Below the pieces are notes generated by a model, which was not told the origin of the DNA, did no database searches, and saw nothing but the letters and a program-made list of their open reading frames with translations. A stretch of 64,000 bases of DNA from Cytobacillus kochii (GTDB taxonomy: Bacteria; Bacillota; Bacilli; Bacillales; Cytobacillaceae), in the NCBI RefSeq assembly GCF_020171845.1, contig NZ_JAIVAM010000002.1, forward strand, positions 248,001 to 312,000, in the 5' to 3' direction. Position 1 is the stretch's first letter. Every line of letters starts with the position of its first letter. Shown piece by piece: positions 1 through 64,000 of this stretch. Both the position numbers and the translations under genes were made by a program.

Positions 1-1
1 C

Positions 2-1081
2 AGGAAAGGCTTAAAGGGTATTGTTGCGGTTGAAACAAAAGTGGCTTCTGTAGATGGAGAAAAAGGAAGATTAACTTATCGAGGTTATGACGTTGGAGAA
101 TTAACGAAAACATTAACATTTGAAGAAGCAGCCTCTCTACTGTGGTATGGGGAATTGCCAACGGATAGGGAAGTGAAGGAGTGCATTCAAAAGATCAAAG
201 ATAATAGAGCATTAAGTCCTTTGCAATGGGAAGTGCTGCAGGCATTACCAAGAGATATGAGTTTAATGGATGTCATTCGAACGCTTATTTCATTAGAAGG
301 TGACCAAACTTACAGCGGTCCCCCTACAGTGGAACAAGCCATCAAGCTAACAGCGGTAATTCCTACGATTATTGCTCACCGTACGAGACTATTAGCAAAC
401 AAAGATGTGGTCCATCCAGAGCTACAATTGTCACATGTTGAAAACTATTTATATATGCTTACTGGAAAAAAACCGTTAATAGCTCATGTTCAGGCATTAG
501 AGACGTATATGATTTTAACGATGGAACACGGTATGAACGCATCAACATTTGCCGCTCGTGTGACCGCTTCTACTGAGTCAGATATCGTTTCTAGTATTGT
601 AACAGCAATTGGTACAATGAAAGGACCATTACATGGTGGTGCGCCTACAGGTGTTATCGCATTATTAGAAGAATTGAAGGTTAGTAACGATAGAAAGAAA
701 ACGATTAAACATAAGATACTAAGTGGTGAAAAATTAATGGGGTTTGGCCATCGTGTATATAAAACGGTTGATCCAAGAGCCGAGGCTTTAAAAGAAAAGT
801 TACTAGCGATGCAAGTAGAGGATTCTTGGCTTCATTTTGCAATTGAAGTTGAAAAAGAAGTGGTTACAATACTTGCTGAGTTAAAACCTGATAGAAAACT
901 ATATACCAATGTTGAATTTTACGCAACAGCAATTATGAGAGCGCTCTCAATGGATTCTACTCTTTTTACTCCCACCTTCACTGCTGCTAGAATGGTAGGC
1001 TGGACAGCACATATTCTTGAACAAGCTGAAGATAATGTCATTTTTAGACCACAATCGACGTATGTTGGATCGGAAAAATAA
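2..1081 (+). CDS. citA: Citrate synthase, CitA type (5' end outside window)
   Basis: Condenses acetyl-CoA and oxaloacetate to citrate at the entry of the TCA cycle. The frame is open from base 2, so the start lies upstream; about 359 residues are visible and B. subtilis CitA has 366. Family motifs seen are MKGPLHGGAP (substrate-binding His), MGFGHRVYK (catalytic His region), FTPTF and GW.AHILEQ near the C-terminus. The segment YTNVEFYA carries Glu where most citrate synthases have the catalytic Asp (NVDF); CitA, the minor isozyme of B. subtilis, also has Glu there as I recall it. A methylcitrate synthase role is possible. A terminator follows directly. Confidence 0.9.
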   Translation, partial: RKGLKGIVAVETKVASVDGEKGRLTYRGYDVGELTKTLTFEEAASLLWYGELPTDREVKECIQKIKDNRALSPLQWEVLQALPRDMSLMDVIRTLISLEGDQTYSGPPTVEQAIKLTAVIPTIIAHRTRLLANKDVVHPELQLSHVENYLYMLTGKKPLIAHVQALETYMILTMEHGMNASTFAARVTASTESDIVSSIVTAIGTMKGPLHGGAPTGVIALLEELKVSNDRKKTIKHKILSGEKLMGFGHRVYKTVDPRAEALKEKLLAMQVEDSWLHFAIEVEKEVVTILAELKPDRKLYTNVEFYATAIMRALSMDSTLFTPTFTAARMVGWTAHILEQAEDNVIFRPQSTYVGSEK

Positions 1082-1100
1082 TCTCTGTATGGAAATGACA

Positions 1101-1136
1101 AAATAGTTGCCAGGAAAATGGGCAACTATTTTTGTG
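1101..1136 (+). terminator. Rho-independent terminator of citrate synthase gene
   Basis: Eleven-base arms AAATAGTTGCC and GGCAACTATTT around a 9-base loop, followed by more T residues, 20 bases after the citrate synthase stop. Confidence 0.85.
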
Positions 1137-1226
1137 TAATTTTACATTGTTACCCATATATTAATGATTTAGAATAAAGTATATTAAGCGTATGTAATCT
1201 TGAAAATGATGGATGGGAGGGAAGGG

Positions 1227-1493
1227 ATGAAGTATATTTATTCTTTTAGTGTGTTTATATTGGTTTTGTTCATGTATTTTTATTTAGTTGCTACAAGCAT
1301 TGTAGGTAGTTATCTTATTGGTGATGAGTTGTATAAGGATCATCTTATTTTTCCAACTGTACTAGATGGAACACCTACTGTGGTGGATCAAGCGTTGTAT
1401 GCATTTAAAGTTTCAGGCTATCCCTATTATGCTTTTCTCTGCTTTATGATGATTATATTTACTCTGTATAGAAAAAAGAGGAAAAGTAAGTAG
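1227..1493 (+). CDS. Small two-helix membrane protein, unknown function
   Basis: 88 residues. The ATG at 1227 is preferred over the upstream TTG at 1200 because GGGAGGGAAGGG lies just before it. A hydrophobic segment at about residues 4-32 and another at about 68-81, ending in RKKRKSK, predict two membrane helices with both ends in the cytoplasm. The layout recalls the YjdJ/DUF4306 family of small Bacillus membrane proteins, but the match is by general shape only. It stands alone between the citrate synthase terminator and a convergent gene, with only 7 bases between the two stop codons. Confidence 0.6.
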   Translation: MKYIYSFSVFILVLFMYFYLVATSIVGSYLIGDELYKDHLIFPTVLDGTPTVVDQALYAFKVSGYPYYAFLCFMMIIFTLYRKKRKSK

Positions 1494-1500
1494 TTACGAT

Positions 1501-2010
1501 TTATTCAAAATACTTCTCAATAAAAGCTTCTTCTTCTTCTGGGGATAAGATTCCAGTTGCCTTACCAATTGTGCCATTTTGCAATGACCAGAAATAATTG
1601 TGGTCATTATCTACATTAGAGAAATCCCCTTTGCTCCATTTATCTAAAATAGTTAAAAGCTCTTCTTCATGTTCAAATTGATTGTTTTCAATCGTTTTTT
1701 TCACTTCTTCAATTGCTTGTTCTGACATTCGAACAGAACCCCACTTTTCACTTGCCTTGACTTTTTGATGTGTCATTTTATGCATCACATCAATTACTTC
1801 ACTTTGAGTCGAATTTGTACTTAATCCAGTGTTTTCCGTATAGGCATTCATATCCCCATCTATACTAGCTTTTCTTGATGCTTTATTTGAAGTATCACCC
1901 TGAAGATTAGCTACTGAAAGAGAATCATTACTGAGATAACTTGCAGTAAACCAGCCTCCGCTAATAATCACAAAGCCACTTATTATAATAATTACGAGCC
2001 ATTTTTTCAT
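1501..2010 (-). CDS. Membrane-anchored DUF6241-like protein
   Basis: 169 residues from the ATG at 2010, which follows AAAGGGG at good spacing; a second in-frame ATG at 2031 lacks such a site. An N-terminal hydrophobic stretch (about residues 3-24) acts as signal anchor. Then comes a Ser/Asn-rich linker and a C-terminal domain with MHKMTHQKV and KWG motifs, which I associate with the uncharacterised DUF6241 family of Bacillus exported proteins. The bulk is predicted outside the membrane. Function unknown. The gene converges with the small membrane protein and is divergent from the MarR gene. Confidence 0.6.
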   Translation of the reverse strand: MKKWLVIIIISGFVIISGGWFTASYLSNDSLSVANLQGDTSNKASRKASIDGDMNAYTENTGLSTNSTQSEVIDVMHKMTHQKVKASEKWGSVRMSEQAIEEVKKTIENNQFEHEEELLTILDKWSKGDFSNVDNDHNYFWSLQNGTIGKATGILSPEEEEAFIEKYFE

Positions 2011-2120
2011 ATTAATTTGATCCCCTTTCAAAGTAGGAAGGTTTGTGAATGTGGAAACTTTCTTAGAGAATTGATTGTAATACAGATTATTGTGAATATT
2101 TTACCATAACTTAAAAACAT

Positions 2121-2150
2121 TTGTATATTTATCGTATTATACGATATAAT
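2121..2150 (+). promoter_or_regulatory. marR promoter with palindromic operator in the spacer
   Basis: TTGTAT (2121-2126) and TATAAT (2145-2150) form a -35/-10 pair with an 18-base spacer. The spacer is almost filled by ATCGTAT-T-ATACGAT (2131-2145), a perfect inverted repeat extended by one more pair at 2130/2146. Placement between -35 and -10 directly upstream of a MarR gene is typical of autorepression; the link to this MarR is inference. Confidence 0.65.
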
Positions 2151-2185
2151 CTTATTATAAGATGAAAAAGAATGAGGTTGATTAT

Positions 2186-2608
2186 ATGAATCCAACTGAA
2201 CTAAATAAATACTGGACAGACATCTATTTTTACTTACGTTATCAAAATCAAAACGAGGATAAGATATCCCATCAAGGTGTAAGGATTTTGCAGCTTTTAG
2301 ATAAGTGTGAACATATTGGAATAAAAGAAGTAGCGAAGAATATTGACGTCTCACACAATACTGCGTCTGAACATGTGAAGAGATTGATTCATAAGTCATG
2401 GATACATAAAGAAAGATCAACAGTAGATGAGAGAATGGTTATATTAAGGCTAACTGAACAAGGGAGGCAAGTACTAAAGAGAAATGCGAATCTTGACGAA
2501 GGAAAATTAGCGCAAATTCTCGCTAGTATGACGCCTTCGGAGAAACAAATCATTGATTCTGCCTTACACTTATTAAGTGAGCGAGCGAAAAATGCAACTA
2601 ATAGTTAA
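2186..2608 (+). CDS. MarR family transcriptional regulator
   Basis: 140 residues from the ATG at 2186, which follows GAGG; a further in-frame ATG at 2162 lacks a ribosome binding site. It has the winged helix-turn-helix of MarR proteins: the segment with IKEVAKNIDVSHNTASEHVKRL is the recognition region and DERMVILRLTEQG the wing. C-terminal helices form the dimerisation part. It would repress its own promoter through the palindrome in the -35/-10 spacer. The DUF3147 membrane protein gene starts inside its 3' end, so the two are translationally coupled. The ligand is unknown. Confidence 0.85.
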   Translation: MNPTELNKYWTDIYFYLRYQNQNEDKISHQGVRILQLLDKCEHIGIKEVAKNIDVSHNTASEHVKRLIHKSWIHKERSTVDERMVILRLTEQGRQVLKRNANLDEGKLAQILASMTPSEKQIIDSALHLLSERAKNATNS

Positions 2609-2939
2609 AATACTTCTTTCAGCAATCATTATTGGCGTTGTTACAGAAATGGCTAAACGTTTTCCTACATATGGTGGTGTCATTGCTGCATTGCCACTTG
2701 TCAGTTTATTAAGCCTTATTTGGCTCTGGGTAGAAAAAAATGATACAGGAGTGATGAGTGAATTCACACTTGGGGTTCTTTTAGGTTTACCAAGTACGAT
2801 AGTGCTTTTGGCTATTGTCTTTTTTTCGCTAAAGGCTGCTCTTTCTTTCACTGTTTCTATTCTTTTCGGTGTCATTGGTTGGGCAGTTTTTCTCGGGGCA
2901 CAATTTGTCTTACTTAACCTATGGAAAAACATTAATTAA
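2592..2939 (+). CDS. DUF3147 family small membrane protein
   Basis: 115 residues, about four membrane helices, with the conserved segment RFPTYGGVIAALPLVSLLSL characteristic of DUF3147. The ATG at 2592 overlaps the MarR gene by 17 bases; a GTG at 2577 is also in frame and neither has a strong ribosome binding site, consistent with coupling to the upstream gene. The family has no established function. Being under a MarR repressor suggests a role in stress or drug response, which is inference only. Confidence 0.75.
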   Translation: MQLIVKILLSAIIIGVVTEMAKRFPTYGGVIAALPLVSLLSLIWLWVEKNDTGVMSEFTLGVLLGLPSTIVLLAIVFFSLKAALSFTVSILFGVIGWAVFLGAQFVLLNLWKNIN

Positions 2940-3044
2940 TCAACGAGCTTTTTTCTCTTAGCGGTTTGCGTTATAATAATCAATGAATATTTAGTGCATC
3001 TAAAAAAATGATGAGTAGATAAAAGTTGAAAGAGAGTGGGACAT

Positions 3045-3764
3045 ATGGGCCGTAAATGGAATAATATAAAAGATAAGAAAGCGGCAAAGGACGCCAATAA
3101 TAGCCGTATTTATACGAAATTTGCCCTTGAAATCTATGTAGTGGCAAGACAAGGGGAACCTGATCCTGAATCGAATCAGGCATTAAAACAAGTATTGGAA
3201 CGTGCAAAAACATATAATGTACCGAGAAATATTATCGACCGCGCGATTGATAAAGCGAAGGGTGGCGGGGAAGAAAAGTATGATGAGCTTCGTTACGAAG
3301 GATTTGGTCCTGGAGGTAGTATGATTATTGTTGATGCCCTTACCAATAATGTCAATCGCACAGCATCAAATGTGCGCGCTGCATTTGGTAAGAATGGTGG
3401 AAATATGGGTGTAAGTGGCTCTGTTTCTTATATGTTTGATGCAACAGCTGTTTTTGGTTTAGAAGGAAAAACAGCGGATGAAGTGTTAGAAATATTGATG
3501 GAAGCGGATATTGATGTGCGTGACCTTCTTGAAGAAGAAGAATCAGTGATTGTTTATGCAGAACCTGACCAATTCCATGCTGTGCAAGAGGCGCTAAAAG
3601 GTGCTGGCATTGAAGAGTTTACAGTTGCAGAACAAACAATGTTACCACAAACAGAAGTGAACTTAGAGGAAGAACAACTTGCGCAATTTGACAAATTAAT
3701 TGATGCCCTAGAAGATTTAGATGATGTACAACGTGTTTACCATAATGTAGACATGAGTGAATAA
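3045..3764 (+). CDS. yeeN: YebC/PmpR family protein, YeeN type
   Basis: 239 residues and nearly collinear with B. subtilis YeeN: it begins [17 protein letters not shown] and contains [21 protein letters not shown], the family signature. YebC/PmpR proteins are cytoplasmic three-domain proteins, described as transcription factors and more recently as factors acting on ribosomes that stall in translation. The ATG at 3045 is preferred over the GTG at 3036 because AGAGAGTGGG is suitably placed and the YeeN homologue starts there. Monocistronic, with a strong terminator 10 bases downstream. Confidence 0.92.
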
Positions 3765-3773
3765 ATATAAATG

Positions 3774-3808
3774 ATGGATGCGATTTTTTGTTTCGCATCC
3801 ATTTTATT
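3774..3808 (+). terminator. Terminator of yeeN
   Basis: Nine-base perfect arms ATGGATGCG and CGCATCCAT with an 11-base T-rich loop, followed by TTTATTCTATTTTT. Confidence 0.85.
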
Positions 3809-3832
3809 CTATTTTTAGGAGGTGGTCACAAC

Positions 3833-3910
3833 ATGCAAATCACCTTTTTGCTAAATAATGAAACAGCTCACGCGAAGCCTATAGAGAAGGCGATACTTTG
3901 TGTGAGGTAG
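3833..3910 (+). CDS. Possible 25-residue leader peptide
   Basis: A short frame MQITFLLNNETAHAKPIEKA... starts at an ATG preceded by GGAGGTGG at ideal spacing, a stronger site than many real genes here have. It ends at 3910, in the apical part of a long predicted hairpin (3870-3950), 76 bases upstream of the CD3324-type gene. Nothing marks it as a known protein. It may be a regulatory upstream frame whose translation changes the hairpin, or the remnant of a longer gene. Confidence 0.4.
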   Translation: MQITFLLNNETAHAKPIEKAILCVR

Positions 3911-3950
3911 AATAAATGCAATCGCCATGTCTCTTCATTAGGCTTTGCGT
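3870..3950 (+). promoter_or_regulatory. Long imperfect hairpin in leader of CD3324-type gene
   Basis: Three aligned paired blocks: 3870-3881 with 3939-3950 (12 pairs, one G-U), 3883-3887 with 3930-3934 (5 pairs), and 3889-3894 with 3921-3926 (6 pairs), around a loop of 26 bases. There is no T-run after it, so it is not a simple terminator. It covers the end of the 25-residue frame and stops 36 bases before the next start codon. Confidence 0.55.
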
Positions 3951-3986
3951 CCTTATTATCTACAAACAATAAGGAGCGAGCGTAAG

Positions 3987-4250
3987 ATGAGATATCAAAA
4001 AGCAAAGAATGTGTTGCCACCTGAATTATTAAAAGAGATACAAAAATATATTCAAGGTGAATCGATTTATATCCCTAAACCCCCTCACAATAAGGATGGT
4101 TGGGGAATGAAATCAGGTGCAAGACTCAAAATCAGTCAAAGAAATGAAGAGATTAGAGCTTCCTATAGTATGGGAAAAACAATGGATGAGCTAAGCGATG
4201 AATACTTTTTAGCTCACGAGACAATAAGGAAAATTATTTACACAAAATAA
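3987..4250 (+). CDS. CD3324-like small helix-turn-helix protein
   Basis: 87 residues. The ATG at 3987 has AAGGAGCGAG in front. The N-terminal part, YQKAKNVLPPELLKEIQKYI followed by QGESIYIPK, is the signature of the CD3324 family. The C-terminal half (about residues 55-85: RASYSMGKTMDELSDEYFLAHETIRKIIY) reads as a Mor/resolvase-like helix-turn-helix. Probably a small DNA-binding protein, but no target is known. The unusual structured leader upstream suggests post-initiation control. Confidence 0.75.
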   Translation: MRYQKAKNVLPPELLKEIQKYIQGESIYIPKPPHNKDGWGMKSGARLKISQRNEEIRASYSMGKTMDELSDEYFLAHETIRKIIYTK

Positions 4251-4257
4251 ATGATTT

Positions 4258-4297
4258 ATGCCGACTTTAATTTTTATTTAAATTCGGCATTTTTTTA
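4258..4297 (+). terminator. Terminator of CD3324-type gene
   Basis: ATGCCGA and TCGGCAT arms, with further inner TTTAA/TTAAA pairing, followed by TTTTTTT. Confidence 0.8.
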
Positions 4298-4351
4298 TGT
4301 TTACATATAGGGTAAATTAAGAAGGAAGAAACTAAGGCAGGAGTGAAAATA

Positions 4352-4993
4352 ATGATAGCCTTTATGACCAATGAACAGTATAATCTTGTGAAAAAACAGG
4401 TGAATAAAATAATAAATGCCAAGTCCTCTGTCAATGATCCAACGATCTTAAAAACAGTAAAAACATTGGCATGGGAAGCGGTTCAGCAATCATTACCTGA
4501 TATGGCGGAGGAGGAGGCTTCCTTACTGGGACAAATGCAATTGGTTGACGATCGATTAACTGCAGATAAATTCTTTCATGAATTAAAGCCCTATGTTATC
4601 CCCTTCCCAGCTCTGTCAGAAACGAAATTAAGGAAGTTATTTCCAAAGGTGAAGAAGCTGAAGTTCCCATTAATTGATGCAGAAGATTATCAAACAATGA
4701 CCTATCTATCTTGGGATGAAAAGGGTAGTCAGTACCGAATGATTGTTGCCCCATACGAACAAAGCTATATTGGTTTAAGAGGAACTTTCCAACCTTCTGA
4801 ACAAAAAGGGCTTTGTCATATTTGTCACCGTTTTACAGATATAGGCATGTTCATAGTCGAGACAAAGGGTGAAGTCGTTGGTACCTTTACCAAAAGAGGT
4901 AATACGGTGTGTAAAGATATGAAAGATTGTAATCATCATGTAGAAACTTTGCTTCATTTGTCAAAATTTATTCGACATATAACAGGAAAATAG
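4352..4993 (+). CDS. FusB/FusC-like elongation factor G-binding protein
   Basis: 213 residues, the usual length of the FusB family. It has an N-terminal helical bundle (about 1-80) and a C-terminal domain with a four-cysteine zinc finger, CHIC near residue 153 and C-x4-C (VCKDMKDCN) near 190. FusB-type proteins bind EF-G on the ribosome and free it from fusidic acid; chromosomal homologues are common in Firmicutes and may act in ordinary translation recovery. The ATG at 4352 follows GCAGGAG; the GTG at 4343 sits inside that site. Single gene followed by a terminator. Confidence 0.85.
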   Translation: MIAFMTNEQYNLVKKQVNKIINAKSSVNDPTILKTVKTLAWEAVQQSLPDMAEEEASLLGQMQLVDDRLTADKFFHELKPYVIPFPALSETKLRKLFPKVKKLKFPLIDAEDYQTMTYLSWDEKGSQYRMIVAPYEQSYIGLRGTFQPSEQKGLCHICHRFTDIGMFIVETKGEVVGTFTKRGNTVCKDMKDCNHHVETLLHLSKFIRHITGK

Positions 4994-5039
4994 ATAAATG
5001 TAGCGAAATACTTAAGTGGATATTGATTTGATTTTTAAG

Positions 5040-5072
5040 CGGCACTTCAGCGATGAAGTTGCCGTTTTTCTT
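5040..5072 (+). terminator. Terminator after FusB-like gene
   Basis: CGGCACTTC pairs with GAAGTTGCCG (one bulged T), followed by TTTTTCTTTT. Between here and the Fur-regulated promoter at 5191 I see no further gene. Confidence 0.8.
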
Positions 5073-5190
5073 TTGGTTGAGAAAATATAATTGTCTAGTA
5101 ATAAGCGCACATGCTGAAGGCTTGTATAGGCTAACGGTATGTGTTTGTTACTTTAAGATATGAGAAGATTCATTTTTTTCTCTTTTTCTC

Positions 5191-5237
5191 TTGTCAATCG
5201 GGAGATGTTTTATTATAGTAAATGATAACGATTATCA
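5191..5237 (+). promoter_or_regulatory. Fur-regulated promoter of feuBC-besA
   Basis: TTGTCA (5191-5196), a 17-base spacer and TATAGT (5214-5219) form a sigma-A promoter. Directly behind it, TGATAACGATTATCA (5223-5237) matches the 7-1-7 Fur box TGATAATNATTATCA with one mismatch and would cover the transcription start. The feuB start lies about 100 bases further on. A weaker possible promoter (TTGACT at 5293) lies in between. Confidence 0.85.
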
Positions 5238-5337
5238 TTTTCGTTAAGAGTTGAAGTGGATTTTTTACATAGAAACAAAGACGGTAGTATCTTGACTATT
5301 TCTATACATTTTAATAGAAAAATAAATAAAAAGAGTT

Positions 5338-6354
5338 GTGGGGATTGTGAAGAATAAAACAAGATTAGCAAAAATGATTATATTGATATCACCTATACTT
5401 ATGATAATAACAACTATTTTATCTGTTATTTACGGAACTAAAGGGATATCTTTTTCAACGATTTGGGAAGCTTTTACTGCATACGATGAAGGTAATACGG
5501 ATCATGCGATTATTATTACCTCAAGGTTGCCAAGGGTATTAACGGCCATGTTAGTTGGTGCATTTTTAGCTGTGTCAGGTGCGATTATGCAAGGAATGAC
5601 AAGGAATTATTTAGCTTCTCCTTCCATTATGGGTGTAACAGATGGTTCTGCTTTTGTTATTACTATTTGCATGATTGTATTGCCGAATATGACTTCTATT
5701 GAAATGATACTGTTTTCAATGGTTGGCTCCGCATTAGGTGCAGGAATTGTCTATGGGTTTGGTTCTTTAATACCAAAAGGTTTAACACCCGTTCGATTAG
5801 CGATTATTGGAACCGTCATAGGTACCTTTTTATCAAGTACTTCTGCTGCATTAGCATCTTATTTTCAAATTTCACAAGATGTTAGTTTTTGGTATAATGC
5901 CAAACTTCATCAAGTAGATGTAGATACATTTCTTTTGGCCATTCCATTTGGTGTCATTGGTTTGATTATCGCTCTCATCACGTCTGGACATATTACCATT
6001 CTTTCTCTAGGAGAAGAAATTGCTGTTACTTTGGGGCAAAAGACGAAATGGGTGAAAGCACTTGCTTTATTGGCAGTCATTTGTCTGACTGGGACAGCAG
6101 TAGCCCTCGTTGGTAAGGTTGGTTTTGTAGGGTTAATTATTCCTCATATTGCAAGATTTTTAGTTGGTGTGGATTATAGATGGCTCATTCCATCTTCCGC
6201 AATAATTGGGGCGATATTTCTAGCAGTATGTGATATCATTAGTCGGTTTGTCAATCATCCGTTCGAGACACCAATTGGTGTTGTGACAGCACTCATAGGA
6301 GTGCCATTCTTCCTCTACCTGATTTATAAGAGAGGGGGAGAAAAGCATGCGTAA
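5338..6354 (+). CDS. feuB: Iron-siderophore ABC permease FeuB
   Basis: 338 residues, FecCD family, about nine to ten membrane helices. Long stretches match B. subtilis FeuB (MQGMTRNYLASPSIMGVTDG, FQISQDVSFWYNAKLHQ, GFVGLIIPHIARFLVG), so the likely cargo is ferri-bacillibactin or a related catecholate. The start is a GTG at 5338, with a second in-frame GTG at 5347; neither has a strong ribosome binding site. It overlaps feuC by 8 bases. The binding protein gene feuA, which precedes feuB in B. subtilis, is missing here: only the Fur-box promoter lies upstream. Expected to be induced by iron limitation. Confidence 0.92.
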   Translation: MGIVKNKTRLAKMIILISPILMIITTILSVIYGTKGISFSTIWEAFTAYDEGNTDHAIIITSRLPRVLTAMLVGAFLAVSGAIMQGMTRNYLASPSIMGVTDGSAFVITICMIVLPNMTSIEMILFSMVGSALGAGIVYGFGSLIPKGLTPVRLAIIGTVIGTFLSSTSAALASYFQISQDVSFWYNAKLHQVDVDTFLLAIPFGVIGLIIALITSGHITILSLGEEIAVTLGQKTKWVKALALLAVICLTGTAVALVGKVGFVGLIIPHIARFLVGVDYRWLIPSSAIIGAIFLAVCDIISRFVNHPFETPIGVVTALIGVPFFLYLIYKRGGEKHA

Positions 6355-7354
6355 AACCGTTCTTATTGCGATTGTTTTATCTATTCTTATTTTAGTGAGT
6401 GCTTATGTCAGCTTAGTTTATGGAGTTATAAATGTAAATTTTACTGATGTCATCAATACTTTATTCCGTATTGATCCGTCTGATCAGCTTGATTTAGTTA
6501 TTTTTGATTTTCGCTTGCCTCGAATTGTCATTGGAGCACTTGTTGGATTTGGTTTAGGTATAGCAGGTACGGTCATTCAAGGTGTAACAAGGAATGGATT
6601 GGCTGATTCCGGAATTCTAGGAATCAATGCTGGAGCAGGGGCTGCAATTGTTATATTTATGTTGTTTTTCCAAGGGCAGCTGGATTTAACTGGTTGGCTA
6701 TCGATCATGATTATGCCGATTTTTGGATTGATTGGTGGACTACTTGCAGCGGTTATTATCTTTTTCTTCTCTTGGCAAAAGGGGACATTTGATACAGGTC
6801 GGTTAATTCTAACTGGTATTGCCATTAGTTCTGGTTTTGGTGCGCTTTCTATGTATATCTCTTTAAAAATGAATTCTTCTGATTATGAAATGGCTGCTGT
6901 TTGGGTATCTGGGAGTATTTATAATGCGAATTGGATTTATATTATTTCAATGATACCTTGGCTAGTTATTCTTATTCCATTAATCATCCGGAAAAGTTAT
7001 TTATTAGATCTTTTCCGACTATCTGACATTAGTTCGAAGGGTGTAGGAGTACCTGTTGAACGTGAAAAGATTAAACTCATTATTTTAAGCATTGGGTTAA
7101 TTAGTGCTTGTGTATCTGTTTCAGGAAATATTAGTTTCATTGGTTTAATGGCACCACATATTGCACGACAATTGGTAGGGATGAAGCATCAATTTATTTT
7201 ACCGATTTCGGGCTTGATTGGTATGCTTCTTGTGGTCATTGCTGATTTTGTTGCCAAAAATGTGTTCACGCCAGTCGAATTGCCGGTAGGAATTGTCATA
7301 TCAATGATTGGTGTACCATATTTCTTATATTTATTAGTCAAGCAAAAAAGATAA
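6347..7354 (+). CDS. feuC: Iron-siderophore ABC permease FeuC
   Basis: 335 residues, second FecCD-family membrane subunit that would pair with FeuB. Contains RLPRIVIGALVGFGLGIAG, VTRNGLADSGILGINAGAGA and NISFIGLMAPHIARQLVG, the last holding the loop that contacts the ATPase. The start overlaps the end of feuB (GTAAAAC context after a GGGGGAG site). No ATPase gene is present; in B. subtilis FeuBC also uses an unlinked ATPase (YusV). The following esterase gene begins on the last base of its stop codon. Confidence 0.92.
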   Translation: MRKTVLIAIVLSILILVSAYVSLVYGVINVNFTDVINTLFRIDPSDQLDLVIFDFRLPRIVIGALVGFGLGIAGTVIQGVTRNGLADSGILGINAGAGAAIVIFMLFFQGQLDLTGWLSIMIMPIFGLIGGLLAAVIIFFFSWQKGTFDTGRLILTGIAISSGFGALSMYISLKMNSSDYEMAAVWVSGSIYNANWIYIISMIPWLVILIPLIIRKSYLLDLFRLSDISSKGVGVPVEREKIKLIILSIGLISACVSVSGNISFIGLMAPHIARQLVGMKHQFILPISGLIGMLLVVIADFVAKNVFTPVELPVGIVISMIGVPYFLYLLVKQKR

Positions 7355-8148
7355 TGATAGGGGATGGGAAAGTGTTACATGGAGAAATACAACAATGGAC
7401 AGTACATTCTAAAACAAAGCAAGACTATGTCATATCAATTCATATGCCAGAGAATCCACCCCCATCTGAAGGCTATGGTGTTCTTTATGTACTTGATGGA
7501 GATGCCTATTTTCAGTTGATAAAGGAAGTTATTCGGCTGCAGGCGAAACGGTCTGCTAAAACAGGCGTATCTGAAGTGATTATTGTAGGTATAGGATATG
7601 GAGCTAAAGATTTTCATTCAAGGAGGGTCTTTGATTTTACCCCACCTGCAGAAAGTGATCATTTACCACTACGACCAGATGGTAGTGCTTGGGGAGATAC
7701 TGGCGGAGCCGAACAGTTTAATGACTTTATAGAAAATGAGTTAAAACCAGCTATTAATAAAGAGTTTCCGGTTAATCAAGAGAATCAATCCTTATTTGGT
7801 CATTCTTTAGGTGGGTTATTCACATTAATGACGATGATGAATAATCCAACTTCTTATCACGCGTATTTCGCTTGTAGCCCTTCGATTTGGTGGAATGGTG
7901 AAGCTCTCATGCAAGAAGTGCCAGCTTTTATGGAAGAATTTGAACAAAGGCAGGAGAATCGCGATATCCGCCTTTTTCTGGCAGCAGGTGGGGACGAGAA
8001 GGAACATTTATTGATAGCTGTTAGAAAGTATTATGAGAAAATCAAGGAAATGGAACAACTGTCAGTTATCTATAAGGAAATAGAAGGAGAAAATCACGCT
8101 TCTATTATACCAACAGTATTGAGTACGGGTTTGAGATTTCTTCGGTAA
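7354..8148 (+). CDS. besA: Bacillibactin/enterobactin-type trilactone esterase (BesA-like)
   Basis: 264 residues, alpha/beta-hydrolase of the Fes/BesA (YbbA) group. It hydrolyses the trilactone backbone of imported ferric siderophore so iron is released in the cytoplasm. The nucleophile elbow GHSLGG gives Ser151; the likely catalytic His is in ENHAS near residue 248; an oxyanion-side motif VGIGYG is at about 78-83. No signal peptide. The start may be the ATG at 7354 (coupled to feuC) or the GTG at 7372 behind GGGGATGGG. Last gene of the Fur-controlled unit. Confidence 0.88.
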   Translation: MIGDGKVLHGEIQQWTVHSKTKQDYVISIHMPENPPPSEGYGVLYVLDGDAYFQLIKEVIRLQAKRSAKTGVSEVIIVGIGYGAKDFHSRRVFDFTPPAESDHLPLRPDGSAWGDTGGAEQFNDFIENELKPAINKEFPVNQENQSLFGHSLGGLFTLMTMMNNPTSYHAYFACSPSIWWNGEALMQEVPAFMEEFEQRQENRDIRLFLAAGGDEKEHLLIAVRKYYEKIKEMEQLSVIYKEIEGENHASIIPTVLSTGLRFLR

Positions 8149-8154
8149 TTCTAT

Positions 8155-8196
8155 AAAAAGGGGTTTTGTGATGTCTTTATCACAAAACCCCTTTTT
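8155..8196 (+). terminator. Terminator of feuBC-besA operon
   Basis: Eighteen-base perfect arms (8155-8172 and 8179-8196) around a 6-base loop, ending in T5, immediately after the besA stop. Confidence 0.92.
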
Positions 8197-8229
8197 AAAT
8201 TGTTACGGTTGTAAAGTCAAATATGTTTT

Positions 8230-8260
8230 GGAATAAAAACCAACTTCTTCCCTCATATTA
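8230..8260 (+). promoter_or_regulatory. Possible forespore (SigG-like) promoter of ger operon
   Basis: GGAATA (8230-8235), an 18-base spacer and CATATTA (8254-8260) are each one mismatch from the SigG consensus TGMATA / CATAMTA. The start site would fall close to the ribosome binding site of the first gene, which weakens the call. Confidence 0.35.
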
Positions 8261-8279
8261 AGAAAAAGGGAGGTAAGAG

Positions 8280-9380
8280 ATGATGGTTCGAAGTATTACC
8301 GCTTTAAATTCATTTCCTGTTTTGGGCCTTGCCATTGGTTTGATGACCCATGTAATTGTATTGCCCTCTGTCTTAAGCGTGGCAGGACGTAGCGCTTGGA
8401 TTAGTTTAATGATAGCTGGAAGTCTTTATATTATTTGGATTCCTCTCATTTACATAATAATAAAGAAAACAGGGCAACAAAACCTGATGAACTGGTTAAA
8501 ATCCAACAGTCCTCCAATTGCGTATAATGCCATTCGAGCACTGATTTTATTTCTTTTATTCATCAATGTATTTGTTACATTATATACAACTTTTTCGTGG
8601 GTGAATACTAATTATATGATACAAACACCTAAGTATGTTTTATTTATCATTTTAATCATTCTTTGTTTATTAGCTGCACTCTCAGGTATAAAAGCTATTA
8701 CGATTGCTAGTGGAATTCTATTTCCTATCGTTTGTTTTCTTGGTTTTTTTATTATGATAGCCAATTTTAAGTTTAAAGATTATTCGTTACTTTTTCCCAT
8801 TTTTGAAGAGGGATGGGCTCCTATTCTAATAGGTGTTGTTATTTTATCAGGAGGGCTTTTGGAGGTTTTTTTGTTAGTTTTATTACAGCATCATATTCGT
8901 GATAACATCTCTTTAAAATTTTTCATTCCGATATGTATTTTCTTCGTCTTTGTTAATTTTGGCCCTTTAATTGGTGCAATTACTGAATTTGGTCCAGCAC
9001 AAGCATCAGAATTAGTGCACCCTGCTTATGCACAATGGCGTTTAATTACTTTAGGGAAATTTTTGAATAAGTTAGATTTCCTTTCTATTTATCAATGGCT
9101 TTCTGGTGCGTTTATTCGTATTAGCTTGTCTATCTTTATCATTGGGGATTTATTTCATTTTAAGACGCAAAAAAGGAAAGTGATTTTATTAATTAGTGTG
9201 TGTCTTTTTTTAATAATCGGCCTATCTTTACCAATTGATGGACCGACTTATAAAATCATGATTGATCATTACTTTTTTTCTATTACAGTTATTGGGATTC
9301 TACTTGTGACGCTCAGTATTCATCTAATCCTATTCATTAAAGGAAGAGTGGAAAAAAATGAAAACGCGATTAAACAATAA
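8280..9380 (+). CDS. Spore germinant receptor subunit B (GerAB/YndE family permease)
   Basis: 366 residues, about ten membrane helices, APC-superfamily spore germination permease. In germinant receptors the B subunit binds the nutrient in the inner spore membrane. Typical segments are the first helix with LGLAIGLMTHVIVLP and the loop with GPLIGAITEFGP, as in GerB proteins. AAAGGGAGG precedes the ATG at 8280 (a second ATG follows at once). The gene overlaps the A-subunit gene by 23 bases. The order B-A-C differs from the A-B-C order of gerA and yndDEF in B. subtilis. Confidence 0.88.
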   Translation: MMVRSITALNSFPVLGLAIGLMTHVIVLPSVLSVAGRSAWISLMIAGSLYIIWIPLIYIIIKKTGQQNLMNWLKSNSPPIAYNAIRALILFLLFINVFVTLYTTFSWVNTNYMIQTPKYVLFIILIILCLLAALSGIKAITIASGILFPIVCFLGFFIMIANFKFKDYSLLFPIFEEGWAPILIGVVILSGGLLEVFLLVLLQHHIRDNISLKFFIPICIFFVFVNFGPLIGAITEFGPAQASELVHPAYAQWRLITLGKFLNKLDFLSIYQWLSGAFIRISLSIFIIGDLFHFKTQKRKVILLISVCLFLIIGLSLPIDGPTYKIMIDHYFFSITVIGILLVTLSIHLILFIKGRVEKNENAIKQ

Positions 9381-10848
9381 GAAAAGACTGCCGAAAACTG
9401 ATAAATTGGATGAGCAATACTTAAGGCAGCAATTCGCAATCAATGGCGACGTGCAATTTGTTAATTATTCGTTTCAATATTATCCACAACCAGGGAAAGT
9501 GGTTGTGCTCTTTTCTGAAGTAATGATCGATAAAGGTAAATTAAGTGAGGCTTTAGGTAGGTTAGAAGAAAGTTTTTTAGAAGACAGGCGCCTAGAAGAA
9601 AAAAGAGAAGAGAATGAGCAATTACTTATGTATCAAGTGAATGTTGAGGAAGAAGATAAAGAATCAATAGCAGAAGATATTTATTCTGGCATGGTTTTTG
9701 TCCTAGTAGAAGAATTAGATAAAATGTTCAAATTTGAACTGCCTCAAATTCCTAATCGTTCACCAGAAGAGTCCAATTCGGAATTATCTTTTCGTGGACC
9801 AAGAGATGGATTTGTGGAAGACTTGCATATTAACCTTGCGTTAATAAGAAAACGGTATAAAACCTCAACCTTAGTAAATGAAGCAATTGAGATAGGGGTA
9901 CGAGGGAAAACAAAAATTAGTTTATTATATGTGAAAGATATAATAAAGGAGCAATATGTTATTGATTTAAAAAGTCAGCTAGCAAAAATAGAAACAGATG
10001 TGATCATTAGTACGACCGATTTAGAAGAGGTGTTGTCAGGTAAGTACTATACTCTTTTTCCCTTGTTTAATTATACCGGACGCCCTGATAACGTAGTTGC
10101 TAATCTAGATTTAGGTAGATTTGTCATTATTGTGGATGGTTGTCCTACTGTAATGGTTGGTCCAACTACATTATTTTCAGTATTAAAAACACCGGAAGAT
10201 CGCTTCACAGAATATTATTATACGAATATGCAAATGTTTTTTAGGTTAACTGGTCTTGTCATATCAAGTATTTTGCCAGGATTTTATGTTGCTATGATTT
10301 CCTTTCATATGGATCAATTGCCTTTCCCATTTTTGGCGACTATCACAGTTTCGCGAATGGGATTACCATTATCACCACCGTTAGAGGCATTTTTAGTCTT
10401 AGCTTTATTTGAGTTATTTAAGGAAGCAGGTAATACTCTTCCTAGGGCTATCGGACAAACATTAACGGTCGTAGGGGGGCTAATCATTGGTGATGCAGCA
10501 ATAAGGGGTGGTTTAACAGCTCCCACCATGCTTGTTATTGCTGGTGTCACTTCTGTTGCTGCATATACCCTTGTTAACCAGTCACTCGGTGCCTCCTTAA
10601 GCCTTGTACGTTTCTTTATCTTGCTTTTCTCAGCGGTGCTCGGTTTATTTGGCTTTTTTATCAGTATTTTTTCAGTGATATTATATTTATCTAGACTAGA
10701 GATGTTTGGTTTGCCTTATTTAGCTCCACTTTCTCCTTTGTCATTTAAAGATACATTTGCAAGTATTTTAGAAAAACCTTATCTTTTACGAAAAAAAAGG
10801 TCAAGTACTATGCGACCTAAGGATGACACGAAGGGTAGGCTAAAATGA
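9358..10848 (+). CDS. Spore germinant receptor subunit A (GerAA/YndD family)
   Basis: 496 residues. The N-terminal hydrophilic domain (about 1-290) carries the GerA-type FRGPRDGFVEDLHINLALIR motif and IIVDGCPTVMVGPTTLFS. The C-terminal part has about five membrane helices, with the conserved segment HMDQLPFPFLATI and the EAFLVLALFELFKEAG stretch. A subunits oligomerise into a cation channel that opens on germinant binding. AAAGGAAGAG lies ahead of the ATG, inside the end of the B gene. The stop overlaps the C-subunit start by 4 bases, so the three subunits should be made together. Confidence 0.9.
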   Translation: MKTRLNNKKRLPKTDKLDEQYLRQQFAINGDVQFVNYSFQYYPQPGKVVVLFSEVMIDKGKLSEALGRLEESFLEDRRLEEKREENEQLLMYQVNVEEEDKESIAEDIYSGMVFVLVEELDKMFKFELPQIPNRSPEESNSELSFRGPRDGFVEDLHINLALIRKRYKTSTLVNEAIEIGVRGKTKISLLYVKDIIKEQYVIDLKSQLAKIETDVIISTTDLEEVLSGKYYTLFPLFNYTGRPDNVVANLDLGRFVIIVDGCPTVMVGPTTLFSVLKTPEDRFTEYYYTNMQMFFRLTGLVISSILPGFYVAMISFHMDQLPFPFLATITVSRMGLPLSPPLEAFLVLALFELFKEAGNTLPRAIGQTLTVVGGLIIGDAAIRGGLTAPTMLVIAGVTSVAAYTLVNQSLGASLSLVRFFILLFSAVLGLFGFFISIFSVILYLSRLEMFGLPYLAPLSPLSFKDTFASILEKPYLLRKKRSSTMRPKDDTKGRLK

Positions 10849-11981
10849 AAAAAATCCTTATACCTATTATCGTATCTGCTCTTCTATTAAGTGGTTGTTG
10901 GGATGAAAAGGACATTGTGGAAATGCAATATATAACCGCCATTGGCATTGATTATGATAAGGAAAAAGACGATTATATATTGTACGCACAGGTAGTATCT
11001 TTTGCAGGTGTAGCAAAGTCGGAGCAAGCAGAAACAGTGCCGTCGAAGGTCTGGGTTGCTAAAGGTCAAGGAAAATCAATGGAAGCTGCTATAAATATGA
11101 TTTACGATAAATCCAATCAAATAGTATACTGGGCACATATAGGAATCATTATTTTTCATGAACGATTACTGCAACATGGGATTGATCAAATAAGTGATAG
11201 TTTGGCTCGTTTTCAACAGATACGGGAAACTAACTGGATGTATGGCACGAAAGATTCGATTGAGGATATCCTACTAGTAACAAGTCTCTTTAGCTCCGCG
11301 GTTCAAACAACACTTTTTAATCCAGAGGAAGCTTATCATGTACACTCTATCATTTCACCTATCAGAATGCATCGGTTCTATTCAGATTTTACTGAGAAAG
11401 CTACCACCACAAAACTACCGATGATATCAGTAAAAGAGGATGTTTGGAAAACTAAGGGAGCAACAAATGATTCAGCTAAAAGCTCTGGAGTCTTCCTTTT
11501 AAAGGAGAAGAAATATTTAGGTAGTTTACCCATAAGTCGATTTAGAGGCTTACGTTGGGTAACAAAGACAACAAAAAGGTCTCCGTTAAGAATCAAATTG
11601 GAAAATAATGATGAAGTAAATATCATTATTACCCAATTAGACCCGCATTTGAAAATAAATAAGTTAGACAAAGATACATTTGATATCGATATTAATGCAA
11701 ATGGAGGGATCATTGAGGTTCAAAAAGAAATTTCGTTACCCATTCTGAAGGAAAAAATTATCGAAAAAATGGAGAAGGAAATTAGAGAGACCTATGAGAA
11801 TGCTTTAAATATAAAGGCGGATATATATAATCTTGAAGAACTTGTGTATAGAAAAGATTATGACCGTTGGAAGCATGATTACAAAGGAAGGTTTACCCTA
11901 ACAGAAAATTCTATTGCGAATATAAATATAGATATTACTATTACGAAAACAGGAGAGTACGATTATCAATTTTCTTATTAA
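10845..11981 (+). CDS. Spore germinant receptor lipoprotein subunit C (Ger(x)C family)
   Basis: 378 residues with a lipoprotein signal peptide: a short hydrophobic stretch ends in the lipobox LSGC, so Cys18 would be lipidated. Behind it, WDEKDIVEMQYITAIGIDYD is the family signature. The mature protein would sit on the outer face of the spore inner membrane next to subunits A and B. Long alpha/beta domains follow, with a Lys/Glu-rich helix near residues 295-325. The ATG overlaps the stop of the A gene. No terminator is seen before the Nudix gene 26 bases downstream, so read-through is possible. Confidence 0.9.
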   Translation: MKKILIPIIVSALLLSGCWDEKDIVEMQYITAIGIDYDKEKDDYILYAQVVSFAGVAKSEQAETVPSKVWVAKGQGKSMEAAINMIYDKSNQIVYWAHIGIIIFHERLLQHGIDQISDSLARFQQIRETNWMYGTKDSIEDILLVTSLFSSAVQTTLFNPEEAYHVHSIISPIRMHRFYSDFTEKATTTKLPMISVKEDVWKTKGATNDSAKSSGVFLLKEKKYLGSLPISRFRGLRWVTKTTKRSPLRIKLENNDEVNIIITQLDPHLKINKLDKDTFDIDINANGGIIEVQKEISLPILKEKIIEKMEKEIRETYENALNIKADIYNLEELVYRKDYDRWKHDYKGRFTLTENSIANINIDITITKTGEYDYQFSY

Positions 11982-12007
11982 GATTTGGAGAGGGGAAGCA
12001 AGAAGAA

Positions 12008-12463
12008 ATGGAATACTATAAAAAGATAAGAGAGTTTGTAGGTAAGGAGCCATTACTTTTACCTGGAGCTGTTGTTGTTATCGTGAATGACCGAAATGAG
12101 ATTTTACTACAACAAAGGCCGGAGTCTCTTTGGGGCTTACCCGGAGGATTAATGGACTTAGGTGAAAGTATGGAGGAAGTAGCGAAAAGGGAAGTAAGAG
12201 AGGAAACGGGGCTTGTTGTCGAGAATCTTTCGTTTGTTCAGTTGTTTTCAGGTAAGGAATTCTTTGTACGTACAAAAAACGGTGATCAGTTTTATGCCAT
12301 TACTGCGGTTTATATGACAAATGACTATAGTGGGGAATTAACTACAAATAGTGATGAAACCTTGTCTGCACAATTCTTTCCTATTGATCAGCTTCCAAGT
12401 GAATTAATCGAGAATTATCAAAAGTATATAGAACCAGTTAAACAATTATTAAAGCAACCATAA
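12008..12463 (+). CDS. Nudix hydrolase
   Basis: 151 residues. A complete Nudix box lies at residues 47-69 (G-x5-E-x7-REVREETGL), which binds the metal and hydrolyses a nucleoside diphosphate linked to another group. The LWGLPGG segment before it is typical. The substrate cannot be read from the sequence; the subfamily resembles small ADP-ribose or (deoxy)nucleotide pyrophosphatases. It starts 26 bases after the ger operon behind GAGGGGAAGC and may be co-transcribed with it, although a metabolic role outside spores is equally possible. Confidence 0.88.
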   Translation: MEYYKKIREFVGKEPLLLPGAVVVIVNDRNEILLQQRPESLWGLPGGLMDLGESMEEVAKREVREETGLVVENLSFVQLFSGKEFFVRTKNGDQFYAITAVYMTNDYSGELTTNSDETLSAQFFPIDQLPSELIENYQKYIEPVKQLLKQP

Positions 12464-12469
12464 AAAACA

Positions 12470-12502
12470 AGGCTCTCATTATACTTGAGGAGCCTAGTTT
12501 CT
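12470..12502. terminator. Terminator between Nudix and abrB-like genes
   Basis: AGGCTC pairs with GAGCCT, with partial inner pairing. It lies between converging genes and could serve both, though the T-run is short on the plus strand. Confidence 0.6.
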
Positions 12503-12509
12503 TAATCGC

Positions 12510-12800
12510 CTATTTAAAATGTAACAGTGATTGTTTGTTTCTAATTTCTGTTATGAGTGACTCTGCGGCTTTTCTACTAAGTACAATTTTCCCGTCAGCT
12601 AGCACTAAATTATCATTCTCGATTTCACCCGTTATTTGACAAGCTTTACTGGCATTATACTTTTGTAATATAATTCGATCGTTTTCAACGAATATTTCAA
12701 GTGGATCCTTCTCATAAATTTCTAAAGTATTTCTTAGTTCCTTTGGAATGACTATTCTCCCTAATTCATCAACTTTACGAACAATGCCTGTGCTTTTCAA
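12510..12800 (-). CDS. abrB: AbrB family transition-state regulator
   Basis: 96 residues, the same length as B. subtilis AbrB. The N-terminal 50 residues (KSTGIVRKVDELGRIVIPKE then LRNTLEIYEKDPLEIF) form the swapped-hairpin DNA-binding domain shared by AbrB, Abh and SpoVT, and the C-terminal half contains CQITGE.NDNLVLADGKIVLS as in AbrB. AbrB represses post-exponential genes during growth. The start is a TTG at 12800 behind AGGAGG; no ATG is available. TATAAT on the minus strand near 12865 could be its -10. It could be a paralogue of the main AbrB. Confidence 0.88.
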   Translation of the reverse strand: MKSTGIVRKVDELGRIVIPKELRNTLEIYEKDPLEIFVENDRIILQKYNASKACQITGEIENDNLVLADGKIVLSRKAAESLITEIRNKQSLLHFK

Positions 12801-13092
12801 AATGACTACCTCCTATTAATGGTTGTGGATTCCACTTATTTTTTTTAATAGTTAAATATTATACAATGTTAGCAAAAATCCTTTATTAAACCGGTTACAT
12901 TTATATTACTATTTTTATCGTTTTTGTCATAAAAGTTTTTTTCTGTAAAATGGCATAGAGCAATGATGATAATAGGTTGACAGAAAATCGAATTCGTGAT
13001 AATTTTATCTCAAGTTAAAGATATTTTAATTCAAGATATTTAAATACTTTTAAATAATTATGTAGATATTAATTTGAGAAGGGAATGATTCG

Positions 13093-14070
13093 ATGTTCGG
13101 TATAAAAGGCGTTCATCATGTAACTGCGATTACTAGTAGTGCAGAAAAGAATTATCAATTTTTCACCTATACTTTAGGGATGAGATTAGTGAAAAAGACT
13201 GTCAATCAAGATGATATTCAAACATATCATTTGTTTTTCGCAGATGATAAAGGAAGTCCTGGAACAGATATGACTTTCTTCGATTTCCCTAATATACCCA
13301 AAGGTGTTCATGGTACAAATGAAATTTATCAAACATCTTTCCGTGTACCTAGTGATCAGGCATTGGATTATTGGGTGAAAAGGTTTGACCGATTAAATGT
13401 TGCCCATAGCGGTATCCAAGAGCAATTTGGCAAAAGAGTTTTGCCGTTTGTTGATTTTGATGATCAGCAGTATCAGCTTATTTCCGATGAAAATAATAAA
13501 GGTGTCGAAGCTGGGACACCGTGGCAAAATGGCCCCATTCCTTTAGAGTATGCGATTACTGGCCTTGGTCCGGTCTTTGTCCGTGTATCTAATATTGATT
13601 ATTTTAAAGAAATGCTGATGAAAGTATTAGAGTTTAGAGAAATTGCCCAAGAAGATGACTTGTACTTATTTGAAGTTGGCGAAGGTGGTAATGGTGCACA
13701 AGTAATTGTTGAGTATAATACCGTTTTACCGATGGCACGCCAAGGATACGGTACCGTTCATCATGCTGCTTTTAGAGTGGAAGATAGGGAAGCAATTGAT
13801 CATTGGACTGGGAGAATGGCGCAATTTGGCTATCAATCATCAGGTTTTATTGACCGTTTCTTCTTCGGCTCTTTGTATACAAGAGTGGCACCGCAAATTC
13901 TATTTGAGCTGGCTACAGACGGTCCAGGGTTTATGGGAGATGAACCATATGAGACACTAGGTGAATCGTTATCACTGCCACCATTCTTTGAATCTAAAAG
14001 AGAACAAATTGAGGGCCTAGTCAGACCAATCGATACAATTCGAAGCACAATTGATTTTAAAAAAGAATGA
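13093..14070 (+). CDS. VOC-family ring-cleaving dioxygenase (MhqA/MhqO-like)
   Basis: 325 residues with two vicinal-oxygen-chelate halves. Metal ligands are probably the His of the N-terminal GVHHVTAI, the His of GTVHHAAF near residue 220 and the Glu of LFELATDGPGF near 275. The sequence resembles B. subtilis MhqA (YkcA) and MhqO, extradiol-type dioxygenases induced by quinones through MhqR. It is therefore likely to act in detoxification of hydroquinone or catechol compounds. GAGAAGGGAATG lies ahead of the ATG. Single gene with its own terminator; no MhqR gene is nearby. Confidence 0.85.
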   Translation: MFGIKGVHHVTAITSSAEKNYQFFTYTLGMRLVKKTVNQDDIQTYHLFFADDKGSPGTDMTFFDFPNIPKGVHGTNEIYQTSFRVPSDQALDYWVKRFDRLNVAHSGIQEQFGKRVLPFVDFDDQQYQLISDENNKGVEAGTPWQNGPIPLEYAITGLGPVFVRVSNIDYFKEMLMKVLEFREIAQEDDLYLFEVGEGGNGAQVIVEYNTVLPMARQGYGTVHHAAFRVEDREAIDHWTGRMAQFGYQSSGFIDRFFFGSLYTRVAPQILFELATDGPGFMGDEPYETLGESLSLPPFFESKREQIEGLVRPIDTIRSTIDFKKE

Positions 14071-14101
14071 AGAACTCTATGCGTATTAATTAGGATTAAA
14101 C

Positions 14102-14131
14102 AAACGCGATCTCATTTGATCGCGTTTTTTA
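14102..14131 (+). terminator. Terminator of dioxygenase gene
   Basis: Perfect ten-base arms AAACGCGATC and GATCGCGTTT with a 6-base loop and a run of T. Confidence 0.9.
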
Positions 14132-14415
14132 ATTTCGTTAAAATTAATTATGCTTAAAACAATACATACTTATCTGAGTTGATTATTTTTCAAGATGATA
14201 CATAACACCCACCAATTAATAGGGATACTATTCTATATGCTTTATCTAATTTGTGTGAATACAATATGTATAACAGAAAGGAATAAGGGAATAACTTGGA
14301 GCAGTGTTTTTTCAAAGAAATAAGAGAAATCAATTTTCATTTTGCATTTTCTAGTTTAGTATGGTTATATGTATAAAAAAGTACGGCTAGGTTAGATGAA
14401 GGGGAAGATCGTTGC
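14132..14415. other. Gene-free AT-rich spacer
   Basis: No frame with a ribosome binding site, no convincing hairpin and no clear promoter were seen here. It must hold the promoter of the TraB-like gene, but I could not choose a -35/-10 pair with confidence. Confidence 0.4.
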
Positions 14416-15582
14416 ATGTCAGAAGAAAATATCACGAGAATACATATGTATGATAAAGAATATATCCTTATTGGTACAGCACATATATCCAAAAATAGTG
14501 CGGAGCAAGTAAAAGAAGTGATTGAAAGAGAGCAGCCTGACTCCGTATGTATTGAATTAGATAAAGGTAGATATGAGTCTATTACAGAAGGTAACAAATG
14601 GAAAGACATGGATATTTTTAAGGTGATTAAAGAAAAGAAAGCAACACTTTTATTAATGAATCTTGCTATCTCCTCTTTTCAAAATCGTATGGCTAAACAA
14701 TTTGGAATTAAAGCAGGACAAGAGATGATCCAAGGCATTGAATCTGCTAAGGAAACCGGAGCAAAGCTTGTGTTAGCTGATAGAAATATCCAAATTACGT
14801 TTTCTCGTATCTGGAGAGGACTGGGTTTTAAGGGAAAAGCAATGTTACTTTCGCAAGTATTTGCCGGTATATTTAGCAATGAAACGATTACAGAAGAAGA
14901 ATTAGAAAAAATGAAAAATCAAGACTCAATTGATTCGATATTAAATGATTTTACTGAGGTATTCCCACAATTAAAAGTCCCTTTAATTGATGAACGTGAT
15001 CAATATTTGACAGAAAAAATAAAGAATGCGCCAGGTGAAAAGGTTGTTGCTGTATTAGGAGCAGCTCATGTTCCAGGTATCAAAAGAGAATTTGAAAAAA
15101 AACATGATCTCAAGAAATTAACGGAAGTACCACCAAAATCAAAAGCGCCAAAAGTCATTGGCTGGATGATTCCAGTAGCAATTTTAGTCCTTATTGTTCT
15201 TACTTTTCTAATGAATCCAACTGCTGGAGTACAACAAACAATTAGTTGGGCCCTTTGGAATGGAGGACTCGCTGCTTTAGGGGCTGCTATTGCATTTGGA
15301 CATCCTCTTACAATATTAACAGCATTCATTGCCGCGCCGTTTACCTCATTAAGTCCGTTGTTAGCTGTAGGTTGGATCGCCGGATTTGTCCAAGCATTTA
15401 TTAAGCGTCCGAACGTTCGCGATTTCGAAAACCTCTCGGAAGATGTATTTACATTGAAAGGGTTTTGGAATAATAAAGTAACTAGGATTCTCCTCATTAT
15501 TGTACTATCCAACCTGGGTAGCTCATTAGGAACTTTTATTGGTGGAGCAGATGTCATTCGTTTATTTATTGATCATTTATAA
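14416..15582 (+). CDS. TraB/PrgY family membrane protein
   Basis: 388 residues. The N-terminal cytoplasmic domain (about 1-240) has the family motifs LIGTAHIS (residues 16-23), IELDKGRY, a DERDQYLTEKI segment and VAVLGAAHVPGI. The C-terminal part (about 245-388) holds four or so membrane helices. TraB/PrgY proteins belong to the Tiki-like/EreA fold suspected to be metalloproteases; PrgY of Enterococcus limits release of sex pheromone. The chromosomal role in Bacillus is unknown. The ATG follows AAGGGGA. A small membrane protein gene follows 44 bases later. Confidence 0.85.
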   Translation: MSEENITRIHMYDKEYILIGTAHISKNSAEQVKEVIEREQPDSVCIELDKGRYESITEGNKWKDMDIFKVIKEKKATLLLMNLAISSFQNRMAKQFGIKAGQEMIQGIESAKETGAKLVLADRNIQITFSRIWRGLGFKGKAMLLSQVFAGIFSNETITEEELEKMKNQDSIDSILNDFTEVFPQLKVPLIDERDQYLTEKIKNAPGEKVVAVLGAAHVPGIKREFEKKHDLKKLTEVPPKSKAPKVIGWMIPVAILVLIVLTFLMNPTAGVQQTISWALWNGGLAALGAAIAFGHPLTILTAFIAAPFTSLSPLLAVGWIAGFVQAFIKRPNVRDFENLSEDVFTLKGFWNNKVTRILLIIVLSNLGSSLGTFIGGADVIRLFIDHL

Positions 15583-15626
15583 GTTATACTAGAATTAGTT
15601 ATGTTTATTGAAAGGAAGTATGACGT

Positions 15627-15812
15627 TTGAAGAAATTTCCAACAATTATTATTGTTGCTATTGTAGTTGCGATAATAGCGTTTAATATGCTGGAAGCTGA
15701 TTCAGCAGAATTAGTATTACGTGATCGAACGTTGATTTCAGCTGGTGCAGGTGTATTGTCCGGAACCATTATGTGGATTCTTTTAACACTTGATAAAAAA
15801 GATAAAAAGTAA
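15627..15812 (+). CDS. Small two-helix membrane protein
   Basis: 61 residues from a TTG start behind GAAAGGAAG. Hydrophobic stretches at about residues 5-20 and 37-53 are separated by a short polar segment, LEADSAELVLRDR, and the tail is DKKDKK. I do not recognise a family. Close spacing to the TraB-like gene and a terminator just after it suggest the two form a unit. Confidence 0.55.
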   Translation: MKKFPTIIIVAIVVAIIAFNMLEADSAELVLRDRTLISAGAGVLSGTIMWILLTLDKKDKK

Positions 15813-15815
15813 TGT

Positions 15816-15848
15816 AAAAGCGCCTTTTCTTATGAAAGGCGCTTTTTT
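15816..15848 (+). terminator. Terminator of TraB-like unit
   Basis: Perfect twelve-base arms AAAAGCGCCTTT and AAAGGCGCTTTT with a 7-base loop, ending in T. Confidence 0.9.
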
Positions 15849-15939
15849 ATATGGGCTTTAATTGTGATGTTCTCTTTTTGTCATAACAGTTGAGGTTGGT
15901 CAATACAATGAAATAACAACGAATGAAAGAGGGGACAGC

Positions 15940-16326
15940 ATGAATACGAATAGGGTGATTACCAATGAAGTACTTGTACGCTATGCGGAGCTCAGCAGAT
16001 TAAAAAAACAAATTGATGAAGAGTTAGGTGCTATGAAAAAAGTATTCAATGAATACTTTGATCAATCGGTAGGGAGAAACGAAAAAGGTGAACTCATCCT
16101 CTCCCAATATAAATTACAGCGTCAAATTAGAGTGAAAGAGCAGTACGATAGAGAGAAGACAGTAAACAAATTAGAATCTATTAATCAGCATCAACTTATT
16201 CAAAAAATACCAGATGAGAAGAAAATTCAGTCTGCACTAGATTTAGAAATTATCGATGATAAAGATTTATCTGGCTGTAAAACAACACAATATACGAAGG
16301 TGATTGTCGTTAAAGCAAAGGTATGA
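15940..16326 (+). CDS. Hypothetical protein with N-terminal helical segment
   Basis: 128 residues, not recognised. The ATG has AGAGGGGAC in front. The N-terminal third (ELSRLKKQIDEELGAMKKVF) looks like an amphipathic helix or short coiled coil. The C-terminal end is strand-like with CKTTQYTKVIVVKAKV. Soluble, no signal peptide. Such small basic proteins occur in phage and in chromosomal islands, but nothing else around it is phage-like. Confidence 0.5.
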   Translation: MNTNRVITNEVLVRYAELSRLKKQIDEELGAMKKVFNEYFDQSVGRNEKGELILSQYKLQRQIRVKEQYDREKTVNKLESINQHQLIQKIPDEKKIQSALDLEIIDDKDLSGCKTTQYTKVIVVKAKV

Positions 16327-16370
16327 GGAGAAAAAATAGATGGGATTTAGGATAGTTTAAAGTATGTATT

Positions 16371-16410
16371 TACACGAACAAATCCATTTTTTGAATTTGT
16401 TCGTGTATTT
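16371..16410. terminator. Terminator between converging genes
   Basis: Perfect thirteen-base arms TACACGAACAAAT and ATTTGTTCGTGTA around an 11-base loop. The T-run is modest, so it may serve either direction. Confidence 0.65.
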
Positions 16411-16445
16411 GGTATTGTTCTGACTATTTTTTGAACCGGCTTGTC

Positions 16446-17378
16446 TTATTTGAAGATGGTAGAAATTTGCTCTATTTCTTCTCCAGAAAGTTGCACTTCT
16501 AATGTTTTTAAATTATTCAACACTTGCTCGGCTCTTTTAGCACCTGGGATAATGGCGTCGATGCTGTCTTTTGTTAAATACCAGGCTAAAACTATATGGG
16601 CGACTTCCACATTTTTCGCTTGGGCAATACCTCTTAATTCATCTACTTTTGCTAAGTTATCTTCAAAAACCTCTTTTTGAAAATGTGGGGAGTTAGCACG
16701 CAAGTCACTGAATGTTGTATTTTTATCGTATTTCCCTGCTAATAAGCCAGATGCTAGTGGAAAATAAGGTATGAATGAAATATTGTTTTCTTTTGTATAA
16801 GGAAGTAGGTCTGCTTCGGCGTTTCTCTGTAATAAATTATATTCCCCTTGGTATACATCTACATAACCATCTTTATTGGCTTCTTTTAATTGATCAATAG
16901 AAAAATTAGATACGCCAATAGCTCTTATTTTTCCCGCGTCTTTCAGTTCTTTCAATGCTCCAACTGCTTCGTCTTTTGGTGTGGATTCATCAGGAAAATG
17001 GATGTAATAAAGGTCAATATAGTCAGTTTGGAGTCTACGTAAGCTATCGTCTACAGATTGTTTTAAGAAACTGGGACTATTATCCATCACCACATCTTCT
17101 TTAACGAATTTATGTGCGCCCTTGGTCGCGATTACAGCTTCTTCACGTTTGCCTCTTTCTTGTAAAACTTCCCCAATGAGTTCCTCTGACCGCTCGGGCC
17201 CGTAAATAAAGGCAGTGTCTAGAAGGTTTACGCCATTATTCAATGCTTCATGAACCAGTTTTTTTCCTTGTGCTTCATCAAGGTTGGAGTATAAATTATG
17301 TCCACCCACTGCATTTGTTCCAAGACCAATAGGATTAACAAAAAGTCCAGATTTACCTAATTGTTGTTGCGACTTCAT
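16446..17378 (-). CDS. Aldo/keto reductase (IolS/YvgN-type)
   Basis: 310 residues, equal to B. subtilis IolS. The NADPH-dependent (alpha/beta)8-barrel family is indicated by [10 protein letters not shown], the tetrad Asp54, Tyr59, Lys86 and His127 ([21 protein letters not shown]), GVSNFS and [11 protein letters not shown] in the cofactor site. It reduces aldehydes or ketones; the substrate is not evident. Monocistronic, transcribed away from the two-component system upstream. The start follows AAAAGAAGGAGTG. Confidence 0.9.
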
Positions 17379-17466
17379 TTACTTCACTCCTTCTTTTAAG
17401 TTAATCTGATCATAACAAATAATGTTAAGATAACAAAGAAATACGTTTGTCATTCTTTCTTTTAAG

Positions 17467-17483
17467 TTGACATTTACTTGACA
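17467..17483 (+). promoter_or_regulatory. TTGACA direct repeats upstream of response regulator
   Basis: TTGACA-tttac-TTGACA is an exact hexamer repeat with an 11-base period, the geometry of PhoP-type boxes (TTNACA with 5-base gaps) that OmpR/PhoB-family regulators bind. A third degenerate copy (CAGAAC) follows in phase. The second hexamer could also be a -35 with TAAATA at 17500 as -10. Autoregulation is inference. Confidence 0.5.
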
Positions 17484-17527
17484 TGAAACAGAACGATAAT
17501 AAATAGTAAAACATACGTGAGGAGAGT

Positions 17528-18211
17528 ATGGTGAGTGAAATGAGAACTGTTTTAATAGTGGAAGATGAATTACCCATTAGCCAAGTGTTAAAAGTTTATT
17601 TACAAAAGGCAAACTTTCAAACTGTCCAAGCATTTAATGGAACAGAAGCAATCCAAAAATTAAATGAATATCATCCATCACTTGTTTTATTGGATGTTAT
17701 GTTGCCAGATCGGGATGGATGGTCAATTCTAAAGGAAATCAGAGCGCAAATGAGTACGCCTATTATTATGTTAACCGCTCTAGGAGACGTCCAATATCGC
17801 TTAAATGGATTAAATGAAGGAGCAGATGATTATATCGCTAAACCATTTAATGCAGAAGAAGTTGTAGCTAGAGTGCAAGCGGTCTTAAGAAGGACTGGTA
17901 AAAGTGATGAAAAAATCAAGAAGTACGGTGGTCTGATAATTGATATTAGGTCTCATAAAATTACATTAAATAGTGTAGTCATTGAGCTAACGCCTAGAGA
18001 TCTTGCTTTGCTCATTTTTTTAGCAGAGCATCCGAATCAAACATTTACTAGGGAACAATTAATTGAACATGTTTGGGGTTGGGAATATGAGGGAAGTGAT
18101 CGAGCGGTTGACTTAGCGATTAAACGAATTAGAAAAGCATTGCATTCATGGTCTACAGAAGAAGGCGAAATCAAGACTTTACGTGGATTGGGGTATCAAT
18201 TAAGTGTCTAA
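17528..18211 (+). CDS. OmpR/PhoB-family response regulator
   Basis: 227 residues. The receiver domain (1-120) has the acidic pair in VEDE, phospho-acceptor Asp56 in LLDVMLPDRDGW and Lys in IAKPF; the winged-helix Trans_reg_C domain (about 130-225) has ELTPRDLALLIFLAEHPNQ and HVWGWEYEGSDRAVDLAIKR. The start is the ATG at 17528, with GTG 17531 or ATG 17540 also possible behind GTGAGGAG. It overlaps the kinase gene by 8 bases. Direct TTGACA repeats at its promoter suggest autoregulation. The stimulus is not evident. Confidence 0.92.
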   Translation: MVSEMRTVLIVEDELPISQVLKVYLQKANFQTVQAFNGTEAIQKLNEYHPSLVLLDVMLPDRDGWSILKEIRAQMSTPIIMLTALGDVQYRLNGLNEGADDYIAKPFNAEEVVARVQAVLRRTGKSDEKIKKYGGLIIDIRSHKITLNSVVIELTPRDLALLIFLAEHPNQTFTREQLIEHVWGWEYEGSDRAVDLAIKRIRKALHSWSTEEGEIKTLRGLGYQLSV

Positions 18212-19634
18212 TCAACAAAGTAAACCTAGAGACTCTCTACTTCGTTATTGGACGACTCGCTATTTACTTGCACTTTGTGTCGGACTCCTCATTATCGCTT
18301 TTTTTTCTGTCTTATGGATTAGACATACCACAGTAGAAAACCGCCTCAATATTATGGAGCTAATGGCGGAAGAAATTGCTGACCGTTTTGTGGAAATGAG
18401 TGAAGGACAGCCAATTCCCAAAGGAGATGTCCCAGGGTATTTAAATGATAGAGGACGTTTTATGGATTTAGAAAGTGATCCACTTATTTCAATTGTTGAT
18501 ACGTATGGAAATACTTTAACAACCAATCGGCCTCAAGATCGAATGTTACAATTTTCCGAAGTTCTCTTGAATGAGGAGAAGACTGTTCAAGAATTAAATA
18601 ATGATGCAACGAAAGAAGCTTTTTATGTTGTAAAAGTACCGATTACTTATCAAGATGCGACTGTAGGCTGGGTAGTTATGCTAGAATCGAAAGCAAATTT
18701 AGCAGAAGTAAACCAAGAATATCGATTATTAGCTATGATGATTATTGGTTTGGCATTAATTGGATGGACAGCGATTTACTTCTTGTCGAAGAGATTGTCT
18801 AAACCTATTCAAGAAGTAGCAGAGGCAGCTAGGGAAATTCAAGCGGGGAATTATCAAATTGATTTAAAGGATTCATACCAAGAACAGGAATTATATGAGC
18901 TTGTTCATTCTTTTAAAGAAATGTCTAAACGGTTAGAGAAATTAGAAACCTTACGTACGGAGCTGTTAGCAGGTGTGACTCATGAATTAAAGACGCCGGT
19001 AACGTCTATTGACGGGTTATTGCAGGCTGTTCATGAAGGAGTGGTGGAAGGTGAAGAGGCAAAAGAGTTTATCAAACTGTCCATATTAGAAACTGAAAAA
19101 ATGAAAAAAATGGTGGAGGATCTATTAGCTTTTAACACTTATGCGACGAATGTGATGCCAGTTCAACTACAAGAATATGAAATCAATCAATTAATTAAAG
19201 AATCAGTCTATCAATGGGAAATTACGCATGAAGTAAGTCAGGATTTTCAACTTGTTGTGCACCAAGCGAGCACGCCTTTATTTGTGCAAATTGATCAGAT
19301 AAGATTACAACAAATTCTAATTAATTTACTTAATAATGCCTTCCAGGCAATGGATGGAAAAGGGGAAATCGAGGTTAAAATAGACGAGGGACCGAAGAAT
19401 ATCTCTATAAAAGTTAAGGATAGTGGAAAGGGAATACCTGACGAAGAAGTACCATACATTTTTGAGCGTTTCTTTCGTGGACAAGAAAAGAAGCTTCGTG
19501 TAAGAGGATTAGGTCTTGGCCTACCGTTCAGTAAATTGATAGCACAATCAATGAATGGTGATTTAATTTTAGTTAAGACATCTGAGTGTGGTACTGAATT
19601 TATGATCGAATTACCTTATCAAAAACGCAGTTAA
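18204..19634 (+). CDS. Sensor histidine kinase
   Basis: 476 residues. Membrane helices at about 17-39 and 175-195 frame an extracellular sensor domain of about 135 residues. A HAMP linker follows (about 195-250), then HisKA with His260 in GVTHELKTPVTSI, then HATPase_c with NNAFQAMD (N box), DSGKGIP (G1) and GLGLGLPFSK (G2). The start is a GTG at 18204 overlapping the regulator gene, so kinase and regulator are made as a pair. The signal is unknown. Confidence 0.92.
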   Translation: MSNQQSKPRDSLLRYWTTRYLLALCVGLLIIAFFSVLWIRHTTVENRLNIMELMAEEIADRFVEMSEGQPIPKGDVPGYLNDRGRFMDLESDPLISIVDTYGNTLTTNRPQDRMLQFSEVLLNEEKTVQELNNDATKEAFYVVKVPITYQDATVGWVVMLESKANLAEVNQEYRLLAMMIIGLALIGWTAIYFLSKRLSKPIQEVAEAAREIQAGNYQIDLKDSYQEQELYELVHSFKEMSKRLEKLETLRTELLAGVTHELKTPVTSIDGLLQAVHEGVVEGEEAKEFIKLSILETEKMKKMVEDLLAFNTYATNVMPVQLQEYEINQLIKESVYQWEITHEVSQDFQLVVHQASTPLFVQIDQIRLQQILINLLNNAFQAMDGKGEIEVKIDEGPKNISIKVKDSGKGIPDEEVPYIFERFFRGQEKKLRVRGLGLGLPFSKLIAQSMNGDLILVKTSECGTEFMIELPYQKRS

Positions 19635-19650
19635 GGAAGGATTGACCAAA

Positions 19651-20496
19651 GTGAAAGAACCTGATCATACTGCTGTAAGAGTGTCTTTATGGCGAGCATT
19701 ACACTTAATTGTTGATGAAAAACCTTATATTTTTCATGATAATATCGGTTTAAAACTTATTTCTCCAAATGATGATTGGCAGAAACGCCCCGATATGGAT
19801 GTAGCAAATACAAGTGCTTTTAGAGCATCAATTGTTGCTCGCTCTCGTTTTGTTGATGATTTAGTTGTTGAACAATGTGAAAAAGGGGTAGATCAATATG
19901 TGATTCTTGGTGCGGGGCTTGACACTTTTGCACAAAGGCATCAAGAATTATGCCCTCAGTTGACCATTTATGAAATCGATCAAGTTGATACACAGTTATG
20001 GAAGAAAAGAAGACTGGAAGAAACAGGGTACCCCATTCCTGATTGTTTAAAATTTGTGTCCGTAAATTTTGAAGAGAAACAAGGGTGGTTAGATCAATTA
20101 AAGAAGAAGGGTTTTGATGATACAAAGCCTGCCGTTGTTGTTTCAACAGGCGTGACTCAATATTTAACTATAGATGCGATTATGGATACATTGAAAATGT
20201 TTAGTAAGTTAGCAGAGGGCTCAAAGTTGGCGCTGACTTTCCTGCTCCCATTTGAAAAAATAAAAAAACAAGATGAACGGAAAGAAGTGGATGAAGCAGA
20301 AAAAGGAGCAAAAGCAGGTGGAACGCCCTTTATCAGTTTTTTCACCCCTTCAGAAATGCTAGCACTAGCTGGAGAGGCAGGGCTAAAAGATGTAATTCAT
20401 CTATCATCTATAGACTTAAAAGAGAAGTATTTTCGTGAACGTACAGATCAATTGATGCTGCAAAGCGGAGAAGATTTTATTGTAGCAACGATTTAG
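19651..20496 (+). CDS. Class I SAM-dependent methyltransferase (PPM1/LCMT-like)
   Basis: 281 residues from the GTG at 19651 behind AAGGAAGG; the upstream TTG at 19642 is too close to that site. The glycine-rich motif ILGAGLDTFAQR and the YEIDQ acidic loop bind S-adenosylmethionine, and the general pattern is that of the leucine carboxyl methyltransferase/TIGR00027 group. The substrate in bacteria is mostly unknown; some members act on secondary metabolites. It sits 16 bases after the kinase and probably shares its transcript. Confidence 0.85.
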   Translation: MKEPDHTAVRVSLWRALHLIVDEKPYIFHDNIGLKLISPNDDWQKRPDMDVANTSAFRASIVARSRFVDDLVVEQCEKGVDQYVILGAGLDTFAQRHQELCPQLTIYEIDQVDTQLWKKRRLEETGYPIPDCLKFVSVNFEEKQGWLDQLKKKGFDDTKPAVVVSTGVTQYLTIDAIMDTLKMFSKLAEGSKLALTFLLPFEKIKKQDERKEVDEAEKGAKAGGTPFISFFTPSEMLALAGEAGLKDVIHLSSIDLKEKYFRERTDQLMLQSGEDFIVATI

Positions 20497-20536
20497 AAGA
20501 TTCCTCCTACTTATTATAAGAAATCTATTCACATTA

Positions 20537-20578
20537 AACCCGCAATTTCAGATTATACCTGAAAGTTTGCGGGTTTTT
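20537..20578 (+). terminator. Terminator before repeat array A
   Basis: AACCCGCAA-TTTCAG pairs with CTGAAA-G-TTTGCGGGTT, followed by TTTT. It ends the two-component/methyltransferase unit. Confidence 0.9.
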
Positions 20579-20684
20579 TCGTTCTTGGATACTCGGCGAT
20601 TGAGCTGTGTGCTTTGGAAGAGTATTATGTCAAAACGAGATAGAACTGAAAGCCGAGGATAAGACGTTAGCGCGTCATTAAGAA

Positions 20685-21245
20685 GGAAAAGCGGAATCGA
20701 ACGCTTCGCAAAAGGTATTTGTACATCATTCAAAAGGAAAAGCGGAAATGAACGCTTCGCAAAAGCTATTTGCAAGTCATTCAAAAGGAAAAGCAGAAAT
20801 GAACGCTTTGCAAAAGGTATTTGCAAGTCATTCAAAAGGAAAAGCGGAATCGAACGCTTCGCAAAAGCTGTTTGCAAGTCATTCGAAAGGAAAAGCGGAA
20901 ATGAACGCTTCGCAAAAGGTATTTGCAAGTCATTCAGAAGGAAAAGCGGAAATGAACGCTTCGCAAAAGCTGTTTGCAAGTCATTCAGAAGGAAAAGCGG
21001 AAATGAACGCTTCGCAAAAGGTATTTGTACATCATTCAAAAGGAAAAGCGGAAATGAACGCTTCGCAAAAGGTATTTGCAAGTCATTCAAAAGGAAAAGC
21101 GGAAATGAACGCTTCGCAAAAGTTGTTTGCAAGTCATTCAGAAGGAAAAGCGGAAATGAATGCTTCGCAAAAGCCGTTTGCAAGTCATTCAAAAGGAAAA
21201 ACAGAAACGAAAGCTTCGCAAAAGGTGTTAGAGAGTACGTTACCA
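20685..21245. repeat. Tandem array A: eleven 51-bp repeats
   Basis: Copies start every 51 bases at 20685, 20736, 20787, 20838, 20889, 20940, 20991, 21042, 21093, 21144 and 21195 (the last degraded). Each begins GGAAAAGCGGAAATGAACGC and contains AAGCG-N8-CGCTT, able to form a small hairpin, then GCAAAAG and TTTGCAAGTCATTC. Because 51 is 17 codons, frames stay open on both strands (20748-21293 plus, 20548-21246 minus); neither has a convincing ribosome binding site and I do not call them genes. The flanks (20580-20684, 21246-21311) hold no gene; they share ATAAGACG/CGTCTTAT at 20659-20666 and 21304-21311. Confidence 0.92.
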
Positions 21246-21311
21246 AAACCGAAAACGAGAATTAACCCAAGGTGGAACCAACCGCGGAGATAAAAGAAAT
21301 AACCGTCTTAT

Positions 21312-21341
21312 GGAATAAACATACATTTATGTTTCATACTA
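21312..21341 (+). promoter_or_regulatory. Forespore (SigG/SigF-type) promoter of coat genes
   Basis: GGAATA (21312-21317), a 17-base spacer and CATACTA (21335-21341) match SigG consensus TGMATA-N17/18-CATAMTA with one mismatch. The start would be about 20 bases upstream of the coat gene, leaving its ribosome binding site intact. Confidence 0.7.
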
Positions 21342-21368
21342 ACAAAAAGGAGTATGGGAGGTGGCGTA

Positions 21369-21572
21369 ATGTATCAGTTAACGACGAAAGAATTGTCGGC
21401 AATTGAAGATGAAATTCGTGCGGAGGAAATAACAGCGAAGACGTTTAACTGGTGTGCTTCTCTTTGTGAGGACGAAGAAGTAAGGGTATCATTGGAAAAA
21501 TTAGCAGAGGAACATCAGTTAAGGATTGCTGAATTATCAACCTATTTCAACCGAGCGAGGAAATTACATTAA
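21369..21572 (+). CDS. Small ferritin-like spore coat-associated protein
   Basis: 67 residues from the ATG at 21369 behind GGGAGGTGG. All helical, with EDEIRAEEITAKTFNWCASL and LAEEHQLRIAEL reading as two helices of a ferritin-like bundle, similar to the short partners found beside CotF-family coat genes. It is 20 bases ahead of a CotF-like gene and shares its forespore-type promoter. Coat localisation is inferred from the neighbour and promoter. Confidence 0.65.
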   Translation: MYQLTTKELSAIEDEIRAEEITAKTFNWCASLCEDEEVRVSLEKLAEEHQLRIAELSTYFNRARKLH

Positions 21573-21592
21573 TTTTAATGGAGGTGGTTTCA

Positions 21593-21886
21593 TTGCCGAA
21601 TAATATCAATGGTCGTGGATTAACAGAACGAGAAATGATGCAATTATGTTTAGAATTAGCAAAAGGAAGAGTTCCCGCTATTAGCCACACATTAATGGAA
21701 ACTACTCATGATGAATTGAGAGATATTTATGAGGGGTGCTTAAAAACAAGTGCAGAAGCCCAAAGGGGAATCTTTCAATTAATGGAAAAGAAGGGATGGT
21801 ATGAAACGCAACTCGCTACAGTAGAAGAAATCGAAAATGTACAAAACTTCATGCAAAATAATTTAAACCCATCTCCCTCCGAATAA
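21593..21886 (+). CDS. CotF-family spore coat protein
   Basis: 97 residues from a TTG start at 21593, the best fit to GGAGGTGG; an ATG at 21578 overlaps that site. The segment LTEREMMQLCLELAKGRVPA and the helical remainder resemble the C-terminal half of CotF and the YraD/YraF/YraG coat proteins of B. subtilis. It would be placed in the spore coat or cortex-coat interface late in sporulation. Its stop codon lies inside the terminator hairpin. Confidence 0.75.
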   Translation: MPNNINGRGLTEREMMQLCLELAKGRVPAISHTLMETTHDELRDIYEGCLKTSAEAQRGIFQLMEKKGWYETQLATVEEIENVQNFMQNNLNPSPSE

Positions 21887-21903
21887 TATTCGGAGGTTTT
21901 TAT
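21876..21903 (+). terminator. Terminator of coat gene pair
   Basis: CCTCCG pairs with CGGAGG, extended by AAT/ATT pairing, then TTTTTA. The stop codon of the CotF-like gene lies in the loop side of the hairpin. Confidence 0.85.
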
Positions 21904-22005
21904 TTCTTTTTTTACATAAAAAATTCTTTTGACATATGCCTGACACATTCACTGATTAAATTATAAAACATAGGCAAGCCAATCAAATGAAAGAAGGGAT
22001 TTTTA

Positions 22006-23244
22006 ATGAATGAATTCAATCATTTTGAAGATAATCGCGAGTATCAAGCGAAGCGAAAAAATACTTGGTTTAAAAGTGTAACAATGACTGTAGCAAGTGG
22101 AGTAATGGGCTCAGCCCTAACTTTGGGTGCAATCAATTATTTTCCTAATGAAATAAAACAGTCTACGGAGGTTGTACAGGAGCAATCAGAAACTAATGTT
22201 TCCAAAGTTAATGCTGAAACGGTATCAACTACGAGTGATGGGTCGATTGCAGATATAGTAGAAAAAGCCTCTAAAGCAATAGTGGGCGTTGTCAACATGC
22301 AAGAGCAACAAGCAAACCCTTTTAGTCATTCCACAGGCAACACACAAAGTGGGGAAGCAGTTGAAAGTGGTACTGGCTCTGGTGTTATTTTCAAGCAAAC
22401 AGACAACGAAACGTATATTGTGACAAACAATCACGTCATTGAAGGAGCATCTAATATTCAGGTTTCTCTGCATAATGGTGAAAAGCTTCAAGCTGAACTT
22501 GTTGGAACAGATTCATTAACAGATATTGCCGTGTTAAAAGTGAATGAAAAAGTAGACGCTGAAGTCCTTTCCTTTACTGATTCTTCAAACCTTCGTGCCG
22601 GCGATCAAGTGTTAGCGATAGGCAATCCACTAGGCTTAGATTTATCCAGAACAGTAACTCAAGGAATTGTAAGTGCAGTGGATCGATCAATTGAAGTCTC
22701 TACCTCAGCCGGAGAATGGGATTTAAATGTCATTCAAACAGATGCAGCAATAAACCCTGGGAATAGTGGTGGAGCACTTATTGACTCAAATGGGAATTTG
22801 GTTGGTATTAATAGTTTGAAAATAGCTGATAGTGGCGTAGAAGGGTTAGGCTTTGCCATTCCAAGTAATGATGTCGAGAGCATTATTGATCAGTTAATGA
22901 AGGATGGTAAAATCATTCGACCTTATCTAGGTGTTGGTTTGATGGACTTAAATCAAGTACCGCAGTTTTATCAAGAACAATTACCGAAAAATGTAGAAGA
23001 AGGTGCCATTATTACCCAAGTAGAGGAAGGTTCGACAGCAGAAAAGGCGGGGTTGCAAGCTGAGGATATTTTAGTTTCAATTGGTGATCAAACTATTACA
23101 ACCGCTAATGACTTAAAAGAATCTCTTTATAAAGATCTTTCGATTGGCGATAAGGTTAAAATAGGTTTTTATCGTGATGGGGAAAAGAAAACAGTAGAAG
23201 TAACGTTACAAGGAAATGGGGAAAAGCAAGTTGAAACAGAATAA
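22006..23244 (+). CDS. HtrA/DegP-family membrane-anchored serine protease
   Basis: 412 residues. A cytoplasmic N-terminus (1-22) and a signal anchor (about 24-46) are followed by a linker and a trypsin-like domain with His143 (TNNHVIEG), Asp173 (LTDIAVLKV) and Ser254 (NPGNSGGALID), then a C-terminal PDZ domain (about 305-400) with YLGVGLMDL. The protease degrades misfolded exported proteins outside the membrane; B. subtilis HtrA/HtrB are induced by CssRS under secretion stress. First gene of a tightly spaced five-gene unit. It overlaps the foldase gene. Confidence 0.92.
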   Translation: MNEFNHFEDNREYQAKRKNTWFKSVTMTVASGVMGSALTLGAINYFPNEIKQSTEVVQEQSETNVSKVNAETVSTTSDGSIADIVEKASKAIVGVVNMQEQQANPFSHSTGNTQSGEAVESGTGSGVIFKQTDNETYIVTNNHVIEGASNIQVSLHNGEKLQAELVGTDSLTDIAVLKVNEKVDAEVLSFTDSSNLRAGDQVLAIGNPLGLDLSRTVTQGIVSAVDRSIEVSTSAGEWDLNVIQTDAAINPGNSGGALIDSNGNLVGINSLKIADSGVEGLGFAIPSNDVESIIDQLMKDGKIIRPYLGVGLMDLNQVPQFYQEQLPKNVEEGAIITQVEEGSTAEKAGLQAEDILVSIGDQTITTANDLKESLYKDLSIGDKVKIGFYRDGEKKTVEVTLQGNGEKQVETE

Positions 23245-24097
23245 ATTATTGATTGCCACTGGTTGTATGTTTGTTGCTGCTGTCGTAGTTGCTGTTGTTT
23301 TATACAATAGTCATTCAAAAGCAGCGACAGTCAATGGAGAAAATATAAGCAAAGATGATTTGAATGAAGCGTTAATGTCTCAATATGGCACTTCTGTTCT
23401 AGATACATTAATATCTGATCAAATTGTTCTTCAAGAAATGGATAAGGAGAAGGTAACTGTAACTGAAGAAGAAGTGGCTGAAGAAATGGATGCCTATATG
23501 GAGCAATATGGGGGAGAAGAGGCATTTAAAGAAGTGTTAGATGAAAACGGGGTATCCTATGACTCTATAGAACATAATATCGAAATCTATTTAGGCTCAA
23601 AGAAATTGATCACACCAGGAATTGAAATTACTGATGATGAGATGGAAACATACTTTGAAGAAAATAAAGAAAGTTATGCTCAGGCAGAAGAGATAGAAGC
23701 AAGTCATATCCTAGTGGAAGATGAGGATACTGCCAAAGAAGTAAAACAAAAACTCGATGATGGTGACGATTTCTCAGAATTAGCAGCTTCTTATTCAACC
23801 GATGATTCAAATAAAGATAATGGCGGTGAATTGGGGTATTTTGGAGAAGGTGAAATGGTAGAAGCATTTGAAGAAGTGGCTTTTGCTATGGAAGTGGACG
23901 AAGTGAGTGATCCAGTTAAAACAGATTATGGTTATCACATTATAAAAGTAACAGATCATAAAGAAGCGAAAGAAGCCAATTACGAAGAAGTGAAAGAAGA
24001 AATAAAAGAGACTTTAATAGAGTCTAAGCTTTCAAGTGAATATACGGAATGGCTAAATGAGAAGTACGAAGAATATGAGATTAAAACGTATATCTAA
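23231..24097 (+). CDS. Membrane-anchored parvulin-type peptidyl-prolyl isomerase
   Basis: 288 residues from the TTG at 23231 (behind TGGGGAAAAG), overlapping htrA by 14 bases; an ATG at 23216 is in frame but badly spaced. An N-terminal membrane anchor (about 5-26) is followed by a SurA/PrsA-like N-domain and a parvulin domain (about 155-245) with ASHILVEDE, GGELGYFGEGEMV and YGYHIIKVT. The tail is strongly acidic and helical. It should fold exported proteins outside the membrane, like PrsA or YacD. There is no convincing lipobox (IATGC is followed by further hydrophobic residues). Confidence 0.88.
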   Translation: MKQNKLLIATGCMFVAAVVVAVVLYNSHSKAATVNGENISKDDLNEALMSQYGTSVLDTLISDQIVLQEMDKEKVTVTEEEVAEEMDAYMEQYGGEEAFKEVLDENGVSYDSIEHNIEIYLGSKKLITPGIEITDDEMETYFEENKESYAQAEEIEASHILVEDEDTAKEVKQKLDDGDDFSELAASYSTDDSNKDNGGELGYFGEGEMVEAFEEVAFAMEVDEVSDPVKTDYGYHIIKVTDHKEAKEANYEEVKEEIKETLIESKLSSEYTEWLNEKYEEYEIKTYI

Positions 24098-24112
24098 AGG
24101 ATGTGTTCGATT

Positions 24113-24793
24113 TTGAAAGGAAGGAAAGAGCTTAAACATGAAATCTCAAAAATGGATGGGGTTTTACTTAAAAAACGCTTAAGTTACTTTATGAATACGG
24201 ACCCTCATTCAAATGGGAGTGGGGGATATAATGTTCGTAGCGTATACTTTGATAACTTTGAAAACAAAGCTTTAATAGAAAAAAAAGAAGGCTATATGAA
24301 CCGTGCAAAATATAGGGTTCGCACATATAATGATGATTTTGACACAATTAATCTAGAAAAGAAAAGTAAGAAGAATAATCTGACCTATAAAGAGAAATGT
24401 AGGATGACAGCAGAAGAATATGAGCTTATTAGAGCTGGCGATATTTTATGGATGGAGAATGATACCAGACCATTAATGAGGGAACTTTTCCATAACATGG
24501 TTCGTTATCAATTGAAGCCAGTAACGGTTGTCGATTATGAGAGGGATGTTTATATCTATCCATATGGTAATGTCCGTTTAACTTTTGATAGCAATATTCG
24601 TACAAGCTTAAGGAATCCTGACTTTTTAAATACAACAATGCCTATGGTACCATCCCTTGATCATCAATTGATGATACTTGAAGTCAAGTATGATGAATAC
24701 ATTCCCGATGTCATTAAGATGCTTCTACAAATGCTTGATCGCAGGAAGGGTACGTATTCAAAATATCAATTAAGTAGAATGTATGGATTATAG
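24113..24793 (+). CDS. VTC-domain polyphosphate polymerase-like protein
   Basis: 226 residues from the TTG at 24113 behind AAAGGATG. It begins KGRKELKHEISKMD, typical for bacterial VTC domains, and carries basic strands (RSVYFDNFENKALIEKKEGY, RAKYRVRTYND, NLEKKSKKNN) that line the tunnel of CYTH/VTC enzymes, plus ILEVKYDE near the end. The yeast VTC4 catalytic domain makes polyphosphate from ATP; bacterial VTC proteins beside DUF4956 and CotH are assumed to be similar but little studied. No membrane segment. It sits 15 bases after the foldase and 21 before the DUF4956 gene. Confidence 0.85.
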   Translation: MKGRKELKHEISKMDGVLLKKRLSYFMNTDPHSNGSGGYNVRSVYFDNFENKALIEKKEGYMNRAKYRVRTYNDDFDTINLEKKSKKNNLTYKEKCRMTAEEYELIRAGDILWMENDTRPLMRELFHNMVRYQLKPVTVVDYERDVYIYPYGNVRLTFDSNIRTSLRNPDFLNTTMPMVPSLDHQLMILEVKYDEYIPDVIKMLLQMLDRRKGTYSKYQLSRMYGL

Positions 24794-24814
24794 TGAGAAT
24801 AGGAGAAGAGAAGA

Positions 24815-25498
24815 ATGGAAAGTGTGAATTTTTCAGATATATTTAAATCAAGCTTTTTAGAAAAAACGGAGAGTTTTTCAATTATAGACTCCCTGATTGG
24901 TTTATTCATGGCCTTTGCGATTGGACTATTTATTTATGCAGTTTATAAGAAGACATTTTCAGGTGTGATTTATTCACATACTTTTAATATATCCCTCATC
25001 ATAATGACCATGGCTACAGCATTAATTATTATGGGAATTTCCTCAAATGTCCTGTTATCACTAGGTATGGTTGGTGCTTTGTCCATTGTCCGTTTTCGTA
25101 CACCAATTAAAGACCCAATGGATCTTGTTTATCTTTTTTGGGCGATTGTTGCCGGTATTCTTTGCGGAGCAGGCTTTATTCCATTAGTGATTATTGGTAG
25201 TTTATTGATCGGTCTCGTACTTGTATTGTTCGTTAACAAAATTACGATTCAGAACCCTTACTTACTCATTGTAAAATATGGGGGTGAAGGTGTGGAATCT
25301 CAACTTGAATCGCTATTATCTAAGGTCACTAATAAACATATGATGAAATCCAAATCTATCATGAATGGTAATCAAGTAGAAATTACTTATGAAGTAAGAA
25401 TGATAAAAGATCAATCTCAAGTGGTAAATAATGTAACGAACCTTAGCGGGGTAGAATCGGCTGTAATGTTAAGCTATGACGGTAATTTCACAGCGTAA
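24815..25498 (+). CDS. DUF4956 family membrane protein
   Basis: 227 residues. About four or five membrane helices in residues 25-145, including the conserved VGALSIVRFRTPIKDPMDL loop that marks DUF4956 (distant MgtC-like fold), then a cytoplasmic C-terminal domain of about 80 residues with ferredoxin-like pattern. Function unknown. It regularly lies next to VTC-domain genes, and may be the membrane partner of the polymerase, for instance in polyphosphate export or anchoring; that is inference. AGGAGAAGAG precedes the ATG. Confidence 0.88.
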   Translation: MESVNFSDIFKSSFLEKTESFSIIDSLIGLFMAFAIGLFIYAVYKKTFSGVIYSHTFNISLIIMTMATALIIMGISSNVLLSLGMVGALSIVRFRTPIKDPMDLVYLFWAIVAGILCGAGFIPLVIIGSLLIGLVLVLFVNKITIQNPYLLIVKYGGEGVESQLESLLSKVTNKHMMKSKSIMNGNQVEITYEVRMIKDQSQVVNNVTNLSGVESAVMLSYDGNFTA

Positions 25499-25517
25499 AT
25501 GAACAGGAGAAAGGAAT

Positions 25518-27257
25518 ATGATTAAACGCAAATATGTCGTTCTCGTTTTTCTAATGTTGGCTGTTTTATTTGTTGGTATTCTATTCTTTCTACCTCATTT
25601 ACTTCCAAAAGGGGAAGTAGTTGATCACTCTTACGTTTCAAAAGTATTCAATAAAAATAAAGTGACTCAAGTTGAGTTAACCCTTGCAGAAGATGATTGG
25701 GAAGATGTATTAGAGAATCCGACGGAAGAAGAATATAAGATGGCAAATGTGACGATAAATGGAACTAAATTGAACCAAGTAGCTGTTCGGACAAAGGGGA
25801 ATTCTTCCCTTTCTTCAGTTGCTAGAATGGAAGATTCTGATCGTTATAGCTTCAAAATAGATTTTGATTACTATACTGATCAAACTTTATATGGATTGAA
25901 AAAGTTGAATCTAAATAACCAATTTAGTGATGCTACGCAAATGCGAGAATATTTATCGTATCAATTAATGGAGAATATGGGGTTACCCACACCTGCTTAT
26001 TCTTATATGTATGTGATCATTAATGGTCAGGAATGGGGATTATATTTAGGTGTTGAACAAGTAGACGAAGTGATGCTTGGAAGATATTTTGAAAATCCAT
26101 ATGGATCATTGTACAAGCCAGATGGTACAAATAGTGACTTGAAATGGGTAAGTGATGATATTGATGATTACTCAGGTTTAAACTTGAAATCAGAGGAGCA
26201 AGATGAACAAGCGTTAATAGATATGTTAGATAGTATCAATAATGGTGGCGATTTAGAAGAAACCTTAGATGTGGATCAAGTATTACGATATTTTGCAGTA
26301 AATACGGCTGTTGTTAGCATGGATAGTTACCAAGGACAAATGAAGCATAACTATTATTTATATGAAAATGATGGTAAGTTCTCAGTTATTCCGTGGGACT
26401 ATAATATGGCATTTGGTGGCTTTGGAGTTGGTATGGCATTTGGTGGACAAATGAATGGAGATTTCTCAGCTGCTGAAAAAAACCAAGGTGAAGACAAACA
26501 AGACCAAGCACCACAAGGCGGAATGGACAACTTCACCGGTGGCATCGGAAATAGTGATTTATTGAGTGAAGATACGATTAATTTCAGTATATCTGAACCT
26601 ATAGCTGGTACTACCTTAGAAGAAAGACCGTTACTTAATGCACTATTATCTAATGAAGAATATAAAAAACAATATGAAGCGTATCTTAAACAGATAGCCG
26701 AAGAATATATGACAAAAGAGTCTTACCAAAATACAACTACACAAATTAGTGCATTGATTCTTCCTTATGTCGAACAGGATCCTACCAAGTTTTATACAAC
26801 AGAAGCATTTCTCGAAGCGGTGCAGGGTGATGAGAGTTTACCAGCATTTGCTGAGGCGAGATCAGAATCGATACTTGCTCAGCTCTCAGGTGAATTAGAA
26901 GTAGAATCACAAGCTTCTGAAGTTAATAACATGTTCCCTGGCCGAGCGGGTGGTGATGACCAGGAAGGTCAAGAAGGAGGAGAAGGATTTCAACCGCCAA
27001 ATGGAAATAAAGGAAACGCTGATGGTGAAATGCCTGAACGTCCGCAAAGCAACGGAGATTTTCCGCAGGGAGGAAATTTTGAGCCACCTGAAGGGTTTGA
27101 AGGTATGCCTGGTGGTGAGGGACATGGACAAGGACAAGGAGAGCAACCTAGTACAGTAAAGTTCAAAACGTCAGCAATCATCTTGTATGTGGGCCTAATC
27201 ACAGCTTTATTAGGAACAACTTTTTTTATCTTCCTGTTTAAACGAAGAGGAAGATAA
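25518..27257 (+). CDS. CotH-family protein kinase, membrane-anchored
   Basis: 579 residues. Helices at about 5-25 and 551-572 (tail KRRGR) predict that the body is outside the membrane. The CotH domain (about 40-440) shows VRTKGNSSLSS, LNLNNQF with MREYLSYQL, a GLYLGVEQVDE segment and FSVIPWDYNMAFGG, the likely metal-binding motif. A Gly/Pro/Gln-rich linker (about 465-540) precedes the last helix. CotH of B. subtilis phosphorylates coat proteins; membrane forms near VTC genes are not characterised. The last gene of the unit; AACAGGAGAAAGG lies ahead of the start. Confidence 0.88.
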   Translation: MIKRKYVVLVFLMLAVLFVGILFFLPHLLPKGEVVDHSYVSKVFNKNKVTQVELTLAEDDWEDVLENPTEEEYKMANVTINGTKLNQVAVRTKGNSSLSSVARMEDSDRYSFKIDFDYYTDQTLYGLKKLNLNNQFSDATQMREYLSYQLMENMGLPTPAYSYMYVIINGQEWGLYLGVEQVDEVMLGRYFENPYGSLYKPDGTNSDLKWVSDDIDDYSGLNLKSEEQDEQALIDMLDSINNGGDLEETLDVDQVLRYFAVNTAVVSMDSYQGQMKHNYYLYENDGKFSVIPWDYNMAFGGFGVGMAFGGQMNGDFSAAEKNQGEDKQDQAPQGGMDNFTGGIGNSDLLSEDTINFSISEPIAGTTLEERPLLNALLSNEEYKKQYEAYLKQIAEEYMTKESYQNTTTQISALILPYVEQDPTKFYTTEAFLEAVQGDESLPAFAEARSESILAQLSGELEVESQASEVNNMFPGRAGGDDQEGQEGGEGFQPPNGNKGNADGEMPERPQSNGDFPQGGNFEPPEGFEGMPGGEGHGQGQGEQPSTVKFKTSAIILYVGLITALLGTTFFIFLFKRRGR

Positions 27258-27284
27258 GTAAATGCATAAATAATCAAAATACTA

Positions 27285-27313
27285 TTGACAATTAATTCAA
27301 TACCCGATAAAAT
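27285..27313 (+). promoter_or_regulatory. Sigma-A promoter of the S-box transcript
   Basis: TTGACA (27285-27290), exactly 17 bases, TAAAAT (27308-27313). It lies about 40 bases upstream of the riboswitch aptamer. Confidence 0.85.
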
Positions 27314-27349
27314 TTCCTTTATCAAAGCAACACAATAAATTGAATATGA

Positions 27350-27456
27350 TTCTTATCGAGAGAGACTGAGGGACCAGGCCCGAAGATGTCCGGCAACCTC
27401 CTTTTAAAGGGAAGGTGCTAAATCCTGCAGAATGATTTCATTCTGAAAGATAAGGT
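27350..27456 (+). promoter_or_regulatory. SAM-I (S-box) riboswitch
   Basis: Canonical S-box core: CGAGAGAGACTGAGGGACC, then GGCCCGAAGATGTCCGGCAA, AAGGTGCTAAATCCTGCAG and GAAAGATAAGG. The closing stem P1 pairs CTTATC (27352-27357) with GATAAG (27449-27454). On SAM binding the leader should fold to the terminator at 27476, switching off metNI expression when methionine/SAM is plentiful. Confidence 0.96.
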
Positions 27457-27475
27457 TTAATAACAATCATTTGTT

Positions 27476-27508
27476 GAGCCTCTTTCAAAGTGAAAGAGGC
27501 TCATTTTA
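27476..27508 (+). terminator. Riboswitch-controlled terminator
   Basis: Perfect twelve-base arms GAGCCTCTTTCA and TGAAAGAGGCTC with a 3-base loop, followed by ATTTTATG, 32 bases ahead of metN. Confidence 0.88.
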
Positions 27509-27539
27509 TGTTGTAGAGGATTTAGGGAGGGTGAGGTAA

Positions 27540-28553
27540 ATGATTGAAGTCAATCATTTAGTGAAAATTTATAAAAGCAAAAAGAAGCAAGTAATAGGCG
27601 TTGACAATGTATCTCTTTCTATTAAAGAAGGGGAAATATACGGGATTATTGGCTATAGTGGAGCAGGGAAAAGTTCTTTATTACGCTGTCTAAATTTATT
27701 GGAGAGACCGACATCTGGTGAAGTGAAAATTGATGGCGTTGATTTAACGACTTTAACAAGTAAAGAATTAAGAAAAGCAAGGCAGAAGATAGGTATGATT
27801 TTTCAGCATTTTTATTTAGCGAGTTCGAAGACAGTGTATGAGAATATTGCCTTTGCTTTAAAAGCGGCAGGTAAAAGTCCGAAAGAAATAGATATCAGGG
27901 TGAAAGAACTATTAGAATTAGTGGGTTTAGCAGATAAAATTCATCAGTATCCCACGCAATTAAGTGGTGGTCAAAAGCAAAGGGTAGGAATAGCCAGAGC
28001 ACTTGCTAATGATCCAAAGGTTTTACTTTGCGATGAAGCCACTTCAGCCCTAGACCCTAAAACAACAAAATCAATCCTGAACTTATTAAAATCAATTAAT
28101 AAAAAGCTGGGATTAACCATCGTACTTATCACTCATGAGATGGAAGTAGTCAAAGAGATTTGTCATAGGTTAGCTGTTATGCAAGATGGAAAGGTCATAG
28201 AAGAGGGACCGGTGTATGATATATTTGCGAATCCAATTGAACCACTTACAAGAGATTTTATTCAGAGTATTCTTCAATTTGACTTACCACAACAATTGAT
28301 TGAAAACAGGAAGGGAACAATCATTAAAATCCAATTTAAAGGTGCAATAGCAGAAGAATCTGTTGTTTCTGAACTGTTCCAAACATTCAAAGTAAAAGGA
28401 AATATTCTTCACGGCAAGATTGAATATATTCAAGAAGTACCTCTTGGTATTTTTATTATGGAGTTAACTGGTGAAATACCTGAAATAGAAAGAGCTATAC
28501 AATATATTCAAGATAGAACACAGAATTTGGAGGTAGTTGAACATGTTGCTTGA
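27540..28553 (+). CDS. metN: Methionine ABC transporter ATPase MetN
   Basis: 337 residues. ABC domain (1-240): Walker A GYSGAGKSS, signature LSGGQKQRVGIARAL, Walker B VLLCDEATSALD, switch His in LITHEM. A C-terminal NIL regulatory domain (about 265-335) is the allosteric methionine site known from MetN. It energises D/L-methionine import with MetI. It lies behind an S-box leader and is repressed when SAM is abundant. It overlaps metI by 11 bases. AGGGAGGGTGAGG precedes the ATG. Confidence 0.95.
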   Translation: MIEVNHLVKIYKSKKKQVIGVDNVSLSIKEGEIYGIIGYSGAGKSSLLRCLNLLERPTSGEVKIDGVDLTTLTSKELRKARQKIGMIFQHFYLASSKTVYENIAFALKAAGKSPKEIDIRVKELLELVGLADKIHQYPTQLSGGQKQRVGIARALANDPKVLLCDEATSALDPKTTKSILNLLKSINKKLGLTIVLITHEMEVVKEICHRLAVMQDGKVIEEGPVYDIFANPIEPLTRDFIQSILQFDLPQQLIENRKGTIIKIQFKGAIAEESVVSELFQTFKVKGNILHGKIEYIQEVPLGIFIMELTGEIPEIERAIQYIQDRTQNLEVVEHVA

Positions 28554-29208
28554 GTCCATTCAGGCGTTACTTCCTGAACTAAATACAGCTGTATTACAAA
28601 CGATTTATATGGTCGCCATTTCTTTAGTTGCGGCACTTATACTAGGTCTTCCACTAGGCATCTTATTATTCGTTACAGACGAAGGATTGTTCTTAAAGAA
28701 TAGATTTGTAAATGCCGTTACTGGTTGGATTGTCAATTTGATCCGCTCTATTCCTTATATTATTTTGTTAGTAGCTCTATTGCCGTTAACAAAATTAATT
28801 GCAGGTTCAACTATTGGTCCTACAGCGGCTTCTGTTTCATTATCTGTAGCAGCGATTCCATTTTTTGCAAGATTGGTTGAAACATCCTTAAGAGAAATAG
28901 ATAAAGGAGTCATTGAATCTGCAGTAGCAGTAGGCGCTTCCCCTTGGATGATAATTAAGGAAATCCTTGTCCCAGAAGCGAAACCTGGAATTGTTCAAGG
29001 TTTAACGATTACGACTATTAGTTTAATCGGTTATTCCGCAATGGCAGGTATTATTGGCGGCGGGGGTATTGGTGATTTAGCGATACGTTTCGGTTACTAT
29101 CGCTATGATAATGTCATTATGATTACGACAGTCATTGTCCTCGTTGTATTGGTGCAAATTATTCAAATTGGTGGGGATAAATTAACTAAATATGTAGATA
29201 AGAGATAA
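28543..29208 (+). CDS. metI: Methionine ABC transporter permease MetI
   Basis: 221 residues, five membrane helices, with the EAA loop VEAAVAVGASPWMIIKEIL-like segment at about 125-150 (here ESAVAVGASPWMIIKEILVP), which docks on MetN. ATG 28543 behind TTGGAGG is chosen over the TTG at 28537. A terminator closes the transcript 17 bases downstream. The binding lipoprotein MetQ, normally the third gene of this operon, is not present in the window. Confidence 0.94.
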   Translation: MLLESIQALLPELNTAVLQTIYMVAISLVAALILGLPLGILLFVTDEGLFLKNRFVNAVTGWIVNLIRSIPYIILLVALLPLTKLIAGSTIGPTAASVSLSVAAIPFFARLVETSLREIDKGVIESAVAVGASPWMIIKEILVPEAKPGIVQGLTITTISLIGYSAMAGIIGGGGIGDLAIRFGYYRYDNVIMITTVIVLVVLVQIIQIGGDKLTKYVDKR

Positions 29209-29224
29209 TAAATTCAAATAATAG

Positions 29225-29262
29225 ATATAGTAAAGGGGAATGGAGCCTTTACTATATTTATT
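29225..29262 (+). terminator. Terminator of metNI
   Basis: Perfect twelve-base arms ATATAGTAAAGG and CCTTTACTATAT with a 9-base loop, then TTATTTATT. Confidence 0.85.
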
Positions 29263-29319
29263 TATCCTAATGAATGAGTATTAAAGAGAAGATGGAAACA
29301 GACGGGGAGGAAGGATTCT

Positions 29320-30537
29320 ATGAGCACGATAACAGCTTCATCTAAGGAAGCGTATTTAGCTGAACAACTCGCTCGACCATTTATTAAGACGGCTCAACAA
29401 GAAGAATTATTTCATAAAGCTACGATATTAGCAGAAGGATTTAGTAAGAGGGCGCAAAAGATTGATGAAAATGCAGAGTTCCCTTTTGAGAATTTTGAAG
29501 AATTAAAACAATCAAATTATTTAAGTTTGACGATTCCGAAAGAATATGGTGGTAAAGAGATTTCCTTATATGAATATTTCTTAATACAAGAAAGGATTGC
29601 CCAAGGTGATGCATCTACGGCTTTATGTATTGGTTGGCACTTAGGTGTTATCTATGATTTAAGGGTTAAACGGAAATGGAAGGAAGAACAGTTTGCCAAG
29701 TTATGCGAAACGGTTATCAAAGATAATAAATTGATTAACCGCTGTGCAACAGAGGCAGCAACCGGCAGTCCAACCCGTGGTGGACTACCAGCGACTACTG
29801 CGGTGAAAAAAGGAACACAATGGATCTTGAATGGAAGAAAATCTTTTGCTTCGATGGCACCAGGCTTAGATTTTTCTCTTATTACAGCAACGATAGAAGC
29901 TTCAGGAGAAATTGGTATATTCCTTGTACCGCATGAGAACCCTGGTTTAAAAGTGGAATCAAATTGGAATATGCTAGGGATGCGGGGCACACGTAGTGAC
30001 GATCTCGTGTTAGAGAATGTAATTGTAGAAGAAACAGCATTAGTTGAAATAGAAGGTGTTCATTTTTATGCGATTCCTAATGCATGGTTACTACATTCAG
30101 CTGCTTGCTTTATTGGCGTTGCTATTGCAGCTCGGAACTATGCCATTATTTTTGCTTCTGAATATCAACCTAATAGCCTGCCTGGTCCAATTAGTGAAGT
30201 ACCAGAAGTGCAACGTAAAATTGGGGAAATGGAACTCGAGCTACTAAAAGCGCGAACAGCACTCTATTCTATAGCGGATCGCTGGGATAATGAACCGAAT
30301 AAACGAGGAGAATTAGGAGCTGAACTTGGAGCCATCAAACACCTTGTTTCTAACAGTGCTAATAAAGTGGTCGATTGGGCAATGAGAATAGTTGGTGCAC
30401 AAAGCTTGCAACAAAGAAATCCTTTGCAGCGTTATTACCGTGATGTGCGAGCTGCGCTCCATAATCCGCCTATGGATGATGTAGTAATCACAAATTTAGC
30501 GAAAAAAGCACTATCATTTCAAAATAACAATGATTAA
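29320..30537 (+). CDS. Acyl-CoA dehydrogenase-family flavoprotein (DszC/SfnB-like)
   Basis: 405 residues. N-terminal helical domain (about 40-150), a beta domain with RCATEAATGSPTRGG and LNGRKSFASMAPGLD (flavin contacts), and a C-terminal four-helix domain ending QRYYRDVRAALHNPP, the place where DszC/SfnB-type FMN monooxygenases show a similar motif. Such proteins in S-box or sulfur-starvation loci release sulfur from organic compounds, so a sulfur role is likely but a true acyl-CoA dehydrogenase cannot be excluded. GGGGAGGAAGG precedes the ATG. A terminator separates it from metNI. Confidence 0.75.
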   Translation: MSTITASSKEAYLAEQLARPFIKTAQQEELFHKATILAEGFSKRAQKIDENAEFPFENFEELKQSNYLSLTIPKEYGGKEISLYEYFLIQERIAQGDASTALCIGWHLGVIYDLRVKRKWKEEQFAKLCETVIKDNKLINRCATEAATGSPTRGGLPATTAVKKGTQWILNGRKSFASMAPGLDFSLITATIEASGEIGIFLVPHENPGLKVESNWNMLGMRGTRSDDLVLENVIVEETALVEIEGVHFYAIPNAWLLHSAACFIGVAIAARNYAIIFASEYQPNSLPGPISEVPEVQRKIGEMELELLKARTALYSIADRWDNEPNKRGELGAELGAIKHLVSNSANKVVDWAMRIVGAQSLQQRNPLQRYYRDVRAALHNPPMDDVVITNLAKKALSFQNNND

Positions 30538-30559
30538 TAGAACTATTTAAATCACATGC

Positions 30560-30590
30560 CCCTCTTCCTATTTGGAGAGGGTTATTATTT
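30560..30590 (+). terminator. Probable terminator of flavoprotein gene
   Basis: CCCTCT pairs with AGAGGG, extended inward, followed by TTATTATTT. The T-run is interrupted. Confidence 0.55.
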
Positions 30591-30744
30591 GTATAGGCAT
30601 ATAGATTAGCTCCAATTTTTATTTATTTATCAGGCTTCAAAATATTTCGTTTTTCATAATTCTTTTTTTAAAGGCTTCTTTCCTTTTAAAAATGAATTAT
30701 ACTAGTAGATGTGAAAATGAATAACGTAGAAAGTGGTGTACAGA

Positions 30745-32055
30745 TTGAAAAAGTTTATTTCATCAATGACAATGGTTTCTTCCGTACAATGGGTCTTTTT
30801 TATCTTTGCCAATACTGTTGTCATTCCGATTTCCATTGCCAATGTATTTGAGCTATCAAGTGAAACGATGGCAATGATGATTAGAGCATCACTCATACTT
30901 ACGGGTATTACTTGTATACTACAAGGATGGAAAGGTCATCGTTTCCCGATTATGGAAGGGCATTCAGGGTTATTATGGGGAATTATCCTTAATCTTGGGC
31001 TTTCAGCACAAGCGCTTAATATTGGATTAGAACGTATTGGTGGTGGGATTGTTACTGGTATTGTTTTAGCTAGTCTAGTGACCATTTTGCTGATTGCTTG
31101 TGGGGGTTTTTCATTATTGCAATCCATCTTTAGTCCGATGGTAATGACTGTATATTTATTTTTGCTTACTTTTCAATTAATGTTTATCTTCTTTGAAGGT
31201 ATGTTAAAGATGACTTCGACTGGCGTCATTGACATAGGTATAAGTCTTTATTCTGTAGTACTCGCGCTGATCGTCGCTACATTAAAAATGAAAGGTAATC
31301 AACTTATTAGCAATTTTTCTATTTTAATTGGCCTTTTAGGGGGCTGGCTCGGTTATGTCCTATTGTTTGGTAATGATGGGGCTGGTATGACAACATCTGC
31401 GCCTTTCCAACTTTTTCCGTTAGGGGCTCCTAATCTTGAAATGGGAATTGTCGTAGTCACGTTTGTTGCCGTATTATTAAACTTAAGTAATACATTTGCT
31501 TCTATTAACGCTGCAGAAAAACTTCTACAAAGGAGAGCAGCCAAAAAAGAGTTTAAAGGCTCAATGATCATTACTTCAATTTCTACCATTATTGGATCCG
31601 GTTTCGGACTTGTTCCCTATACACCATTTACATCAACGATTGGTTTCTTGCAAAGTACGAGAATTTATGAAAGAAAGCCATTCTTTATCGGTGGTGCTTT
31701 ACTTACGATCATTGGTATTGTTCCAATTTTAGGCTCATTTCTTTCAATGTTACCTGTTACCGTTGGAAACGCAGTCTTGTTTGTTGCGTATATGCAATTA
31801 TTTGGTACTGCATTCAGTAGTTTAAATGGAAAGACGTTTAATTCTAATACGATATTTAGGTTAGCAGCACCTGTATTAATTGGTATTAGTATTATGAATA
31901 TTTCACCTGCTATCTTTTCGGAATTACCTGTCCTCATTCAACCATTTTTTGCAAATGGGTTAATAATGGGTGTTATTATCTCAATTATATTAGAAAAAGC
32001 AGTGAACTGGGTTAAATACGAAGATCAACCTATTAAAAGAGGAAAAGCCAGTTGA
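30745..32055 (+). CDS. NCS2-family purine/pyrimidine permease
   Basis: 436 residues from the TTG at 30745; a GTG at 30733 overlaps the purine-rich site AAAGTGGTG. About 12-14 membrane helices. Segments FPIMEGHSGLLWG and GLVPYTPFTSTIGFLQSTRI correspond to the substrate helices of uracil/xanthine permeases; the overall form resembles B. subtilis YwdJ. It would import a nucleobase with a proton. The substrate is not resolved because the usual xanthine or uracil motifs are altered. No purine-regulatory site was recognised upstream. Confidence 0.8.
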   Translation: MKKFISSMTMVSSVQWVFFIFANTVVIPISIANVFELSSETMAMMIRASLILTGITCILQGWKGHRFPIMEGHSGLLWGIILNLGLSAQALNIGLERIGGGIVTGIVLASLVTILLIACGGFSLLQSIFSPMVMTVYLFLLTFQLMFIFFEGMLKMTSTGVIDIGISLYSVVLALIVATLKMKGNQLISNFSILIGLLGGWLGYVLLFGNDGAGMTTSAPFQLFPLGAPNLEMGIVVVTFVAVLLNLSNTFASINAAEKLLQRRAAKKEFKGSMIITSISTIIGSGFGLVPYTPFTSTIGFLQSTRIYERKPFFIGGALLTIIGIVPILGSFLSMLPVTVGNAVLFVAYMQLFGTAFSSLNGKTFNSNTIFRLAAPVLIGISIMNISPAIFSELPVLIQPFFANGLIMGVIISIILEKAVNWVKYEDQPIKRGKAS

Positions 32056-32165
32056 TGTTTCCTTCTTTGGTATAAGACATATTCTTGCACGTTTCTTAAC
32101 TAGGCAAATGAAAATAAAACACGTAAGATAGAATAGTAGCGAATCAAAAAAAGGGGATTTTTGTG

Positions 32166-32810
32166 ATGGAAGGAATTACACTGAGTTCATTGCTAGATGT
32201 AATTGGGGAATTATTTTCAGATGAAGTGTCAATTGTAGTTTCAAATACAACAGAGTATATTTACTATCGTCCAAGTAAACGTGTTGACTTGAAAATTCGG
32301 CCAGGGGATATTGTAAAAGAAGGAAGTATTGCTGATAAAGCGCTTAAGGCTGAACAAAAGGTGTCAGAGTTTATTAATAGGGATGTATTTGGTGTACCTT
32401 ATCACGGGATGGCTGTTCCATTTAAAAATAATGGGAAAATTGAAGGTTGTGTGACTGCTATTTTTCCAACATTGACAGAGGGGAAATCTGTCGTTACATT
32501 AAAGACAAGCGATGGTTGGGTACCAGTTCCATTTAATGAAGTATATTTCTTGGAAGCTAAAGATCGTAAAACTCATGTTCATGCTATTTACTCTTCTGGT
32601 ACGCATAAAAATACGCTACAGGAGTTTGAGTATATTTTACCAAAGGAAAACTTTATTCGCTGTCACAGGTCATTCTTGGTGAATGTTAATCAAATACAAG
32701 AGATATTTCCTGACTCTCATTCTACTTTTTTATTATTAATGAGAAATGGTGCAAAAGTGCCTGTAAGTCAATCCTATTCTAGTTATTTTCGTAAGTTGCT
32801 CGGCTTCTAA
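32166..32810 (+). CDS. LytTR-domain transcriptional regulator with N-terminal sensor domain
   Basis: 214 residues from the ATG at 32166 behind AAAAAGGGGA. No receiver domain. The N-terminal half (about 1-105) is PAS-like in pattern (IVVSNTTEYIYYRPSKRVDL, GVPYHGMAVPFKNNGKIEG). The C-terminal LytTR domain (about 115-214) has VYFLEAKDRKTHVH, FIRCHRSFLVNVNQI and VPVSQSY. It probably senses a small molecule and activates the adjacent CoA-transferase gene, a pairing I recall from other Bacillus; regulation is inferred from adjacency. Confidence 0.85.
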   Translation: MEGITLSSLLDVIGELFSDEVSIVVSNTTEYIYYRPSKRVDLKIRPGDIVKEGSIADKALKAEQKVSEFINRDVFGVPYHGMAVPFKNNGKIEGCVTAIFPTLTEGKSVVTLKTSDGWVPVPFNEVYFLEAKDRKTHVHAIYSSGTHKNTLQEFEYILPKENFIRCHRSFLVNVNQIQEIFPDSHSTFLLLMRNGAKVPVSQSYSSYFRKLLGF

Positions 32811-32867
32811 ATCAAAGGCATAAATGGATGAATAACCATTTAACTCAATATTTTCTGATTATCTGAA

Positions 32868-32900
32868 AAAATCTGCTGGCTTATCGGCAGATTTTGCTGT
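32868..32900 (+). terminator. Terminator of LytTR gene
   Basis: AAAATCTGC pairs with GCAGATTTT with a 10-base loop, then GCTGTTTT. Confidence 0.75.
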
Positions 32901-33001
32901 TTTATCAAAATTTTTCATTAATTATACTAAAAAAATAATCCCATTCTGATTTATTAGTAAAATAGTTATTAAGTATTCTTTACAGAAAGAGGGATGGGAA
33001 T

Positions 33002-34513
33002 ATGGATAATAAACTTGGGAGAGTTAAAATTCAGACACTTCAGAACAATATCATGACTGCAGAAGGGGCTGCAGAAATGATTAAAGATGGCATGACATTG
33101 GGGTTAAGTGGATTTACTCGTGCGGGAGATGTGAAAGCGGTTCCTGTAGCATTAGCAGACAGAGCAAAAACAGAAGATTTTAAAGTCAATGTGTATACAG
33201 GTGCATCTCTTGGTTCGGATGTTGATAAGTTGTTTGCGGAAGCTGGTATTTTAAATAAGAGATTACCATTTCAAGCTGACTCAACAATGAGAAAAGGCAT
33301 TAATAAAGGGGACTTCTTATTTGTTGATCAACATTTATCTCACACAGCAGAACTCATCCGTTCAGGGGTATTACATGTAGATGTAGCTATTTTGGAAGCG
33401 GTTTCGATTGAAGAAGACGGAACAATTGTACCTACAACATCAGTTGGTAACTCACTGTCTTTTGCCGAACATGCCCAAAGTGTAATTGTTGAAATTAATA
33501 TGGCCCAATTACCATCGCTAAAAGGGTTACATGATATTTATAGTCCAGATAAACAAGGTGAGCGTGGTCCAATTCCCATTACAAATGTAGCCGATCGTGT
33601 GGGTGAGATAGGTATTAAAGTGAATCCGGAGAAAATTAAAGCGATTGTGTTTACTGAACAAGGCGATTCACCATCAACTATTGTTCAGCCAGATGAGGAA
33701 ACAGTTATGATGGCGCAACATTTAACCAATTTTCTTCGCAATGAAATTGCAGAAGGTAGATTAGATGAAAAACTTGCCCCATTACAATCAGGCATTGGTT
33801 CGGTAGCAAATGCTGTTTTGCATGGCATGATTGACTCTGAATTCACAGACTTAGAAGTGTATTCAGAAGTACTTCAAGATGCAGTATTTGATTTAATTGA
33901 TGCTGGGAAAGTAAAGTTTGCGTCAGGTTGTTCCATTACACTTTCAGAAGAAAAGATGAAAGAAGTGTTTGCTCATTTCGATCAATATCGCGATAAGTTA
34001 TTGTTAAGACCACAAGAAATCACTAATCATCCGGAATTAATTCGCCGTTTAGGATTAATCTCTATCAATACTGCATTAGAACTAGATATCTATGGTAATG
34101 TGAATTCTACTCATGTTCAAGGAACTAAGATGATGAATGGTATTGGTGGATCAGGGGATTTTGCAAGAAACGCAAGGTTAGCTATATTCGTGACAAAATC
34201 AATTGCTAAAGATGGTAAAGTTTCAAGTATTGTACCTTTTGCTTCACATATTGATCATACAGAACATGATGTTGACGTTATTGTCACAGAACAAGGCTAC
34301 GCAGATTTAAGGGGATTGGCTCCTCGTGAACGAGTTGAGCTAATCATTGAAAATTGTGCGCATCCGTTATACAAGGATCAACTGAGAGATTACTATTATG
34401 AAGCATTATCAGCAGGTGGCCAAACCCCACATATTCTAGCAAAAGCTTTTTCTTGGCACATTAACTATGTGGAGAATGGCACAATGTTAGCTTCCGAGAA
34501 AGTGGATGTATAA
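33002..34513 (+). CDS. Succinyl-CoA:acetate CoA-transferase / acetyl-CoA hydrolase family
   Basis: 503 residues, class I CoA-transferase. The catalytic glutamate is Glu289 in LEVYSEVLQD, preceded by GIGSVANAVL; the oxyanion and CoA regions are VQGTKMMNGIGGSGDF and VTEQGYADLRGLAPRER. Homologues such as AarC of Acetobacter convert acetate and succinyl-CoA to acetyl-CoA and succinate. The role would be acetate use or a bypass of succinyl-CoA synthetase. AGAGGGATGGG precedes the ATG. The LytTR gene upstream is its likely regulator. Confidence 0.9.
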   Translation: MDNKLGRVKIQTLQNNIMTAEGAAEMIKDGMTLGLSGFTRAGDVKAVPVALADRAKTEDFKVNVYTGASLGSDVDKLFAEAGILNKRLPFQADSTMRKGINKGDFLFVDQHLSHTAELIRSGVLHVDVAILEAVSIEEDGTIVPTTSVGNSLSFAEHAQSVIVEINMAQLPSLKGLHDIYSPDKQGERGPIPITNVADRVGEIGIKVNPEKIKAIVFTEQGDSPSTIVQPDEETVMMAQHLTNFLRNEIAEGRLDEKLAPLQSGIGSVANAVLHGMIDSEFTDLEVYSEVLQDAVFDLIDAGKVKFASGCSITLSEEKMKEVFAHFDQYRDKLLLRPQEITNHPELIRRLGLISINTALELDIYGNVNSTHVQGTKMMNGIGGSGDFARNARLAIFVTKSIAKDGKVSSIVPFASHIDHTEHDVDVIVTEQGYADLRGLAPRERVELIIENCAHPLYKDQLRDYYYEALSAGGQTPHILAKAFSWHINYVENGTMLASEKVDV

Positions 34514-34545
34514 AGGACAAATACAAATTATAGACGAGTTAGAAA

Positions 34546-34579
34546 AGTAACCTAAGTTAATACTCAGGTTGCTTTTTGT
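34546..34579 (+). terminator. Terminator of CoA-transferase gene
   Basis: AGTAACCT pairs with AGGTTGCT (one G-U) with a 12-base loop, then TTTTTGT. It separates the gene from repeat array B. Confidence 0.8.
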
Positions 34580-34618
34580 CGTGTCTCACCATTGCCTTTG
34601 TCTATATATACTGGAAAG

Positions 34619-35477
34619 GAAAGAGACTGAGTCGGAAACGAGTCAAAAAAGCGAGCCCAGGCAAAGTTTGATTGGATTCAAGCAGAAACGAGTCAAAAAA
34701 GGGAGCCCGGGCAAAAATTTGATTGGATTCAAGCAGAAACGAGTCAAAAAAGCGAGCCCGGGCAAAAATTTGATTGGATTCAAGCGGAAACGAGTCAAAA
34801 AAGCGAGCCCGAGTAAAAATTTGAACGGATACAAACGGGAACGAGTCAAAAAAGCGGGCCCGGGCAAAAATTTGGTTGGATTCAAACGGAAACGAGTCAA
34901 AAAAGCGAGCCCGCGGCAAAATTTGATTGGATTCAAACGGAAACGAGTCAAAAAAGCGAGTCCGCGGCAAAATTTGATTGGATTCAAGCAGAAACGAGTC
35001 AAAAAAGCGGGCCCGGGCAAAAGTTTGATTGGATTTAAGCAGAAACGAGTCAAAAAAGGGAGCCCGGGCAAAAGTTTGATTGGATTCAAGCAGAAACGAG
35101 TCAAAAAAGCGAGCCCGGGCAAAAATTTGATTGGATACAAACGGAAACGAGTCAAAAAAGGGAGCCCGGGCAAAAATTTGGTTGGATTCAAACGGAAACG
35201 AGTCAAAAAAAGCGAGCCCGGGTAAAAATTTGGTTGGATTCAAGCGGAAATGAGTCAAAAAAGCGGGCCCAGACAAAAGTTTGATTGGATACAAACGGAA
35301 ACGAGTCAAAAAAAGCGGCCCGGGTAAAAATTTGGTTGGATTCAAGCGGAAATGAGTCAAAAAAGCGGGCCCGGGCAAGAATTTGATTGGATTCAAGCGG
35401 AAACGAGTCTAAAAAAGGGAGCCCGGGCAAAAATTTGATTAAATATTCAAGGGTAATTGCCTCACTCAGTCCCTTTC
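34619..35477. repeat. Tandem array B: sixteen 51-bp repeats with terminal inverted repeats
   Basis: Copies start at 34640 and then nearly every 51 bases to 35405 (first unit 50, one unit 52, last truncated near 35440). Consensus starts GAGTCAAAAAAGCGAGCCCG, has the palindrome GCCCGGGC in most copies (CCGCGGC in two), then AAAAATTTGATTGGATTCAA and GCGGAAAC. Frames are open on both strands as a result of the 17-codon period; none has a start signal I trust. The array is bordered by GAAAGAGACTGAGT (34619-34632) and ACTCAGTCCCTTTC (35464-35477), inverted, 13 of 14 matching; the right arm covers the end of dctB. Confidence 0.93.
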
Positions 35478-36542
35478 ATCAGTTGTTTCGTTTTCGTATT
35501 TATCTCTGAGCTTTAAAGCTTTGTCAATCAGCGTACTGCCAATTTCATTTTTAAATTGAGTGTAGACTGGATCTAGGACTTTTTTCCAACTGTTTTTTTC
35601 TTCATTGGTAAGTTCGTGAATGTGGATTGAACTCACTTTTCTTATTTCTTTGAGTTGATTTTCATTCATCTGGACAGCTTGTTTTCGATTCCATTGCGTG
35701 ACTTCAGACATAGCCTCAGTTAAGATTCTTTTTGTTTCACTTGATTGCTTATTCCAAACATTCTCATTCATTAAGACGGCATAACCGAGATAGCCATGAT
35801 TGCTTATTGTCATATACTTTTGTAAGTTATAAAACTTTTTCGAATAAATATTAGAGATAGTGTTCTCTTCGCCGTCTACTTTCCCACTATCTAACAAGTC
35901 GTATGTAGAATTAAAAGATTCTTTTACTGAATTTGCATTCAATTCAAGAAATTGTGATGAGAGGACATCACTTTGCATGATTCGGAATGTTTGTCCAGCT
36001 ATATCTTGCGGATAAATAATTGGACCATCATTGGATGTGAATTGCTTAAATCCATTACTCCAATGAGCTAAACCGATGAGTCCATCCCCCTTTACACTAG
36101 ATAATAGTGTTTGCCCGATAAACCCGTCTAACCCTTCGTTAATGGCTTCATAGGAAGGGAAAATAAACGGCAAATCGAGTACCCCCCATGCAGGGTTTAA
36201 CATGCCAAGTTTTGATGTGGAGGGAGCAATAATATCAACATTGCCTTCTTGAACCGCTCGTATTTCTTCTATATCAGAGTAGAGAGAGCCGTTAGAGAAG
36301 ACAACAATTTTAATATTTCCGTCTGATTTTTCAGCAACAATTTCAGCAAATTTATCAGCGGCCATTCCCTTTGGCGTATTATTGGAGACAACATGACTAA
36401 ACGTTAAAACGATTTGATCATTGAGCCCTTCTTGCTCATCATCATAAGGAAGGTCTTCTGTGAGAATATATTGTTTAAAACTAAAAAAAAGTGCAAGCGT
36501 TATAATAATGGTTAATAGTATGATGCTATATTTACTTTTCAT
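35466..36542 (-). CDS. dctB: TRAP-type C4-dicarboxylate-binding protein DctB
   Basis: 358 residues from the ATG at 36542 behind GAGGTG; a GTG at 36551 also in frame overlaps that site. A signal anchor (about 4-22) leads to a DctP-type binding domain with LTFSHVVSNNTPKGMAADKFAEI, the conserved Arg in GQTFRIMQSD, and VDGEENTISN. In B. subtilis DctB is a co-sensor that works with the kinase DctS rather than a transporter subunit; no TRAP membrane genes are adjacent here. Divergent from dctS. Its last codons and stop lie in the right inverted repeat of array B. Confidence 0.87.
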   Translation of the reverse strand: MKSKYSIILLTIIITLALFFSFKQYILTEDLPYDDEQEGLNDQIVLTFSHVVSNNTPKGMAADKFAEIVAEKSDGNIKIVVFSNGSLYSDIEEIRAVQEGNVDIIAPSTSKLGMLNPAWGVLDLPFIFPSYEAINEGLDGFIGQTLLSSVKGDGLIGLAHWSNGFKQFTSNDGPIIYPQDIAGQTFRIMQSDVLSSQFLELNANSVKESFNSTYDLLDSGKVDGEENTISNIYSKKFYNLQKYMTISNHGYLGYAVLMNENVWNKQSSETKRILTEAMSEVTQWNRKQAVQMNENQLKEIRKVSSIHIHELTNEEKNSWKKVLDPVYTQFKNEIGSTLIDKALKLRDKYENETTDERD

Positions 36543-36621
36543 CACCTTCACCTCATACTAAATAGTATCATTATTTTCAGATTAAAGGTCAAGTGTAGGT
36601 GGCAATGAAAGGAAGATTTGT

Positions 36622-38202
36622 TTGAAGGAAATACCTATTCGTTGGAAAATAACGTTGCTATCATATGGGGTTGTTATCTTTTTACTACTTATTTGCGGGC
36701 TTGTTGTTATCGCAAATATGCAACAACAAGAAGAATTGGACTTAAGAGGCGAATCAATGAGTACGGCTAGGACTGTAGCAGAGCTTGCAGATATAAAAGA
36801 TGGACTTGAGGAAGATGAAGGCTGGAAGATTATTAACCCCATTGTTGAAGAAATAAGGGTCATTAATAATACGGATTATATTGTAGTAATGAATATGGAT
36901 AGAGTCCGTTTCTCACACCCAGTTAGAAGTATGATAGGTCATGTATCAACTGGTAGTGATGAGGATCCTGCATTTGCCGAACATATTTATTTTTCTAAGG
37001 CCAGGGGAGAAGATGGTACATATTTAAGAGCGTTTATTCCAGTATTAAAAGATGAACAACTAAACCAAATAGGTGTCGTAATGGTTGGTAATAAAATTCC
37101 AACTTTCAAGGAAATCGTCTCTGGCTTTTCTAAAGAAATCCTATTTATTGTTTTCCTCACTTTAATTGTAGGGTTTATTGCCTCATATATATTAGCCAAT
37201 CATATTAAGAAGCAAATGTTTGATTTAGAACCGTTTGAAATTAAACGAATGTTTGAAGAGAGAACAGCAACCTTTCATTCCATCAATGAAGGGGTAATTG
37301 CGATCGATTATCATGAGAAAATTACGATCTTTAATGAAAAAGCAAAAAAAATATTTAATGTGAATGGAGAAGTAACGGGATTATCGATTCGTTCCGTTTT
37401 AGAAGATACACGTTTACCAGAAATTGTTGAGAGAAATGAACCGGTTTATAATGAACAAATTATGGTGAGTGGAAAAAGCATCTTGAGTACGAGAATTCCT
37501 ATTAATAAAGATGGCCAATTAATTGGTGCCGTTGCTATTTTCCAAGATAGAACGGAGGTAGCAAAATTAGCAGAGGAACTTACTGGTGTAAGGAGTTTTG
37601 TTGAGGCACTGCGTGTGCAAAATCATGAGCATATGAATAAATTGCATACAATTGCTGGGCTTATCCAATTAGGAAAGCCAGAAAAGGCATTTCAACTTGC
37701 ATTTGCTGCTTCAGAAGAACAAGAAAGTATTTCTTTATTTCTTCATGAAATACTTAAGGACGATGCGGTAGCTGGACTCCTAATTAGCAAAATCAGAAGA
37801 GGGAAGGAATTGGATATTATCGTGACAGTTGATACTAATAGTAATTTGGATCACTTCCCCCCTCATTTAGATCATCATGATTTTGTTCTATTATTAGGTA
37901 ATTTGGTTGAGAATGCTTTCGGCTCCTTCGAACAACTCGATCAGGAAGAGAAAATGATAGATATAAGTATCGAACAAGATGACTACATTTGTTCCATCCT
38001 TGTAGAAGACAATGGGATAGGTATAGAAGAATCTAATTTAGAAAAAGTTTTTACAAAAGGATTCACGGAAGGAAAAGAAAATGGGACTGGTTACGGATTA
38101 TATTTGGTCAAACAAATTGTGGATAAAGGTGAAGGGCAAATAACTGTCACTTCTAAGGTAAATGAAGGTACTTCTTTTCTAATTACCTTTGGGGAGGTTT
38201 AA
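36622..38202 (+). CDS. dctS: C4-dicarboxylate sensor histidine kinase DctS
   Basis: 526 residues from a TTG start behind AAAGGAAG. Membrane helices at about 8-31 and 170-193 frame an extracellular Cache-type domain with the FSHP.R motif of CitA/DcuS sensors (RVRFSHPVRSMIG). A cytoplasmic PAS (about 210-320) follows, then a SpoOB-type dimerisation segment with the phospho-His in LRVQNHEHMNKLH and HATPase_c (NLVENAFGSF, DNGIGI, GTGYGLYLVK). It senses succinate, fumarate or malate together with DctB and phosphorylates DctR. dctR starts 3 bases after the stop. Confidence 0.92.
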   Translation: MKEIPIRWKITLLSYGVVIFLLLICGLVVIANMQQQEELDLRGESMSTARTVAELADIKDGLEEDEGWKIINPIVEEIRVINNTDYIVVMNMDRVRFSHPVRSMIGHVSTGSDEDPAFAEHIYFSKARGEDGTYLRAFIPVLKDEQLNQIGVVMVGNKIPTFKEIVSGFSKEILFIVFLTLIVGFIASYILANHIKKQMFDLEPFEIKRMFEERTATFHSINEGVIAIDYHEKITIFNEKAKKIFNVNGEVTGLSIRSVLEDTRLPEIVERNEPVYNEQIMVSGKSILSTRIPINKDGQLIGAVAIFQDRTEVAKLAEELTGVRSFVEALRVQNHEHMNKLHTIAGLIQLGKPEKAFQLAFAASEEQESISLFLHEILKDDAVAGLLISKIRRGKELDIIVTVDTNSNLDHFPPHLDHHDFVLLLGNLVENAFGSFEQLDQEEKMIDISIEQDDYICSILVEDNGIGIEESNLEKVFTKGFTEGKENGTGYGLYLVKQIVDKGEGQITVTSKVNEGTSFLITFGEV

Positions 38203-38205
38203 CTT

Positions 38206-38886
38206 ATGAATGATATTCAAGTACTATTAATTGAAGATGATCCAATGGTACAAGAAGTTAATAAAGGTTTTATATCTAAGGTAAAGGGGTTTCATGTAAA
38301 AGCCATTGCCAATAACGGAGAAGAGGGCATTAGACTTGCTAAAGATTTCTCACCAGATTTAATATTGCTTGATGTGTTTATGCCGAAAAAAGATGGATTA
38401 AAAGTTATATACGAATTGAGGAAACAAAAGCTTAATGCAGAAGTAATTGTAATCTCGGCAGCCAAAGATAAGGATACCATTAAAATGATGCTACAAAATG
38501 GAGCAATCGATTATATAATGAAGCCGTTTAAATTTGATAGGATGAAGCAGGCACTTGAGAAGTTTCGTCAGTATCGCGAAAGCTTAAGAAATGAAGGAAC
38601 AATGTCACAAGAGCAACTGGATCAATTGCTTTATGCAGAACAAGTAACGAAAGTAGAGGCAGATTTACCTAAAGGGCTAAATGAATTTACATTGAAAGAA
38701 GTCATTAATTATCTAACCATTCAACAACAACCGCAAGCAGCTGGAGAAGTGGCTAGCGGTATTGGGATTGCAAGGGTGACAGCTCGGAGATATCTTGATT
38801 ATTTAGAGAAAAAAGGTGTAATTGTACTGGATATACAATATGGTGGGGTAGGGAGGCCTGTGAATCGGTATATGATTAAAGCGTAG
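38206..38886 (+). CDS. dctR: C4-dicarboxylate response regulator DctR
   Basis: 226 residues, CitB/DcuR family. The receiver has IEDD, Asp56 in DLILLDVFMPKKDG and Lys in YIMKPFKF; the C-terminal helix-turn-helix (about 175-226) includes GEVASGIGIARVTARRYLDYL. GGGGAGG precedes the ATG. It should activate dctP, here 2.5 kb downstream rather than next to it. An inverted repeat at 41278-41292 in front of dctP is a candidate site. A 20-bp-arm terminator closes the pair. Confidence 0.92.
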   Translation: MNDIQVLLIEDDPMVQEVNKGFISKVKGFHVKAIANNGEEGIRLAKDFSPDLILLDVFMPKKDGLKVIYELRKQKLNAEVIVISAAKDKDTIKMMLQNGAIDYIMKPFKFDRMKQALEKFRQYRESLRNEGTMSQEQLDQLLYAEQVTKVEADLPKGLNEFTLKEVINYLTIQQQPQAAGEVASGIGIARVTARRYLDYLEKKGVIVLDIQYGGVGRPVNRYMIKA

Positions 38887-38919
38887 TGATGAAATATAGA
38901 ATAATAATCACATAATCGT

Positions 38920-38970
38920 GAACTAAAAAGAACTGTTGAGTAAAAGCTATTCAACAGTTCTTTTTAGTTC
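38920..38970 (+). terminator. Long terminator after dctSR
   Basis: Perfect twenty-base arms (38920-38939 and 38951-38970) with an 11-base loop; T5 lies inside the right arm, A5 in the left, so it can end transcription in both directions. Confidence 0.88.
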
Positions 38971-39006
38971 ATTTGCCCCTATAGTAAAACTACTACTTTC
39001 CATGCA

Positions 39007-39070
39007 TTGACGATGAAAGGGAGAAAATTTACGATAGAATATATACTTTAATTAAAGTATATATTCTATC
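39007..39070 (+). promoter_or_regulatory. P450 promoter with perfect 38-bp palindromic operator
   Basis: TTGACG (39007-39012), a 17-base spacer and TACGAT (39030-39035) form the promoter. From 39033 to 39070 runs a loop-less palindrome with half-site GATAGAATATATACTTTAA, overlapping the -10 and the start of transcription. A dimeric repressor bound here would block the promoter. The adjacent PadR protein is the natural candidate, unproven. Confidence 0.85.
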
Positions 39071-39100
39071 TCCAAATGATCAAAGAGGAGGAAATGTTAG

Positions 39101-40327
39101 ATGAAAGAGATTATCTCATTACAAGACATTAAACATTTTGATTCAAGATCGGAACAATTCCAACCGTTAGAATGGTACAAATCGATGCTTGAAAGTGGGT
39201 CTATTAGTTATAATGAGAATTCTGATACTTGGAATGCATTTAAGTATGATGCCGTAAAGACCGTTTTAAGCGACTATGAACATTTCTCCAGTGAAGGAGA
39301 CCGAACAACGATTTCTGTAAAGTTTAGTGAAGATGATAAGCAAATGAATAGTAAAGTAAACTTCTTGAAAATGGATCCTCCACATAACAGAAAAGGAAGA
39401 TCCCTATTAGCATCAGCATTTACACCAAGAAGTTTAGAAAATTGGAAACCGCGAATTAATCAAATTGCTGAAAATTTAATTACACAAATAGAAAAGGGCA
39501 AGACGGAAGATATCGTAGCGGCATTAGCCAACCCTATGCCTGCAATGGTGATGTCAGACTTATTAGGGATTCCGAAGCCCGATGTAATTAAATTTAAGAA
39601 ATGGGTCGATATATTATTTCTTCCATATGATAAGAGCAAAAAGGATGTAATCGATAACCAAAAAAATCAGGCAATTAAAGAGTTCTTTACTTATTTGCAA
39701 CCAGTCATCATTGAAAAGCGACAGCAGTTACAAGATGATATCATTTCTGATCTCATTAGGGCAGAGGTAGATGGGGAAAGACTAACGGACTTTGAAATTA
39801 TTGAAATGACAATGGCTATATTAGGTGCAGGCGTAGAAACAACGAGTCATATGATTTCAACAAGCTTTTATGCCCTTTTATATGATGACAACGAGTTATT
39901 TTCAGAATTAAAAGCTCACCCAGAATATATTGATCGAACGGTCGAAGAGATGTTACGATATCGTTTTCATATGAGTCGAAGAGATCGTACGGTGAAGAAG
40001 GATAACAATATTTTAGGGGTAGATTTGAAAAAGGGAGATGTTGTTGTTGCCTGGATGAGTGCGGCTAATATGGATGAGGAAATGTTTGAAGAGCCATTTC
40101 AATTAAATATTCATAGAAAAAATAATAAGAAACATCTTACATTTGGAAATGGACCTCATTTTTGTTTAGGTGCACCATTAGCAAGACTTGAGTTGAAGCT
40201 CATTTTAGAAAACTTAGTTAAGCGTTTTTCCAAAATCGAACCTATCGAATCATTTGAACTAGAGCCCAACTTAACTGATTCTGCGACGGGTCAAACGTTA
40301 ACCTCATTGCCTCTTAAACTTTCTTGA
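39101..40327 (+). CDS. Cytochrome P450 (CYP107/CYP109-like)
   Basis: 408 residues, soluble class I bacterial P450. The heme-binding loop FGNGPHFCLGAPLARLE gives Cys355; the I-helix carries AGVETTSH and the K-helix ExxR is EEMLRYR. Length and start resemble Bacillus CYP107/109 enzymes such as YjiB. It hydroxylates a hydrophobic substrate using external ferredoxin or flavodoxin; no reductase is nearby. AGAGGAGGAAATG lies ahead of the ATG. It is controlled from the palindromic operator upstream, probably by the PadR protein that follows. Confidence 0.92.
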   Translation: MKEIISLQDIKHFDSRSEQFQPLEWYKSMLESGSISYNENSDTWNAFKYDAVKTVLSDYEHFSSEGDRTTISVKFSEDDKQMNSKVNFLKMDPPHNRKGRSLLASAFTPRSLENWKPRINQIAENLITQIEKGKTEDIVAALANPMPAMVMSDLLGIPKPDVIKFKKWVDILFLPYDKSKKDVIDNQKNQAIKEFFTYLQPVIIEKRQQLQDDIISDLIRAEVDGERLTDFEIIEMTMAILGAGVETTSHMISTSFYALLYDDNELFSELKAHPEYIDRTVEEMLRYRFHMSRRDRTVKKDNNILGVDLKKGDVVVAWMSAANMDEEMFEEPFQLNIHRKNNKKHLTFGNGPHFCLGAPLARLELKLILENLVKRFSKIEPIESFELEPNLTDSATGQTLTSLPLKLS

Positions 40328-40388
40328 AATAAATAGAGTGAAAATTCAAGGTAAAATTAAAAGAATGAACAATGAATAGTTTCTCGGA

Positions 40389-40430
40389 AAATACGAACAA
40401 ATTCTAATGAATAGGTTCGTATTTTTATTT
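40389..40430 (+). terminator. Terminator of P450 gene
   Basis: Ten-base arms AAATACGAAC and GTTCGTATTT with a 16-base loop, then TTATTTAT. Confidence 0.82.
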
Positions 40431-40564
40431 ATAAGTATACCGATTTTACCGATTAATTGACGAACACGCTCTTATTATTTGAAACCATAATGAAAGAATC
40501 AGATGCGTTTATCTCCCAGTATAAGTTAAGATAGCTATATACGTTTTTGGAGGTGAACGGGTGA

Positions 40565-41080
40565 ATGATTAGAATATATATTTTAGGTATGTTAGCACAT
40601 TCAGTAGACTATCCTTATAATATCCGCAAAAAACTAATGAATGCACAGCCTTTCATAAAGATTAGTGAGGGAAAGTTTTATTATGATTTTGAAGCATTAC
40701 ATAAGAAGAACTGGATAGAGCCTGTACAAAAGCTACAAGAAGGAAGTCGCCCAGAAAAAACACTTTATCGGATAACTAATGAGGGACGTGGCCATCTGGT
40801 AGAAGAACTCTATCTTTGTTTTCAAAAATATACGGAAGTGGCAGATTTGTATATTGCCATTCATTTCTTAAATTATATTAATAAAGAAGAAGCCGCTTCT
40901 ATTTTGAAACAAACCATTCAAAAAGAAAAAGAAAAGTGGGATACATTAAAAACGAAAAAAGAAGAAAAGGAAAAATATGACACAGTCTCTGACTCAAGTC
41001 AATTAATAGCTTCTCATGCATTTGATAAAGCTGAATTTAATATTAAATGGTTAGAGAGAGTACTAGAATTCATAAAATAA
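40565..41080 (+). CDS. PadR-family transcriptional regulator
   Basis: 171 residues. The N-terminal winged helix (about 1-80) has ILGMLAHSVDYPYNIRKKL, SEGKFYYDFEALHKKNWI and LYRITNEGRGHL, the PadR pattern; the C-terminal helical part has an unusually charged stretch, KEKEKWDTLKTKKEEKEKYD, likely coiled coil for dimerisation (Vir/AphA type). GGAGGTG precedes the ATG. It stands between the P450 gene and dctP with its own terminator and probably governs the P450 promoter; the inducer may be the P450 substrate. Confidence 0.85.
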   Translation: MIRIYILGMLAHSVDYPYNIRKKLMNAQPFIKISEGKFYYDFEALHKKNWIEPVQKLQEGSRPEKTLYRITNEGRGHLVEELYLCFQKYTEVADLYIAIHFLNYINKEEAASILKQTIQKEKEKWDTLKTKKEEKEKYDTVSDSSQLIASHAFDKAEFNIKWLERVLEFIK

Positions 41081-41085
41081 ATAAC

Positions 41086-41129
41086 TAGACGAAAGAGAGC
41101 TTAAATAAATTGTGGCTCTCTTTCGTCTA
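41086..41129 (+). terminator. Terminator of padR gene
   Basis: Perfect fifteen-base arms TAGACGAAAGAGAGC and GCTCTCTTTCGTCTA with a 14-base loop. The T-run after it is weak. Confidence 0.75.
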
Positions 41130-41277
41130 ATTTATGCCTAATTTGACCTTAAATTTCACTTAGATGCTTATGGTAAGAGTAATCGGGGACTCTCCTCCTT
41201 ACTGGTTAAAATTATGTAACTTGGCAGTAGTCCATACATGTCAATCGTTTTTACTGTCTCAACTAATAAGACCAAAA

Positions 41278-41292
41278 TGAACAAAATGTTCA
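41278..41292. promoter_or_regulatory. Palindrome upstream of dctP (candidate DctR site)
   Basis: TGAACA-aaa-TGTTCA is a perfect inverted repeat about 95 bases ahead of the dctP start, a usual distance for an activator of the CitB/DcuR family. Assignment to DctR is inference. Confidence 0.45.
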
Positions 41293-41320
41293 CTATGACC
41301 ATAAACTTCTTTTCATTTTC

Positions 41321-41334
41321 TGAAAACGCTATCA
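41321..41334 (+). promoter_or_regulatory. CcpA cre site in front of dctP
   Basis: TGAAAACGCTATCA fits the cre consensus TGWAANCGNTNWCA at every position, 51 bases ahead of the start codon. It implies repression of dicarboxylate uptake when preferred sugars are present. Confidence 0.82.
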
Positions 41335-41385
41335 TTCTAATTACAAAGAATAGTCAGATAGATAGTGTGACAGGAGATGATTAAT

Positions 41386-42672
41386 GTGGGATTTTTAAGA
41401 ATTTTTAAGAACTTAACCGTTCAAGTGTTAACAGCGATCGCACTTGGTGTGTTAGTAGGTTTAATTTGGCCAGATATAGGTAAAGAATTACAGCCGTTAG
41501 GAACTACTTTCATTAATGCAGTGAAGATGGTTATTGCCCCAATTATTTTCTTAACAATTGTTTTAGGAATCGCAAAAATGGGAGATATGAAAAAAGTTGG
41601 TAAGGTTGGTGGGAAAGCTTTTATCTATTTTGAAGTTGTTACCACGCTTGCTCTCGTTATTGGATTATTAGTCGTTAATATTGTAAAACCAGGTGACGGC
41701 TTAAATTTTAATGAGCTTGAACAAGGTGACGTATCTCAATATACAACCAATGCTGAAGAAGGCATTGATTGGATCGAATTCGTTACACATATCGTACCAT
41801 CAAATATGGTGAATGCTTTTGCGGAGGGAGATATCCTTCAAGTTTTATTCTTTTCCATTCTATTTGGTGTTGCTCTTGCTTCTTTAGGTAAACGGGGAGA
41901 AGTTATTACTGATTTTCTTGACCGGTTATCCCATGTGTTCTTTAAGATTATCGGTTATGTCATGAAAGCTGCGCCAATCGGTGCATTTGGTGCAATGGCA
42001 TATACGATTGGACATTTCGGCTTAGGTTCTTTAGCACCGCTCGCTAAGTTAATGATGAGTGTGTATATTACCATGTTTTTATTCATCTTTATTGTTCTAA
42101 ACTTAATCTGTAAATATTATGGTTTTAGTCTGTTTAAATATTTACGGTTTATAAAAGATGAGTTACTTATCGTATTAGGAACGAGTTCTTCTGAATCTGT
42201 TCTACCAAGAATGATGGACAAAATGGAAAGATTCGGTGCTTCCAAATCTGTCGTTGGTCTAGTCATTCCAACAGGATATTCCTTTAACCTTGATGGAACT
42301 TCAATCTATCTTTCTATGGCCACCGTATTCTTAGCTCAAGTATTTGGTGTCGATTTATCTATTGGTCAACAAATTACGATAATCTTAATTCTCATGCTTA
42401 CTTCAAAGGGAGCTGCTGGGGTAACGGGAAGTGGATTTATCGTGTTGGCTTCGACATTAGCAGCTATTCAAGTTATTCCGTTAGAAGGTTTAGCACTCTT
42501 ACTCGGTGTTGACCGCTTTATGAGTGAAGGTCGTGCCATTACGAATATGATTGGTAACGGAATCGCGACAATCGCCGTGGCGAAAAGTGAGAATGAATTT
42601 GATGAAGAAAAATATCAACATGCAATTTCGAATATGAAAGAAATTTCTCAAGAAGTGAATAAAGCAAGTTAA
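41386..42672 (+). CDS. dctP: C4-dicarboxylate/cation symporter DctP (DAACS family)
   Basis: 428 residues from the GTG at 41386, which fits AGGAG better than the ATG at 41377 inside that site and agrees with the start of B. subtilis DctP (FKNLTVQVLTA). About eight membrane helices plus two hairpins. Transport-site motifs are SSSESVLPRMM (serine-rich hairpin), PTGYSFNLDGT, LTSKGAAGVTGSGFIVLA and DRFMSEGRAITNMIGNGIAT. It imports succinate, fumarate and malate with protons or sodium. Likely activated by DctSR and repressed by CcpA through sites seen upstream. Confidence 0.93.
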   Translation: MGFLRIFKNLTVQVLTAIALGVLVGLIWPDIGKELQPLGTTFINAVKMVIAPIIFLTIVLGIAKMGDMKKVGKVGGKAFIYFEVVTTLALVIGLLVVNIVKPGDGLNFNELEQGDVSQYTTNAEEGIDWIEFVTHIVPSNMVNAFAEGDILQVLFFSILFGVALASLGKRGEVITDFLDRLSHVFFKIIGYVMKAAPIGAFGAMAYTIGHFGLGSLAPLAKLMMSVYITMFLFIFIVLNLICKYYGFSLFKYLRFIKDELLIVLGTSSSESVLPRMMDKMERFGASKSVVGLVIPTGYSFNLDGTSIYLSMATVFLAQVFGVDLSIGQQITIILILMLTSKGAAGVTGSGFIVLASTLAAIQVIPLEGLALLLGVDRFMSEGRAITNMIGNGIATIAVAKSENEFDEEKYQHAISNMKEISQEVNKAS

Positions 42673-42677
42673 ACGGT

Positions 42678-42712
42678 AAAGCCCTCTCAAGATAAACCTG
42701 AGAGGGCTTTGT
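42678..42712 (+). terminator. Terminator of dctP
   Basis: Perfect twelve-base arms AAAGCCCTCTCA and TGAGAGGGCTTT with a 9-base loop. Confidence 0.85.
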
Positions 42713-42771
42713 CTGTAAGATGCTATTTGTGGTACGATAAATAAATCATTGATTGGTAAGGTGGAGCGTAT

Positions 42772-43950
42772 ATGAAGTTAACAGTAAAACCGTCATACAT
42801 AAAGAAGTATAAGGAAGGTTTTCCATTAATAAATGAACAATCTGTTGAACGAATTCCTCAAATGACAGAAGGAACGATTGTTGAGCTAGTGAATGAAAAG
42901 GGGCAGTTTCTCTGTAAAGGTTACTATGGAATTCAAAATAAAGGTAGAGGTTGGGTATTAACGAAAAACCAGCATGAACGAATAGACCAAGCCTTTTTTA
43001 TGGAAAAGCTGAAGGCAGCAGTAAATCATAGACAAAAACTTTTTAACGACCCAGAAACGACTGCTTTTAGAATATTTAATGGAGAAGGCGATGGTGTTGG
43101 AGGCGTTACAATAGATTACTATGATACGTATTATTGCATTAGTTGGTATAGTGAAGGTATCTATCAATTCAAACAGGAGATTATTAGGGCATTAGAGCAA
43201 TGTATGCCAGTGAAGGCCATTTATGAAAAGAAAAGATTTAATCATAAAGGGCAGTATGTAGAAGATGATGATTTTGTTTGTGGAGAAAAGCCGACATTTC
43301 CTATTATCGTTAAGGAAAACGGGATAAACTATCCAATCTATCTTAATGATGGCGCTATGGTTGGGGTTTTCCTAGATCAAAGAGAAGTAAGGAAAAAAAT
43401 AAGAGATCAATATGCTGATGGTAAAACAATCTTGAATACATTCTCATATACGGGAGCTTTTTCGGCAGCAGCTGCATTGGGCGGTGCAGTGAAAACAACG
43501 AGTGTCGATTTGGCTAATCGGAGTAAAGCGAAGACAATCGAAATGTTTAGTGTAAATGGGATTGATTATGAAGAACAGGATATCATTGTTGAAGATGTAT
43601 TCAAATACTTTAAATATGCGGTGAGAAAAAATTTATCATTCGATCTTGTCATTTTAGATCCACCTAGTTTTGCACGATCAAAAAAACATACTTTTAGTGT
43701 TGCAAAAGATTATGCTGCTTTATTAGAAGAAGCTATCGCGATTACTAATCAAGGAGGGATCATTGTTGCTTCATCTAATGCAAGTAATGTGCCGATGAAA
43801 AAGTTTAAAACATTTGTCTCAAAAGCATTTGCAACAAGCAATGAAAAGTATAAGATTCTTGAAGAATATTCATTACCTATTGATTTTAAAACGATTTCTT
43901 CTTTTCCCGAAGGAGACTATCTTAAAGTTTTATTTATAAAGAAAGATTAA
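42772..43950 (+). CDS. Class I rRNA large-subunit methyltransferase (RlmI/YwbD-like)
   Basis: 392 residues. The N-terminal PUA-like domain (1-75) and middle EEHEE-type domain (about 75-185) precede a Rossmann methyltransferase domain with NTFSYTGAFSAAAALGGA (SAM loop), TSVDLANRS and the catalytic DPPSFARSKK. In E. coli RlmI methylates C1962 of 23S rRNA to 5-methylcytidine; the Bacillus homologue YwbD is assumed to act alike. AAGGTGGAGCG lies before the ATG. Single gene with a strong terminator. Confidence 0.88.
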   Translation: MKLTVKPSYIKKYKEGFPLINEQSVERIPQMTEGTIVELVNEKGQFLCKGYYGIQNKGRGWVLTKNQHERIDQAFFMEKLKAAVNHRQKLFNDPETTAFRIFNGEGDGVGGVTIDYYDTYYCISWYSEGIYQFKQEIIRALEQCMPVKAIYEKKRFNHKGQYVEDDDFVCGEKPTFPIIVKENGINYPIYLNDGAMVGVFLDQREVRKKIRDQYADGKTILNTFSYTGAFSAAAALGGAVKTTSVDLANRSKAKTIEMFSVNGIDYEEQDIIVEDVFKYFKYAVRKNLSFDLVILDPPSFARSKKHTFSVAKDYAALLEEAIAITNQGGIIVASSNASNVPMKKFKTFVSKAFATSNEKYKILEEYSLPIDFKTISSFPEGDYLKVLFIKKD

Positions 43951-43951
43951 T

Positions 43952-43997
43952 AAAAAGCTACAGGGTACAGCACTACAGTATCCTGTAGCTTTTTTTG
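43952..43997 (+). terminator. Terminator of RlmI-like gene
   Basis: AAAAAGCTACAGG pairs with CCTGTAGCTTTTT, with inner GTAC/GTAT pairing, ending in T7. Confidence 0.92.
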
Positions 43998-44044
43998 CAA
44001 ATAATTGTTAATTATTTTTGTAGAATAAATTTTTAGAATAATTG

Positions 44045-44104
44045 TTGTTTTTTTAATTTTTTCTTGTATACTTGTAATACAAGATTGGAATTAAAACGTT
44101 TTCA
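44045..44104 (+). promoter_or_regulatory. Promoter, GntR operator and cre-like site of 2-hydroxy-acid operon
   Basis: TTGTTT (44045-44050), 16 bases, TATACT (44067-44072) form a promoter. CTTGTAATACAAG (44071-44083) is a palindrome whose core TTGTAATACAA fits the FadR/FCD-subfamily GntR consensus TNGTNNNACNA; it overlaps the -10 end and start. TTAAAACGTTTTCA (44091-44104) is one mismatch from cre. The operon's own GntR gene makes substrate-induced derepression plus catabolite control likely. Confidence 0.75.
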
Positions 44105-44125
44105 TTTGTTGAAAGGGGGAGAATT

Positions 44126-45142
44126 ATGAAAGGTAAAAGAATAAAAATTACAATCTCGATCGCTGCCATTATTTTTCTTACCATTTTTGGTATTAAGACG
44201 GCTGCTGATAATGAAGATAAAACCTTTTTATCCGTAGCGACAGCTTCAACAGGTGGTACCTATTATCCGATTGGAGTGGGTATGGCCAATATATGGAGTT
44301 ATGAATTAAAGGATAAGAAAATTCAAGCAAGTGGACAATCTTCTGCTGGTTCGATTGAAAATATCGAGCTTTTAAGAGAGGGAGAAGCCCATTTAGCTAT
44401 TCTTCAAGGGTTAATTTCATCCCAAGCTTATGCTGGAGATGATGGTTTTGCAGGTAAGCCTTATAAAGACTTACGTACTGTGGCTATGTTATGGCCCAAT
44501 GTAGAACATTTTGTGTTAATGGATAATGCTATTGAAACCGGTAACATTTCAGACATTGATGGCACTCGTTTTTCCGTTGGTCCCCAAGCAAGCGGAACTG
44601 AACAATCAACTGTTGTAATGATGGAAGGGTTGGAATTAACTAAAGCTAATATATCACCAGAGTATCTTGGTTATAACGATACGGTTTCTGCAATGAGAGA
44701 TGGTAGATTAGACGGTGGATCCTTACCAGCCGGCATCCCAATCTCAGCAATTACGGATATGTTTGCTAGTAATGTCAAAGCTAGTATTCTTGAAGTAACA
44801 GATGAACAGTTAGATAAAATTAACGCTGTTTCAAACACTTGGTACCCTTATACGATTCCTGGAGGAACTTATCCTCGTGTAGAGGAGGATATCCAAACCA
44901 TTGCACAGCCTAACCTTTTATCTACAACAAAAGATATTGACGAAGAGACAATTTATACGTTAACAAAAACGCTTTATGAGAATCTAGACAAAATGTATGA
45001 AGTGCATAATTCTGCAAAAGAAATTACTTTAGAGACAGCACTTGATGGGGTGACTGTACCTTTACATGCAGGTGCTTACAAATACTTTAAAGAAGTTGGT
45101 TTAGAGATTCCTGAAGAATTAATTCCGCCAGAGGCAAAATAA
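44126..45142 (+). CDS. TAXI-family TRAP transporter solute-binding protein
   Basis: 338 residues. An N-terminal signal peptide or anchor (about 7-27) is followed by a TAXI domain: SVATASTGGTYYPIGVGMANI, GSIENIELLREGEAHLAILQG, VGPQASGTEQSTV and LDGGSLPAGIP. TAXI proteins capture organic acids for TRAP permeases. AAAGGGGGAG precedes the ATG. First gene of a six-gene operon with a fused permease directly after and oxidoreductases for 2-hydroxy acids further on, so the ligand is probably a 2-hydroxy acid. Confidence 0.9.
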   Translation: MKGKRIKITISIAAIIFLTIFGIKTAADNEDKTFLSVATASTGGTYYPIGVGMANIWSYELKDKKIQASGQSSAGSIENIELLREGEAHLAILQGLISSQAYAGDDGFAGKPYKDLRTVAMLWPNVEHFVLMDNAIETGNISDIDGTRFSVGPQASGTEQSTVVMMEGLELTKANISPEYLGYNDTVSAMRDGRLDGGSLPAGIPISAITDMFASNVKASILEVTDEQLDKINAVSNTWYPYTIPGGTYPRVEEDIQTIAQPNLLSTTKDIDEETIYTLTKTLYENLDKMYEVHNSAKEITLETALDGVTVPLHAGAYKYFKEVGLEIPEELIPPEAK

Positions 45143-45154
45143 GGAGGTTAGAAA

Positions 45155-47128
45155 ATGTCGAATGTAAAAGGGGATGCCGTAACAGCAAATCAACAAGGCT
45201 TAGATAAAGAGGCTGGCGGAGGTATGCGCGTATTGCATGGTTCGTATGCCAAGGTTGTAGCGATATTAGCTATTTTATTATCTATATTTTCCATTTATTC
45301 AAATGGGCTTTCAAATATTCAGGAGATTTATAGAAATTTAATATTTCTAGGTTTTATTCTCGTTTTAACATTTTTATTATATCCCGCAAGGTCTTCATCA
45401 AAAAGTGGGCGTTTTACATTAGCTGATTATTTGTTTGTTGCATTAGCAATCTTGGGTGTAGGTTATTTAATTATCAATTATACAACCATTCATGTTGATC
45501 GCGGCTCACAGCCAATTTTAATTGATTATATTTTCGGTGCTATTACTATTATTGTATTGTTTGAAGCAGCAAGAAGAGCTGTAGGTCTATTTATCCCGAT
45601 CCTTTGTGGTATTTCTGTTATCTATGCCTTATTTGGGACGATTTTTCCGTGGATATTTGGCCATGCTGGGTTCTCTTTAGAACGTTTGCTATACCGTTTA
45701 TATATGACCACTGAAGGCGTCTTAGGTCTTACATTATCAACTGCATCAACCTTTATCGTTATGTTTATCTTATTCGGTGCCTTTTTATCTGCAAGTGGTG
45801 CAACACAACTATTTAACGATTTAGCGTTAGCTATTGCAGGTAGAAAAAGAGGTGGGCCTGCACAGGTAGCTGTTATATCTAGTGCTTTAACAGGGTCATT
45901 AAGTGGGAGTGCTGTAGCAAATGTTGCCACAACAGGAGCTTTTACGATCCCGTTAATGAAATCAATTGGTTTAAAACCAAAATTTGCTGGCGCAGTTGAA
46001 GCAGCAGCATCTACTGGTGGAATGATTATGCCACCAATCATGGGTGCAGCAGCTTTTATCATGGCTGGATTCTTAGGTGTTTCCTATACTACTGTTATTC
46101 TCGCAGCAATTATCCCAAGTTTCTTATATTATATCGCTCTCATCTTTGCGATTGATATAGAAGCGAAAAAACAAGGGTTAAAAGGGATCAGTAAGGAGAA
46201 TATACCAAATGTTTTACAAGTGTTAAAGGAAAGAGGCGTACTGATTGTTCCTATTATAGTGGTTATAGGAACATTACTGATTGGTAAAACAGCATTATTT
46301 GCAGGTTTTGCAGGTATCGGTTCCGTTATTGTTGCCAGTTGGTTAACGAAAGATAAGTCTAATAGAATCACAATTAAGAAAATGATTGAAGCATTTATCG
46401 ATGGAGGGAAAGGGACAATACAAGTAGGTATCGCTTGTGCCGCAATCGGTATTATTATTTGTGTTGTTACTATGACAGGTATAGGTTCAACACTAGCTTT
46501 TAATATTGTTGATTTAACCGGTGGACAGCTTTGGTTAATCCTTATTGTCGTTATGCTAACTTGTATTGTGCTAAGTATGGGATTACCATCTACCGCACTA
46601 TACATTGTTGTTGCTGTAACTGCTGCACCTGCATTAGTAGAGGCTGGTGTACAACCAATTGCAGCTCATTTCTTTGTATTCTGGTTCGGTGCTCTTTCAA
46701 ATATTACACCACCAGTAGCGCTTGCATCTTATACGGCAGCAGGGATTGCCGGAGCAAATGCAATGAAAACGTCATGGGAAGCTTTAAGACTTTCATTAGC
46801 AGGATTTATTATTCCGTTTATGATTGCATACAATCCAATACTATTACTCCAATCACCGGATGGCGGTAGTGTGGAAATTCTTTCTGTTATACTAGTATTA
46901 ATTACTAGTACTCTAGGAGTCTATGCGCTAGCTGTTTCTATGGGGAATTACTTGAATACTTACTTACATGTAATTGAAAGAATTTTATTATTTTTCGGTG
47001 CATTGATGCTCATTAAACCAGGTATTATTACTGATGTTTCTGGTCTGGCTTTATGTGCACTTGTATTCAGTATTCATTTAATTCGTACAAGAAAGGAGAC
47101 AAGTAAGGGTGTAGAGGTGAATATGTAA
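45155..47128 (+). CDS. TRAP transporter permease, fused 4TM/12TM subunits
   Basis: 657 residues, the usual size of DctQM fusions that pair with TAXI proteins. The Q-like part (about 30-160) is followed by the M-like domain with SGSAVANVATTGAFTIPLMKSIG, EAAASTGGMIMPPIMGAAAF, GLPSTALYIVVAVTAAPAL and FGALSNITPPVALASY, the conserved pore hairpins. A sodium gradient drives it. AAGGAGG precedes the ATG 12 bases after the binding-protein gene. It works with the upstream TAXI protein. Confidence 0.92.
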   Translation: MSNVKGDAVTANQQGLDKEAGGGMRVLHGSYAKVVAILAILLSIFSIYSNGLSNIQEIYRNLIFLGFILVLTFLLYPARSSSKSGRFTLADYLFVALAILGVGYLIINYTTIHVDRGSQPILIDYIFGAITIIVLFEAARRAVGLFIPILCGISVIYALFGTIFPWIFGHAGFSLERLLYRLYMTTEGVLGLTLSTASTFIVMFILFGAFLSASGATQLFNDLALAIAGRKRGGPAQVAVISSALTGSLSGSAVANVATTGAFTIPLMKSIGLKPKFAGAVEAAASTGGMIMPPIMGAAAFIMAGFLGVSYTTVILAAIIPSFLYYIALIFAIDIEAKKQGLKGISKENIPNVLQVLKERGVLIVPIIVVIGTLLIGKTALFAGFAGIGSVIVASWLTKDKSNRITIKKMIEAFIDGGKGTIQVGIACAAIGIIICVVTMTGIGSTLAFNIVDLTGGQLWLILIVVMLTCIVLSMGLPSTALYIVVAVTAAPALVEAGVQPIAAHFFVFWFGALSNITPPVALASYTAAGIAGANAMKTSWEALRLSLAGFIIPFMIAYNPILLLQSPDGGSVEILSVILVLITSTLGVYALAVSMGNYLNTYLHVIERILLFFGALMLIKPGIITDVSGLALCALVFSIHLIRTRKETSKGVEVNM

Positions 47129-47141
47129 AGGAGATTAATAA

Positions 47142-47837
47142 ATGAAAATTGAACGGAAGAAGATATCGGCACAAGTATTAGAGCAATTAAATGAAAAAAT
47201 TAAAAGTAAAGAGTTTCCGCCCAACCAACCATTACCTTCTGAGAATGAATTGGCGAAATTATTTGGTGTAAGCCGCCCTCCTGTTAGGGAGGCACTCAGT
47301 GTCTTATCAGCAAGTGGGATTATTGAATCAAGACAAGGTGGCCGAAGTTATGTTAAAGAATTACATCTTGTCGATATGATGGACCGCTTAACATTGCAAT
47401 ATATTTCATTAGAAGAGGTTTTTGAGTTATTGGAATTAAGGATGATAATGGAAACAGAGGCCGCTGCTCTAGCTGCTAATCGTCGTAATTCTTCCGACTT
47501 AGAGAAAATAAAGAACGCGTTAAAAGGGCTAGAGGAGACACTTACAAACCCTGATGAAGTGGGCCTTCAAGCTGATTTAGATTTTCATAAATATATGATT
47601 GAAGCAACTAAGAATAGCTTTATGGTAGGGGTCATGGATAATATCGGTGACCTTTACCGTAAGGCTGTCGCTTTTTCATTAAAGAAGAACTTAGGATTAC
47701 AAAGAAAAAGAGAAAGCGTTTATCTTGAGCATGAAGCGATATATAAAGCGATTGAAAGTCAAGATGAAGAAAATGCAAGAAAGGCAATGAAGAATCATCT
47801 ACAAAATGTACGGAAGAAATTAAGGGAAGAAAAGTAA
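47142..47837 (+). CDS. GntR-family regulator, FadR (FCD) subfamily
   Basis: 231 residues. The N-terminal winged helix (about 5-70) has PLPSENELAKLFGVSRPPVREALSVLSASG; the C-terminal FCD domain (about 85-220) has the metal/ligand pattern E..LEL.M..E, D.DFHKYMIEATKN and HEAIYKAIESQDEENARKAM. FCD regulators such as LldR and GlcC sense lactate or glycolate. It lies inside the operon it probably controls and matches the FCD-type palindrome at the promoter. AAAGGAG precedes the ATG, 13 bases after the permease gene. Confidence 0.92.
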   Translation: MKIERKKISAQVLEQLNEKIKSKEFPPNQPLPSENELAKLFGVSRPPVREALSVLSASGIIESRQGGRSYVKELHLVDMMDRLTLQYISLEEVFELLELRMIMETEAAALAANRRNSSDLEKIKNALKGLEETLTNPDEVGLQADLDFHKYMIEATKNSFMVGVMDNIGDLYRKAVAFSLKKNLGLQRKRESVYLEHEAIYKAIESQDEENARKAMKNHLQNVRKKLREEK

Positions 47838-47854
47838 AGGAAGAAGGTGCCATC

Positions 47855-49270
47855 ATGTTGACAGATGAGATGGTCGAACAATTTCAAAATGCCATAAAAT
47901 CTCCAACGAGAATGTTAAAAGAAAAAGCGGATTTAGTCTCTTATTCATATGATGGGTCGTTCGGTACTTATTTACCTGAATTAGTCATACAGCCAATGTC
48001 AACACAGGAAGTTGTGTCTATCGTAAAGGTGGCCAATCAATATAGAGTCCCTTTATACCCAAGAGGTCGAGGAACTAGTCTAAGTGGTGGGCCGTTGCCT
48101 GTTCATGGCGGAGTGGTCCTGGACTTTTCACAGTGGAATCAAAAATTAGAAATAGATAGTGATGATACAATTGCTGTTGTTTCGCCAGGAGTATTGACAG
48201 CTGAAATAGACAAAGCAGCGAAAAAATATGGGCTGATGTATCCTCCTGATCCGAGTAGTGCGCATGTGTCAACGATAGGTGGTAACTTAGCTGAAAATGC
48301 TGGTGGACCAAGAGGTTTAAAGTATGGGGTAACAAAGGATTATGTGTTGGGGTTAGAAGTCGTTACACCTGAGGGAGAGGTCATTAAAACAGGTGGTCGT
48401 ACAATTAAAAATGTTACTGGCTATGACTTAACTAAGCTGATAGTCGGATCTGAAGGTACTTTAGGAATTATTACTGAAGCAACACTACAACTAGTTCCAC
48501 GGCCACAAGCAACTGGAACGATGATGGTTATTTTCGATGATATTGTCGATGCAGGAAGAGCCATATCAAAAGTTCTCACTTCTGGGATATTACCTTCTAA
48601 GATGGAGATTATGGATCAAGCTTCTATTATAGCTGTTGAAGAATATGAATCAGTCGGACTTCCGACCGATGTTGATGCCATTATTCTTATAGAATTAGAT
48701 GGTCATCCAGTGGCGATTGCTGATGAGTGTAAACAAGTAGAGCAAGTTTGCTTAATGGTAGGAGCACGAGAAGTTCAGATAGCAGCGAATGATGTGGCTG
48801 CAGCGAAACTCTGGAAAGCGAGGAAACTTGTCTCCCCAGCGATTGTGAGAAAAAAACCAACGAAAATTTCTGAGGATGCGACAATCCCAAGAAGTAAAAT
48901 CCCAGAAATGTTTAAACGGCTAAAACAAATTAAAGAAAAATACAATATAGATTTAGTAGTATTCGGGCATGCAGGTGATGGTAATCTCCATCCAAATATT
49001 ATTACTGATAAACGGGATAAAGAGGAAATGAAGAGAGTCGAACTTGCTGTAGCTGAGATATTCGAAACAGCTATACAATTAGGTGGAACTTTATCAGGGG
49101 AACATGGCATCGGCACAATGAAGACACCGTTTATGAAAATGGAGCTAGGGGAGGCTGGATTAGATATGATGAAAAGAATGAAGAGCGCATGGGATCCTAA
49201 AAATATCATGAATCCTGGTAAGGTTTTTCCCGAAAATGAAAATCAAAGGCTCGTATTAGTCGATGAATAA
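47855..49270 (+). CDS. glcD: FAD-linked 2-hydroxy-acid oxidoreductase, GlcD/D2HGDH-like
   Basis: 471 residues, VAO/PCMH superfamily. FAD-binding segments are YPRGRGTSLSGGPLPVHGG and the SSAHVSTIGGNLAENAGGPRGL loop; the C-terminal substrate half has FGHAGDGNLHPNI and SGEHGIGTMK, where the histidines bind metal and substrate. Homologues oxidise glycolate (GlcD), D-lactate or D-2-hydroxyglutarate. No GlcE subunit is present; the GlcF-like Fe-S gene follows with an 8-base overlap, so these two form the complex. The neighbouring L-2-hydroxyglutarate oxidase makes D-2-hydroxyglutarate a plausible substrate. Confidence 0.88.
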   Translation: MLTDEMVEQFQNAIKSPTRMLKEKADLVSYSYDGSFGTYLPELVIQPMSTQEVVSIVKVANQYRVPLYPRGRGTSLSGGPLPVHGGVVLDFSQWNQKLEIDSDDTIAVVSPGVLTAEIDKAAKKYGLMYPPDPSSAHVSTIGGNLAENAGGPRGLKYGVTKDYVLGLEVVTPEGEVIKTGGRTIKNVTGYDLTKLIVGSEGTLGIITEATLQLVPRPQATGTMMVIFDDIVDAGRAISKVLTSGILPSKMEIMDQASIIAVEEYESVGLPTDVDAIILIELDGHPVAIADECKQVEQVCLMVGAREVQIAANDVAAAKLWKARKLVSPAIVRKKPTKISEDATIPRSKIPEMFKRLKQIKEKYNIDLVVFGHAGDGNLHPNIITDKRDKEEMKRVELAVAEIFETAIQLGGTLSGEHGIGTMKTPFMKMELGEAGLDMMKRMKSAWDPKNIMNPGKVFPENENQRLVLVDE

Positions 49271-50525
49271 TCAATTAGCATACGAAGAAACATTTGATTG
49301 TGTCCAATGTGGGTATTGCTTACCTGCCTGCCCGACTTATACGACAATGGGAAAAGAAAGGCATTCGCCTAGAGGAAGAATTAATTTAGTACAGATGGCT
49401 TCTGAGGGTAAAATTTCGATTCAAGAAATAGAAGATTCGATGGAATTATGCCTTGGCTGCAGAGCATGTGAGACCGCTTGTCCGACCAATGTTCAATACG
49501 GAAAAATTTTATCTTCTTATAAAGAAGTGAAAATGGAGCAGGAAGGTAGTTCACTTATTAATCGCTTGGCGATGAAAAAAGGTCTTGCGAATAAAAGCAT
49601 GTTGAATACAATGAATCTTTCCTTGAGGTTTTATCAACAATCCGGCATTGAAAAATTAGGCAAAGTCACAAAAGGGATTCAGGTACTACCTGAGAATTTG
49701 CGTGCATTTGAAGCCATTATACCTAATATAACAAAGCCTGATAAGGAACTTAGAAAAGGGACACTTATCCCAGATACTGAAACAAAACTAAAAGTCGCCT
49801 TTTTTACTGGATGTATCATGGATGTGTTTTTTGCTAAAATCAATGATCTAAGTATAAAGTTGCTTCAGCATGCTGGATGTGAAGTAACCGTAATAAAAAA
49901 CCAAACTTGTTGTGGAGCGTTACAGCATCATGAGGGTGATAGCGAGACCACCAAACAATTAGCAAAAGAAAACATCGTTGCATTTGAAAAAGAGCACTAT
50001 GATTATATTGTTAATAGTATTGGTGGATGTGGTGCGATGTTAGTTGAATATGATCAACTGCTTCAGTCTGAACCAGAATGGGTTGAACGAGCAAAAGGAT
50101 TTGCTGAAAAAAGTAAAGACATTAGTGTGATTTTAGCAGAGTTGGATATTGAATTTACGAAGAAGGTTGAAAAGAGAATTACATATCAACCCTCATGCCA
50201 TTTATCAAATGTGCAAAAAGTAAAAAAATCGCCATTAGAGTTAATTTATCGTATACCAGGAACAACGTATATTCCCCTTCCGGAAATGGATAGGTGTTGT
50301 GGCTCAGCAGGTACGTACAATGTATTTCATTATCAAGAATCAATGGAAATATTAGATGAAAAAATGTCTTATGTAAAAGAAACGATTCCAGAAGTAATTG
50401 TCACTTCCAATCCTGGTTGTCATTTGCAGATGTGTATGGGTGTGAAGCGTGAAGGATTAGAAAGTAAGGTTGAAGTCGTTCATATTGTCGAGATACTAGC
50501 AGAAGCATGTGGTTTAAAGAACTGA
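49263..50525 (+). CDS. glcF: Fe-S electron-transfer subunit, GlcF-like
   Basis: 420 residues. Two [4Fe-4S] motifs near the N-terminus, CVQCGYCLPACPTY (residues 13-26) and CLGCRACETACPT (about 63-75), and two CCG cysteine-rich domains with TCCGALQHHEGD and RCCGSAGTYN. Such subunits pass electrons from the FAD subunit to the quinone pool. No membrane helix. The ATG lies within the end of the GlcD-like gene. It ends 15 bases before lhgO. Confidence 0.92.
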   Translation: MNNQLAYEETFDCVQCGYCLPACPTYTTMGKERHSPRGRINLVQMASEGKISIQEIEDSMELCLGCRACETACPTNVQYGKILSSYKEVKMEQEGSSLINRLAMKKGLANKSMLNTMNLSLRFYQQSGIEKLGKVTKGIQVLPENLRAFEAIIPNITKPDKELRKGTLIPDTETKLKVAFFTGCIMDVFFAKINDLSIKLLQHAGCEVTVIKNQTCCGALQHHEGDSETTKQLAKENIVAFEKEHYDYIVNSIGGCGAMLVEYDQLLQSEPEWVERAKGFAEKSKDISVILAELDIEFTKKVEKRITYQPSCHLSNVQKVKKSPLELIYRIPGTTYIPLPEMDRCCGSAGTYNVFHYQESMEILDEKMSYVKETIPEVIVTSNPGCHLQMCMGVKREGLESKVEVVHIVEILAEACGLKN

Positions 50526-50540
50526 TAGAAGGTGAATAGG

Positions 50541-51722
50541 ATGTATGATTATATTATTATTGGTGGAGGAATTGTTGGTCTGTCCGTTGGGTTAGAACTA
50601 CTAGAACAAAAACCGGCACTAAAGATTGCTATCGTTGAAAAAGAAAGCCATGTAGCAGCACATCAGACAGGGCATAATAGTGGTGTTATTCATTCTGGTA
50701 TATATTATAAGCCAGGTAGTGAAAAAGCGAGATTAGCTAAAATCGGCGGACAATCCATGAAGGATTTTTGTGAAAGTAATGATATCGAATATGATATTTG
50801 CGGTAAAGTAATTGTCGCTAGTGAAGAAGAAGAGTTGCCACTATTAAATAATCTTTATAAAAGAGGGCTACAGAACGGACTTGATATTCATTTAATGGAA
50901 AAAGAAGAACTATTGGAAAGAGAACCACATGTAAATGGGAAAAGAGCCATCCATGTACCAATGGCAGGAATTGTTAACTATAGACAAGTGTCTGAAAAAA
51001 TGGCGGATATCATTCGCCATAAAGGTGGAGATATTCTCCTTAATCATGAAGTTGTGGCCATTCAAGAGGATAATAATGAAGTCGTTGTTATCACTGATCA
51101 AGGAGATATAAAAGGTCAATTTTATATCAACTGTGGTGGTCTACACTCCGATCGGATTGCGAAAAAGGCAAAATTATTAACTGATATGAAAATTGTCCCC
51201 TTTCGTGGTGAATACTATCAGCTGGTTGAGGAAAAACGTCATCTAGTGAAGCATTTAATTTATCCTGTTCCCAATCCAAAGTTCCCTTTCCTTGGCGTTC
51301 ATTTTACGAGAATGATTGGCGGTGCGATCGATGTCGGTCCAAATGCAGTATTGGGCTTCAAACGCGAAGGTTACCGGAAGACAGATATTCATTTACCGGA
51401 TTTATTTGAAGTGTTAGCATATAAGGGCTTTTGGAAGCTGGCAAGTGGTTATATGAAGGAAGGGATTGAGGAAATGATCCGTTCAGCCTCTAAACAGCTT
51501 TTCTTAAAGAATGTACAAAAACTTATGCCAGAAATACAAGCTTCAGACTTGAAAACTGGACCAGCAGGAGTAAGAGCACAAGCATTGAAGGATGACGGCT
51601 CATTAGTGGATGATTTTTACATACTGCCGAGCAAGCGTGCGATTCATGTATTAAATGCACCATCTCCTGCTGCAACGGCGTCAATTGAGATTGGTAAGGA
51701 AATTGTCAGAAAACTGATATAA
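50541..51722 (+). CDS. lhgO: L-2-hydroxyglutarate oxidase
   Basis: 393 residues from the ATG at 50541 behind GAAGGTG. DAO-family flavoprotein: dinucleotide motif YDYIIIGGGIVGLSVGLEL, then HQTGHNSGVIHSGIYYKPGS, a strong signature of LhgO, IVPFRGEYYQL and GPAGVRAQA near the C-terminus. LhgO oxidises L-2-hydroxyglutarate to 2-oxoglutarate and passes electrons to the quinone pool. Last gene of the operon; its presence is the main reason to suspect 2-hydroxyglutarate as substrate of the whole unit. Confidence 0.9.
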   Translation: MYDYIIIGGGIVGLSVGLELLEQKPALKIAIVEKESHVAAHQTGHNSGVIHSGIYYKPGSEKARLAKIGGQSMKDFCESNDIEYDICGKVIVASEEEELPLLNNLYKRGLQNGLDIHLMEKEELLEREPHVNGKRAIHVPMAGIVNYRQVSEKMADIIRHKGGDILLNHEVVAIQEDNNEVVVITDQGDIKGQFYINCGGLHSDRIAKKAKLLTDMKIVPFRGEYYQLVEEKRHLVKHLIYPVPNPKFPFLGVHFTRMIGGAIDVGPNAVLGFKREGYRKTDIHLPDLFEVLAYKGFWKLASGYMKEGIEEMIRSASKQLFLKNVQKLMPEIQASDLKTGPAGVRAQALKDDGSLVDDFYILPSKRAIHVLNAPSPAATASIEIGKEIVRKLI

Positions 51723-51747
51723 AAACTAAATTTTTTTGGAGATTGAG

Positions 51748-51777
51748 AGCTATAGACTTTTTTCTATAGCTTTTTTC
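51748..51777 (+). terminator. Terminator of 2-hydroxy-acid operon
   Basis: AGCTATAG pairs with CTATAGCT around an 8-base loop, followed by TTTTTCTTTTT. Confidence 0.85.
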
Positions 51778-51818
51778 TTTTTGTTTTAAGGTGAATGAGA
51801 CAAAAAGAGCTTAGGGGA

Positions 51819-51896
51819 TTGACATTAATCGCCTTTTTTCTATTTTATTTTTAAAAATTTCCCGGAAAATAAGTGGTCGAAGGAGATTAATGTCAA
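51819..51896. repeat. Twelve-base inverted repeat with 54-base gap
   Basis: TTGACATTAATC (51819-51830) and GATTAATGTCAA (51885-51896) are perfect inverted copies. They lie between the lhgO terminator and the DUF3888 gene. The left copy contains a -35-like TTGACA. They could be paired operators or a stem; no other support. Confidence 0.5.
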
Positions 51897-51974
51897 ACAG
51901 TAAATAGGAAGAAATTACAGCCGTTACTTATACAAATGCGGGAGAGGATAAAAGATAAAGGAGTGTGTTTGCAC

Positions 51975-52697
51975 ATGAAGAAAACAGTCATGATTTTATT
52001 ACTTATTTTCATTCTTTTTCCTAATAGCATATTAGCTAATGAAGATTCTTCCATCGTATCCGAGGCACTTTTAACATCTCTCGCTCCTGTGCTTACCGAA
52101 GAAATTTATCAATTTTATGGGTATGAAAAACAATACAATTTGTATGACACGGAGATAAAGAAACTCAAAAGTAATCGAAAAGGGTATCATATTATTGTCA
52201 AACTTGAAGTAACTACCTATGAAAAAGAGTATTTACCTCCTTATGGGCAAGATACTCTTGTACTGGACTTAACACCTTTAGGAGCAGAGGTCATTACCTA
52301 TAAACATAAAGGAGACGCGGAGGAGAAAAAGGTTAATCACTTCTATCGGAAAGCTGCAAAGGACATTGAACATAGCTTCAAAAAAAGATGGCGCAGTTAT
52401 CGTCAAACACGATTTAACCAGTTTCAATTTCTAGCTAGCAACAATGGTTGGCATGATCGTCTTGGACCAGTAACGCAATTAGTTAAGGATATTAATGAAG
52501 AAGCAACATCAAAGTATAAAAATACCATTCAACCACTCATCTATTTTAATCAAGAGGAAATCTTAATTCTCTATAAAAATAAAATAGGAATGAATGAGAT
52601 GATTACTTTAAAACATTTAGGCGATGGGTGGGTAGTAGATGAAAGAGAACAGAAACAAGGAAAGAAAATGACAGAGCAAATATTATCTTATATGTAG
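51975..52697 (+). CDS. Secreted DUF3888-like protein
   Basis: 240 residues from the ATG at 51975 behind AAAGGAGTG. Signal peptide about 1-20 (KKTVMILLLIFILFPNSILA), predicted cleavage after ANA-like LANE. The mature part begins with SEALLTSLAPVLTEEIYQFYG and contains YEKEYLPPYGQDTLVLDLT, which I associate with DUF3888; the remainder is not recognised. Exported, function unknown. It stands alone after a terminator and an inverted repeat. Confidence 0.65.
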   Translation: MKKTVMILLLIFILFPNSILANEDSSIVSEALLTSLAPVLTEEIYQFYGYEKQYNLYDTEIKKLKSNRKGYHIIVKLEVTTYEKEYLPPYGQDTLVLDLTPLGAEVITYKHKGDAEEKKVNHFYRKAAKDIEHSFKKRWRSYRQTRFNQFQFLASNNGWHDRLGPVTQLVKDINEEATSKYKNTIQPLIYFNQEEILILYKNKIGMNEMITLKHLGDGWVVDEREQKQGKKMTEQILSYM

Positions 52698-52768
52698 ATT
52701 AATGATTGTTTCTTACCAACCCTGATGCTAAAATTTAATTACTATTTGATAGGGTTGGGGGTGTACAT

Positions 52769-53338
52769 ATGCCATCAAATCATTTCCATGATCAAAACAT
52801 ATCTGCGGATAAAATAGTGGCTGTTGCTAAAGAGCTTTTCACTGATAATGCATTTCAGAATATTACTTTAGAAGATATTGCTGTGAAATTGAGATGCCAA
52901 GTAAAGGCGGTGACGGTTCATTTTAATCATATTGATGTTTTATTATATCGAATAATTGAGGAAGACTTTAATGATCTCACGCAGATGTTAGTCACTATTC
53001 AATATGGTGATGATAATAAAATAGATAAGCTTAAACAAATCTTAATTACTTTCATGGAATTTGGTATAAACCTTCATCACCGTTACGATGGGTTATTTGC
53101 TTTTTATACAAGCAACGATAAGCATTCGATTACAGAAATGGCCCAAAAAACTTATTACCGGTTTGAATATGCTGTTTTACAATTAAAAGATCAACAAACT
53201 GAAGAATCACTTATTTATTCTGCCTTCATTGCCCTACATGGTTTTATTCAACACCATAAAGGCTATGTTAAAGACTTTGAAGAAGTTCGATCTTATGCAG
53301 AGTCACATGCTTGGTTCGTTCTAAAGGGTTTATCATAA
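52769..53338 (+). CDS. TetR-family transcriptional regulator
   Basis: 189 residues. The N-terminal helix-turn-helix (about 10-55) reads KIVAVAKELFTDNAFQNITL then EDIAVKLRCQVKAVTVHFNH, the TetR pattern with an unusual KAVTVHF in the recognition helix. The C-terminal ligand domain is helical with several His/Tyr residues. No target gene sits beside it: a terminator follows, and the next gene runs in the opposite direction. The ATG follows GGTTGGGGGTG. Confidence 0.85.
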   Translation: MPSNHFHDQNISADKIVAVAKELFTDNAFQNITLEDIAVKLRCQVKAVTVHFNHIDVLLYRIIEEDFNDLTQMLVTIQYGDDNKIDKLKQILITFMEFGINLHHRYDGLFAFYTSNDKHSITEMAQKTYYRFEYAVLQLKDQQTEESLIYSAFIALHGFIQHHKGYVKDFEEVRSYAESHAWFVLKGLS

Positions 53339-53364
53339 ATAAAAGTCAACAAATATTGAAGCAC

Positions 53365-53409
53365 TAAGAGCAGGGGATTTACTAGCTATGCTAGGATTCC
53401 CTGCTCTTA
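53365..53409. terminator. Shared terminator of tetR and kinB-like genes
   Basis: TAAGAGCAGGGGAT pairs with ATTCCCTGCTCTTA (one G-U) with an inner CTAG pairing. It lies between converging genes and looks functional on both strands. Confidence 0.82.
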
Positions 53410-53423
53410 TTATTAGACTGAAG

Positions 53424-54677
53424 TTAGGAAGAATGAGGATGGACGGATGGAAAAGTAAAGATGAATACGGTTCCTTCATTAATTTTACTTTGTACTTTTA
53501 TTGTTCCTTTCATTGCTCTGGCGATGCTAAAAACAACCATCATTCCTAATCCAGTCCCTTTTGCTCCTTTTGTGGAATAATAAGGCTCTCCTAGACGACG
53601 AATTTGATCTTCTGTCATACCAAGCCCTGTATCTTGAACTTCGATTCTAATGTGCGTAGAGGAATAATTAGAGCTTATGTATAGTTGGCCACCTCTTGGC
53701 ATTGATTCTATGGCGTTTTTAATAACATTTAAGAAGCATTGCTGAAATTTTTGTCGATCGCCTTCGATGTCACCTATGATAGAAAAATTAGTTGTTATTT
53801 CTACCGAATTTTGATTAGCTATCGGACGTAGTATACTAATGACATGACCTAGTTCTTTCTTTACGTTCATTGTTTCAATTTTGTCTAGTCCAGGTTTAGA
53901 AAATGTAAGATAGTTCTGAATGACACGTTCTGCTGATGCCAGTTCATGTTGGACGATTTCTAAGTATTCATTTCTTTTTGAAGGGGAAAGTGTTTGTTCT
54001 TTTAATAATTGAACAAATCCTGCAGCAGCTGTGAGTGGATTCCTAATTTCATGTGAAATCGCTGCCCCCATTTGCTCAACGGCTTCTAATTTTTCTGCAA
54101 TGATAAGCTTTTTCTGCATATCGATTGTTTTGAAGACAAATTCAATAATATATACTGCCATTCCTACACCAAGAGCTGGAATGGTAAGAAGGGCAAACCA
54201 TAAATCAAGTGAGTTTAATTGTGGTACATATAATTCATATAAAATTAGTGAAACGATACTAGAGATAAAAGTAATAAGAACAGCTAGTATAATTCTTTTA
54301 TTAGCAGAAATCTGTTTAAATCTTGGGTATAAATATAAAAACAAACATCCTAGCAAAAGATATTCAAACATAGTTACATAGAATCCTAAATTAATTCCGT
54401 AAAACCATCTTACAGCAATAACGATAATTATGAGTAAAGGGCCGACACCAACATACAATCCACCTAAAATAACAGGTATAATCCTTAGGTCCATCATTAA
54501 ACCAGGCTCTGGTTCAAATGAAAAAATATAACAAATACCAATCATCAATGCCAGACTAATAGTTGCCGATGTTTTTGAAAAATGAAAACCAAGATTTTTT
54601 TCAGTCCATACAAGCAGAAAAAATAGGATGACAATTAACAGTGATAGATTAAGGAAAAAATGAGTGGTAATGACCAT
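53424..54677 (-). CDS. Sporulation-type sensor histidine kinase (KinB-like)
   Basis: 417 residues. Six or so membrane helices fill residues 5-182, with almost no extracellular domain, as in KinB. The cytoplasmic part has HisKA with His209 in AAISHEIRNPLTAAAGFVQLL and HATPase_c with NVIKNAIESMP (N box), DTGLGMT and GTGLGMMVVFSIA. The EYL..V..EL.RAE.II.NYL type segment (here ELASAERVIQNYL) is common to sporulation kinases that feed the Spo0F phosphorelay. Not linked to a response regulator, again as in KinB. AAAAGGGATGTG precedes the ATG. Confidence 0.85.
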   Translation of the reverse strand: MVITTHFFLNLSLLIVILFFLLVWTEKNLGFHFSKTSATISLALMIGICYIFSFEPEPGLMMDLRIIPVILGGLYVGVGPLLIIIVIAVRWFYGINLGFYVTMFEYLLLGCLFLYLYPRFKQISANKRIILAVLITFISSIVSLILYELYVPQLNSLDLWFALLTIPALGVGMAVYIIEFVFKTIDMQKKLIIAEKLEAVEQMGAAISHEIRNPLTAAAGFVQLLKEQTLSPSKRNEYLEIVQHELASAERVIQNYLTFSKPGLDKIETMNVKKELGHVISILRPIANQNSVEITTNFSIIGDIEGDRQKFQQCFLNVIKNAIESMPRGGQLYISSNYSSTHIRIEVQDTGLGMTEDQIRRLGEPYYSTKGAKGTGLGMMVVFSIARAMKGTIKVQSKINEGTVFIFTFPSVHPHSS

Positions 54678-54902
54678 TTTTTCACATCCCTTTTAGTGTA
54701 TAGGAAAATTTTATATGTTTTCCTTGCATCTGACAATAAAAATGCGGAAAATTAAGAAAAATATAATAGGTGATGCCTACTATTTTCTCAAAACCATAAT
54801 GAATATGAATCAGATAAAGAATAAAGATTTCCTTTCTTTTTCTCCTAGCAATTTTTATTTTTCTATTATATGCTAAACAAAAAAAGAGAATGGAGGGTTA
54901 GT

Positions 54903-55508
54903 GTGCAAATACATGAGGGGTTAGGGCTTGTTCTTGACGTAGAGACAACGGGCTTGTCGCCAATTAATGATGAAGTAATTGAAATCGCCTTAAAGTTATT
55001 TTCATTTGATCAACAGACAGGTGATATTCTTACCATAAAAGACGAACGAAGCTATTTAAGAGAGCCGGAAACCACCAGTGCATTAAGAAATTATAATCAA
55101 GCTTATAAAGTTCACGGAATCCCTTTTGAAGAAGTGGTGGGGAAAAGCTTTGATGATCGTGAAATAAAGAAGATGTTCGCCTATGCGGATATCGTACTTG
55201 CTCATAATGCATCATTTGATAGAAGCTTTCTCTATCAAATGTACCCTAATGATGTAAATGAACTGAAATGGTATTGTACGATGAGAGGGGTTCCGTGGAA
55301 AGAATATGGTTTTTATAACAGTAAATTATTGACCCTTTTAAAAGGACACCAAATCACAAACTATCAAAATCATAGAGCAATGGATGATATTACATATTTA
55401 CTAGCATTACTGAAAAACAAAAATCCAAATGGAGAATCATATTTAAAGGATGTATTAAGGAAAGGTCCAATGCGTAAGTATCAACCTAAAGTCAAAAAGT
55501 ATATTTGA
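54903..55508 (+). CDS. DEDDh 3'-5' exonuclease (DnaQ/PolC-epsilon type)
   Basis: 201 residues from the GTG at 54903 behind TGGAGGG; an upstream ATG at 54870 overlaps no ribosome binding site. Exonuclease motifs: Exo I LVLDVETTGLSP, Exo II AHNASFDRSFLYQM, Exo III HRAMDDITYLLALL with the catalytic His. A free-standing proofreading-type or RNase T-like nuclease acting on DNA or RNA 3' ends. Single gene, divergent from the KinB-like kinase. Confidence 0.9.
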   Translation: MQIHEGLGLVLDVETTGLSPINDEVIEIALKLFSFDQQTGDILTIKDERSYLREPETTSALRNYNQAYKVHGIPFEEVVGKSFDDREIKKMFAYADIVLAHNASFDRSFLYQMYPNDVNELKWYCTMRGVPWKEYGFYNSKLLTLLKGHQITNYQNHRAMDDITYLLALLKNKNPNGESYLKDVLRKGPMRKYQPKVKKYI

Positions 55509-55538
55509 TTTCCATTAATAGTATCAAATCTATCGTAT

Positions 55539-55584
55539 AAAAAGGTGTTTTCACTGTAAATGATCGTTGTGAAAGCACCTTTTT
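55539..55584 (+). terminator. Terminator of exonuclease gene
   Basis: AAAAAGGTGTTTTCAC pairs with GTGAAAGCACCTTTTT with one mismatch; the right arm ends in T5. Confidence 0.85.
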
Positions 55585-55643
55585 ACTATGAGCCTATGTC
55601 CATTTAAATTGTAATAGTATATAACTGATATGACTAACGATAA

Positions 55644-55668
55644 AGTCTCTGATTGCTAATCAGAGACT
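55644..55668 (-). terminator. Terminator of cstA
   Basis: Eleven-base perfect arms AGTCTCTGATT and AATCAGAGACT with a 3-base loop, 20 bases past the cstA stop. The T-run on the minus strand is short (TTTATC). Confidence 0.75.
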
Positions 55669-55687
55669 CATATAAAGATATGGAACA

Positions 55688-57142
55688 TTAAGCTACACTA
55701 TTATTCCAATTAGATACGTCTTCTTCCAATGGTATTTTATTAGCTCTTGCTTTCCGTGCAGCAATAAAGAATATTGTAATTAAAACGATAGCGCCTATAG
55801 CTCCACCTATCCAAGAAGTAGTCATAGAGAGACCAAAGCCGATTTGTGCATTTAAGATATACGTGATTACCATCACTAACATAAAACTACCTGGGATTAA
55901 GGCGATAAAGTAATTCTTTTTAGCAATATACAAGTACATGGCACCGACAAACAATGCGATTACAGCTGTTGATTGGTTTGCCCAGTTGAAGTATCTCCAT
56001 AACACATTAAAATCGACTTGGGTAAGTACCATGGAAATTGCGAATAACGGTACAGCAATCCATAATCGACTAGAGAACTTAACTTGAGGAAACTTAATAT
56101 AGTCGGCAATAATCATTCGAGCACTTCTAAATGCTGTATCGCCTGAAGTGATAGGAAGTACGACTACCCCTAAAACAGCTAATGTACCACCGATTGCTCC
56201 AAGTAAAGTGGTAGATACTTCACTAACTACTGCGCCAGGACCACCGGCAGCAAGCATTTCATTTAAGCCACCATAACCATTAAATAAGCTCATTGCAGCT
56301 GCGGCCCAAATCATGGCAATAATACCTTCAGAAATCATCATTCCATAGAAAATCTTTCTGCCTTGCGTCTCATTTTGAGTCGTTCTAGAGATGATGGGTG
56401 TTTGGGTAGCGTGAAATCCAGATAGTGCCCCACAAGAAATGGTAAAGAATAGTAAAGGTAGTAGTGGTGCATTATCAGGGTGGAAATTCTGAAACGAAAG
56501 CTCAGGAATAGGTGCTCCTGTCACTAAAAGACCAATTCCTACTCCCAGTGCACTAATGATAAGTAACGCACCAAAATAAGGATACAGACGACCAATGATT
56601 TTATCAACAGGCAAAAGTGTTGCTAAAATATAGTAAAGAAAAATAAATCCGATAATAATACCTAGTGCGACTTTTCCGTCCATTAAAAGGTGTAATAAAC
56701 TAGCAGGAGTAGAAACAAAGACTGTACCTACTAATAATAACAATAGTATTGCAAAAGCATTTACGACATGCTTCATAACTTTTCCTAAAAATTTGCTAGC
56801 TAACTCAGGTAAGTGAGCTCCGCGATTTCTTATAGAAATCATACCTGTTAAGTAGTCATGTACAGCACCTGCGAAGATACAACCGATAACGATCCAAACA
56901 AACGCGACTGGTCCATATAATGCACCTAAAATTGGACCGAAAATTGGACCTGTACCAGCAATATTAAGTAATTGAATAAGTGAGTTTTTAGGTGTACTCA
57001 TAGGTAAATAGTCGACATTATCTTTGTGTGTGAATGCAGGTGTTGCTCTAGCTCCTTTCACCCCAAAAACTTTCTCAACATACTTACCATAGGTGAAATA
57101 CCCAATAACTAATAAGATAATACAAGAAAAAAATGTAATCAT
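55688..57142 (-). CDS. cstA: CstA-family pyruvate/peptide transporter
   Basis: 484 residues from the ATG at 57142 behind AAAGGGGG; an ATG at 57163 is upstream of that site. About 14-16 membrane helices. It opens with the CstA signature YGKYVEKVFG and DYLPM, then LNIAGTGPIFGPILGALYGP, HDYLTGMISIRNRGAHLPEL and CGALSGFHATQTPIISRTTQNE. Shorter than classic CstA (about 600-700), as in the compact BtsT-like group. CstA/BtsT members import pyruvate, some peptides. The LytS/LytTR pair just upstream in the same direction should activate it; a cre site sits ahead of its ribosome binding site. Confidence 0.92.
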   Translation of the reverse strand: MITFFSCIILLVIGYFTYGKYVEKVFGVKGARATPAFTHKDNVDYLPMSTPKNSLIQLLNIAGTGPIFGPILGALYGPVAFVWIVIGCIFAGAVHDYLTGMISIRNRGAHLPELASKFLGKVMKHVVNAFAILLLLLVGTVFVSTPASLLHLLMDGKVALGIIIGFIFLYYILATLLPVDKIIGRLYPYFGALLIISALGVGIGLLVTGAPIPELSFQNFHPDNAPLLPLLFFTISCGALSGFHATQTPIISRTTQNETQGRKIFYGMMISEGIIAMIWAAAAMSLFNGYGGLNEMLAAGGPGAVVSEVSTTLLGAIGGTLAVLGVVVLPITSGDTAFRSARMIIADYIKFPQVKFSSRLWIAVPLFAISMVLTQVDFNVLWRYFNWANQSTAVIALFVGAMYLYIAKKNYFIALIPGSFMLVMVITYILNAQIGFGLSMTTSWIGGAIGAIVLITIFFIAARKARANKIPLEEDVSNWNNSVA

Positions 57143-57162
57143 AGCATTGCCCCCTTTGTTCA

Positions 57163-57176
57163 TGTATACGTTTTCA
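57163..57176 (-). promoter_or_regulatory. CcpA cre site in cstA leader
   Basis: On the minus strand TGAAAACGTATACA fits the broader cre consensus WTGNAANCGNWNNCA and differs from TGWAANCGNTNWCA at one place. It lies 20 bases before the start codon, where bound CcpA would block elongation. Confidence 0.72.
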
Positions 57177-57313
57177 TTTATTATAAATGACTATGATTCA
57201 AGGTTGAGTATTTTGAGCATAACATGTATAAATCCGTGAGTAAGAGGTCCTTATATTAAATTAAGATGCATTTTTTAGTGTAAATAGTCTGATAATTAAT
57301 TGAGCTCCATGAC

Positions 57314-58045
57314 CTATATTTCTAGTTTTGTTCTTAAATCTTTTACATAATTTCTGCTGACAGAAAGTTTTTCATTTGATCCTTTTAGCTCTAACTGAAA
57401 TGCCCCATTGAACCAAGGAGAAAGTTTATTAATATATCTTAAATTAACAAAATAGCTTTTATGTATTCTACAGAAAGAATACGTAGATAGTCGATTTTCT
57501 AGCTCTTTTAATGATGCTTTTGTCTCGTAAGCATTATCAACAGTTATGATTCGTGAGAATTTATCTTCCTTATAAACATAAATAATATCTTTAGGTTCGA
57601 TGTAAATAATTTCTCCATTGTCTTCGATTGCTAGCTTTCCAGCTAATTTACTTTGCTTAGGCAGATTTATTGGCTTTAAAAATTTGATGATCCGGCTGAC
57701 CGTTTCAGAAATTTGCTCTTCATCATATGGTTTTAGTAAGTAATCAATCGCTTCATAGCGAAAAGCTTCTACAGCAAACTGAGGGTAAGCTGTTGCGAAT
57801 ATGATTTTAGGTGGATTTTTGAATTCCATTAAACTTTTAGCTGTTTGCATGCCATCCATTTTGGGCATTTCGATATCAAGAAAAACGATATCTGGCTGTA
57901 ATTGAATCGTTTGTATGATGGCATCTTCTCCAGAATCAGCTTCGCCAACAATATGAATAGAGTCAAATATTGATAACAAGTGCTTTAATTCTTCCCGGCT
58001 GTACGGTTCGTCATCTACAACGAGCACTTTAATCTTTGTCTTCAT
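57314..58045 (-). CDS. LytTR-family response regulator (LytT/BtsR-like)
   Basis: 243 residues. Receiver domain with VVDDEPYSREEL, phospho-acceptor Asp57 in DIVFLDIEMPKMDGM and Lys in YLLKPY; C-terminal LytTR domain (about 145-243) with IIYVYKEDKFSRII, FCRIHKSYFVNLRYI and LSVSRNYVKDL. The start ATG at 58045 overlaps the kinase gene by 17 bases. Orthologous pairs (B. subtilis LytST, E. coli BtsSR and YpdAB) sense pyruvate and turn on a pyruvate transporter; cstA lies 171 bases downstream. Confidence 0.92.
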   Translation of the reverse strand: MKTKIKVLVVDDEPYSREELKHLLSIFDSIHIVGEADSGEDAIIQTIQLQPDIVFLDIEMPKMDGMQTAKSLMEFKNPPKIIFATAYPQFAVEAFRYEAIDYLLKPYDEEQISETVSRIIKFLKPINLPKQSKLAGKLAIEDNGEIIYIEPKDIIYVYKEDKFSRIITVDNAYETKASLKELENRLSTYSFCRIHKSYFVNLRYINKLSPWFNGAFQLELKGSNEKLSVSRNYVKDLRTKLEI

Positions 58046-59777
58046 TTTTTTCCCCCACTGGTATATTAAAAGTTATTTCCGTTCCATTGTTTTCTTCACT
58101 ATTTATGTGTAATCGGGCGTTCTCCCCAAATGTCATGATTAACCTTCTATTTACATTGTATAATCCAAGACCTGTGCCTATTTTTGATGCGATTGGTTCT
58201 TTCCCAATTTGCTTTAATCGATCATGATCAATACCACGGCCATTATCTTTAATAGATATAGCAACTTCATTGTTCATTTGTTTAATTTGTACTTTAATCA
58301 TACAATTTTTGTTCATTTGCTTAAATGCATGTTTAATTGCATTTTCTACAATTGGCTGTAAGGTGAGCGGTGGAATCTTACTATTAAGAACTTCATTTTC
58401 AATATAATAATCGACTTGTATTCTGTTTTCAAATCTCGTTTGTTCTATCATTAAATAGGCTTTCATATGGAGAATATCTTGTTCCAATGTGATACGGTTT
58501 GCGGTTGTTGCATTTAAGTTTTGCCTTAGAAATTGAGACAAAGTAATAAGCAGTTTTCTTGCTTTATCGGCATCAATACGGACGAGAGAGACAATGGTAT
58601 TTAATGTGTTAAAAAGGAAATGGGGACTAATTTGCGCTTGCAAAGCTTTAATTTCTGCTTCTTTAGCCAATTGAAATGCTTTATCTGCTTCGGCTATTTC
58701 TAGCTGATTACTTAGTAACACACTTAACCCTGAGATCAACTCAATTTCTAAATTAGTCACTTCTTTCTCAGAGGTGAAATATACCTTTAAAGTACCGATG
58801 ATTTGCCCGCGTTGCTTAAGGGGAGCAATGACAGCGGCTCCAAGTGGACAATGCTCATTTTGACATTGTATTTCTTCATTACCTACTACTATTAGTTTAC
58901 CATTATTAATTACTTCTTTTGTGATTTCTGTTTGGATGGGGTGGTCTACTCGGTGATGATCATCACCTGATCCAACATGGGCAAGAATCACATGTTTATT
59001 TGTGATTGCTACTGCCTTTGCATGTATCTCTCTTAATAATATGGTACACACCGCCTTAGTGGAGACTTGTGTCATTCCCTTCCTAAGATGTGATAAAGTT
59101 TGATCAGCGATTCGTAATGACTTTTGCGCTTGTAGTGCTCCTGCCTTTTCTTCTTCATTCACTACATTTTTAATGATAAGGAGGAATAAGGCTGATCCTA
59201 CACCGTTTGCAATAATCATTGGAACACCAATTACTTCAACTAAAGAGACGGCCTTTTCAAACGGCCTCGAAAGAAGGAGAATAAGAAGCATTTGAACGGC
59301 TTCTGCGGTAGCTCCTATAAAAAAGGCAGAAGATAGCTTTACATGGTCTTTTTTCTTATGAAAATAGCCTGCTATTAGTCCAGATATAATGGTTGCTAAT
59401 CCACATGAGAAGGCAGTAAAACCACCTAGTGTAAAACGATGGATTCCGGCAATGAGCCCAGCTCCTAAACCAACTTTATAACCACCGAAAAGCCCAGCTA
59501 AAACAACACCTATTACGCGTGAGTTAGCAATTGCTTCTTCACTTGTTAAATTAGATGCCCATCTGTTTATATTAAATGTCTCAGCATTTAAAGATAAACC
59601 TGTGTATGTACCGATTATTCCGAAAAAACCAAAAAATAAGATCGCTTTTAATTGTAGATCTTTTTTTACATTTTCCTTATAAATCATATCTCGAAAAAAT
59701 TGGAACCGTGTTAAAATAAAGGCTATGGTAACAATAATACCCAGCCTCTCTAACATAGTAATGAACAATTCAAACAT
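58029..59777 (-). CDS. LytS/BtsS-type sensor histidine kinase
   Basis: 582 residues from the ATG at 59777 behind AAGGAG. The N-terminal 5TM-5TMR_LYT domain (about 1-190) has NSRVIGVVLAGLFGGYKVGLGAGLIAGIHR-like order (NSRVIG, GAGLIAGIHRFTLGG); a GAF domain (about 215-355) contains CPLGAAVIAPL; then the His_kinase segment QISPHFLFNTLNTIVSL with the phospho-His, and HATPase_c with PIVENAIKHAF and GTGLGLYNVNRRL. It senses external pyruvate in characterised relatives. Upstream partner of the LytTR regulator. Confidence 0.92.
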   Translation of the reverse strand: MFELFITMLERLGIIVTIAFILTRFQFFRDMIYKENVKKDLQLKAILFFGFFGIIGTYTGLSLNAETFNINRWASNLTSEEAIANSRVIGVVLAGLFGGYKVGLGAGLIAGIHRFTLGGFTAFSCGLATIISGLIAGYFHKKKDHVKLSSAFFIGATAEAVQMLLILLLSRPFEKAVSLVEVIGVPMIIANGVGSALFLLIIKNVVNEEEKAGALQAQKSLRIADQTLSHLRKGMTQVSTKAVCTILLREIHAKAVAITNKHVILAHVGSGDDHHRVDHPIQTEITKEVINNGKLIVVGNEEIQCQNEHCPLGAAVIAPLKQRGQIIGTLKVYFTSEKEVTNLEIELISGLSVLLSNQLEIAEADKAFQLAKEAEIKALQAQISPHFLFNTLNTIVSLVRIDADKARKLLITLSQFLRQNLNATTANRITLEQDILHMKAYLMIEQTRFENRIQVDYYIENEVLNSKIPPLTLQPIVENAIKHAFKQMNKNCMIKVQIKQMNNEVAISIKDNGRGIDHDRLKQIGKEPIASKIGTGLGLYNVNRRLIMTFGENARLHINSEENNGTEITFNIPVGEKNEDKD

Positions 59778-60017
59778 AAGAAAACTCCTTCGTAACATAT
59801 ACATCTATCATACATTAAAAGGGTAAAATATCTAAGTATCATAAAAATTTTCGAAAAATTCCCGCTTTTACCTTTGCATTCTTTTCCACTTTCTGCTATT
59901 ATGAAAGAAATTATTTTTGTTCGGAATGTAAGTAGGATGCGTTTGTATACGTTTGCTTCATGTATGTTCCACAAGAATAGTCATAATTTATGTGTTATAC
60001 ATAAGGAGGATTTATTC

Positions 60018-60218
60018 ATGGCAGAAGGAAAAGTGAAATGGTTTAATGCAGAAAAAGGTTTTGGTTTCATTGAAACACAAGAAGGACAAGATGTGTTCGT
60101 ACATTATTCAGCTATCCAAACTGATGGTTTCAAAACGCTTGATGAAGGACAAAGCGTAACATTTGAAGTAGAAGAAGGTCAACGTGGCCCACAAGCTTCT
60201 AATGTAGTTAAACTATAA
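60018..60218 (+). CDS. Cold-shock protein (CspA/CspB family)
   Basis: 66 residues. Five-stranded OB fold with both RNA-binding motifs, KGFGFIE (RNP1) and DVFVHYSAI (RNP2), and the family start [12 protein letters not shown]. Binds single-stranded RNA and DNA as a chaperone during growth and cold shock. AAGGAGG precedes the ATG at 60018. An upstream AT-rich leader of roughly 100 bases is usual for these genes. Monocistronic with a strong terminator. Confidence 0.96.
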
Positions 60219-60226
60219 TATGCTTG

Positions 60227-60262
60227 AAATACAAGCCTAATAAAGGGCTTGTATTTTTTTTG
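60227..60262 (+). terminator. Terminator of cold-shock gene
   Basis: Eleven-base arms AAATACAAGCC and GGCTTGTATTT with an 8-base loop, then TTTTT. Confidence 0.92.
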
Positions 60263-60364
60263 GCGAAAACAAGCTGTTGTTTTCTAAAAAATAGTACAAT
60301 TACAAACTTACTGGAATCCTTTTTTTCTTAATGATAAATAGACTATAATATAAATAGAGACTAA

Positions 60365-61126
<762 letters not shown>

Positions 61127-61135
61127 ATCAAATGA

Positions 61136-61172
61136 AGAGCGGTAGCGATATCTAGTCGTACCGTTCTTTTTT
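61136..61172 (+). terminator. Terminator of map gene
   Basis: AGAGCGGTA pairs with TACCGTTCT (one G-U), then TTTTTTG. Confidence 0.82.
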
Positions 61173-61367
61173 GTTTTTTAAGAAAGTATGCTATTGAATT
61201 TATAGCCTCGGCTGAACAGGAAAAAGGGGTAAGGATTTAATTGTAATCAGAATCTCCCTGTGTATGTTGAAGATGACTGGATGAGATTTGCAATTTCTTA
61301 AGGTTTTTCACTTTTCACAACAATAAATTACCCTTATGATAGATATAAAAAAGGAGTGTGGGAACGA

Positions 61368-62360
61368 ATGAAAGCAGTGATACATAAAGGTGAAGCAGGA
61401 ATGAATGGAACGGGTTATCAGGAAATAAATGATTTTCCTGTTGGTGATAAAGAAGTAAAAGTTCAATTAAAGGCGGCAGGATTAAATCATAGAGATTTAT
61501 TTATTCTTCATCGACATCAATCAACTGAACCAGCACTTGTATTAGGTTCTGATGGTGCGGGTGTCGTGGTGGAAATTGGTGCAGAGGTGACGGATATTAA
61601 AGTCGGAGATGAGGTCGTCATTAATCCAGGATTAGGTTGGGAAAAAAATAGTGACGCACCGCCAGAGGGGTTTGAAATTGTTGGCTTTCCATATCACGGT
61701 ACTTTTGCCGATCATATTGTTATTCCTGCCATGAATGCTTTCCCTAAACCTCCACATATGTCATGGGAAGAGGCTGGCGTGTTTTCCTTAGCAGGTTTAA
61801 CTGCTTATCGTGCCCTATTTACAAGAGGGCAAGTAAAGTCTGGGATGAAAGTATTTATCCCTGGCATTGGTGGAGGAGTGGCTACTTCTCTTTTACAATT
61901 CGCTGTAGCAGCTGGTGCGGAAGTATACGTTAGTTCTCGCTCAGAAGAAAAGCGAGAAAAAGCTTTATCATTAGGTGCTAAAGAAGCTCTTGATAGTGGG
62001 GCAGATTGGCAAGCGCAAATTGGGGGCGAGATGGATCTAGTCATCGAATCAGTTGGAGCAGCAACTTTCAACCAATCCTTAGCTGTTCTTCGTAAAGGAG
62101 GCACACTAGTGATTTTCGGTTCATCTACAGGAGACGAGGTGACAGTAAATCTTCGACAATTCTTTTACGCACAGCAAAACATTCTTGGCAGCACAATGGG
62201 AAGTGCTGAAGAATACAAAGAAATGCTTACATTTATGAATAATCATAAAATCAAGCCGGTTATGGATCAAGTTTATCAGTTAGCAGATTATCAAAAGGCA
62301 TTTGCTAGATTAGAACAAGCAAAACAATTAGGGAAAATCGTGTTTCAAATAGGTAAATGA
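61368..62360 (+). CDS. MDR-family zinc-type oxidoreductase (YogA-like)
   Basis: 330 residues from the ATG at 61368; AAGGAG at 61351 precedes it and a GTG at 61356 lies inside that site. GroES-like N-domain with LNHRDLFILH and LGSDGAGVVVEIG, then a Rossmann domain with FIPGIGGGVATSLLQFA for NADPH. The catalytic Cys of zinc alcohol dehydrogenases (GHE/C37) is not evident (NHRD instead), which fits the quinone-oxidoreductase type. Resembles B. subtilis YogA (329 residues). Substrate unknown. Single gene ended by a terminator. Confidence 0.88.
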   Translation: MKAVIHKGEAGMNGTGYQEINDFPVGDKEVKVQLKAAGLNHRDLFILHRHQSTEPALVLGSDGAGVVVEIGAEVTDIKVGDEVVINPGLGWEKNSDAPPEGFEIVGFPYHGTFADHIVIPAMNAFPKPPHMSWEEAGVFSLAGLTAYRALFTRGQVKSGMKVFIPGIGGGVATSLLQFAVAAGAEVYVSSRSEEKREKALSLGAKEALDSGADWQAQIGGEMDLVIESVGAATFNQSLAVLRKGGTLVIFGSSTGDEVTVNLRQFFYAQQNILGSTMGSAEEYKEMLTFMNNHKIKPVMDQVYQLADYQKAFARLEQAKQLGKIVFQIGK

Positions 62361-62369
62361 GTAATGAGG

Positions 62370-62407
62370 GTGAACGAAGAAATGAAAAAACTTCGTTCAC
62401 TCTTTTC
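62370..62407 (+). terminator. Terminator of MDR gene
   Basis: Ten-base perfect arms GTGAACGAAG and CTTCGTTCAC with an 11-base A-rich loop, then TCTTTTCT. Confidence 0.85.
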
Positions 62408-62430
62408 TATTATCCAACATAAAAAAGTGT

Positions 62431-62497
62431 CGGATATTGTATCCGCTAAAAAAATGAGTGCTTTTCTTAGAGGGAGGTGCTCAAAAAGCACCTTTTC
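62431..62497 (+). other. Two further hairpins in the spacer ahead of the subtilase gene
   Basis: CGGAT-attgt-ATCCG (62431-62445) and AGGTGCT-caaaa-AGCACCT (62475-62493) followed by TTTTCC. The second is terminator-like although the transcript should already end at 62407. A short RNA between the two terminators is possible. The remaining bases to 62799 are AT-rich and hold no gene that I can support; the subtilase promoter must be there. Confidence 0.45.
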
Positions 62498-62799
62498 CTT
62501 CAAATTCATGGAAAATAATAATGTAATATTACACTTTAATACCTTTCTAGAGACCTAAATTCACTTTTAATTCCGAGTAATAAAAAGGGTAATTATCATG
62601 AATATTGATTTTGTGGAAAAAAATACCTGATTTAATGTTGAAAAAAATGTCTGATGGCCTGCTACTTGGAAAATAATATGTCAAATTTACTGTTTTTTAC
62701 AAATAAATAAATGCTGAATTTTACACATTGTTGTAGTCTGAATTTTTGAAATATAATAACCCCTAAGTAAGACATTAAAATTTGGGGAGGAACAAGTAA

Positions 62800-64000
62800 A
62801 TGACGAAAAAGAAAACAGTAGCAGCTGCACTACTTAGTCTTACGTTAGGGATGTCCGTCTTTACATCAGGTATTTCCGCACAAGTTTCAGATGAAGCAAA
62901 GGGGAGTGAAACATATCGCGTATTGATACAAGCCCCTAGCAATTCTGTTAATGCATTAGAAACAAAGTATGAAAAACGATGGGACTTTGGTAAAGAAGGT
63001 TTCACTGCAGATGTGAATGCTAAGGAGTTACAAACATTACAAGCGACAAAAAATGTCGAAGTACAAAAGGTAAATGAAATGAGTATAGCAACTGTAACAG
63101 GAGAAGTGTCCAAAGCAGAAGTAACAGCTGTGCCAAGTTCACAAACACCTTGGGGAATAAAATCAATTTATAATAATCAATCTTTAACAGCAACATCAGG
63201 TGGTAATGGTATTAAAGTAGCTGTGCTTGATACAGGAGTTTATACAAATCATATTGATTTAGCAGGATCAGCAGAACAGTGTAAAGACTTTACACAATCA
63301 AGCCCACTAGTAAATGGCTCTTGTACTGATCGTCAAGGTCATGGTACACATGTAGCAGGAACTGTTTTAGCACATGGAGGTAGTGATGGACAAGGTGTTT
63401 ACGGTGTAGCTCCTGATGCGAAGCTATGGGCATATAAAGTGTTAGGTGATAACGGTTCTGGTTATTCAGATGATATTGCTGCAGCGATTAGACATGTAGC
63501 AGATCAAGCAACTAGCACAGGCTCTAAAGTAGTTATTAATATGTCTCTTGGGTCTTCTGGTAAAGATTCACTCATCTCAAGTGCAGTAGACTATGCATAC
63601 AATAAAGGTGTATTAGTTGTTGCTGCGGCAGGAAACAGTGGTTCAGGTAGTAATACAATTGGTTATCCAGGAGCATTGGTCAATGCCGTTGCCGTTGCAG
63701 CTTTAGAGAATGTGCAACAAAATGGGACTTATCGCGTAGCGAATTTCTCATCAAGAGGTAACCCATCAACTGATGGAGATTATGTCATCCAAGAGCGTGA
63801 TATTGAAGTGTCTGCCCCAGGTGCAGCAGTGGAATCCACTTGGTATAATGGCGGTTATAACACAATTAGTGGTACTTCTATGGCTACACCACATGTAGCT
63901 GGTTTAGCAGCAAAGATTTGGGCTGCGAATCCTTCATGGAGTAAATCTACTTTAAGAACAGAATTACAAAATCGTGCCAAGGTTTATGATATTAAAGGTG
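62800..64000 (+). CDS. Secreted subtilase (S8 protease), 3' end outside window
   Basis: 400 residues visible. ATG behind GGGGAGG. Signal peptide about 1-27 (ending SGISA), an inhibitor-type propeptide (about 37-105, ETYRVLIQAPSN ... VEVQKVNE), then the S8 domain with Asp144 (VAVLDTGV), His181 (GHGTHVAGT), the oxyanion Asn in AAAGNSGSG and Ser360 (SGTSMATPHVAG). Two cysteines, Cys161 and Cys175, lie close together before the catalytic His and could form a disulfide, as in some proteinase K-like and thermostable Bacillus subtilases. An exported scavenging protease; the C-terminal extent is unknown. Confidence 0.95.
   Translation, partial: MTKKKTVAAALLSLTLGMSVFTSGISAQVSDEAKGSETYRVLIQAPSNSVNALETKYEKRWDFGKEGFTADVNAKELQTLQATKNVEVQKVNEMSIATVTGEVSKAEVTAVPSSQTPWGIKSIYNNQSLTATSGGNGIKVAVLDTGVYTNHIDLAGSAEQCKDFTQSSPLVNGSCTDRQGHGTHVAGTVLAHGGSDGQGVYGVAPDAKLWAYKVLGDNGSGYSDDIAAAIRHVADQATSTGSKVVINMSLGSSGKDSLISSAVDYAYNKGVLVVAAAGNSGSGSNTIGYPGALVNAVAVAALENVQQNGTYRVANFSSRGNPSTDGDYVIQERDIEVSAPGAAVESTWYNGGYNTISGTSMATPHVAGLAAKIWAANPSWSKSTLRTELQNRAKVYDIKG

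Follow-up and report, generated by a model that had tools for sequence, protein, structure and literature searches.

Tandem arrays between genes of Cytobacillus kochii and other Bacillaceae differ in letters and keep their unit length, suggesting that DNA shape rather than sequence is conserved

What holds two intergenic tandem arrays to one period when the letters of their units differ? The question arises from a stretch of 64,000 nt of Cytobacillus kochii (GCF_020171845.1, contig NZ_JAIVAM010000002.1, positions 248,001 to 312,000 of the forward strand), the whole of which is called the window here. Tandem Repeats Finder (TRF) gave 10.8 copies of a 51-bp unit with 90% match for array 1 (20674..21226, forward strand) and 15.8 copies of a 51-bp unit with 89% match for array 2 (34633..35440, forward strand), in agreement with the period of 51 that the first-pass annotation had given for both. 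All 10 full units of array 1 are 51 bp long, and those of array 2 are 51 bp in 10 of 15 cases, 50 bp in two and 52 bp in three. Array 1 follows a gene of the LCM methyltransferase family (Pfam PF04072; 19642..20496, forward strand) and a terminator-like hairpin with a T-run about 100 bp ahead of it (20557..20574, forward strand), found in a consensus scan. This hairpin is weak on its own, as the region holds 13 terminator-like sites against 8.6 ± 3.1 in shuffles. Beyond the array lie an ORF of 72 aa with no Pfam match (21354-21572) and a Coat F domain gene (21578..21886, forward strand). Array 2 follows an acetyl-CoA hydrolase/transferase family gene (33002..34513, forward strand), and a DctP-type solute-binding protein gene converges on it (35466..36551, reverse strand). 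It is bracketed by the two arms of an inverted repeat, GAAAGAGACTGAGT (34619..34632) and ACTCAGTCCCTTTC (35464..35477), both given on the forward strand, which are complementary at 13 of 14 bases and are both also present at the locus of the sister genome.

The annotation had listed submotifs common to both units in the same order and placed the arrays in one family of diverged arrays. AAGCGGAAAYGA has 15 exact occurrences in the genome, and arrays 1 and 2 account for 11 of them. However, the best circular local alignment of the units scored 20.0. Dinucleotide shuffles averaged 18.4, and 664 of 2000 equalled or exceeded the real pair, so that the submotif similarity was no better than that of shuffled units. 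The single-family proposal also failed at the level of family consensuses: their score was lower than the average shuffle, and 1736 of 2000 shuffles equalled or exceeded it. Arrays 1 and 2 are members of two different dispersed sequence families. In the family alignments, the family I unit of array 1 carries the blocks GAG.GC...GCAAA and GCAAGTC.CTCA, and the family II unit of array 2 carries GAAACG.GTCAAAAA and TTTGATTGGATT.

In the C. kochii genome 30 such arrays were seen, the two in the window included, with at least two unrelated dispersed unit families and some outliers, and the array units overall fall into 24 sequence clusters. Among relatives, arrays with a period of 50-53 bp are built from at least some twenty unrelated unit sequences. 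Direct descent of family II, from 51 to 52 bp, out of the TTCATAG family of relatives was considered and is unproven, the best of 50 pairs having 2 of 500 shuffles as good; the units L285:1869 and L189:43 do look related (0 of 500). Within arrays, mean column entropy ranged from 0.07 to 0.73 bits over 29 arrays. The exact family I pattern had no match in a search of the genome-contig database, a set from which near relatives are possibly absent, and a plasmid search with array 2 DNA gave no match. Two places with weak BLAST matches (C9:21038 and C15:51764; loci L082 and L086) held no TRF array scoring at least 100. A CRISPR array was rejected because whole units repeat and there are no unique spacers. 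A known structured RNA family was also rejected, as Rfam gave no match on the arrays at E up to 0.5 in positions 18000-37000 of the window, nor at gathering thresholds in seven C. kochii loci. A literature search found no description of such arrays.

The period persists across these unrelated sequences. Of 46 array rows from other Bacillaceae-type genomes, 31 had a period of 50-53 bp and 26 had exactly 52 bp, after TRF rows scoring under 120 were dropped; with duplicate rows removed, the count for loci outside C. kochii was 29 of 44 distinct rows. The modal period is 52 bp in relatives and 51 bp in C. kochii and its sister. The suggestion that diverged intergenic arrays form a class whose period is constrained was therefore borne out, both by the many period-51 arrays found on searching the genome and by the 50-53-bp periods of relatives. 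A second period class exists, with a core of about 20-21 bp. Two small controls were taken from outside the family. In 80 kb of class-level stretches and 50 kb of E. coli K-12 there was one weak array of period 21 but no array of 50-53 bp, and 29 ortholog loci at class or order level (128,123 bases) gave no array scoring at least 100. A held-out set of 23 loci (90,660 bases) yielded no new 50-53-bp array and only one of period 41.

Unit length drifts less than sequence. Full units were exactly 51 bp in 375 of 406 cases, and in units with both an insertion and a deletion the length change netted to zero in 32 of 37. With the measured indel-to-substitution ratio of 0.062, unit lengths drifting neutrally from a common ancestor should have an SD of at least 1.24, whereas 0.64 was observed; simulations of drift reached the observed constancy in 4 of 5000 runs at 0.5 substitutions per site and in 0 of 5000 at 1.0 or more. 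The annotation had left room for a 17-codon unit, that is, for coding repeats of 17 residues, and 51 is indeed a multiple of 3, with at least one frame open in several arrays. However, within-array variation had no codon-phase pattern in 29 arrays (lowest p 0.024), and each of the three forward frames of one C. kochii array (L068) contains stops. Because the period of relatives is 52 bp, which shifts the frame at each unit, the 17-codon reading is excluded in general, and we give it almost no weight for the class.

A length of 51 or 52 bp is near five helical turns, and the distribution of A/T was examined at that harmonic. Across 24 largely independent units, A/T content has one peak in each helical turn: power at the fifth harmonic was 2.20 against 1.00 ± 0.21 in shuffles (0 of 300), and 0 of 5000 bootstraps from 3633 control intergenic 52-mers reached it. 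AA/TT gave z 4.9 at the same harmonic (3 of 5000). Every C. kochii unit except L103 was left out of the set, as were seven related units and two family II units of the sister; dropping the doubtful unit L285:1869 changed the power from 2.20 to 2.16. The power was elevated in both sampling batches (2.39, n=14; 1.72, n=8), and the held-out loci yielded no fresh 50-53-bp array on which to replicate the result. In the 20-21-bp class, the top A/T period was 10.0-10.6 bp in four of eight arrays examined. Together with unit length, the phasing upholds the notion of a helical constraint in place of one on sequence. The idea of phased bending fared unevenly: it is favoured by the 24-unit set, but not by array 1, whose family (19 arrays) has no A/T phasing, with a fifth-harmonic power of 0.70 and 1.04 for AA/TT. 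Family II of C. kochii gave 4.71 for AA/TT. For the two window units the power at harmonic 5 amounted to just 1.30 and 1.26 (ranks 4 and 5 of 12), and with all 30 C. kochii units pooled, harmonics 7 and 9 exceeded harmonic 5. Two papers describe phased A-tracts and curvature-related periodicity in prokaryotic genomes, with a spacing of A/T runs of about 10-11 bp (PMC3372288, PMC3940949). The spacing here is similar; the difference is that the runs are packed into whole-turn tandem units, well above the non-array intergenic DNA of the same genomes.

These data suggest that these intergenic arrays of Bacillaceae, differing in letters and keeping their unit length, conserve DNA shape rather than sequence. 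Our preferred reading, to which we assign a probability of roughly 0.4, is that they would be architectural elements of helically phased, bendable DNA that lie between transcription units and whose unit length is maintained near five helical turns. Repeating a whole-turn unit would present the same helix face over and over and give hundreds of bp of curved or anisotropically bendable DNA. Such a stretch could accommodate the apex of a plectoneme, or gyrase or a nucleoid protein could wrap it, and the arrays may thereby keep the supercoiling of adjacent transcription units apart. Recombination within arrays would turn over both copies and sequences, and selection would chiefly remove units out of register.

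Turnover is rapid. In the segment compared with the sister genome, one array is common to both, three are only in C. kochii and two only in the sister, and at one of the two sister-only sites C. kochii retains about one unit. The orthologue of array 2 has 10.0 copies in the sister against 15.8 in C. kochii, and family I, dispersed in C. kochii, has only one match of 32 bp there. Intergenic minisatellites or VNTRs, such as mycobacterial MIRU, are likewise tandem and differ in copy number between close relatives. The present arrays resemble them in their head-to-tail units and variable copy number but differ in that a single period is common to many unrelated sequences from different genera and A/T is in phase with the helix. 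This turnover and the second period class near 20-21 bp would fit selfish or neutral minisatellites with no function, in which a copying or looping mechanism tends to duplicate whole helical turns, either two or five, while units stay in register through unequal exchange. We consider this fairly unlikely, since such a mutational ruler alone does not predict A/T phasing within units, position-specific constraint common within and between arrays, 3'-end placement or replication polarity. The analysis identified no known enzyme that has such a ruler. The Y1 transposase family is linked to REP elements; a search for Y1/RAYT transposase PF01797 had 0 matches in the C. kochii genome and matched 5 of 14 control genomes, and spread of the RAYT (IS200-related) type was rejected on this absence.

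Constraint on position was seen within both families. The columns with little variation inside arrays are those conserved between arrays, with r 0.77 in family I (19 arrays) and 0.79 in family II (8 arrays; 0 of 5000 permutations), which suggests sequence-specific demands as well. Each unit could thus be a set of sites for a sequence-specific protein, held helically in register as in a centromere or silencer array. The family I blocks form imperfect inverted arms (10 of 15 pairs), and an inverted repeat able to form a hairpin is frequent in the units of relatives (mean z -2.0, n=29; below -1.5 in 16). However, the dyad is marginal in family I (82 of 2000) and not significant in family II (504 of 2000), and C. 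kochii units are not enriched in hairpins (mean z -0.39; below -1.5 in 3 of 30). A conserved RNA hairpin in the C. kochii arrays was likewise rejected, being not above shuffles. Moreover, one such protein cannot read several unrelated units coexisting in one genome, and site-specific mutability could also give the column correlation. Operator arrays are therefore improbable. Plasmid centromere arrays, such as sopC of F, are built of tandem repeats a few tens of bp long that contain dyads. The arrays here are similar in unit size and dyads but are dispersed over the chromosome with many unrelated units.

The arrays sit mainly at gene 3' ends, away from divergent promoters. Divergent spaces held an array in 4 of 295 cases against 47 of 1112 for other spaces (Fisher p 0.02), and convergent spaces did so in 22 of 293 against 25 of 819 for co-directional ones (p 0.002), with a crude gene caller and with array-centred loci pooled with sampled loci; in sampled relatives alone the placement was not significant (p 0.06 and 0.13). 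The strand bias that the annotation had proposed to examine is strong relative to local GC skew: orientation in C. kochii tracks the skew, and hence the replication strand, in 27 of 29 arrays (11 of 12 in convergent spaces), and the array strand has G over C in 28 of 29. Rho signals are features of pyrimidine-rich RNA with C over G. Array RNA read against the replication fork would be of this kind, and the arrays could act as polar antisense terminators, Rho-utilisation-like or weakly intrinsic, that halt head-on transcripts from convergent neighbours; array 1 also has five weak terminator-like matches on its minus strand. We regard this as quite improbable, because the purine strand of relatives matches the skew in only 18 of 25 arrays (convergent, 5 of 8), co-directional and convergent spaces of C. 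kochii have similar numbers of arrays (11 and 12), the regional excess of terminator-like matches is as small as given above, and a fixed period is not required.

The placement recalls REP/BIME elements, which one paper describes as repeated and mainly extragenic, favouring convergent and co-directional gene spaces, with hypothesised roles in supercoiling that involve gyrase binding in E. coli; its REPs are palindromes of 20-40 bp whose ends carry conserved tags (PMC3733652). The present arrays also lie at gene 3' ends, and units of relatives often hold inverted repeats. However, unit sequences here vary between arrays at a period fixed near 52, the C. kochii units are not enriched in palindromes, and the palindromic units of relatives are mostly mutually unrelated. 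Architecture arrays placed like BIMEs, but kept by geometry instead of sequence, are our best reading. A wider formulation, tentative and on balance doubtful, is a class of satellite DNA conserved by geometry, in which letters would be freely replaced and the unit locked to whole helical turns (five, or two in the second class) with A/T on one face. Its ruler would be a trans-acting machine that wraps or copies DNA, set at 52 bp in most of these Bacillaceae and at 51 bp in C. kochii and its sister.

Conservation is usually judged from sequence, and arrays whose sequence turns over while period and phase last would escape homology searches. Such arrays could mark bent, wrapped or topologically divided sites of a bacterial chromosome, and their abundance per genome in one bacterial family would offer a natural and directly testable system for selection on DNA shape.

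Contig ends coincide with 4 of 29 C. kochii arrays, and the arrays seem to break short-read assemblies.

TRF recovered exactly the two arrays described in the first-pass annotation, array 1 (window 20674-21226) and array 2 (window 34633-35440), whose full units measure 51 bp in 10/10 and 10/15 cases, respectively. The ordered submotifs that the annotation saw in both units are at chance level, with 664/2000 shuffles scoring at least as high as the real pair. Rfam gave no match on the C. kochii arrays. Array 2 is flanked by an inverted repeat (window 34619-34632 and 35464-35477), visible at the sister locus too, as if the array sat in the loop of a common hairpin. A SAM riboswitch (RF00162, 90 bits; window 27350-27456) has no relation to the arrays.

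BLAST with array 1 or array 2 as the query found dozens more places in the C. kochii genome (4.97 Mb, 46 contigs; the window is C2:248001-312000). In 750,332 bases of stretches from this genome, mostly picked around the BLAST places, TRF detected 30 arrays, 29 with period 51 and a single one with period 204, equal to four 51-bp subunits; the 29 arrays analysed for units and strand leave out one on contig C7 (stretch L118). Thirteen stretches (260 kb) picked without regard to arrays contained one further period-51 array (stretch L103) and one of period 75. Nineteen arrays form family I (match at least 33/51) and eight form family II (match at least 31), and 1736/2000 shuffles score at least as well as the comparison of the two family consensuses. 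The arrays at L088:2898 and in L103 match either family reference no better than shuffled units; L088:2898 was nonetheless grouped with family I by unit clustering. On contig C21, L091:6018-6781 repeats at a higher order of 204 bp (94% alike), each such repeat consisting of four 51-bp subunits that have diverged strongly, the period being held while subunits diverge within a single array. Four of the 29 arrays lie at contig ends (C5 end, C6 start, C17 end and C18 start), probably because assembly breaks down inside them.

The conserved property is the period, held near five helical turns in mostly unrelated sequences. TRF on 1.68 Mb of loci from other genomes gave 46 array rows, with periods of 52 bp (26 rows, two of which, L127 and L198, are the same place of one genome), 51 (2), 50 (1) and 53 (2); the other 15 are scattered over 20-48 and 99-327. 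Units of 50-53 bp from all genomes fall into 24 sequence clusters, the largest mixed one being doubtful. Drift from a common ancestor at the indel rate of the C. kochii arrays (119 events vs 1934 substitutions) predicts a length SD of at least 1.24, and the observed SD is 0.64. In C. kochii, 375/406 full units are exactly 51 bp. Units carrying both an insertion and a deletion are net zero in 32/37 cases, which is at most suggestive of a length constraint, as many of these units are related by descent and an aligner can invent such pairs. In the relative G046, a family of tandem repeats with a 99-bp unit occurs at two places far apart (L271:5465-5730 and L272:1786-1987).

If 51 bp represents five turns, as the first-pass annotation proposed, A/T power is expected at the fifth harmonic. 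We analyzed 12 harmonics by three measures in all units, and then 24 largely independent units. In the latter, fifth-harmonic A/T power was 2.20 (shuffles 1.00 ± 0.21, 0/300 as high; 0/5000 bootstraps as high against 3633 non-array intergenic 52-mers), the second-highest A/T harmonic being the eighth (z 2.3); AA/TT was also raised (z 4.9; 3/5000), and the fifth harmonic was raised in both sampling batches. Fresh loci, searched for replication, yielded no new 50-53-bp array. Phasing varies between groups: family II shows it (A/T 2.04, AA/TT 4.71), family I does not (0.70 and 1.04), and the power of the two window units is unremarkable (1.30 and 1.26). Relatives also carry a second array class with a core of about 20-21 bp (two turns), often in a 39-42-bp higher order (L129:3973-4186, L175:19858-19970, L187:8625-8722, L284:6034-7114, L285:15687-15842, L287:13712-14094 and L318:3923-4020). 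The strongest A/T period was 10.0-10.6 bp in 4/8 non-52 arrays examined.

We infer that the arrays have a role in DNA architecture, with DNA bent or wrapped in the spaces that separate transcription units. This reading is weakest for family I, where a protein recognising a specific sequence may be at work. Columns with little variation among copies inside arrays are those kept from one array to another (family I, r 0.77; family II, r 0.79; 0/5000 permutations as high; circular shifts reaching no more than 0.41 and 0.45, respectively). The family sequences are therefore constrained and contain motif-like blocks, which show only weak inverted symmetry (82/2000 in family I, 504/2000 in family II). 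Hairpins exceed shuffles in the units of relatives (mean z -2.0; 16/29 below -1.5); the C. kochii units gave a mean z of -0.39 (3/30 below -1.5). No description of such an array class was found in the literature, and this absence is weak evidence because most subscription journals were outside coverage.

Turnover was followed in the sister genome, G035, which corresponds to Cytobacillus stercorigallinarum Sa5YUA1 (flanking protein 98% identical). On the compared contig, array 2 is common to both genomes (15.8 copies here, 10.0 in the sister), three arrays are found in C. kochii only (218369, 268674, which is array 1, and 340985) and two in the sister only, about one unit being left in C. kochii at one of them. 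Among 36 genomes of the genus, C. kochii included, family I matched only C. kochii and one 32-bp sister stretch; among 21 genomes excluding the sister, family II matched C. kochii alone. Given this turnover, the arrays could also be a neutral satellite with a copying step favouring whole turns. The sister match (C37:65545-66048) of the methyltransferase gene before array 1 (window 19642-20496) covers only residues 2-169 of 284, and array 1 is absent from the sister.

The arrays prefer gene 3' ends, and in C. kochii they are polarized with replication. Counted with C. kochii loci picked around arrays, array-bearing spaces were 22/293 convergent, 25/819 co-directional and 4/295 divergent; the sampled relatives alone pointed the same way, but not significantly. 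On visual inspection, roughly ten of the 29 C. kochii arrays directly follow a terminator of the gene upstream. Two studies report that stem-loops lie preferentially in convergent spaces (PMC1590033) and that REPs are placed at gene 3' ends (PMC3733652). The purine-rich strand lies on the side of positive local GC skew in 27/29 C. kochii arrays (binomial p 1.6e-6), including 11/12 between convergent genes, where polarity cannot be set by neighbour transcription; agreement in relatives and the sister was 18/25 (convergent 5/8). The exceptions are C9:184005, where skew is near zero, and C1:76381 (L066:5382-5729), the only family I array clearly reversed to local skew, with both flanking genes reversed too.
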